32,068 bases of DNA from Paracoccaceae bacterium (GTDB taxonomy: Bacteria; Pseudomonadota; Alphaproteobacteria; Rhodobacterales; Rhodobacteraceae), in contig JAAEUB010000036.1 of assembly GCA_024227755.1 (NCBI GenBank), forward strand, positions 1 through 32,068. Direction: 5' to 3'. Made by a program: the position numbers and the translations under genes. Positions 1-32,068 of the stretch are shown one piece after another. Under the pieces are notes generated by a model. The model saw only the letters and a program-made list of their open reading frames with translations, was not told where the DNA came from and made no database searches. The stretch's first letter is position 1, and every line of letters begins with the position of its first letter.

Positions 1-945
1 GATGCCGGTGGACGGCCCGACCCGCATCACATCGACGACCACAATAGGGGTCTCAGATGCTGCGGCCAGTCCAAGGCTTTCCATCATCAGCGACAGGCCC
101 GGCCCGGACGTGGCGGTGATTGACGGACGACCGCCAAAAGAGGCGCCAATGATCATGTTGATCGAGGCAAGCTCATCTTCAGCTTGCACCAACGCTCCGC
201 CGGTTTCGGACAATGCCGGGGCGAGGTATTCAAGCACTTCCGTGGCGGGCGTGATCGGATAGGCGGCGGCAAAACGCACCCCACCGCGCAGGGCACCCAA
301 TGCTACTGCTTCGTTGCCGGTGATCAGCCAGCGTTTGTCTGCTGGCGGAGTTGCCGGTGCCAGTGGGAATGTCGGGGCAAAGCCCGCTGCTGCCTTCAGC
401 CCGGCCTCGATGCAGGTGCGGCCGGTATCCACGGCTTCTTGCCCCTTGCGGCCCAGCTTGGCGGCAACGATTTCCATGATCGTGTCTAAAGGCAGCCCAC
501 TTAACGCCGCGACCAACCCCACGGCAATCATGTTCTCACGCCCACCGGGGACGGCCTTGGCCATTTCGCCAATCGGACATACGACAATGGTGCAATCGGC
601 GTCCAGGACTGCCTGAGGCGGATCACCCGCCGCCGGATCGGCAATGACAATGCCACCCTTTGCAACCGGCATCGCGCCGATGAAGCGGTCGGCATTTTTC
701 CAGTCAAGTGCAACAAGGATGTTGAAATCTTTGGCCATGCAAAAAGCAGGCCTTGTCGACAGGCGCACCAGGGCAGCTGCTTCGCCGCCCCGGATCTGGG
801 GCCCGACCGAACGGTTCAGAAGGCCATGCCAACCGGCCTTGCCCGCTGCCTCCAACAGAATCGAGCCGGCGGTGATTGCCCCCATACCGCCCGAGCCGAC
901 GACGGCGAATGAGACGTTTTTGCAGTTTTTGGTGTTGGCGTTCAT
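1..945 (-). CDS. korA: 2-oxoglutarate:ferredoxin oxidoreductase, alpha subunit with fused gamma domain (partial, C-terminus beyond left edge)
   Basis: The reading frame is open for 315 codons from ATG 943-945 to the window edge. Residues ~10-190 form a 2-oxoacid:acceptor oxidoreductase gamma-type domain (GSGGMGA near the N-terminus). From ~205 a pyruvate/2-oxoglutarate:ferredoxin oxidoreductase alpha domain follows, with the YPITP motif at ~229-233 and a downstream TSGPG segment. This gamma-alpha fusion is the KorA layout of two-subunit enzymes; KorB should lie left of the window. In Thauera aromatica 2-oxoglutarate:ferredoxin oxidoreductase is known to re-reduce the ferredoxin that feeds benzoyl-CoA reductase, and the gene here is divergent from that reductase operon, which supports 2-oxoglutarate over other 2-oxoacids. 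Substrate specificity cannot be read from sequence alone. The Shine-Dalgarno before the ATG is weak. Confidence 0.85.
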   Translation of the reverse strand, partial: MNANTKNCKNVSFAVVGSGGMGAITAGSILLEAAGKAGWHGLLNRSVGPQIRGGEAAALVRLSTRPAFCMAKDFNILVALDWKNADRFIGAMPVAKGGIVIADPAAGDPPQAVLDADCTIVVCPIGEMAKAVPGGRENMIAVGLVAALSGLPLDTIMEIVAAKLGRKGQEAVDTGRTCIEAGLKAAAGFAPTFPLAPATPPADKRWLITGNEAVALGALRGGVRFAAAYPITPATEVLEYLAPALSETGGALVQAEDELASINMIIGASFGGRPSITATSGPGLSLMMESLGLAAASETPIVVVDVMRVGPSTGI

Positions 946-976
946 ATCTGATCCGATCTGGTGCGGTTTTTGTCGG

Positions 977-990
977 TTGACCCTAAACAA
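977..990 (+). promoter_or_regulatory. FNR/AadR-type binding site upstream of had
   Basis: TTGAC-N4-AACAA matches the FNR-family consensus TTGAY-N4-RTCAA at 9 of 10 defined bases. Its centre (983.5) is 41.5 bp before position 1025, which is about 7 bp after a TAATAA hexamer at 1013-1018; this is the class II activator position. AadR, an FNR-family protein, activates anaerobic aromatic genes in R. palustris. The start site is inferred, and the -10 hexamer is only a moderate match. No FNR-family gene lies in the window. Confidence 0.6.
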
Positions 991-1008
991 GTATTAGAGT
1001 ACTTAATT
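982..1008. promoter_or_regulatory. candidate Rrf2 (BadM-like) operator, site A, korA/had
   Basis: A palindrome AAGTA-N6-TACTT lies at 989-1004 inside a 27-bp block that matches site B (10623-10649) at 18 of 27 bases and site C (11670-11696) at 16 of 27, counted by eye. It partly overlaps the FNR-type box and lies between it and the presumed had -10, where a bound repressor would block RNA polymerase. The leftward strand here also carries a TAATAC hexamer that could serve korA, so part of the similarity could be shared promoter sequence. Confidence 0.5.
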
Positions 1009-1069
1009 ACGGTAATAAAGATGTCCCGCCTTGTCAATATAGGGTCTGGGCTAAACACCGGAGGGGAAG

Positions 1070-2128
1070 ATGCCAAGACGCTGGATGATGATCAGCAAAG
1101 ACCAACCGCTGGGCTTGCAGGAGTTTACTTCTGACAGTCCCGGACCTGGCGAGGTTATCGTTGAGGTCGCGGGCTGTGGCGTTTGCCATACCGATCTGGG
1201 TTTCTATTACGATGGGGTGCGCACGAATCAGCCTCTGCCTCTTACCCTTGGTCATGAGATCAGTGGCGTTGTCACCGAGGTCGGCGAAGGCGCCGATAGC
1301 TGGCTGGGCCAGACCGTGATTGTGCCCGCAGTAATGCCTTGCGGTGAGTGTGACGAATGTCAGCGCGGCAAAGGCACCATTTGCAAGTCGCAGAAAATGC
1401 CTGGCAATGACATTGAGGGCGGTTTCGCCAGCCACATCACAGTGCCCGCACGCGGATTGTGTCCGGTCGACATGGACCGCTTGGCGGCGGTCGGGCTGGC
1501 GCTGGCCGATGTCTCGGTAGTTGCTGATGCGCTGACCACCCCATACCAGGCGGCGGTGCAAGCCGGTGTTGGCGAAGGCGATCTGGTTATCGTTAACGGT
1601 GTTGGCGGTGTCGGCGGATACGCGGTTCAGGTGGCAGCGGCCATGGGTGCGACGGTGGTTGCCATTGACGTTGTTGATGAAAAGCTGGCCGCCCTTGGCG
1701 AATACGGCGCCGCGCTTACGCTGAACGCCCGCAATTTTGATGGTCGCGCGCTGAAAGGTGAAATCATCGGTTTCGCCAAGGCAAACGGCCTGAAAACCCG
1801 CGAATGGATCATTATGGAATGCTCGGGCACCGCTGCCGGGCAGAAGGCCGCTTTTGGTCTGATGAACCACGGTGCCACTATGTGCGTCGTCGGCTTCACC
1901 ATGGACAAGGTTGAGGTGCGCCTCTCAAACCTCATGGCTTTTCATGCCCGCCTTTTGGGCAACTGGGGTTGCCCACCCGAACTTTACCCCGGCGCGCTTG
2001 AGTTGGTTCTGAACGGAAAGGTCAAGCTGGCCCCGTTCGTTGAGCAAAAACCGCTGGATGAGATCAATCAAGTTTTCAAGGACGTGCATGACGGCAAACT
2101 TATTCGCCGCCAGATCCTCGTTCCTTAA
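1070..2128 (+). CDS. had: 6-hydroxycyclohex-1-ene-1-carbonyl-CoA dehydrogenase
   Basis: This 352-residue zinc-dependent medium-chain alcohol dehydrogenase oxidises 6-hydroxycyclohex-1-ene-1-carbonyl-CoA to the 6-oxo compound with NAD+. Visible are a catalytic zinc set (Cys39 in GVCHTD, His62-Glu63 in GHE), a four-Cys structural zinc lobe (Cys91, 94, 97, 105) and a Rossmann motif GVGGVGG at ~177. The segment after Cys39 ([14 protein letters not shown]) is characteristic of the Had group rather than general alcohol dehydrogenases. ATG 1070 is preceded by GGAGGGG at 1060-1066. It is first in the benzoyl-CoA reductase operon, 18 bp before oah, and its partner enzymes follow directly. A long antisense frame (1034-1870) is a shadow. 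Confidence 0.93.
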
Positions 2129-2146
2129 TCAAATCAGGAGAAGTAA

Positions 2147-3259
2147 GTGACCTTTAATTTTGAATCCCACGATCTGGTAGCAGACGACGTTCGTAACGCG
2201 ATTACAGATCAGGTTTTGTTTGAAAAACGCCCCGCCACTCTGCCTGACGGCACCGAGGTTAAAGGGCTGTATAACGCATGGATTATCCTGAATAATCCTT
2301 CGCAGTTCAATTCGTACACCACCGACATGGTCAAGTCGGTTATCCTGGCTTTCCGCGCGGCGTCCAACATGCGCGACGTTAACGCCGTTGTCTTTACCGC
2401 CGCTGGCGACAAAGCGTTCTGCACTGGTGGCAACACCAAGGAATACGCAGAATATTACGCCGGTCGTCCACATGAATACCGCCAGTATATGCGCCTGTTC
2501 AACGACATGGTCTCGGCAATTTTGGGCTGTGACAAACCAGTGGTTTGCCGGGTCAACGGCATGCGCATCGGTGGCGGTCAGGAAATTGGCATGGCGTGCG
2601 ATTTCTCGGTTGCGCAGGACATGGCGCGCTTTGGTCAGGCTGGACCGAAACACGGATCGGCCGCAATCGGTGGCTCGACTGACTTCCTGCCAGTGATGAT
2701 CGGCTGCGAACAGGCGATGAACTCGGGCGTGCTGTGTGAAAGCTTTACCGCGCAAAAGGCGCTTCGTCTTGGGGTCCTGACCGACATCGTTCCCGGCCTG
2801 AAAGTTGACGGCGAATATGTCGCCAACCCGCTGGTCGAGATGGAAATGAAGACCGACTTTATGGGCCGTTTGATGCACGGAGAAATGAAAACCGGCGATG
2901 ATCTGGCGGCGGGCAAAGCCCTGATGAAAACCGGTACAATGGATCTGTCCGCCCTGGACGCCAAAGTAGACGAACTGTGCGGCAAGCTGCTGCTGACCTT
3001 CCCTGACTGCACCACAAAATCGGTGGAAGAGCTGCGCAAACCCAAGCTGAACGCATGGAACGCCAACAAGGAAAACAGCCGTGCATGGCTTGCTGGCAAC
3101 ATGATGACCGAGGCCAACATGGGCTTCCGCGCCTTCAACGAAGGCACCCGTGAAGTCGGCCGCGAGGTTGATTTTGTCGCTGTGCGTCGTGAATTGGCCG
3201 AGGGGTCGAAATGGACACAGGACTTCATCGATGGTCACATGCCAGGTGTGCGCAAGTGA
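2147..3259 (+). CDS. oah: 6-oxocyclohex-1-ene-1-carbonyl-CoA hydrolase (ring cleaving)
   Basis: This 370-residue member of the crotonase superfamily adds water to 6-oxocyclohex-1-ene-1-carbonyl-CoA and hydrolytically opens the ring to 3-hydroxypimelyl-CoA. The crotonase fold is seen in the oxyanion-hole segments AFCTGGNTKEY (~85-95) and GMRIGGGQEIGMACD (~139-153). The protein is about 110 residues longer than a simple enoyl-CoA hydratase, as is normal for Oah, and the extra C-terminal part is intact. The start is GTG 2147, with AGGAG at 2136-2140. Its stop overlaps the GTG start of dch (GTGA at 3256-3259), which implies translational coupling. Together with Had and Dch it marks the Thauera-type branch of the pathway, not the cyclohex-1-ene route of R. 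palustris. Confidence 0.93.
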   Translation: MTFNFESHDLVADDVRNAITDQVLFEKRPATLPDGTEVKGLYNAWIILNNPSQFNSYTTDMVKSVILAFRAASNMRDVNAVVFTAAGDKAFCTGGNTKEYAEYYAGRPHEYRQYMRLFNDMVSAILGCDKPVVCRVNGMRIGGGQEIGMACDFSVAQDMARFGQAGPKHGSAAIGGSTDFLPVMIGCEQAMNSGVLCESFTAQKALRLGVLTDIVPGLKVDGEYVANPLVEMEMKTDFMGRLMHGEMKTGDDLAAGKALMKTGTMDLSALDAKVDELCGKLLLTFPDCTTKSVEELRKPKLNAWNANKENSRAWLAGNMMTEANMGFRAFNEGTREVGREVDFVAVRRELAEGSKWTQDFIDGHMPGVRK

Positions 3260-4023
3260 GCGACTGCCTGACCATAAGCTCAGACCTTGACGGTGCTGTA
3301 TTGCGGCTGAAGCTGAGCCGGCCCAAGGCAAATATTGTCGACGCTGCGATGATCGCAGCGCTTGACCAGGCTTTGGCCGGGCACGAAAGCGGGCGTGACC
3401 TGAAGGCGGTACTGATCACCGCTGAAGGTCCGCATTTCAGCTTTGGTGCATCGGTTGAAGAACACTTGCCCGAAAGCTGCGCCGCCATGCTTGGTGCGCT
3501 GCACGCCCTTGTTAAGCGGATGCTGGAATACCCGGTGCCCGTGCTGGTCGCCGTGCGTGGGCAGTGTTTGGGCGGTGGTCTGGAAGTGGCGATGGCGGGG
3601 CATATGATTTATGCCCGCCCGGATGCCAATCTTGGTCAGCCTGAGATGATGCTGGGTGTATTCGCCCCGGCTGCATCCGTGCTGATGCCCGAACGCATGG
3701 GGCAATCACACGCCGAAGATCTGCTGTACTCAGGGCGGTCCCTGTCTGGAGACGAGGCGCATGCTGCCGGGTTGGTTGATACTATCGCCGAGGATCCTGA
3801 AGCCGCCGCGCTGGAATGGATCGAGACACATCTGAGCCCCAAAAGTGCGTCATCGCTGCGGCTGGCGGTAAAGGCCGCGCGCGCGGCCTTGCGTCAGCGT
3901 CTGGCCGCAAGGTTAGACGAAGTTGAAGCACTTTACCTGAACGAACTCATGAAAACCCGTGATGCTGTTGAGGGCCTTCAGGCCTTCCTCGCTAAACGAA
4001 AGCCCGAGTGGGAGAACCGATGA
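3256..4023 (+). CDS. dch: cyclohexa-1,5-diene-1-carbonyl-CoA hydratase
   Basis: This 255-residue crotonase-family hydratase adds water to the cyclic dienoyl-CoA made by benzoyl-CoA reductase, giving 6-hydroxycyclohex-1-ene-1-carbonyl-CoA, the Had substrate. Oxyanion-hole motifs are HFSFGASVEEH (~60-70) and GQCLGGGLEVA (~101-111), and the length fits known Dch. I chose GTG 3256, which overlaps the oah stop as GTGA. An in-frame ATG at 3211 would add 15 residues but overlap oah by 49 bp and has no good ribosome-binding site. Its stop overlaps the bcrC ATG (ATGA at 4020-4023). The general annotation would be enoyl-CoA hydratase; the specific role rests on position between oah and bcrC. Confidence 0.9.
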   Translation: MSDCLTISSDLDGAVLRLKLSRPKANIVDAAMIAALDQALAGHESGRDLKAVLITAEGPHFSFGASVEEHLPESCAAMLGALHALVKRMLEYPVPVLVAVRGQCLGGGLEVAMAGHMIYARPDANLGQPEMMLGVFAPAASVLMPERMGQSHAEDLLYSGRSLSGDEAHAAGLVDTIAEDPEAAALEWIETHLSPKSASSLRLAVKAARAALRQRLAARLDEVEALYLNELMKTRDAVEGLQAFLAKRKPEWENR

Positions 4024-5195
4024 GCAATCCAACGACAACAGAAATAGTAGCCCGCGCGCAGGAACTTTATGAAGACCTGAACTTCACTGCCGCGCGTGAA
4101 TGGAAAGACGCCGAGCCGGGGCGCAAAGTCATCGGCTATCTGCCGGTTTATATTCCGCGCGAACTGATCCATGCCGCAGGGTTTCTGCCGCTTGGCATCA
4201 TGGGTGGCGGTGATAACCTCGAGGTCATCCACGGCGACGCTTATTACCAAAGTTATATCTGCCGCATCCCGCGCTCGACCGTCGAACTGGGCGTTTCAGG
4301 GCGGGTGGATTTTGTCGACGGCATGTTGTTTCCGTCGATCTGCGATGTGATCCGCAATCTTTCAGGCATGTGGAAGATGTTGTTTCCCGAGGTGTACTCA
4401 AAATATTTCGACGTGCCGCAGACCTACAAAGACGAAGTCGGCGGCACCTTCTATATCGGTGAGATGCGCGAGCTATTACACGATCTGGAAGAGCTTGCCG
4501 GGCGCAAGATCACCGACGACGACATCAATGCTTCGATCGCCGCCTATAACGAAAACCGCCAGCTGGTGAATGAACTTTATGCCCTGCGCGCCGCGGTTCC
4601 GTGGCAGGCGCCAGCGTCCGAGGCCTATCTGATAATCCGTGCAGGCCTGGCGCTGCCGGTCCAAAAACCTTCGGTTATGCTGCGTCAGTATATTGACGCC
4701 GCCAAAGCCGAAGAACGCCCGATGAAGGACAATTCAAAGGTTGTCGTCACTGGCATGTTCTGCGAGCAACCGCCGCTTAACCTAATCAAATCATTGGAGC
4801 TTTCGGGCTGCTATGTGGTTGACGACGACTTTATGCTGGTAAGCCGCTGGCTGACCAAAGACGTGCCGACAGACGGCGACCCGGTCTATGAGCTTAGCCA
4901 GGCTTTCCTGCACCATTCTATGTCCACTGCCGCCAAATACGAACCCGACCTTGCCGAAAAGGGTCAGTTCCTGGTGCGTTCAGTGCGTGAAACCGGGGCC
5001 GAGGGCGTTATCTTCGCCTCGACCAGCTTCTGCGACCCCGCCCTTCTGGATCGGCCGATGCTGCAAAATGTCCTCAAGGACGCGGACATCCCCTTCATCG
5101 CATTCAAGTACGCCGAAAACTCAGGCCAGATGCAACCGATCCGTGAACAGGCGGGTACGTTTGTTGATTCAATCAAACTATGGAGCGCAGCATGA
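4020..5195 (+). CDS. bcrC: benzoyl-CoA reductase, gamma subunit (BcrC/BadD type)
   Basis: This 391-residue member of the HgdB/2-hydroxyacyl-CoA dehydratase D-component family forms, with BcrB, the half of the enzyme that binds benzoyl-CoA and [4Fe-4S] clusters and carries out the two-electron ring reduction. Cysteines that could ligate clusters occur in SYICRI, PSICDV, GMFCEQ, SGCYVV and SFCDPA, spread as in the family. The start is ATG 4020, overlapping the dch stop as ATGA, with GGGAG at 4010-4014. An in-frame GTG at 4008 is less likely. The gene overlaps bcrB by 4 bp. The order C-B-A-D equals that of Thauera bcr and R. palustris bad genes. Confidence 0.93.
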   Translation: MSNPTTTEIVARAQELYEDLNFTAAREWKDAEPGRKVIGYLPVYIPRELIHAAGFLPLGIMGGGDNLEVIHGDAYYQSYICRIPRSTVELGVSGRVDFVDGMLFPSICDVIRNLSGMWKMLFPEVYSKYFDVPQTYKDEVGGTFYIGEMRELLHDLEELAGRKITDDDINASIAAYNENRQLVNELYALRAAVPWQAPASEAYLIIRAGLALPVQKPSVMLRQYIDAAKAEERPMKDNSKVVVTGMFCEQPPLNLIKSLELSGCYVVDDDFMLVSRWLTKDVPTDGDPVYELSQAFLHHSMSTAAKYEPDLAEKGQFLVRSVRETGAEGVIFASTSFCDPALLDRPMLQNVLKDADIPFIAFKYAENSGQMQPIREQAGTFVDSIKLWSAA

Positions 5196-6499
5196 AACCT
5201 TCTATCGTGAAAGCCCAACCTGGTGACGTCGAAAAAGACGCCTCTATGATCAAGCAGAAGCAGATGATGGCCGCTCATTACGAGCGTCTTTCAAATGCGC
5301 CCGAAACGGGTGAGAAGGTCGCCTCGACCTTCGTTCCGGGTAACCTGAATGAGCTCTTGATGTGCTTTGATCTGGTGAACAACCTTCCCGAGGTCAACGC
5401 CATTCAATCCGGTCTTCGCAAGAAAAGCGGACAATACATCATGGAGGCCGAGCGTGCTGGCCACTCCGAGGATGTATGTACCTACGTGAAATCCGATATC
5501 GGCATGATGATGAAGGGCAATATCGGCCCTAACGGTCGTGAACTGCCCAAGCCTGACGTGCTGCTTCTTAGCTATACCGGCTGTTTCACCTTCCTGAAGT
5601 GGTTCGAGCTGCTGCGCGAGCAGTATAAATGCCCGACCATCTTCCTGCAGACACCGTACATGGCCGACGGCAAAGTCACGCCGAACATGATCCAGTACAT
5701 GGTCAAACAGTTCAAAGAAACTGTGATCCCGACGCTTGAAGAAGTCTCAGGCGTCAAGTTCGACATTGACCGCCTGCGCGAATACCTCGCCAAGTCCGCC
5801 AAGGCCGAAGACGATCTTGTTTACATCCTTGAGACCGGCAAAAACAAACCGTCGCCCATCGACGCCTACTTTGGCGGCATCTACTATATCGGACCGATTT
5901 TCGGTGCCTTCCGCGGCACAGATGACGCGATTGATTACTACAAATTCCTGCGTGAAGAAGTTGATCAGCGGATGCTTAAGGGCCTTGGCCCTGTTACCCC
6001 TGATGGACCTATGGGCGAAGAAAAATACCGCCTTGTGGTTGAAGGCCCGCCCAACTACACCAGCTTCCGCCAGTTTTGGAAGATGTTCTATGAAGAAGGC
6101 GCAACCGTAGTGGCATCAAGCTATACCAAGGTTGGCGGCACCTATGATTATGGCTTCCGTCATGATCCCGATCGCCCGCTGGAAAGCCTGGCCGAGTATT
6201 GCCTGGGTGTTTACACCAACCGGTCACTGCCAATGCGTATCGACATGTTGACTGACTATATCAACGAATACGAAGCGGACGGGCTTTTGATCAACTCGAT
6301 CAAATCCTGCAACAGCTTCAGCGCCGGTCAGCTGTTGATCATGCGCGAAGTTGAGAAACGCACAGGTAAACCCGCCGCGTTCATCGAAACCGACCTTGTC
6401 GATCCGCGCTATTTCTCGGCCGCGAACGTCAAAAACCGTTTGGAAAGCTACTTCCAGATGGTCGAGCAGAAACGCTCAGGAAAAGGGGCCGCAGCATGA
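5192..6499 (+). CDS. bcrB: benzoyl-CoA reductase, beta subunit (BcrB/BadE type)
   Basis: This 435-residue second HgdB-like subunit pairs with BcrC to hold the active-site [4Fe-4S] clusters. Family features are the [15 protein letters not shown] segment (~128-142), GGIYYIGP (~225) and the C-terminal stretch [11 protein letters not shown] (~369-379) with a cluster-type cysteine. ATG 5192 overlaps the bcrC stop (ATGA) and has GGAG at 5182-5185. An in-frame ATG at 5180, four codons earlier, is a less likely start. A 4-bp overlap links it to bcrA, which should help make the four subunits in equal amounts. No frameshift or missing region is visible. Confidence 0.93.
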
Positions 6500-7812
6500 A
6501 GACGTTTATTGGCATCGACCTTGGGTCGACGACAACGAAAGCTGTCCTTCTGGACGAAAGCGAACGCATCCTCGGGCGCGGCATCACCAACTCTCGGTCG
6601 AACTATGAGACCGCCTGTAACGTTGCCACAGAAGAGGCCAAGATCGACGCACGCTTCACCCTGTTTCGCCGCGAGTTTGGCGATGGCAACCTGACCGCAG
6701 AGGCCGAAGAATTTCTGGCCAAGCTGGAAAGCTCGTTCCGGCTTGAACAGTTTCTGGAGCAGCTGGACGATTTGGAAGAAACCTGTACAGCCATGGTGAA
6801 AGGCGACCGTTTTGCCACCACTGGTGACGCTGTCAAAGCCGCTTTGGCCGAGGTTTTCGTGCGCCTGCGCAAAGAGGCGGGGCCGATGTACGAGCCCGGC
6901 GCCGAGCGTAAATCGGACTTTTTTCGTGATATCGCCGGGTCGCGTTACCTAAACCTTGCCGAAGAGGTCGGGAACGAGATGGATGTTGCCCATGATGTTC
7001 TTTTGAACATCTATGACAAGTCGATCATCGCCGTTGAAAACCGCCCGCCTGCCGGATCACTGGACGAAAAGTTCGCCCGTGCAATGGAGCGGATCACGGA
7101 CGGCGTAGTTGACCCAAGTCTGAGCGAAAAAGCTGCACGCGCTTTGGCTGTCGAGCTGGAAGAAACCTATCTGGTTGGCACCGGTTATGGCCGTGTTACC
7201 TTGCCGTTCTCAAAAGAGCATATTCGTTCTGAAATCCTATGCCACGGGTTGGGGGCGCATATGATGTACCCCAAGACCCGCACGGTTCTGGATATCGGCG
7301 GGCAGGATACCAAGGGCATTCAGATCGACGAAAACGGCATTGTCGAAAACTTTCAGATGAACGACCGTTGTGCCGCTGGTTGTGGCCGTTACCTTGGTTA
7401 CATTGCTGACGAAATGAACATGGGTCTGCACGAACTTGGACCTTTGGCGATGAAATCCTCAAAGCCTGCGCGCATTAACTCGACCTGCACGGTTTTCGCC
7501 GGGGCCGAGCTGCGTGACCGTCTGGCGCTGGGCGAAGCGCGCGAGGATATCCTTGCCGGTTTGCACCGCGCTATCGTGTTGCGGGCAATTTCGATCATCT
7601 CGCGTTCTGGTGGGGTTACCGATGAGATGACCTTTACCGGCGGTGTTGCCAAAAACGAGGCCGCCGTGCGTGAGTTGAGAAAGCTGATTCTCGAAAACTA
7701 CGGCGAAGTAACTATCAATATTGACCCGGATTCGATCTATACCGGCGCATTGGGTGGGGCTGAATTTGCCCGCCGCGCCGCCGAAGGTCGCGTAGAAGGA
7801 GTGGAAGCATGA
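6496..7812 (+). CDS. bcrA: benzoyl-CoA reductase, alpha subunit (ATPase half, BcrA/BadF type)
   Basis: This 438-residue ASKHA-fold ATPase is related to the activator of 2-hydroxyacyl-CoA dehydratases. With BcrD it couples ATP hydrolysis to low-potential electron transfer from ferredoxin into BcrBC. Seen are the phosphate-1 loop IDLGSTTTK (~7-15), a second nucleotide motif [10 protein letters not shown] (~271-280), and two cysteines expected to bridge a [4Fe-4S] cluster with BcrD: Cys292 in DRCAAGCG and Cys331 in STCTVF. An insertion of about 150 residues (~50-230) relative to BcrD is normal for BcrA. The gene has ATGA overlaps with bcrB and bcrD. Confidence 0.94.
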
Positions 7813-8654
7813 CCCTAGCAGCAGGAATTGATGTCGGCACTGGGGCCGTCAAGGCGGTGATTTTCCGCGTCGAAGATGGAAATGAAGAATGGCTGGCAAA
7901 GACCACCCTTCGTATTCGTCAGCGTGACCCGATGCAGCTTGCGCGTGAAGCGTTTGACCTGGTGCTGGAAGAGGCAGGCGTCAAGGAAGAAGACCTTGAT
8001 TACGTTGCCACAACCGGCGAAGGCGAAGCCATTCCTTTCCACACCGGTCACTTCTATTCGATGACCAGCCACGCGCGCGGTGCTCGCTTTTTGAACCCCG
8101 ACACTGTGGCGATCATGGATTGCGGTGCTCTGCACGGGCGCGCAATGATCACCGATGAACGCGGCAAGGTCACCAACTATAAAATGACCAGCCAATGCGC
8201 CTCGGGTTCTGGCCAGTTTCTGGAAAACATCGCCCGTTATCTTGGCATCGCCCAAGACGAGATTGGCGCGCTGTCGATGCAGGCGGATGATCCTGAAGAA
8301 GTATCGTCAATCTGTGCCGTGCTGGCCGAAACCGATGTGATCAACATGGTCAGCCGGGGCATCACTGCGCCTAATATCCTGAAAGGTATCCACCTTTCCA
8401 TGGCCGGACGTCTTGCCCGTTTGCTGAAATCAATTGGCGTCAAAGATGACCTTGTGATGATGACTGGTGGTCTGGGGCTGGACGAAGGTCTGTGCGAAGC
8501 GGTGCGCGAGAAACTGGCAAGTATGCGCGGGGTCGAGGCAGAGGTGGTGAACCATCCCGAATCGATCTACGCTGGTGCAATTGGTGCGGCCCTCTGGGGC
8601 GCGTTCCGTTACGGCAAACTCACGTCCCAAGGACAAATGTTGAAAGCTTCATGA
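7809..8654 (+). CDS. bcrD: benzoyl-CoA reductase, delta subunit (ATPase half, BcrD/BadG type)
   Basis: This 281-residue ASKHA-fold ATPase partners BcrA. The phosphate loop is [12 protein letters not shown] (~6-17). Two cysteines fit the shared [4Fe-4S] cluster: the one in SQCASGSGQ and the one in [10 protein letters not shown], equivalent to Cys292 and Cys331 of BcrA. The MTGGLG segment near residue 218 belongs to the nucleotide site. It lacks the large insertion of BcrA, so the pair is of the Thauera/Rhodopseudomonas type by length. It is the last reductase subunit gene. The stop is followed at once by AAGGAA, the ribosome-binding site of the ferredoxin gene. Confidence 0.94.
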
Positions 8655-8667
8655 AGGAAAAACCCAC

Positions 8668-8910
8668 ATGGCACTGATGATTATTGACCCCTGCACCGCC
8701 TGTGACGCCTGCGAACCGGTCTGCCCCAACGAAGCGATAAAGGAGGGTGATCCCTTCTACATCATCGATCCGATGAAATGCACAGAATGTGTTGGCGAAG
8801 AAGATGAGCCGCAATGCAAACTGGTCTGTCCCGAAGCGTGTATCGTCGACAACCCGGATTGGGAAGAAAGCGAAGAAGAACTGCTGGCGAAGCATGAATC
8901 TCTTCAGTGA
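8668..8910 (+). CDS. fdx: 2[4Fe-4S] ferredoxin, electron donor to benzoyl-CoA reductase
   Basis: This 80-residue ferredoxin has motif one at Cys9-x2-Cys12-x2-Cys15-x3-Cys19-Pro and motif two at Cys38-x2-Cys41-x8-Cys50-x3-Cys54-Pro. The 8-residue gap in motif two and the acidic C-terminal extension are typical of the low-potential Chromatium/Thauera-type bacterial ferredoxins, in contrast to clostridial ones. Its place directly behind bcrD, 13 bp away with GAAGGAAA before the ATG, and the divergent korA, argue that it shuttles electrons from 2-oxoglutarate:ferredoxin oxidoreductase to BcrAD. An additional cysteine (Cys58) is not needed for the clusters. It is the last gene of the operon; repeats and hairpins follow. 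Confidence 0.95.
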   Translation: MALMIIDPCTACDACEPVCPNEAIKEGDPFYIIDPMKCTECVGEEDEPQCKLVCPEACIVDNPDWEESEEELLAKHESLQ

Positions 8911-8925
8911 ACAGTTAAAAAAATA

Positions 8926-8995
8926 GTGCGCCTTCGGCGCGCTTGATATCTCGTCATCCGCCTGCGGCTCCTTCCTCGGGATGCCTCCGGCGGGG
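8926..8995. repeat. 70-bp dispersed intergenic element, copy 1
   Basis: This block matches 29733-29802 at 65 of 70 bases, aligned by eye without gaps. It begins with a GCGCC-TTC-GGCGC hairpin (8928-8940), and ATCC-GCC (8956-8962) can pair with GGC-GG-GGAT (8989-8997), followed by seven T, so it could end rightward transcription after the ferredoxin. Both copies lie in the same orientation just after an operon end. It codes for nothing I can recognise. Confidence 0.8.
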
Positions 8996-9003
8996 ATTTT
9001 TTT

Positions 9004-9091
9004 GGCCAGAAGAAACTTCCTGCTTCTTCTGGCCAGAAATGTCCCTGGGGTCTGGGGGCTGGCCCCCAGCCGGTCGAATTGCGAAGCAATT
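9004..9091. terminator. three successive hairpins between convergent operons
   Basis: Three perfect inverted repeats follow one another: 9004-9014 with 9024-9034 (11 bp), 9052-9059 with 9062-9069 (8 bp, GC only), and 9077-9082 with 9086-9091 (6 bp). They fill the space between the ends of fdx and the leftward tandem GNAT gene, so they probably stop or shield both transcripts. None has a long T run of its own; the T-rich end belongs to the repeat just before. Confidence 0.5.
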
Positions 9092-9096
9092 AGAAA

Positions 9097-10074
9097 CTAC
9101 AGCAGTTTTCGCAAGGTAACCCGTTGTGCGGGTGCAAACCCGGTGGCGCTGAAATATTCAATCAACCTTGTATCATCCCAATCCACCTCGGTGCGCACAC
9201 TTGCAACCTGAAGCACGTTCAGGCTTGCCATCAGTTTCGCCATCAGAACCTGGCCAATACCCAGTCCCTGAAATCCCGGATCGACGCCCAGCGCATCCAT
9301 GACGGCTTCGCTGCTGGTATGACCAAATTCGCCGTAATCCACTCGCGCCATGATGAAACCGACGACAAATCCATCCTGCTCGGCAACCAATGACACCTGC
9401 ACACCGCTTTGATGCAGGTTCTCGTGTTGCTTGCGGGCGAAATAGGCGCTGCGGTCGATACCGGTCGTGGCTGTGTCGATTGCAATGATCTTATCCAGAT
9501 CACCCTCGCGCATATTTCGTACAGGTACCCTTTCATGTGACAGGGCGTTTTCCGCGTCACCGTCGGGCGAGCTGTAATCGGGTCCGTCCGGGTCTTCTGC
9601 AAGATCCTCTTCGTCCAGCTCCAGCACAATTTCGTCGGTGTTTCTGGTCAGGACCAACCGCGATGCCAGTTCAAACCCGGCATGGGCAAAAAACCCGTGT
9701 ACTTTTGGTTGGGACCAGTCGATTTGGCTCATCAAAGTGGCGACGCCTTTATGGCGCAGCACCTTTTCAATCTCTTCCAGCAGCATGTGGCCATAGCCCC
9801 TGGCACTGCTTTCCGGGTCCACACCAATGGCATCCAGGGAGGCCGAGGCACCGCTTTTTCCAAACTCGCCACTGACCAGCTTGGCGAAGGCAAAGCCTGC
9901 CAGTTTGCCGCCCGCGTGCAGGCCAACATAGACATAATCGCGCGGCCCTTCAGTGGCCGCCGCCAGACGTTTTTCAAAATAACCACGGCGCGAGGTGCCG
10001 CTGGTGGCTTTATCAATGGCGATCACAGCCTCAAGGTTTTCTGCGGTCAGTGGTCTTAGTTCAACTTCTGTCAT
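9097..10074 (-). CDS. tandem GNAT-family N-acetyltransferase (two domains)
   Basis: This 325-residue protein is made of two GNAT domains, ~5-150 and ~185-325. Each has an acetyl-CoA loop: SARGYG after GVDPES in the first, QGLGIG after GVDPGF in the second. Each starts with a similar signature, D-x3-[ST]-G-x2-R-x2-Y-F, so the protein arose by duplication. An acidic linker (~150-185) joins them. ATG 10072-10074 has AGGAG overlapping the hemerythrin stop 9 bp upstream, so the two are probably cotranscribed. GNAT enzymes are known in anaerobic aromatic metabolism (KatA and Pat acetylate acyl-CoA synthetases and BadL acetylates aminobenzoates in R. palustris), but the substrate here is unknown. 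Confidence 0.8.
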   Translation of the reverse strand: MTEVELRPLTAENLEAVIAIDKATSGTSRRGYFEKRLAAATEGPRDYVYVGLHAGGKLAGFAFAKLVSGEFGKSGASASLDAIGVDPESSARGYGHMLLEEIEKVLRHKGVATLMSQIDWSQPKVHGFFAHAGFELASRLVLTRNTDEIVLELDEEDLAEDPDGPDYSSPDGDAENALSHERVPVRNMREGDLDKIIAIDTATTGIDRSAYFARKQHENLHQSGVQVSLVAEQDGFVVGFIMARVDYGEFGHTSSEAVMDALGVDPGFQGLGIGQVLMAKLMASLNVLQVASVRTEVDWDDTRLIEYFSATGFAPAQRVTLRKLL

Positions 10075-10083
10075 GGCAACCTC

Positions 10084-10584
10084 CTAGTGGTTTTCGGCGT
10101 ATGCGGTGGATAATTCCATATCGGTTTCATCATCCAGAAGATCTTCCAATGCTGGCAAAAGCGCCATTTCTTCTTTCTGGATATGAACAAACATGCGTTC
10201 GATCAGCTCGCTGGCAGTATTGCGAAACTGCGCCCAGCTTTCATTGTCGAAGCCGTTCTGTAAAGCCTCGGCGGCCTGTGTTGCCACCGCTTGCCCCAGA
10301 GGCAGCATAGCGGCATGTTCTCCACGCAGATGTTCGCCAATAGCCACATCGCCCATTTCCTCAAGTCGGGTAAAAAGCTCATTTTCTTCAAAGGAAAAAT
10401 GGCTTGAGACTTCTTCATCAATGGTGCCGGCTGTGTTTTTCAACACCCTTTGAACGTTGGGGTCACTGGTATCGGGGGCCTTTTTGCGGGCCTTTGCGAT
10501 CATCTGGTCCAGCCCTTCAATCACCGCGATTGTCGCTTGATGATCTTCGTGTAAAAGCTGGGCAGTCCGTCGGGAATAGCTCAT
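10084..10584 (-). CDS. hemerythrin-like domain protein
   Basis: This 166-residue four-helix hemerythrin-type protein has candidate diiron ligands His12/His15, His62 and Glu66/67, His85/His90, and His134 with Glu138/139, spaced as in cation-binding hemerythrins. Such proteins bind O2 or NO, or help to repair iron centres damaged by them. No transmembrane or signalling domain is present, so it should be cytoplasmic. It lies between a tandem GNAT gene (9 bp downstream) and the Rrf2 regulator (104 bp upstream), and has its own promoter-like sequence at 10632-10660. In this locus it may protect oxygen-sensitive benzoyl-CoA reductase and ferredoxin; that role is inference. Confidence 0.85.
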   Translation of the reverse strand: MSYSRRTAQLLHEDHQATIAVIEGLDQMIAKARKKAPDTSDPNVQRVLKNTAGTIDEEVSSHFSFEENELFTRLEEMGDVAIGEHLRGEHAAMLPLGQAVATQAAEALQNGFDNESWAQFRNTASELIERMFVHIQKEEMALLPALEDLLDDETDMELSTAYAENH

Positions 10585-10622
10585 TTCTGGGGATCCTGTA
10601 CCTTGCGCGTGGACAACTTTAT

Positions 10623-10660
10623 CCTAAATCAGTATTACAATGCCGGTTTAAGAATGGCAA
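10623..10660 (-). promoter_or_regulatory. promoter of the hemerythrin gene with overlapping candidate Rrf2 operator (site B)
   Basis: On the minus strand TTGCCA (10660-10655), a 17-bp spacer and TAATAC (10637-10632) make a good sigma-70-type promoter reading into the hemerythrin gene. The block 10623-10649, which covers the -10 element, matches site A at 18 of 27 and site C at 18 of 27 bases. The dyad is imperfect here (CAGTA-N6-TGCCG). Confidence 0.55.
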
Positions 10661-10688
10661 GGTAGTTCAGCGCCTTGTCCATTGTGTG

Positions 10689-11120
10689 TTAAGCATGTGG
10701 CACTTTCCTCGCCCGTGCCTTTTCGTGACGTTCAATCTGCTTGAGCATCGTTGCCAGGGTGATTGAGCGATAAGTGGACATGGCCATATCGTTGATCTCT
10801 TTCGAGATATCAAACAATGCCCATTCCTCGGATGTGGCTACATTAGGTGCGGTCAGTTTGCAGCTGGTTGATGTGTCTTCAAAAAGACTGATCACATCAA
10901 AAAGTGTGATGCGCCGCGCGTTGCCGGTGAAACTGTAGCCACCGCCAACCCCGCGGATTGACTGCACCAATCCGGCCCGGCCAAGCGTCAGCAGAACCTT
11001 AGCCAAATGATGTGCCGAGACGCGGTACTTTTCGCCTATCTCAGCAGTCGAGATCTGGCGTTCCGGATTCGACGCCAGCTCGATCAAAGCGTAAATTGCC
11101 AGCCTACTTGATTTTTGCAC
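10689..11120 (-). CDS. Rrf2-family transcriptional regulator, BadM-like by context
   Basis: This 143-residue protein has an N-terminal winged helix typical of Rrf2 (SSRLAIYALIELA at 4-16; SAHHLAKVL at 35-43; RGVGGGY at 56-62). It contains a single cysteine, Cys87, whereas IscR and NsrR use three cysteines to hold an Fe-S cluster in this region; it therefore may not sense through a conventional cluster. In R. palustris BadM, an Rrf2 protein, represses the benzoyl-CoA reductase operon. Position between the bcr and hcr operons and near a recurring dyad suggests the same job here. The start is GTG 11120 with AAGGAAA upstream; the gap to the upstream GNAT gene is 36 bp. Confidence 0.85.
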   Translation of the reverse strand: MQKSSRLAIYALIELASNPERQISTAEIGEKYRVSAHHLAKVLLTLGRAGLVQSIRGVGGGYSFTGNARRITLFDVISLFEDTSTSCKLTAPNVATSEEWALFDISKEINDMAMSTYRSITLATMLKQIERHEKARARKVPHA

Positions 11121-11156
11121 TTGTTTTCCTTCGCTTAACGGGCAGTTCCCCGGCGG

Positions 11157-11648
11157 CTATTCATCGTCAAGGTTCAGTTCCAACTGGGTATAGGGCCCCG
11201 CCATCATACCTTCCGAGCGGAAGAATGACATGTGCAGAGGATTTTGGCGCTGGACCATGGTGCGCACCTTGGTGATCCCCGCCCCGCGAAACTCGTCGCA
11301 GATTGCTTTGAATAAAAGTTCACCAATACCGCGCTCACGGCTGTCGGGGTCAACCGATACGGCAAATATCCAACCACAGGGTTCCGAGCCGAATTCCCAT
11401 CCACGTACTTCGCCCGCGATCAGACCCAGGATCGGGCAGTCAGCATCATCATCGCAGGTATTGGCGATCAGGAAAAACCGTTCCTCTACCCGGCGCGCGC
11501 CATAGCGATCATATATGTCGCGCCAGTATTCAGGCTTGGCTTTACCGGTAATTCGTGCATCAAGATCAGCTACGTGATCCAGATCATCTTTTGTTGCGCG
11601 GTGGATCAAAATCTCGCCCTCTGACGCTTTTTCTGGCCTTGGGTCCAT
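11157..11648 (-). CDS. single-domain GNAT-family N-acetyltransferase, BadL-like by context
   Basis: This 163-residue protein has the GNAT acetyl-CoA loop RERGIGELL after SVDPDS (~105-120) and the signature D-x3-T-G-x2-K-x2-Y-W near the N-terminus that also opens both domains of the tandem protein at 9097-10074. It is first in the leftward group and sits directly before the Rrf2 gene, as an acetyltransferase (BadL) is linked with BadM in R. palustris; BadL acetylates aminobenzoates. Homology to BadL itself could not be tested. ATG 11648 is preferred; an in-frame TTG one codon earlier is possible. No strong Shine-Dalgarno is present. Confidence 0.75.
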   Translation of the reverse strand: MDPRPEKASEGEILIHRATKDDLDHVADLDARITGKAKPEYWRDIYDRYGARRVEERFFLIANTCDDDADCPILGLIAGEVRGWEFGSEPCGWIFAVSVDPDSRERGIGELLFKAICDEFRGAGITKVRTMVQRQNPLHMSFFRSEGMMAGPYTQLELNLDDE

Positions 11649-11669
11649 CAATTCTCTATACCACGCTTT

Positions 11670-11696
11670 GCTTATTCAGTATAATGGTACCGATTT
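11670..11696. promoter_or_regulatory. candidate Rrf2 operator, site C, between the GNAT-Rrf2 group and hcrCAB
   Basis: The dyad CAGTA-N6-TACCG (11677-11692) is palindromic in four of five positions and sits in a 27-bp block similar to sites A and B. It covers TATAAT at 11680-11685 on the plus strand and TATACT on the minus strand, so a bound protein would affect both the hcr operon and the operon that encodes the regulator (autoregulation). I found no good -35 element for hcrC, which might point to an activator. Confidence 0.45.
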
Positions 11697-11734
11697 ATTG
11701 CTTTAAAAGTCAAGAAACCAGAAAGGCCGATCTT

Positions 11735-12214
11735 ATGAAGCGGATTGTCAATCTGAATGTCAATGGGCGCCAGGTCGAGGATGTGGTTGCCGACAGTCTT
11801 TTACTAGTTGATTATCTGCGTGATAGGCAGGGGCTTACTGGCGCGAAAAAGGGTTGTGATGGCGGCGAGTGCGGGGCCTGTACCGTATTGGTGGACGGGC
11901 GCCCCAGACTTGCATGCATTACACTTGCGGCTTCGGTTGATGGGGCGAAGATTGAAACCATCGAGGGGCAGGCAAAAAATGGCAGGCTTTCTGCGCTGCA
12001 GCGGGCCTTTCACGAGAACCTTGGCACCCAATGCGGGTTTTGCACCCCGGGAATGATCATGGCCGCCGAAGGGCTTTTAAAAAGTAACTCCGACCCAACC
12101 GAAGATCAGATTAAAACTGCACTTGGCGGCAATCTGTGCCGCTGCACCGGATATGTGAAAATCATCCGCTCAGTCCAGTTAGCAGCGCGAGCGACAGCGG
12201 AGGCTACGCAATGA
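11735..12214 (+). CDS. hcrC: 4-hydroxybenzoyl-CoA reductase, gamma subunit (2 x [2Fe-2S])
   Basis: This 159-residue iron-sulfur subunit belongs to the xanthine oxidase family. The plant-type [2Fe-2S] site is Cys41, 46, 49 and 61; the second site is Cys100, 103, 135 and 137 (QCGFCTPG and LCRCTGY). It passes electrons between the molybdenum site in HcrA and the flavin in HcrB. By itself it could belong to any molybdenum hydroxylase (CO dehydrogenase or aldehyde oxidase small subunit); the specific call comes from the extra cluster loop in HcrB. ATG 11735 follows GAAAGG; its stop overlaps the hcrA start (ATGA). Confidence 0.88.
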
Positions 12215-14529
12215 ACAAGACCATTGGTAAACCGGTCCCGCTGATTGACGGGGTCGAAAAAGTTACAGGCAAGGCGCTTTATACCGCTGATCTAGATGGT
12301 CGTGAGGCGCTTGTTGGACGGATCCTGCGTTCGCCAGTCAGTCACGGGAAAATCCGGCGCATTGATACCACAAAAGCTGGGGCCCTGCCCGGTGTAATGG
12401 CAGTTGTTACCGGCGATGATTGCGATATGACGTATGGCGTTATTCCCATCGCCATGAACGAATACCCGATGGCGCGCGAAAAGGTACGATATCGCGGTGA
12501 ACCGATAGCGGCGGTGGCAGCGTTGGACGCTGAAACTGCCGAACAAGCGCTGGCATTGATCGAGGTAGTGATTGATGAACTGCCCGCTGTTTATACCTCG
12601 GCCGAAGCTCGCGCCGCGGATGCCTCCCAATTGCACGAGAAAAAGCCCGGCAATCTTGAACGTGACGTGCATCATTCTTTCGGTGACATCGCGCAAGGTT
12701 TCGCCGCTGCTGATCTGGTGCGTGAGGAGGTCTTTGATTGCGCCGAGATCAACCACGCCCAGATGGAACCACACGCCGCGCTGGCCGAATACGATCCCGA
12801 ACGTGAGCGGCTGACGCTGCATTCGGTTACGCAGGTGCCGTTCTATGTCCACCTGACTTTGGCGCGCTGTCTTGGCATGGACAGCTCGCGGGTACGGGTG
12901 GTGAAACCTTTCGTTGGCGGGGGGTTCGGCGCACGCACGGAAACCCTGAATTTTGAGATTATCGCTGCCCTACTAGCGCGCAAGGTTGGCGGCAAGGTGA
13001 TGATGCAACTCACCCGCGAGGAAAGCTTTCTGACCCATCGCGGCCGACCACAGACACAGGTAAAACTCAAGCTTGGCCTGACCAAAGCCGGGAAAATCAC
13101 CGGTGTTGAGTGCGAAGTTACCATGGCCGGTGGTGCATATGCCGGTTACGGGCTGGTCACCATCCTTTATGCCGGGGCGTTGCTGCACGGAATATATGAC
13201 GTGCCCAATGTCAAATACGATGGCTACCGGGTTTATACGAACACACCACCCTGCGGGGCGATGCGCGGGCACGGCACGGTTGATGTGCGCCACGCCTTTG
13301 AATGCCTGCTTGACCGTATGGCGGGCGAACTGGGGCTTGATCCCTTCGCCCTGCGCCGCGCCAATCTGCTTGCCGCCCCGATGTTTACCGCTAACGACCT
13401 GATGATCAATTCCTACGGGCTGGACGAATGCCTTGATAAGGTCGAAGCGGCCTCAGGCTGGGCCGAAAGGCGTGGGAAGCTTCCCGCGGGCAGCGGCTTG
13501 GGCATGGCCTGCTCGCATTATGTGTCAGGTGCTGCAAAACCTGTACACTGGACCGGCGAGCCCCACGCGGTGGTGTCAATGAAGCTTGATTTTGATGGCT
13601 CGGTAACGGTGCTGACGGGGGCATCTGACATCGGGCAGGGCTCAACCACCATCGTTGCCCTTGCCGCAGCCGAGGTATTGTCGATCGATCTTAACCGGGT
13701 GCGCGTGGTCACCAATGACAGCGTCATCACGCCAAAAGACAACGGGTCATATTCCAGCCGCGTGACATTCATGGTCGGTAATGCCGCGATCGAGGCCGCA
13801 AAAGAATTGCGTGCCAAACTGGTGGCTGCGGCGGCGAAAAAGCTTGAGGTTTCGCCTGAAGAAATCGAATGCGAAGGCGAAAGCTTCTTTATTCGCGGTG
13901 CCGAGCAATCGGTGCTGCCTTTCCACGACGTTGCCATCGCGGCGTTGGCCGAGGAGGGGACGATTACCGTCAAAGGCACATTCACGACACCAAAAGAAGC
14001 GCAGGGCGGCAGGCACCGCGGTGGCGCGGTCGGCTCGACCATGGGCTTTTCTTATGCTGCTCAGGTGGTTGAAGTGTCGATTGATGAAGACACCGGACAG
14101 ATTAGCGTCGAGAAAGTCTGGGCAGCCCTTGATTGCGGTTTCGCCATCAATCCGCTGGCGGTTGAAGGCCAGATTGAAGGCTCGGTCTGGATGGGGCTGG
14201 GGCAGGGGCTTTCAGAAGAAACCGTGTATCAGGACGGATTGCCCGTGCATGCGGGCCTGATGGACTACCGCTTTCCTACCATCGCCGAAAGCCCGCCGAT
14301 TGACGTTCAGATTGTCGAAAGCATCGACCCCTTGGGACCATTTGGTGCCAAAGAAGCGGGCGAAGGCGCTCTTTCCGGTTTTCCTCCGGCGCTTGTCAAT
14401 GCAGTGGCCGACGCGCTGGGATTAGAGGTGAACTTTCTACCTGTCACCCCTGACCGTGTGCTGGCCGCGCTGATGAAATACCGCCGTGCACTGGCCAAGA
14501 AACAATCCAAAAAGGAGGCCGGGAAATGA
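12211..14529 (+). CDS. hcrA: 4-hydroxybenzoyl-CoA reductase, alpha subunit (molybdenum cofactor)
   Basis: This 772-residue large subunit of a xanthine oxidase-family enzyme removes the phenolic hydroxyl from 4-hydroxybenzoyl-CoA to give benzoyl-CoA. Motifs: GKALYTADL near residue 25, GGGFGART (~235-242) in the molybdopterin-binding region, GASDIGQGS (~470-478), and the C-terminal GAKEAGEG where Glu718 is in the place of the family's active-site glutamate. The length fits HcrA/HbaC. The product would feed the Bcr operon of the same locus. The stop overlaps the hcrB start. No molybdenum-cofactor maturation gene is in the window. Confidence 0.88.
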
Positions 14530-15482
14530 GCGAAGTTATGCCCGATTTTCAGCTTGCCCGCCCAACCACACTGGACGAGGCCGTCGTCGCATTGGCAACC
14601 CCTGAAGCGCGGATTATCGCAGGTGGCACCGATTTGAACGTGCAACTTCGCATGGGGCTTGCGGCACCAGCGACGCTTGTCGACCTGAGCCTTATTTCCG
14701 CGCTCAAAACCCTCGAATCCAGCACCTCCGGCACCCGTATCGGTGCAGGCGTTACGCTGGCTGATCTGGCCAGTGACGAACGGGTTGCCGCGTACTATCC
14801 TGCCATTACCGAGGCCGCAGCCCTTGTCGCCGGACCCACCCACCGCGAGGTGGCAACGCTGGGCGGCAACCTTTGTCTTGATACGCGCTGTCTTTACTAT
14901 AACCAAAGCCATTGGTGGCGAAAGTCGAATGATTATTGCCTTAAATACCAAGGGGATATCTGCCATGTTGCCCCCAAAGGCAACCGCTGCCGCGCAGCTT
15001 ACAGCGGTGACCTAGCCCCTGCGCTAATGGTGCATGACGCGCGGCTGGAAATCATCGGCCCGGATGGAATTCGGCAAGTGATGCTGGCAGATTTTTACCG
15101 TGAAGACGGCGCGGATTATATCGACCTTAAACCCGGTGAAATGGTCACCGCAGCAGTTTTACCGCCACCCAAAGGCCCGTCGGGTTACCGCAAAATCCGG
15201 GTTCGCGGCGCGGTTGATTTTCCATTGGCAGGTGTCGCGGTTGAAGCCGAGGAAACCAAAGATGGCAAGCGCTTTACGATCGCCCTGACCGGAACCAATT
15301 CGTGCCCCATCATGGTCGATATGCCTGACGTTTTGACCGACGATCCGAACGCCTTTTTTGCCAACCTTAACAAGGCAGTTCAAAAGGCCGTGTCGCCGCA
15401 GCGCACCACCACTATCGCGCCGCATTATCGCAGGCTTTCAATCGCAGCCATGGCCGCGCGACTGGCGCGTGAGCTGGTGTGA
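14526..15482 (+). CDS. hcrB: 4-hydroxybenzoyl-CoA reductase, beta subunit (FAD and extra [4Fe-4S])
   Basis: This 318-residue FAD-binding subunit carries the FAD motif IAGGTDLN (31-38) and TLGGNL (111-116). Between ~117 and 156 it has a cysteine-rich insertion with Cys117, Cys122, Cys138, Cys146 and Cys155. Such an insertion, binding a [4Fe-4S] cluster, is the hallmark that separates 4-hydroxybenzoyl-CoA reductase from other xanthine oxidase-family enzymes, and lets the enzyme work in the reductive direction. To my memory the ligands in the Thauera enzyme carry the numbers 122, 138, 146 and 155. The stop overlaps the next GTG start (GTGA at 15479-15482). Confidence 0.92.
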
Positions 15483-15736
15483 TCAACACGCCCCCCGGCA
15501 AGTCTTGGCGCGACGGAGAGGGCCTGCATGTGGACACGCGCGGATTGTCACCGCCCGATCCGATGGTGGCTATACTCTGGCATCTTGAACAACCGGGCGA
15601 GCAAGGACCCGTTATTGCCTATCTGGAACGCAATCCCATATATCTTCTTCCCGAACTGGCCGAGCGTGGTTGGAAATGGGACATTACCGACAACACACCC
15701 GGCGCGGTGCGCTTGATTCTGAGGGCAGAAAAATGA
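15479..15736 (+). CDS. DUF2249-type small protein (TusA-like fold)
   Basis: This 85-residue protein has the D-x-R-G-L-x-P-P-x-P motif (19-28) of the DUF2249 family, which has a SirA/TusA-like fold but no catalytic cysteine here. GTG 15479 overlaps the hcrB stop and its own stop overlaps the start of the membrane protein (ATGA), so all are one translationally coupled unit. DUF2249 genes are often found beside hemerythrin, NO-related and denitrification genes; their function is not settled. Why it follows an aromatic reductase is unknown. Confidence 0.75.
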   Translation: MINTPPGKSWRDGEGLHVDTRGLSPPDPMVAILWHLEQPGEQGPVIAYLERNPIYLLPELAERGWKWDITDNTPGAVRLILRAEK

Positions 15737-17058
15737 GCATGGCAGCAGGCTTTCTTGGGGGTGCGAAAGACCGGCTTTTGCCCGCTTCCATACCATTCAG
15801 GTTTTTCCTGTCAGCGGCGGCGTTTCACATTCTTGCCTGGGCGGTGCTGTTTATGGGTGCAGATCAAGTGGCGGGATTTTCGGGCGGCACCGGACCGGTG
15901 CTTGCGGCAATCCACCTGGCGACGTTGGGCGTCTTTTCGATGACGGCAATTGGCGCAAGCTATCAGCTTTTTCCTGTGGTCACGGGCCGAGCACTGGCGC
16001 GAACATGGCCGGTAAGGCTTAGTTTTTGGTTCCTGTTGCCGGGGATAATCCTTCTGGCCTACGGTATGGGACTGGGCACATCCCTTTTCATGCAAACTGG
16101 CGCAGTATTGGTCACTGTCGGGCTGGTAATGTTTGCGTTTGTGATGGCTGGCAATCTAAGCCGGGCGGCAGGCTCCATGCCTGTGGTGGCGGCGCATGGC
16201 TGGGCGGCGTTGGTGGCGCTTATCATGTTTGCCGGGCTGGGTCTTGCGTTGATCTGGGATTTTGAGGTTGGGTTTTTGGCCGATCATAGCGGCCTGGCAA
16301 TCTTGCATATGATTATGGCCAGCTTTGGTTTCATGGGGCTTCTCGTGGGCGGTCTAAGCCTGATCCTGATCCCGATGTTCGTGCTTACACGAAGTCTGGG
16401 GAACCGGCCGGGATGGGTGCAGCTGGCCTTGGCGGGGCTTGCTCTTGTGTGTTTTTCAATCGCAAACCTGATGGAAATTCCAGCCCTGAACTGGCTTGCC
16501 GTTCTGGCGGGACTGATCACAGCGGGAACCTATATCTGGCAGATGCGCAAAGCTCAGGCTGCAAGCATGCGCAAGCGTCTGGGCCTGTCTTTCATACTTA
16601 TCCGCAGCTCGTGGGGCTTATTGATTCTAACCCTCGTGATCGGCGGCGTCATTCAGGCAGGCCTGCCCATTCCAAATGCCCCGGCATTGTTTGGCTTTGC
16701 CTTGCTGGCGGGCTGGCTCTTAACCTTTCTGACCGGCGTGCTGCAACGGATCATGCCGTTTCTTGCTTCGATGCATGCCAGCGGTATGTCCGGCCTACCA
16801 ATGCTTATGTCCGAACTGGTGGTCGAGACCCCGCTGAAGATCCATGCCTACAGCCACTTTGCGGCGCTCGCTTTGGTGGGGGCCGGGATTGTGCTTGATA
16901 TGACCGTGCTGGTTCAACTGGGCGCAGTTTCCGGCACAATCGGGGCGCTGGCCTTTCTGGCCTTTGCCCTCAACGTGGTGCTGAAACTACGCGCATCACA
17001 GCAAGGCAACCGCGACATCAAGCGCGGGAAACGTCAAAGTTCGCGCGCGCGCAAGTAA
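15733..17058 (+). CDS. polytopic membrane protein, possibly heme-copper-oxidase-I/NnrS-like
   Basis: This 441-residue protein has about 12 hydrophobic segments and a basic C-terminal tail. Histidines inside or at the edges of membrane segments (AIHLATLG ~66, AAHGWAA ~154, ILHMIMAS ~193, HASGMSG and HAYSHFAA near 355-380) could bind heme or metal, and the H-x3-G pattern recalls NnrS and distant subunit-I relatives of heme-copper oxidases. I cannot name the family with certainty. Association with DUF2249 and, in the same locus, hemerythrin points to O2 or NO handling. ATG 15733 overlaps the DUF2249 stop. The 3' end overlaps the convergent gst gene by 25 bp. Confidence 0.6.
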   Translation: MSMAAGFLGGAKDRLLPASIPFRFFLSAAAFHILAWAVLFMGADQVAGFSGGTGPVLAAIHLATLGVFSMTAIGASYQLFPVVTGRALARTWPVRLSFWFLLPGIILLAYGMGLGTSLFMQTGAVLVTVGLVMFAFVMAGNLSRAAGSMPVVAAHGWAALVALIMFAGLGLALIWDFEVGFLADHSGLAILHMIMASFGFMGLLVGGLSLILIPMFVLTRSLGNRPGWVQLALAGLALVCFSIANLMEIPALNWLAVLAGLITAGTYIWQMRKAQAASMRKRLGLSFILIRSSWGLLILTLVIGGVIQAGLPIPNAPALFGFALLAGWLLTFLTGVLQRIMPFLASMHASGMSGLPMLMSELVVETPLKIHAYSHFAALALVGAGIVLDMTVLVQLGAVSGTIGALAFLAFALNVVLKLRASQQGNRDIKRGKRQSSRARK

Positions 17059-17618
17059 GCCTCGCGGCTGGTCAGGCGCTTTGAATATGCCTTGAAGTCG
17101 TCTTGCAGGGGAAATTTCGACGTGGCCGCCCAGGCAGCGCAATGACAGGCCAGAATATCCGGGATCGTCATTTTATCGCCCATTAAGAACGGCCCCTTGC
17201 CCAACCGTTGCAGTAAAAAGCCCTGCGAGCGCTCAAATTCCCATTTCAGCGAAGGCTTGACCTCGGGCACCCGCTTTTCTTCGGGCAAAATGAATGTGTG
17301 GCGTGCTGCCGTCCAAAGCGCCGCATCCATCTCGTCCAGCACAAATTGCGTCAGGGCGTCCTGGCGCGCGCGCTCCAGCGTGCCGGCGGGGAAGGTCAGC
17401 GCGCCGTGTTTATCGGCCAGATAGGTGATGATGGCGGTCGAATCGATGATCGGTTCCCCGTCCACCAGCAATACCGGCACTTTGCCCGAGGGATTATAGG
17501 CCAGTATTTTCTCGCTCCAGGGTGCGACGTCCAGATGTTCGTATTCCAGCCCCAGTTCTTCAAGCATCCACAACACCCGAAAAGCCCGTGTCCGCACGGT
17601 TCCAACAACCTGATACAT
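17034..17618 (-). CDS. glutathione S-transferase family protein
   Basis: This 194-residue cytosolic GST has an N-terminal thioredoxin-like domain (1-~75) with the cis-proline segment GKVPVLL and the Asp-Ser-Thr-Ala-Ile glutathione-binding turn (~58-63), and an all-helical C-terminal domain. The substrate is unknown. The ATG overlaps the holA stop (TAATG at 17616-17620), so it is the last gene of the leuS-lptE-holA operon. Its end overlaps the end of the catabolic locus. Confidence 0.85.
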   Translation of the reverse strand: MYQVVGTVRTRAFRVLWMLEELGLEYEHLDVAPWSEKILAYNPSGKVPVLLVDGEPIIDSTAIITYLADKHGALTFPAGTLERARQDALTQFVLDEMDAALWTAARHTFILPEEKRVPEVKPSLKWEFERSQGFLLQRLGKGPFLMGDKMTIPDILACHCAAWAATSKFPLQDDFKAYSKRLTSREAYLRAREL

Positions 17619-18640
17619 TATCGCGCTCCCAGCATTGCGAGCCGGATCAATGTCCGCTCCATCACTGCCATTTGAGGGGCGGCGGCGGCCGAGCGCAACT
17701 GCAAATCCGTATCAACCAGCATTTTCAACGCCTGCTCCAACTTGTTTATGCCCCATTTACTTGCTTGCCTGGCCATCTGATCGCGCATTTTGAAATGCAC
17801 CGGCGGTCGCGCACGGCTTATACCCTGAGCCGGGCCGCTTGGGTCCGAGGCCGCTGCATGCAGCACCCGAAAATGCCGGGTCGCACCAATGCACAGGCCC
17901 ACCGGTTGAACGCCCTGTGCCTGCAAGCGCCGCAGAACCGGGCCAATGCGCGAGGCAACACCGTCGGCGGTAATGTTCAACACCTCGTCCAACGCAGCCT
18001 CGGTCGAGGCCGGGGCAAGCGCCGCAATATCAGCGGGGTTTAAAGGCGTGTCGTCGCCAATCTTGTAAAGCGACAATTTTTCGATGGTTTGACGAAAGTC
18101 ACCCGGGTCCAATATGCGCGACAGGTCGGTCAGGTCGGCCATCGCCTCGGCGCTGACATTTCTCAGACTGGCCCCGGCCAAAAGAGTTTCGATTTCGGCG
18201 CGCGAGGGTGGGTCATCGTAGATCCCGGCAGCAAAGGCATTTCTGTGGCCCTCAAAATGCTTGCGCAAAGCGGATCGTGGGGTAAGGCTGCCCGCTGTCA
18301 CCACCACCTGCGCGTCACCTTCCTGCCATTCATCCAATGCCGCAGTGATTATCTTGGCAAGAGAATCGGTGGCGTCTTCGACAAAAGCCACGCGAGGGCC
18401 AGGGAAAAACCCCTGTGCCTTGATCGCGTCCGATAATAAAGCAGGGTCTTTGCGCAGATCTGCGGCGGGAATGCGGGTCAGGCGCATTTCGTCGTCACCG
18501 TTTGGGCCGATCAGGGCGCTGATAAGCTCCTGACGCTTCAAAGCCACTCGCATCGTATCATTTCCAAAAAGCAACAGCCCTGTGCGGTGTGGCTCGGGCT
18601 TGGCAAAATAGCCAGCGGCATCCCGCGGGCTAAGCTTCAT
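17618..18640 (-). CDS. holA: DNA polymerase III delta subunit
   Basis: This 340-residue clamp-loader subunit opens the beta clamp during its loading on DNA. The N-terminal region with LLLFGNDTMRV (~21-31) and the C-terminal collar domain fit HolA, and the neighbours lptE and leuS are its usual partners. The ATG overlaps the lptE stop. The sequence appears complete. Confidence 0.88.
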   Translation of the reverse strand: MKLSPRDAAGYFAKPEPHRTGLLLFGNDTMRVALKRQELISALIGPNGDDEMRLTRIPAADLRKDPALLSDAIKAQGFFPGPRVAFVEDATDSLAKIITAALDEWQEGDAQVVVTAGSLTPRSALRKHFEGHRNAFAAGIYDDPPSRAEIETLLAGASLRNVSAEAMADLTDLSRILDPGDFRQTIEKLSLYKIGDDTPLNPADIAALAPASTEAALDEVLNITADGVASRIGPVLRRLQAQGVQPVGLCIGATRHFRVLHAAASDPSGPAQGISRARPPVHFKMRDQMARQASKWGINKLEQALKMLVDTDLQLRSAAAAPQMAVMERTLIRLAMLGAR

Positions 18641-19125
18641 GCCAGCCAGTCCGGGGCCGTAGAGATCAGGCGCGTGGTCAGAAGATCGGCAAGTGCGACC
18701 ATCAGGCGGCGATACGCATCACGTTCGACCGAAGCGGTCGAAACGGTCGAGCCCTGGTTTGAATATGAGGTAAAAGAGGTTACGCTGCCTGACTGTACCT
18801 GCGCCCCGGTGCTTTGATCGGTCAGGGTAAACGTCACCGTGCCAAAGACCTGAATACGGGTAATTTCTGAGCTGACGGTGACGCCCGCGTTTTCACTGCG
18901 TGTCGTTATCCGGTAATCCAGCGTAAAGCGTGCGCCCGACGGTTGGCCCAGCCGTTCTTCCAGCCGCTTGACCAGTTCATATGCGTCACGGTCTTCGGGC
19001 GCTGCAACCTGCACAGCCCCCCTTAATCCCTCTGCGCCGCCACCCGGACCATAGACAGGGCTGAAGCCGCAGGCGGGCAGCGCCAACAGCGAGGTCAGTA
19101 TAAGACGGCGGTTAAATGACAACAT
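18637..19125 (-). CDS. lptE: LPS-assembly lipoprotein LptE
   Basis: This 162-residue lipoprotein has an N-terminal signal (basic MLSFNRR, hydrophobic [11 protein letters not shown]) and a lipobox LPAC with Cys19 as lipidation site. It forms the plug of the outer-membrane LPS translocon with LptD. The call rests on the lipoprotein signal, the length, the FSPVYG start of the mature part and the position between leuS and holA, which is conserved in many Gram-negative bacteria. It overlaps leuS by 14 bp. Confidence 0.85.
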
Positions 19126-21664
19126 TCACGATTCGCCCCGGTACAACGATGACTTTCTTAGGGCTGGCCCCCGCCAGCGCCTTTTGCACAGCTTGGTCCG
19201 ACAGCGCGATTTTTTCAACCTCTTCGCGGCTCATATCTTTTGGAACGCTGATTTCCGCCCGCCTTTTTCCGTTAATCTGGATTGGCAGGGTAACATTGTC
19301 GTCCGCCATCATCGCCTCATCGGCCCGGGGCCATGGCGCTTCGGCTATCAGCCCGCTGCCGCCTTGATGCGCCCAGATGTCTTCGGCCAGATGCGGCGTG
19401 AAAGGTGACATGAGTTGCGCCAGCACCATCACCGCCTCGCGCTGCGCCCCAGCCGAGGCTTTGGATTTTGCCAATGTGTTGGTAAAGGCATAGATCTTTG
19501 CAATTGCCGCATTAAAACCAAAGCTTTCAACGCCCATCGTGACATCGTGGATGGTCTTGTGCATGGCACGCAGCAGGTCCGTATCGCCCGTGCCCTTCGC
19601 ATCAGATTCCATCGCGCCGATCTTATCACAAAGGTTCCAGACCCGGCCCAGAAACTTGAACGAGGCTTCGGCGCCAGAAGCTGTCCACTCCACGTCGCGT
19701 TCGGGGGGCGAATCGGACAGAACAAACCAGCGCGCGGTATCAGCCCCAAAGGTTTCGATGATTTTCACCGGGTCCACCACGTTGTTTTTTGATTTCGACA
19801 TTTTGGCCGAGGGGATAACCTCAATTTCGCTTCCATCCTTGATTAAAAACCCGCGCCCTTCGCGCAATTCGACCTCCTCGGGATAATAAAAGGTCTTGCG
19901 ACCGTCCTGCGCAGTGGTTTGAAAAATCGCGTGCGTCACCATGCCTTGGGTGAAAAGCGCATCGAACGGCTCGATCGCTGATTTGGGCAGATGGCCGCAG
20001 ATATGCATGGCCCGCGCGAAAAAGCGTGAATACAGCAAGTGAAGAATCGCATGCTCAATGCCGCCAATATACTGGTCGACATTCATCCAGTAATCGACCT
20101 CAGCCGCATCAGTTGGCGTTTCGGCGCGTGGTGCTGTGAAACGGGCGAAATACCATGACGAATCAACAAATGTGTCCATCGTGTCGGTTTCGCGACTCGC
20201 CGGCTTGCCGCAGTTCGGGCAAGCACAGTCGCGCCAAGTGGGGTGGTGATCCAGCGGATTGCCGGGCTTGTCAAAGCTGACATCCATTGGCAACTCAATC
20301 GGCAGATTTTCCTTTTTCTCAGGCACAACACCGCAAGCATCGCAATGCACAACGGGTATCGGTGCGCCCCAAAAGCGTTGACGCGAAAGCCCCCAGTCGC
20401 GCAGACGGTATTGCACCTTGCCCTGTCCCAGATCACGCGCTTCGAACCAGTCAATTGTCGCCTCGACCCCTTCGGTTGAAGAAACCTCGCCAATGCCCGC
20501 GAAATGGTCGATATAGGCGACCGTTTCCGTCTTTGCAGGCACCAAAGCCTCGTCCGCTACGTCATTCGATGTGCCCGGCATATAGAATGCATTCTCGACC
20601 GGCAGATCATATTTACGGGCAAAGTCCAGATCGCGCTGGTCATGTGCCGGGCAGCCAAAGACAGCACCGGTGCCATAATCCATCAAAACAAAGTTGCCGA
20701 CCCAGACCGGCAGGTCATGATCGGGATAAACCGGGTGTTTGACGGTCAGGCCGGTATCAAAGCCGCGCTTTTCAGCCTTTTCCATCGCCTCTTCCGATGT
20801 GCCCATCTTGCGACATTCGGCATTAAAGGCGGCAAGGTCGTGATTCGCCGCCTCCAGTTCCTTTGACAAGGGGTGATCAGGTGAAATGGCAATAAAACTG
20901 GCCCCGCGCATTGTGTCGGGCCGGGTGGAATAACAAATAATCTCGCCGCCGCCATCACGGCGCTCAAACCTGATATCAATGCCCCGGCTTTTACCGATCC
21001 AGTTGGCCTGCATCAGGCGTACCTTTTCCGGCCAATCCTCCAGCCCGTCCAGAGCTTCAAGAAGTTCCTCGCTGAAATCGCTGATTTTGAAGAACCACTG
21101 GGTCAGTTCGCGCCGCTCGACCGCAGCACCTGAACGCCAGCCGCAGCCGTCGATCACCTGCTCGTTGGCCAGTACGGTCATATCGACCGGGTCCCAGTTG
21201 ACCACCGCTTCTTTGCGGTAAACCAGTCCTTTACTGAGAAAATCAATGAACATGGACTGCTGCTGGCCGTAATATTCCGGGTCACAGGTGGCAAATTCAC
21301 GGGACCAATCAAGCGACCAGCCCATCGGGCGCATCTGTTCCTTCATCTCGGCAATGTTGCCATAGGTATATTCAGCCGGATGCACACCTGTCTTCATCGC
21401 GGCGTTTTCGGCGGGCATACCAAATGCGTCCCATCCCATCGGGTGCAACACCGAAAATCCGCATGATGCCTTATAACGCGCGATTACGTCGCCCATCGTG
21501 TAATTGCGCACATGCCCGATATGAATGCGGCCGGACGGATAGGGAAACATCTCAAGCACATAATATTTCGGCTTATTTAAATCGCGCTTGGCGTGGAAAA
21601 TGCCGGCCTTGTCCCAGGCCTCCTGCCATTTTGGTTCGATATCTGCGGGGGTGTAGCGGGACAT
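19112..21664 (-). CDS. leuS: leucyl-tRNA synthetase
   Basis: This 850-residue class I synthetase charges tRNA-Leu. HIGH is at 48-51 (IHIGH after PYPSGR), KMSKS at 621-625, and an editing domain lies between. A cysteine-rich zinc-type insert (CDACG and CACPNCG) lies near residues 443-486. The length is normal for bacterial LeuS. AAGGA stands about 9 bp before the ATG. A terminator-like hairpin lies only 16-45 bp upstream of the start codon (21681-21710), which leaves little room for a separate promoter. Confidence 0.97.
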
Positions 21665-21680
21665 GTATCTGGTCCTTGAT

Positions 21681-21710
21681 AAAGAAAACGCCGGGCGCGG
21701 GACCCGGCGT
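21681..21710 (-). terminator. terminator-like hairpin upstream of leuS
   Basis: CGCCGGG (21689-21695) pairs with CCCGGCG (21703-21709) around a 7-base loop. On the minus strand it is followed by TTTTCTTT, as a Rho-independent terminator reading leftward. It stands between the DUF3576 gene and leuS. It could end the former's transcript or attenuate leuS. Confidence 0.65.
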
Positions 21711-21737
21711 GTTGATATTTTTCAAGCGTGGCGGGGT

Positions 21738-22217
21738 CTAGAGATTACCGTCAGCAATCCGTAGCTGACGGGCGCGTGTAAGTATCGCATCCTCGATCGC
21801 GTGCACCGCTTCGGTGCTGGCAGGACCGCTGCGTGTATAAAGCGAAACGTTCAGGGCGCGCGCGTCCAAAGCCGGATCACTGACGTAAACCGTGGCTTTA
21901 TACGCCCGGCCACCACCCGGCGGGGTGCCGTAGCCAAATACTATAATGCCTGAAAAGGGATCCGCCGCTTCAACTGGCAAAAAGCTCAGAACGTCAAGGC
22001 TGGCATTCCAGATGTATTTATTTACTTCCACCGTGGTATTGGGGTCGTCCACATTGCTGAACAGGTCCCAAATGGTTTCGCGATCAGGATCGGCCTGTGT
22101 CTGTGCATCCTGACCGACCGAAACTTTTTGACCAAAAAGCTTGCCATTGCCACAGGCTGACACGGCAAAAAGGCTGATTCCCATAAGAACAGCTAAAAAA
22201 ATTCGTCTGATCGTCAT
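21738..22217 (-). CDS. DUF3576 lipoprotein
   Basis: This 159-residue protein has a lipoprotein signal (TIRRIFLAVLMGISLFAVSAC) with Cys22 as the lipidation site. The mature part contains WDLFSN and KYIWNASLDVLSFLP, as in the DUF3576 family, common in alphaproteobacteria next to leuS. Its function is unknown; a role in the envelope is likely. I chose ATG 22217; a TTG two codons earlier is in frame. Confidence 0.8.
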   Translation of the reverse strand: MTIRRIFLAVLMGISLFAVSACGNGKLFGQKVSVGQDAQTQADPDRETIWDLFSNVDDPNTTVEVNKYIWNASLDVLSFLPVEAADPFSGIIVFGYGTPPGGGRAYKATVYVSDPALDARALNVSLYTRSGPASTEAVHAIEDAILTRARQLRIADGNL

Positions 22218-22501
22218 GATCAAGCCCCGCTGATAATTCTACCCCTAAGTAACCAAGGCCCAAGGGGCTGGCAAGAGGCCGGTAAGCGTTTTCCCCGATC
22301 TGAATTTCCAAAGGGAACCGGGGCCTTGGCAAAAAACTGCCTAAAATCACGACTGTGGCAAAGCTGCACCATTTTTTGAGAGTCTTTTTTTGCAGTTCGT
22401 CGCCCGCTTGCAATGTTGCGGCGAAAGGGCGACACAAAAGCATACTCAATTCGGATTCCCTGAATTGGGGTAGTTTTGAAAATAAAACGAGGGAAAACGA
22501 A
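22218..22501. promoter_or_regulatory. divergent intergenic region between DUF3576 gene and porin
   Basis: This is 284 bp without a gene. It contains a small inverted repeat CAATTC (22447-22452)/GAATTG (22462-22467) in the presumed porin leader and A/T-rich runs around 22370-22395. Promoters for both genes must lie here, but I cannot assign hexamers with confidence. Confidence 0.4.
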
Positions 22502-23479
22502 ATGAAAAAGATTCTTCTTGCTTCTACAATTCTGGTCGGTTCGGCCGGTGTTGCAGCCGCAGATGTCAGCTTTAGTGGCTCAGCCTACATGGGCCTTGGC
22601 ACACTTAGCCAGGGCGCACTTTGGGTTCCGCTGGCTTCCGCCTCTGCGACCGCTTCAATGTCCGGCGAAACCGATGGTGGCCTGGGCTTTGGTGCTAGCT
22701 TCAAAATCAGCGGTGGTGGTGCAACAGGCATTACTACTTCCAGCACGTCGTTCTGGACTTACAGCGACGCTGGTGCCGTAAACACCAACATCAACCTCTT
22801 TTGCACCAACGGCGGTGGCACCGCCATCGGCTGTGGCAATACCACAGCTGCCACCGTTTCCGTCACCTCTGCTACCGTCTCCAGCACCGTCTCTGGTAAC
22901 GCTGGCAGCGTTGGTGATCTGAGCGTGTGGATTTCCGGCGACTTTGGTAAAGTATCACTTACCGCAGACGCAAGTGACCCAACCACAGTAATTGGCTATA
23001 CCGGCACATTTGGTGGGTTTACCGTTTCTGGTGCTTACACTACGGGTGCGATTGCTCCTGTTGACAGCGAGCATGGCGACTGGAATATCAAACTTGCTTA
23101 TGCTTCTGGCGACTATAGCGCCTATTATAAGCATGCCTTTGACGCCAGCGGAAATTCCGGAACTGGGATGAACGTTGATACAATCGGTGGTTCCGCATCT
23201 TTTGGTGACTTCGGTGTTAGCGCGTCGTTCTCTCAAGATAATCTGACGGCCGGGTCTCGCACTGGCTGGGATCTTGGTGTGTCGTGGTCTTCCGGTGCAA
23301 TTTCGGCTGGTGTGGATATTGGTCAAAATCGCCCAACCGGCTTCAACACCATGGGCATTTCGCTCGGTTATGACCTGGGCGGCGGTGCTTCCGTTGACTT
23401 CGCTTACTCTGATCTGAACACCGCCATAAACGGCGCTGCGACAGAGATGATGAAACTGGGCGTAAGCATGTCCTTCTGA
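22502..23479 (+). CDS. outer-membrane porin (Rhodobacter type)
   Basis: This 325-residue protein has a cleavable signal peptide (MKKILLAS...GVAAA, cut before Asp21). The mature part is glycine- and serine-rich with alternating beta-strand pattern and ends in Phe, as needed for beta-barrel assembly. The Asp-Val-Ser-Phe-Ser-Gly start is typical of alphaproteobacterial porins. A Ser/Thr/Val-rich stretch (~113-135) follows two cysteines, Cys101 and Cys111, possibly an exposed loop with a disulfide. ATG 22502 is preceded by GAGGGAAAA. An upstream in-frame start at 22355 would spoil the signal peptide. A strong terminator follows. Confidence 0.9.
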   Translation: MKKILLASTILVGSAGVAAADVSFSGSAYMGLGTLSQGALWVPLASASATASMSGETDGGLGFGASFKISGGGATGITTSSTSFWTYSDAGAVNTNINLFCTNGGGTAIGCGNTTAATVSVTSATVSSTVSGNAGSVGDLSVWISGDFGKVSLTADASDPTTVIGYTGTFGGFTVSGAYTTGAIAPVDSEHGDWNIKLAYASGDYSAYYKHAFDASGNSGTGMNVDTIGGSASFGDFGVSASFSQDNLTAGSRTGWDLGVSWSSGAISAGVDIGQNRPTGFNTMGISLGYDLGGGASVDFAYSDLNTAINGAATEMMKLGVSMSF

Positions 23480-23506
23480 TCTGACCAGATCAAATGAGTA
23501 TTGGGA

Positions 23507-23535
23507 AGAGCGGGCCTTGGCCCGCTCTTTTCTTT
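23507..23535 (+). terminator. Rho-independent terminator of the porin gene
   Basis: AGAGCGGGCC (23507-23516) pairs with GGCCCGCTCT (23519-23528), a 10-bp perfect inverted repeat followed by TTTCTTTT, 28 bp after the porin stop codon. Confidence 0.9.
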
Positions 23536-23581
23536 TGTGCATAAGGTTGTTTGACAAAACACCCTTTTCCAAAGGTCCGCC

Positions 23582-24235
23582 ATGCCACTGACCGACATTC
23601 TTGACAGAATTACCGCTGAAGAGGTTCGCACCAACCGCGCACCCGGAACCACCCACCTGATCGCAGTTTCCAAAGTTCAGCCGCTTGAACGTGTGGTTGC
23701 AGTTCTGGAAGAAGGCCACCGGATTTTTGGTGAAAACAAGGTGCAGGAGGCTATGGGCAAATGGCCCGCCCTGCGTGAACGCTTTGCGGGCGTCGAACTT
23801 CACCTGATCGGCCCATTGCAAACCAACAAGGCGCGTCAGGCGATGCAGCTTTTCGACGCCATCCATACGCTCGACCGGCGCAAGCTGGCCCGCACCATCG
23901 CACGGCTGGCCGAAGAAACCGGCCATTGCCCTGATCTGTTCATACAAGTCAATACCGGGACCGAGCCGCAAAAGGCAGGCATCTTACCCGCTGACGCCGA
24001 TGCCTTTATCGCCGAGTGCCGTGAATTGGGGTTGAAAATCAAAGGGTTGATGTGCATCCCGCCGATCGAGGAAGAGCCATCGCTGCATTTCGCCCTGCTG
24101 GCAAAAATCGCTGCTCGCAATGACCTGCCGGAATTATCCATGGGTATGAGCAGTGATTTTGAGCGCGCCATTGCCCAGGGTGCGACTTATGTGCGTGTCG
24201 GTTCGGCGATCTTTGGCGAACGCGATTATTCTTAA
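23582..24235 (+). CDS. yggS: YggS-family pyridoxal 5'-phosphate homeostasis protein
   Basis: This 217-residue PLP-binding protein of the alanine-racemase N-terminal fold has the PLP lysine at Lys31 in AVSKVQP. GENKVQEA (~50-57) and the phosphate-binding C-terminal segment SMGMSSDFE...VRVGSAIFG are as in YggS/PROSC. It buffers free PLP and affects amino-acid pools. It is separated from the porin by a terminator, and its stop overlaps the end of the convergent L,D-transpeptidase gene by 4 bp. Confidence 0.93.
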   Translation: MPLTDILDRITAEEVRTNRAPGTTHLIAVSKVQPLERVVAVLEEGHRIFGENKVQEAMGKWPALRERFAGVELHLIGPLQTNKARQAMQLFDAIHTLDRRKLARTIARLAEETGHCPDLFIQVNTGTEPQKAGILPADADAFIAECRELGLKIKGLMCIPPIEEEPSLHFALLAKIAARNDLPELSMGMSSDFERAIAQGATYVRVGSAIFGERDYS

Positions 24236-24738
24236 CGCACGAAAATTCGCGAACGTGGTGACCAGCGCGCCAATATCCACCGTAAATGCACTGGCGCAAA
24301 AGCGATGCAGCCTTCCGTCGGGTGCCGTGGTTTGCGCCAATTGTGGATGAAAATGGCCGAGCCCTTGCCCGGCACCGCATCAGGCCAGTTCCAGTCGCTA
24401 AACAGCACGATGTCATAAAGCGGATCCGCCCGGCGCAGGCTTTCAAAGCTGAACGGATGGGTGCGGGCGTTAATAAACTGATTGTAATCCGGGTCGCGGG
24501 CGTCATCCGACCAGATGTCATTTGGTCCGATTGGGTGAAGGGCCGGGGCAGGGGGGCGGACCAGTCTGTCTGGCCGGAACCCACCTCCGACAATGCACCA
24601 AAAACCTGCCGGAGAGATCCCGTCGCCCTCGGTTTTCTCTGCCCTGATGCCTCCACGACCGACCGAACAGGGAAAGCGCCGGCCATGAAATCGCGCGCCC
24701 CATTTGGTGACAACCATATCGGTGCGATTTGGCTTCAC
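24232..24738 (-). CDS. L,D-transpeptidase (YkuD) family protein
   Basis: This 168-residue protein has the YkuD catalytic motif His132-x11-Gly143-Cys144 (AIFIHN...TEGCIAF). The N-terminal segment GRGGIRAEKTEGDGISPAG fits the group of stand-alone L,D-transpeptidase-like domains. Such enzymes crosslink or modify peptidoglycan. No signal peptide is visible from GTG 24738, so export or an upstream start is an open question. The GTG overlaps the ribA stop (GTGA), so the two genes are coupled. Confidence 0.85.
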   Translation of the reverse strand: MKPNRTDMVVTKWGARFHGRRFPCSVGRGGIRAEKTEGDGISPAGFWCIVGGGFRPDRLVRPPAPALHPIGPNDIWSDDARDPDYNQFINARTHPFSFESLRRADPLYDIVLFSDWNWPDAVPGKGSAIFIHNWRKPRHPTEGCIAFAPVHLRWILARWSPRSRIFVR

Positions 24739-25817
24739 AACAGGTGCCCGGACTTCTTCGCCTTGGTCGCCAGATAGGCGGCGTTATGGTCGGAATGCCC
24801 TGCCATGTGGGGCACGCGTTCGCTTACATCAATGCCGTTTGCCTTCATCATTTCGACCTTGGCCGGGTTGTTTGTCATCAACCGGACAGCAGAAAAACCC
24901 ATATGTTTCAATATGTCAGCGCCAATGCGGAAATCTCGTTCGTCATCCTCAAAGCCCAACCGGTGATTGGCCTCGACCGTGTCAAAACCCTGATCCTGCA
25001 GGCTGTAGGCGCGCATCTTGTTGGCCAGTCCGATGCCGCGCCCCTCTTGATTAAGGTACAGCAAAATGCCCGCACCTTGCGCCCCCATAGCATCCAGCGC
25101 AGCACGCAGCTGTGGGCCGCAATCGCATTTCAAAGACCCCAGAATATCGCCGGTAAAACAGGCCGAATGAATGCGCGCCAGCACCGGCTTGGCACGGTCC
25201 GGCCTGCCAATCTCAATTGCATAATGTTCCTCGCCGCCGTCTTTAGGGCGGAAAATATGAACCCGGCCAGCTTCGCTTGCTGCCAGGGGAACGCGCGCGC
25301 TAACCACCAGTTTTAAGGTGCCATTATCCGTTTTCGCGCTGTCCTCAAGGGCGACCAAAGTCAGCCCAAACTGCGTCGCCAGCGCCGCGCCGTCCGGAAC
25401 CTCGACCAGCAAAGCTGAGGGCAAAAGCTGCGCGGCTTTGCATAATTCAAGCGCCGCCGCCGCAAGGCGTTCATCCCCTTCACGCCGCGTCGACAGGGGA
25501 CCTTTCATCGGCATCATCAGGTCATCGACGGGGTCTGCGATGTTGGCGATCCAACGCAGGTCTGCGCCCTCGGGCACTTCAACCCGCGCGACCTTGTCGG
25601 AATATGCCCGCGCCTTAAGTGTTTCGGCCCGGCGTGTGGTGATCGCCAGAACCGGAGCCCCTAGCCCGCGCATATCCGCCAGCCGCACGGCGCTTAATGT
25701 TTCAACGGACGCGGCAATCGCCGCCACACCGTCCGCCACCAGCACCACAGGCACCCCCATACGCAAATCAGCGCGGGCGCGGGCGGTCAGTTCAAAATGG
25801 TCAGGGCTCAGGGTCAT
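24735..25817 (-). CDS. ribA: GTP cyclohydrolase II (riboflavin synthesis)
   Basis: This 360-residue protein has a C-terminal GTP cyclohydrolase II domain (~165-340) with zinc ligands Cys220, Cys231 and Cys233 (CFTGD...KCDCG), NQEGRGIG and LMTNNPAK. The N-terminal ~160 residues form the divergent extra domain seen in alphaproteobacterial RibA proteins; it lacks the clear catalytic motifs of RibB. The enzyme converts GTP to the first riboflavin precursor. It is divergent from the response regulator gene across 163 bp. Confidence 0.92.
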   Translation of the reverse strand: MTLSPDHFELTARARADLRMGVPVVLVADGVAAIAASVETLSAVRLADMRGLGAPVLAITTRRAETLKARAYSDKVARVEVPEGADLRWIANIADPVDDLMMPMKGPLSTRREGDERLAAAALELCKAAQLLPSALLVEVPDGAALATQFGLTLVALEDSAKTDNGTLKLVVSARVPLAASEAGRVHIFRPKDGGEEHYAIEIGRPDRAKPVLARIHSACFTGDILGSLKCDCGPQLRAALDAMGAQGAGILLYLNQEGRGIGLANKMRAYSLQDQGFDTVEANHRLGFEDDERDFRIGADILKHMGFSAVRLMTNNPAKVEMMKANGIDVSERVPHMAGHSDHNAAYLATKAKKSGHLL

Positions 25818-25863
25818 TTCGGGGTGAATATGCTTTCATTTCAGACATCCTTCTAGGCTGAAT

Positions 25864-25898
25864 TGTCAGAATATGAAACATTTCCCGCCATTCTGACA
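25864..25898. promoter_or_regulatory. 9-bp perfect inverted repeat in the ribA/response-regulator intergenic region
   Basis: TGTCAGAAT (25864-25872) and ATTCTGACA (25890-25898) form a perfect dyad with a 17-bp gap, 47 bp before ribA and 83 bp before the response-regulator ATG. No T run follows on either strand, so an operator is more likely than a terminator. The factor is unknown. Confidence 0.45.
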
Positions 25899-25980
25899 CG
25901 ACCGCGTGAGCCGATTGTTGCAATTCTTGCCAAAACCGTCAGCAGAGGACATGTCAAATACACTAGGTAAGGAGAGTGAT

Positions 25981-26667
25981 ATGTCGAACGTGAAGAAAAT
26001 CCTTTTGGTTGACGACGATGAAGACCTGCGCGATGCGCTGGCCGAGCAATTGGTAATGACCGAAGACTTCGACGTGTTCGAAGCGGCCAATGGTTCTGAT
26101 GCCATGGTAAAGGCCAAGGAAGCTCTTTATGACCTTGTGATCTTGGACGTTGGCCTGCCCGATACAGATGGGCGTGAGCTGTGTCGCCTGATGCGCAAGC
26201 AAGGGGTGAAATGCCCGGTGGTGATGCTGACGGGGCATGACAGCGACGCCGATACCATCCTCGGGCTGGACGCTGGCGCAAATGACTATGTCACTAAGCC
26301 CTTCAAATTCCCTGTTCTTTTGGCCCGGATTCGTGCCCAGCTGCGCCAGCACGAACAAAGCGAAGACGCGGTGTTCCAGCTTGGGCCGTATACGTTCAAA
26401 CCCTCGATGAAGATGCTGATCACCGAAGAAGACCGCAAAATTCGCCTGACCGAGAAGGAAACCAACATCCTCAAATTTCTCTACCGCGCCACCGAAGGCG
26501 TGGTGGCACGCGATGTGCTGCTGCACGAAGTTTGGGGTTACAACGCCGGGGTAACCACCCATACCCTGGAAACCCACATCTACCGCCTGCGTCAAAAAAT
26601 CGAACCAGACCCCTCAAATGCGCGACTATTGGTCACGGAAAGCGGGGGATACCGGCTGGTCGCATAG
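25981..26667 (+). CDS. OmpR/PhoB-family response regulator, possibly CenR
   Basis: This 228-residue protein has a receiver domain (~5-118) with acidic DDDED near 11-15, phospho-acceptor Asp56, Thr84 and Lys106, and a C-terminal winged-helix domain (~130-228; TEKETNILKFL, HTLETHIYRLRQKI). It resembles the essential envelope regulator CenR of alphaproteobacteria as I remember it; this is not proven. No sensor kinase lies next to it. AAGGAG precedes ATG 25981; an in-frame start at 25906 is less likely. It is monocistronic. Confidence 0.88.
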   Translation: MSNVKKILLVDDDEDLRDALAEQLVMTEDFDVFEAANGSDAMVKAKEALYDLVILDVGLPDTDGRELCRLMRKQGVKCPVVMLTGHDSDADTILGLDAGANDYVTKPFKFPVLLARIRAQLRQHEQSEDAVFQLGPYTFKPSMKMLITEEDRKIRLTEKETNILKFLYRATEGVVARDVLLHEVWGYNAGVTTHTLETHIYRLRQKIEPDPSNARLLVTESGGYRLVA

Positions 26668-26718
26668 TGCTATAAAAGCTGCACCTGCCATAATTTCGAC
26701 AAATTTGAATATATAATA

Positions 26719-26748
26719 CTTGAGATATGATGGAATTGTTCCCATCTT
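26719..26748 (+). promoter_or_regulatory. RpoH (sigma-32)-like promoter
   Basis: CTTGAGA (26719-26725), a 14-bp spacer and TCCCATCT (26740-26747) match the heat-shock consensus CTTGAAA-N13/14-CCCCATnT closely. The expected start is near 26755. It reads into the small RNA candidate. Confidence 0.6.
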
Positions 26749-26754
26749 AGATAC

Positions 26755-26834
26755 AACGAACCCCTCTCGTGCCGGGGTTATGGCACGAAACCTCCCTGTT
26801 GGACTGCCCGGGCTTTACGCCCGGGCTTTTTTTT
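26755..26834 (+). ncRNA. candidate small regulatory RNA with anti-Shine-Dalgarno seed
   Basis: About 80 nt. Hairpin one is TCGTGCC (26767-26773) with GGCACGA (26782-26788). A single-stranded stretch (26789-26805) contains CCTCCCT, complementary to ribosome-binding sites. A strong Rho-independent terminator follows: GCCCGGGC (26806-26813), TTTAC loop, GCCCGGGC (26819-26826) and eight T. The architecture and RpoH-like promoter recall the stress-induced CcsR RNAs of Rhodobacter sphaeroides, which carry CU-rich seeds. No open reading frame of note lies inside. The 5' end is inferred. Confidence 0.6.
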
Positions 26835-27057
26835 CAGCCGGGCCGAGGGTGGGCGAACACGCCGCGCTGCCCCCATCAAATGCTGTGGACAGAAGCAAAG
26901 GGCGAAGAAGGTCGACAACGTGCGTAACTTTGCGCGTCCCTTCAGGAAAAAACCCGGCACACCTCAATGTTCTCGAATTGCCATGGGAATTCAAATGTGG
27001 GTTGAGGTGCGCAAGTTGCGCGCGTAGATTTGCGCAGCGCCAACAGGAGACCGCCCA
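26835..27057 (+). other. intergenic sequence before xthA
   Basis: This is the remainder of the 390-bp gene-free stretch 26668-27057. After the terminator I see only short imperfect repeats (TTGCGC and GCGCAA motifs at ~26930 and ~27010) and the xthA ribosome-binding site AGGAG shortly before 27058. Confidence 0.4.
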
Positions 27058-27846
27058 ATGCCCTTTACTATCGCCACCTGGAACATCAATTCTGTTCGCT
27101 TGCGCGAACCGATTGTTTTAAAGCTCCTGAAAGAACAGGCACCTGACATCCTGTGCCTTCAGGAATGCAAAAGCCCGGTCGACAAAATCCCGACCGAGGG
27201 TTTTGCCGCCTTGGGTTACACGCACATGGTTGCACGGGGCCAAAAGGGTTATAACGGGGTTGCCATCCTGTCGCGCCTGCCGATGGTCGAGGTTGCGGCG
27301 CATGATTTTGTCAATCTGAACCATGCCCGCCATGTCGCCGGGCAATTGGAAAACGGTGTCACCATTCACAACTTCTATGTCCCTGCAGGGGGTGACAAAC
27401 CGGACCGTGAGGTGAACGAGAAGTTTGGTCAAAAGCTCGATTATCTGGCGGAAATGCGTGATCACTTCCACGCTGAGAAGCCCGCGAAATCCATCCTTGT
27501 CGGTGACCTTAATATTGCCCCGCGTGAAGATGACGTGTGGTCACACAAGCAGCTTTTGAAAGTGGTCAGCCACACGCCGATTGAGGTCGAAGCTTTGGCC
27601 CAGATACAGGATGCAGGCGGCTGGATCGATATCACCAGGCAGGATATCCCCGAGGGTAAGGTTTATTCGTGGTGGTCCTACCGCTCGCCCCAATGGGCAG
27701 AGGCCGATAAAGGTCGCCGCCTTGACCATATCTGGGCATCGCCCGACATCTCAAATGCCGGTCACGGCAGTCGAGTTTATCGCGAAGCACGCGGCTGGGA
27801 AAAACCTTCGGACCACGCGCCGGTATTCGCAACATTTGACCTTTAA
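27058..27846 (+). CDS. xthA: exodeoxyribonuclease III
   Basis: This 262-residue member of the exonuclease/endonuclease/phosphatase superfamily has AP endonuclease and 3'-repair activity. Motifs: TWNIN (7-11), LQECK with Glu36 as metal ligand, GDLNIAP (~150) and the C-terminal RRLDHIWAS and SDHAPV with catalytic Asp and His. The length is normal. It is preceded by an AGGAG ribosome-binding site. Confidence 0.95.
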   Translation: MPFTIATWNINSVRLREPIVLKLLKEQAPDILCLQECKSPVDKIPTEGFAALGYTHMVARGQKGYNGVAILSRLPMVEVAAHDFVNLNHARHVAGQLENGVTIHNFYVPAGGDKPDREVNEKFGQKLDYLAEMRDHFHAEKPAKSILVGDLNIAPREDDVWSHKQLLKVVSHTPIEVEALAQIQDAGGWIDITRQDIPEGKVYSWWSYRSPQWAEADKGRRLDHIWASPDISNAGHGSRVYREARGWEKPSDHAPVFATFDL

Positions 27847-27898
27847 AAATGGGCATTGAACGCGCATATACCAAAAAACGAATTTGAAGGAGCTGGCT

Positions 27899-28816
27899 AT
27901 GCTGGAACTAAACCAAGGAAACGGAGCTGCCCCAACGGGCGAATTGGTCAAGGAAATCTCGGAAACGACGTTCATGGAGGACGTGGTTGAAGCCTCGAAA
28001 GAGGTTCCGATCATCGTCGATTTCTGGGCGCCTTGGTGTGGCCCGTGTAAAACACTGGGCCCAGCGCTTGAAGCAGCGGTAGAGGCTGCGGGCGGCAAGG
28101 TGCGCATGGTCAAGGTCAATGTGGACGAAAACCAACAGGTGGCCGGGCAGCTAAAGGTGCAGTCGATCCCAACTGTCTATGCCTTCAAAGACGGGCAACC
28201 CGTGGACGGGTTTCAGGGTGCATTACCACCCAGCGAGGTTACCGCTTTTGTCGAAAAGATCTCGGCCTTGTCCGAGGGTGGGGAAGGCGGCGGGCTTGAA
28301 GATGCAATTGCCGCCGCCGAAGAAATGCTTGAAGCAGGGGCTGCTGCTGATGCGGCGCAAACCTTCGCTGCAATTTTGGAAGAAGACGCAAACTCTGCCG
28401 CCGCCTATGCCGGGCTGGCCCGCGCCCATCTGGCGCTGGATGATGCCGATCAGGCCGAGGCGATATTGAACGGCGCACCCGCTGAAATCGCCGACGCGCC
28501 CGAGATCGAAGCGACACATGCGCAAATCGCGCTGGCCCGCCAAGCGGCCGATGTTGGCCCAGTGGGCGAATTACGCGCCGCGGTCGTCGCCAATGAGGAT
28601 GATCATCAGGCGCGCTTTGACCTTGCCGTCGCACTTAATGCGGGCGGAGATGGCGAGGGCGCGGTGACCGAACTTCTGGAACTCTTTCGTCGCGACCGCG
28701 AATGGAATGACGGTGCCGCCAAAGCCCAGCTTTTCACCATCTTTGACGCCCTCAAGCCCGAAGATCCGGTGGTGCTCAACGGACGGCGCAAATTGTCTTC
28801 GATGATCTTTGCCTGA
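27899..28816 (+). CDS. cnoX: thioredoxin-TPR protein (CnoX/YbbN-like)
   Basis: This 305-residue protein has an N-terminal thioredoxin domain (~18-125) with an intact WCGPC active site (46-50) and SIPTVYAF with the cis-proline, then helical TPR-type repeats to the end. This layout is that of CnoX/YbbN, a chaperone-holdase that protects clients under oxidative stress and hands them to GroEL or DnaK. The active site here keeps both cysteines, unlike E. coli YbbN. ATG 27899 has GAAGGAG upstream; an in-frame TTG at 27884 would overlap that site. Confidence 0.85.
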   Translation: MLELNQGNGAAPTGELVKEISETTFMEDVVEASKEVPIIVDFWAPWCGPCKTLGPALEAAVEAAGGKVRMVKVNVDENQQVAGQLKVQSIPTVYAFKDGQPVDGFQGALPPSEVTAFVEKISALSEGGEGGGLEDAIAAAEEMLEAGAAADAAQTFAAILEEDANSAAAYAGLARAHLALDDADQAEAILNGAPAEIADAPEIEATHAQIALARQAADVGPVGELRAAVVANEDDHQARFDLAVALNAGGDGEGAVTELLELFRRDREWNDGAAKAQLFTIFDALKPEDPVVLNGRRKLSSMIFA

Positions 28817-28856
28817 TTTGTTTGGCGAAAAAGACAAAACCGCCTATTCTGGCTTA

Positions 28857-29495
28857 ATGTACACGCCCGCCGATCTTCCCGAAACGCTCCCGATATTTCC
28901 ATTATCGGGGGCGCTTTTGTTGCCACGTGGGCATTTGCCTCTGCACATATTTGAGCCGCGATTTCTGACAATGCTGGATGATGCGCTTCGTTCAGGCAGC
29001 CGCCTTATTGGCATGATCCAACCTGAAAACGAAGATGAGGGGGCGCCACTTAACAAGATCGGCTGCGCCGGGCGCATTACTTCGTTTCGCGAAACCCAGG
29101 ATCGCACCTATATGATCACCCTGACTGGTGTGTCGCGTTTTATACTGGGCAAAAATGAAGACGGGTTTCAGCCTTACCTGCGCGCAAGCGTGGATTGGGC
29201 TGAGTTTGCACGTGACCTGAAAGGACCAGAGCGTGACCCCGGACTGAACCGCGACACCTTTTTGCCCCTTCTGGCCCGGTATTTTCAGGCCGTGGAAATT
29301 GAAAGCGACTGGGATAGTCTGAAAGAAGCTGAAACTGAAATGCTGATAAATGTCCTGGCGGCACTCAGCCCATTTGATGCCAAGGACAAGCAGGCGCTGC
29401 TGGAAGCCCGGACGCTTTCCAGACGACGGGAAATATTGGTAGCGCTGATGGAACTCGCCGCCCGCGGCGGCACAGGTAAGGAGAGGCTGCAATGA
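28857..29495 (+). CDS. LON peptidase substrate-binding-domain protein
   Basis: This 212-residue protein consists of the Lon N-terminal (PUA-like) domain only: [26 protein letters not shown] (~9-34) is its signature. It has no ATPase or protease part. I chose ATG 28857 because the conserved domain begins a few residues later; TTG 28809, 16 codons upstream, is in frame and overlaps cnoX. No good ribosome-binding site is seen for either. It overlaps the Trm112-like gene by 4 bp (ATGA). Confidence 0.85.
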
Positions 29496-29677
29496 GCGAT
29501 ACGTCACAGGAATTTGACCGCCATATGATCGAGGCCCTGGTTTGCCCGCTAACTCAGGCCACGCTGCGCTATGACGCAGAAATGCAGGAGCTTGTATCCA
29601 AGCCCGCCCGCCTGGCATTCCCCATCCGCGGTAGCATCCCGATTATGCTGGTCGACGAAGCCCGTAAACTTGATTAA
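29492..29677 (+). CDS. Trm112-like small protein
   Basis: This 61-residue protein of the Trm112 family has [11 protein letters not shown] (~15-25) and [16 protein letters not shown] (~43-58). It has only one cysteine, so it lacks the zinc site of eukaryotic Trm112, as is common in bacteria. It may activate a methyltransferase; the partner is unknown. It is the last gene of the xthA-cnoX-LON run. Confidence 0.85.
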
Positions 29678-29679
29678 AG

Positions 29680-29723
29680 CGTTTCGCCAAGTTCCCTGTA
29701 GTAAATGCAGGGCGAAACGTTTT
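29680..29723 (+). terminator. terminator after the Trm112-like gene
   Basis: CGTTTCGCC (29680-29688) pairs with GGCGAAACG (29711-29719), then TTTT. The 22-base interior includes a second possible pairing of CCCTG with CAGGG. The hairpin starts 2 bp after the stop codon and leads straight into repeat copy 2. Confidence 0.7.
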
Positions 29724-29732
29724 AAAAAATAT

Positions 29733-29802
29733 GTGCGCCTTCGGCGCGCATGATATCTCGTCATCCGCCTGCGGCTTCTTCCTCGGAATGCTTCCGGTGG
29801 GG
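29733..29802. repeat. 70-bp dispersed intergenic element, copy 2
   Basis: This is the second copy of the element at 8926-8995, with 65 of 70 matches and the same orientation. The changes are scattered single bases; the GCGCC/GGCGC hairpin is unchanged. It lies between the Trm112-like gene and the amidase gene, 20.8 kb from copy 1. Confidence 0.8.
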
Positions 29803-29829
29803 TATTTTGGATGAGGAAAAGGGGCAGGG

Positions 29830-31158
29830 ATGAACGCGAGTTGGCTGAAAATGAGCGCTGCGGATCTGGGGCGCGGTATTGATGCTGGTAGGATTGATCC
29901 GGTCGATCTGACCAAGACCTATCTTGAGGCAATCCGCGCACATCCTTTTAAAAACCGCATCTATGCCCGACTGACAGGGGACCGTGCTTTGGCCGAGGCC
30001 AAGGCTGCCGCGGCGCGGGCAAAATCGGGCATGCGTTTTGGCCCGCTTGATGGCGTCCCAATATCATGGAAGGATCTTTACGACACGGCGGGTGTGATTA
30101 CCGAGGCTGGTTCGGAGCTTTTGCAGGGAAGAACGCCCGGTGCTGACGCAGAGGTTTTGAAAAACGCCACCTTGGCTGGGCTTGTTTGTCTGGGCAAGAC
30201 CCATATGACAGAGCTGGCATTTTCAGGGCTTGGCCTTAATCCCGTTACCGAAAGCCCGCCTTGCGTCAACGATCACGAAGCTGTGTCAGGCGGGTCATCG
30301 TCAGGTGCTGCGACGTCTGTTGCCTTTGGGCTTGCAGCCTGCGGTATCGGCTCAGACACTGGCGGTTCTGTTCGTATTCCTTCTGCATGGAATGACCTTG
30401 TGGGGTTGAAAACCACCTCGGGCCGCTTGTCCCTTAGGGGTGTCGTACCATTGGCGGCAAAGTTTGATACTGTAGGGCCATTGGCGCGCTCGGTTGAAGA
30501 TGCGGCCCTTGTGCTGGCAGCCCTTGAAGGCGGTAAACCGGCAGATCTGAACGCGGCCAGCCTGTCGGGAATGCGACTTTTGGTGCTTGAAAACGGCCTG
30601 GCAAATGCCCGCGCCGAACCACTGGTCGCTTTTGAGGATGCAACGCGCAAGCTTGCGAAAGCCGGCGCTGTGATTGAAAGCGCTCATATACCAATAATCG
30701 ACGAGGCTATGGCGCTGGCCGGGGTTTTGTATACCACCGAAGCATACGCTACATGGGCCACGGAAATCGAAGCTAATCCCGAAAAAATGTATGAAGCCGT
30801 GCGCGTCCGGTTCGAAACCGGCAAGCAATATTCAGGCGTCGAATATGTCCGCGCATGGCAGCGCCTTGACGCTATCCGCGCCGAATATGCAGCCATGACG
30901 GCAGGTTTCGATGCGGTGATCCTGCCTTCGTCGTCAATCATGCCGCCCAATCTGGCGCGCCTTGAAGCGGATGCGGAGTATTTCACCTCTGAAAACCTGC
31001 TGGCATTGAACAACACCCGTATGGGTAACCTGACCGGTGGTGCAAGCCTGACCATTCCGACCCATACGCCCAGCGCAGGAATTATGTTCATGTCGCCGCC
31101 GTTGAGTGAAGAGCGGTTGTTGCGCATTGGCGCCGCGGCCGAGGCCGCTCTGGCTTAA
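29830..31158 (+). CDS. amidase signature family protein
   Basis: This 442-residue protein has the amidase-signature catalytic triad: Lys81 (ISWKD), the cis-serine Ser156 in SGGSSSG, and the nucleophile Ser180 in DTGGS, with the usual 24-residue spacing between the serines. The substrate is unknown; it is not GatA by context, since gatB and gatC are absent. GGGGCAGGG precedes ATG 29830. It stands after repeat copy 2 and likely has its own promoter. Confidence 0.88.
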   Translation: MNASWLKMSAADLGRGIDAGRIDPVDLTKTYLEAIRAHPFKNRIYARLTGDRALAEAKAAAARAKSGMRFGPLDGVPISWKDLYDTAGVITEAGSELLQGRTPGADAEVLKNATLAGLVCLGKTHMTELAFSGLGLNPVTESPPCVNDHEAVSGGSSSGAATSVAFGLAACGIGSDTGGSVRIPSAWNDLVGLKTTSGRLSLRGVVPLAAKFDTVGPLARSVEDAALVLAALEGGKPADLNAASLSGMRLLVLENGLANARAEPLVAFEDATRKLAKAGAVIESAHIPIIDEAMALAGVLYTTEAYATWATEIEANPEKMYEAVRVRFETGKQYSGVEYVRAWQRLDAIRAEYAAMTAGFDAVILPSSSIMPPNLARLEADAEYFTSENLLALNNTRMGNLTGGASLTIPTHTPSAGIMFMSPPLSEERLLRIGAAAEAALA

Positions 31159-31204
31159 AAGCCACAGGCACCTGACCCAAACCGTGATTTTCACTGGCTT
31201 TTTC
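31157..31204 (+). terminator. possible terminator after the amidase gene
   Basis: AAAAGCCA (31157-31164), overlapping the stop codon, can pair with TGGCTTTT near 31195-31202, enclosing a small GTGA/TCAC hairpin. A short T run follows. The long interior makes it uncertain. Confidence 0.35.
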
Positions 31205-31284
31205 TGGACCGGGGGCAAAAATCCGGCTATCCTGTCTGCAATAGGGGCGCAACGACCCCTGACCCTGAGGCAGATAGTACGACA

Positions 31285-32068
31285 ATGACGTTTCCCGAGC
31301 GGTTTTCCGCGCTTCCAGAATATGCGTTTCCGCGTTTGCGGAGGCTGTTGGACGTTCATGCGCCCGGCGGTTCGGTTGTGCATATGTCAATCGGTGAGCC
31401 CAAGCATGACTTTCCGCCTTGGATTGCTGACATCATAGCTGAAAACTTAGGGGAGTTTCGCAATTACCCCGCCAATGACGGTACCCCCGACTTGCTGGAT
31501 GCTGTGGCTGAATGGGTGAGTCGTCGTTATGGAGTGACGCTGGATCCTGCGCGTCAGATCATGGCCCTAAATGGCACCCGCGAGGGGTTGTTTAACGCCT
31601 GTCTTGCCCTTTGCCCGGAAGAAACTGAGCGCGGCGAGCGCCCGGTGATCCTTATTCCCAACCCGTTTTATCAGGTCTATGCGGCCGCAGCCGCGGCTGT
31701 CGGCGCCGAACCGGTCTTTGTTCCTGCCACACGTGAAACCGGGTTTCTTCCAGATTATAACGCGCTACCTCACGACGTGCTTAACAGGGTCGAGATTGCG
31801 TACATTTGCTCGCCGTCCAATCCGCAAGGTGCGGTGGCAGGGCGTGATTACTGGGCCAGCCTGATCGCGCTTGCGGAAAAGTATGATTTTCGGATTTTTG
31901 CCGATGAATGCTATGCCGAGATTTACCGTGACACCCCCCCGCCCGGTGCTCTGGAAGTTGCAGTTGAAGGTGGTGCAGACCCTGAAAGGGTACTGATTTT
32001 TCACTCGCTCTCAAAACGCTCAAACCTGCCCGGTCTGCGATCAGGCTTTGTTGCTGGCGGGCCTGACA
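31285..32068 (+). CDS. dapC: class I/II aminotransferase, probably succinyldiaminopimelate aminotransferase (partial, runs off right edge)
   Basis: The reading frame is open for 261 codons from ATG 31285. It is a PLP-dependent fold-type I aminotransferase: SIGEPKHDFP (~35-44), NYPANDGTPDL (~59-69), SPSNPQG (~172-178), FADECYAEIY (~200-209) and the PLP lysine Lys244 in SLSKRSN. The overall pattern is that of the DapC group common in alphaproteobacteria (lysine/peptidoglycan precursor synthesis), but other N-succinyl or aspartate-type aminotransferases are not excluded. The 3' part is outside the window. Confidence 0.8.
   Translation, partial: MTFPERFSALPEYAFPRLRRLLDVHAPGGSVVHMSIGEPKHDFPPWIADIIAENLGEFRNYPANDGTPDLLDAVAEWVSRRYGVTLDPARQIMALNGTREGLFNACLALCPEETERGERPVILIPNPFYQVYAAAAAAVGAEPVFVPATRETGFLPDYNALPHDVLNRVEIAYICSPSNPQGAVAGRDYWASLIALAEKYDFRIFADECYAEIYRDTPPPGALEVAVEGGADPERVLIFHSLSKRSNLPGLRSGFVAGGPD

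Follow-up and report, generated by a model that had tools for sequence, protein, structure and literature searches.

A palindromic candidate operator of a BadM-like Rrf2 regulator at benzoyl-CoA pathway genes of a Paracoccaceae bacterium

In Rhodopseudomonas palustris, the Rrf2-family protein BadM is described as repressing badDEFGAB, and homologues of BadL as acetylating aminobenzoates, with acetamidobenzoates releasing BadM (PMC6191541). Acetamidobenzoate weakened BadM binding in vitro at 10 mM and not at 5 mM, and since only the higher concentration was effective, the physiological ligand is uncertain; the same account notes badL-badM pairs in Magnetospirillum and Geobacter (PMC6191541). 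Both genes of the R. palustris pair (RPA0663 and RPA0664; badM and badL) are reported to be up on 4-hydroxybenzoate (PMC6974649). BzdR has been named as a regulator of the benzoyl-CoA pathway (PMC6678401), and BzdR and BoxR are both listed as such (PMC6449761). These regulators of benzoate pathways in Betaproteobacteria exert the same control of benzoyl-CoA pathways. They are not an Rrf2/GNAT pair.

We analyzed a stretch of 32,068 nucleotides from a Paracoccaceae bacterium (the window), which corresponds to contig C36 in a draft genome assembly of 3.34 Mb and 539 contigs. By their profile matches, its genes are predicted to be those of 4-hydroxybenzoyl-CoA dehydroxylation and ATP-dependent benzoyl-CoA reduction:

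1..945, minus strand: korA-like 2-oxoacid:ferredoxin oxidoreductase (PF01855, PF01558), divergent from had and extending beyond the window
1070..2128, plus strand: had, 6-hydroxycyclohex-1-ene-1-carbonyl-CoA dehydrogenase (TIGR03201 above cut-off), first gene past operator 1
2147-3259 and 3211-4023, plus strand: oah and dch (TIGR03200 and TIGR03189 above cut-off)
4008..8654, plus strand: bcrCBAD, benzoyl-CoA reductase (TIGR02263 and TIGR02260 above cut-off; PF01869)
9097..10074, minus strand: GNAT2, double-GNAT protein (PF00583 in two stretches), directly after the hemerythrin gene on the same strand
10084..10584, minus strand: hemerythrin-domain protein (PF01814, 1.1e-13), proposed target of operator 2
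10689..11120, minus strand: Rrf2-family regulator, BadM-like, proposed operator binder (Pfam Rrf2, 1.7e-26; TIGR00738; AF2 model)
11157..11651, minus strand: GNAT1 acetyltransferase, BadL-like by position (Pfam Acetyltransf_1, 2.9e-10), upstream of rrf2
11735..15482, plus strand: hcrCAB, 4-hydroxybenzoyl-CoA reductase (TIGR03194 and TIGR03195 above cut-off; TIGR03193 at 256.9 bits, cut-off 257.8)

A ferredoxin-like ORF without a Pfam match also lies in the window.

The window shares with RPA0663-RPA0664 the adjacency of an Rrf2 and a GNAT gene and the link to a benzoyl-CoA reductase. It differs in having a had-oah-dch-bcr reductase cluster and in that the candidate operator also precedes the hemerythrin gene, hcrCAB, the GNAT-Rrf2 pair itself and, in the same genome, phenylacetate-type genes. 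On gene arrangement and the published description, we read the window's pair as a further BadL-BadM system whose regulon is wider. The repeated blocks described below are very probably operators of a BadM-type Rrf2 repressor (10689-11120), which would hold three units repressed until a GNAT product releases it.

Three palindromic sites in the window

A first-pass annotation had aligned three 27-bp blocks by eye (982-1008, 10623-10649 and 11670-11696) and proposed them as candidate operators of the Rrf2 protein. The blocks lie where it had placed them, between korA and had, ahead of the hemerythrin gene, and in the gap separating GNAT-Rrf2 from hcrC, and our ungapped match counts equal its values (18 of 27 for blocks 1 and 2, 16 for 1 and 3, 18 for 2 and 3). 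A better frame than the 27-bp blocks is a palindrome of 28 bp with the core GTA-N6-TAC and the consensus (G)TAAWTnRGTAY-TATA-RTACYnAWTTA(C):

983..1010: operator 1, in the korA/had gap; core GTATTAGAGTAC at 991-1002; 32.6 bits
10624..10651: operator 2, preceding the hemerythrin gene, with its core GTATTACAATGC at 10632-10643; 31.1 bits
11671..11698: operator 3, in the divergent gap between GNAT1-Rrf2 and hcrCAB; core GTATAATGGTAC at 11679-11690; 31.4 bits

In operator 1 a second dyad, GTACTTAATTAC at 999-1010, overlaps the first to give two full overlapping dyads, and the core of operator 2, the hemerythrin copy, reads GTA-N6-TGC. The bit scores come from a symmetric matrix made from 20 sites (the window and loci L041, L045, L046 and L048-L054), which biases the site lists later drawn with it. 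Leave-one-out scores were at least 21.1 for 19 of the 20 training sites, the site in L051 scoring 6.9; operators 1, 2 and 3 scored 31.4, 29.8 and 30.3 when excluded from training. Beyond the three operators, no position in the window reached 12 bits. Allowing up to three mismatches, the consensus matched the 32-kb window solely at the three operators and matched none of 100 dinucleotide shuffles, a test that is partly circular because these three were among the wider set of sites behind the consensus. Tests on other genomes escape this circularity.

Among 69 distinct site sequences, which were chosen by the matrix and are hence biased, the half-site reads (G)TAAWTnRGTAY. In 67 of 89 sites another GTA-N6-TAC (no more than one mismatch) was found exactly 8 bp leftward, and in 52 of 89 at the same distance rightward; as two of its six bases are shared with the first dyad and the outer arm lies inside the motif, this second dyad describes a long palindrome and is not proof of two dimers.

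The first-pass annotation had cautioned that -10-like hexamers contribute to the similarity of the blocks. The caution was justified: operators 2 and 3 overlap promoter-like elements on the minus strand, TTGCCA-18-AATACT for hemerythrin and TTGACT-18-TACCAT for GNAT1, respectively; for had, no promoter passed the promoter scan. With an AT content of 63 to 74 percent, such hexamer pairs are also what would be expected if the blocks were merely shared promoter elements, that is, -10 hexamers in AT-rich gaps. The -10 elements are, however, insufficient as an explanation, because they leave the symmetry and the conserved outer arms unaccounted for. Against the same explanation, no position in 6 Mb of Markov-1 sequence reached 15 matrix bits. 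Stray matches in real DNA scored 15.4 (L083), 15.7 (L137) and 15.7 bits (L174), and the 15-bit cut is therefore not perfectly clean there.

Alternatively, a different regulator of anaerobic aromatic metabolism, for instance one of the FNR/AadR type, could be what recognizes the palindrome, the Rrf2 gene being a bystander. An FNR-like TTGACCCTAAACAA (one mismatch) at 977-990 overlaps the start of operator 1, but the palindrome itself is unlike TTGAT-N4-ATCAA, which we take to be the FNR/AadR consensus. With up to two mismatches, that consensus matched the window 55 times, against a shuffle mean of 36. An FNR box was judged unlikely to explain all three blocks, there being just one weak neighbour, at operator 1. 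In favor of such a regulator, AadR is described as working together with BadM in R. palustris (PMC6191541).

Conservation of the palindrome in other genomes

Conservation of the sites and their co-occurrence with the GNAT-Rrf2 pair and with neighbouring genes were computed on draft genomes. The Rrf2 protein query identified 10 loci in the genome collection, six of them in Rhodobacteraceae metagenome bins. In 61 related genomes there were four strong Rrf2 relatives besides that of the window, two of which were already among the 10 loci. Every orthologous locus tabulated contained the GNAT1-Rrf2 pair except L089, in which Rrf2 alone was detected. In orthologous loci the palindrome lies before GNAT-Rrf2 (with divergent hcrC), before the hemerythrin gene and before the had/bcr operon.

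Allowing no more than a single transition in a triplet, we found GTA-N6-TAC in 21 of 23 gaps. It was missing from the GNAT1 gap in L042 and from L047, where the contig begins within the gap. Some rows are not independent (L041 is G023, L054 is the L077/G158 contig, L048 is G004, L052 is G002 and L050 is G729). For an unbiased count of all trinucleotide dyads, L047 and three gaps of L052, which are near-duplicates of L048, were removed. In the remaining 19 related gaps GTA-N6-TAC was present in 16, compared with a shuffle mean of 0.33, and the top count of any dyad in 40 shuffles was 11. The three commonest observed dyads (17 of 19 each) fit within the same extended motif.

Around GNAT1 (11 gaps), the 28 site columns averaged 1.06 bits whereas the flanking 20-column blocks averaged 0.31, 0.38, 0.13 and 0.10, a comparison that is anchored on the site and favors it. 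Both GTA/TAC triplets and the outer arms are conserved symmetrically across families. The orthologues thus keep both half-sites and the outer AT arms, rather than only the -10 hexamers that the first-pass annotation had said would tell against an operator.

A strict form of the pattern was counted in 25 positive genomes (the 22 class-sample genomes with Rrf2 plus G002, G004 and G342, the last having the operator but no Rrf2 match) and 25 negative genomes without Rrf2 (no match at E 1e-22 in the class, or none stronger than 1.1e-15 in the 61 relatives). It occurred at 68 places in the positives and 11 in the negatives. A reversed-pattern control yielded 49 and 34, so a large part of the matches in the positives is background from AT-richer genomes. 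Genomes with at least one match numbered 24 of 25 and 9 of 25, respectively (Fisher, 1e-5). Seven of the 11 negative matches had the form GGGGTA...TACC or its complement and resemble the one preceding rplM in the genome of the window; we infer that they are a different element, the neighbour gene having been checked in the window's genome only. Bare -10 hexamers were rejected as an account of the sites on dyad counts and column conservation; together with the genome counts, these data make shared promoter elements a highly improbable explanation.

At E 1e-22, Rrf2 was found in 22 of 385 genomes of the class, 20 of them outside the training set. A site of at least 15 bits was present in the fetched region of 17 of these 20 held-out genomes. 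The misses at the rrf2 locus were G303 (14.8), G262 (none) and G161 (none there), and G161 has a 20.8-bit site on a different contig, before its reductase operon. Immediately ahead of GNAT, a site of at least 15 bits was found in 12 of the 20 (L076, L078, L079, L083, L085, L086, L088, L090, L092, L094, L095 and G123, the last on split contig L180). The other eight (L042, L080, L081, L082, L084, L087, L089 and L093) have no strong site there, so autoregulation is not universal, a result that would also fit an FNR/AadR-type regulator with Rrf2 as a bystander. L080, L082, L084 and L087 instead carry the site ahead of the bcrC or oah operon.

In the family of G102, Rrf2 was detected in 69 of 75 genomes and a site in all 28 fetched loci (L098-L125; lowest best score, 20.4), although these loci amount to few independent events because they are from close relatives. 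In a phylum sample, 7 of 398 genomes had Rrf2, of which four were newly seen; among them is G729, the source of training locus L050. G689 has sites of 22.1 bits before had and 17.3 bits before a GNAT2-hemerythrin-GNAT1-rrf2 run, and G843 and G846 have weaker composite sites (14.8 and 13.5).

Genes beside the sites

The benzoyl-CoA reductase profile TIGR02263 matched in 15 of 385 genomes, apparently the same class sample as in the Rrf2 search. Rrf2 was found in 14 of these 15 reductase genomes versus 8 of the 370 others (Fisher, 3e-19). All 15 have a site of at least 20.0 bits upstream of the operon that contains bcrC, 14 of them being outside training (G000 was in training):

G000 32.6, G037 27.2, G080 20.6, G115 29.1, G123 32.3 bits
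G161 20.8, G220 24.8, G223 26.5, G230 24.1, G317 20.0 bits
G323 24.1, G342 21.6, G349 29.3, G395 22.4, G404 28.6 bits

The G342 site lies before had, yet that genome gave no Rrf2 match at E 1e-22. Eight 20-kb stretches around four badI-like genes of the class sample contained no reductase match, and in the G143 family a reductase match was found in 1 of 36 genomes, as a contig-edge fragment.

A hemerythrin gene with a near upstream site occurs in the window and in L046, L048, L049, L051, L052, L076, L078 and L183, while the hemerythrin-like genes of L053 and L179 have no near site. Likewise, hcrC stands beside a site in the window and in most Rhodobacteraceae-type loci that hold hcrC, and has no near site in L179 and L186. 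The first-pass annotation had grouped the regulator with ring reduction, dehydroxylation and hemerythrin in a single regulon. The comparison across genomes supports each part of that grouping for this organism and its nearer relatives; farther away, the sites at GNAT, hemerythrin and hcr vary. Since all 15 bcr operons have a site and gaps appear at GNAT, hemerythrin and hcrC, the bcr site is the constant one and the others vary with lineage.

The palindrome also follows the GNAT-Rrf2 pair into other neighbourhoods. In L045, L046, L047 and L187 it separates divergent genes for a benzoate-CoA ligase and an SDR protein, and in L049 and L076 it lies upstream of benzoate-CoA ligase. In L054, L083, L088, L092, L094 and L095, the pair is divergent from boxC (TIGR03222 above cut-off) with the site between them, and a benzoate-CoA ligase relative (43-45% identity) is found in L054, L088 and L092 as well. 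In the fetched stretches of these box-pathway neighbourhoods no bcr genes were seen, and GNAT, Rrf2 and the operator were kept. The pair also occurs on a plasmid of Agrobacterium tumefaciens (NZ_CP123840.1), where it adjoins genes for a molybdenum hydroxylase, an ABC transporter and benzoate-CoA ligase, with a 19.7-bit site before GNAT. Among the open-licence papers listed for any two of boxC, Rrf2 and benzoyl-CoA, none contained all three, which is not a claim of absence from print.

The constancy of GNAT, Rrf2 and operator across these contexts is the main reason for assigning the operator to the Rrf2 protein, as the first-pass annotation had done; binding by that protein is predicted on this ground, and the reading as a repressor operator draws on how the sites are conserved and where they lie. 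It also argues against an FNR/AadR-type regulator, in that the pair is retained as the pathway shifts from bcr to box or to a molybdenum hydroxylase cluster. Of the two proteins, the GNAT, being an enzyme, is not the one expected to bind DNA. We consider it very unlikely that the Rrf2 gene is a bystander.

The candidate regulator, its proposed action and further sites in the same genome

The window's Rrf2 protein is assigned to Rrf2 by Pfam and NCBIfam and scores far below the cut-offs for IscR (56.1 versus 207.55), NsrR (46.7 versus 182), RirA (43.8 versus 193) and CymR (47.6 versus 195), and also for HypR. Its AF2 model (pLDDT 88.4) resembles the structures of IscR, CymR, RsrR and NsrR. The fold and winged-helix domain are thus those of IscR, NsrR and RirA, and an operator of such an Fe-S-sensing Rrf2 protein, with a regulon answering to redox, NO or iron and not to aromatics, would suit a hemerythrin target under oxygen or iron stress. 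The Fe-S cluster of the IscR, NsrR and RirA type, however, has three cysteine ligands. The window's protein has a single cysteine (alignment A1), which makes an IscR-type cluster unlikely, and most of the identified targets are aromatic-catabolic. The targets of IscR, NsrR and RirA differ from the window's regulon. On equivalog scores and cysteine count, identity with an Fe-S Rrf2 regulator was rejected, and we consider that reading extremely unlikely. CymR is an Rrf2 protein without an Fe-S cluster and matches the fold comparably, but the score is under the cut-off and a cysteine-metabolism regulon is CymR's.

For the preferred reading, a BadM-type repressor at all three operators, we infer binding, repression, ligand and feedback as follows. 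An Rrf2 dimer would bind the 28-bp palindrome overlapping the -10 region and block transcription; the overlap of operators 2 and 3 with the promoter-like hexamer pairs suggests steric repression. The first unit repressed would be had-oah-dch-bcrCBAD, perhaps with the divergent korA; the second, hemerythrin-GNAT2; and the third, GNAT1-rrf2 together with the divergent hcrCAB. By analogy with BadL-BadM of R. palustris, acetylation of an aromatic amine, e.g., an aminobenzoate, would be the task of the neighbouring GNAT, and the product would free the repressor. Because GNAT1 is here under the same operator, derepression would reinforce itself. The hemerythrin may guard the oxygen-sensitive ring-reducing enzymes. 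In passages of the open-licence literature, we found no description of a hemerythrin in a benzoyl-CoA reductase regulon, and absence from print is not claimed.

We lean slightly toward a broader proposal, in which the GNAT-Rrf2 pair and a single operator would form a general switch at the benzoyl-CoA node in Alphaproteobacteria, covering bcr, box, 4-hydroxybenzoate dehydroxylation, phenylacetate-type oxidation and hemerythrin, with an acetylated aromatic made by the pair as the signal. Few regulators of benzoyl-CoA reductase genes are known, and for one of them a repeat noticed by eye has become an operator model with predictive power. The regulon gains hemerythrin in several genomes and phenylacetate-type genes in the window's own. 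In other families, the same pair and operator are present at aerobic box genes. The palindrome is a definite DNA probe for asking whether a small acetylated aromatic is a general signal.

Ranked by the matrix, the candidate places in the window's own genome begin with the three window sites. Candidate places in that genome were exact matches to a loose pattern, which could miss other sites and which occurred at 31 places versus 23 in the control. The next-ranked places were C179:6874 (28.8), C292:9728 (22.9) and C81:7386 (14.8), the last preceding rplM. A C81 place at 15.7 bits (L174, 10541) falls outside the loose pattern. The C292 site lies between a DUF2794 gene and PaaI (TIGR02286 above cut-off); an AMP-binding ligase, read as phenylacetate-CoA ligase, comes next. 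The C179 site is just before a gene for an FlK-type thioesterase, followed by one for a 912-aa molybdopterin oxidoreductase, and has on its other side genes for subunits of a 2-oxoacid oxidoreductase and of a 4Fe-4S flavoprotein. These C179 genes are putatively a set for phenylacetyl-CoA oxidation and phenylglyoxylate dehydrogenase; PDB searches with the molybdenum oxidoreductase and the flavoprotein returned general relatives only. A thioesterase gene is also divergent from GNAT1 in L053, L078 and L079, with a site in the shared gap.

Probable operator sites, a palindrome upstream of rplM and an FNR-like sequence

In another draft genome (G342), two overlapping operator sites (21.0 and 21.6 bits with the symmetric matrix) precede had, at positions 7036 to 7071 of the fetched locus L177. 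The BadM-like Rrf2 protein was not found in this draft at an E value of 1e-22; the draft may lack its gene, or the gene may have been lost or have diverged.

Several related genomes that lack the Rrf2 protein contain GGGGTA...TACC palindromes. They resemble a palindrome, TATGGGGTA-N6-TACCATATT, upstream of the ribosomal protein L13 gene rplM on contig C81 of the window's own genome (L174, 6385 to 6412; G000:C81:7386), and are perhaps a separate conserved element.

The start of the window's operator in the korA/had gap is overlapped by TTGACCCTAAACAA (977 to 990), which is FNR-like with one mismatch and could serve as a -35 element or bind an oxygen-responsive activator.

The double-GNAT protein and a 462-aa protein

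9097-10074, same strand as the adjoining hemerythrin gene, double-GNAT protein
15670-17058, 462-aa protein

The 462-aa protein had no match in Pfam or NCBIfam. Its relatives lie near hcr or hemerythrin genes in about 10 orthologous loci, with 46 to 62% identity. The double-GNAT gene stays near the hemerythrin gene in several orthologous loci.

A ligase fragment and a similar cluster in another bin

10431-10805 of L175, benzoate-CoA ligase gene (end only), contig C179 edge

This gene end adjoins phenylacetate-type genes, and its upstream region lies beyond the contig edge.

L046, whose bin bears the gammaproteobacterial name Halieaceae, carries much of the cluster in a Rhodobacteraceae-like copy, which reflects either mis-binning or horizontal transfer.
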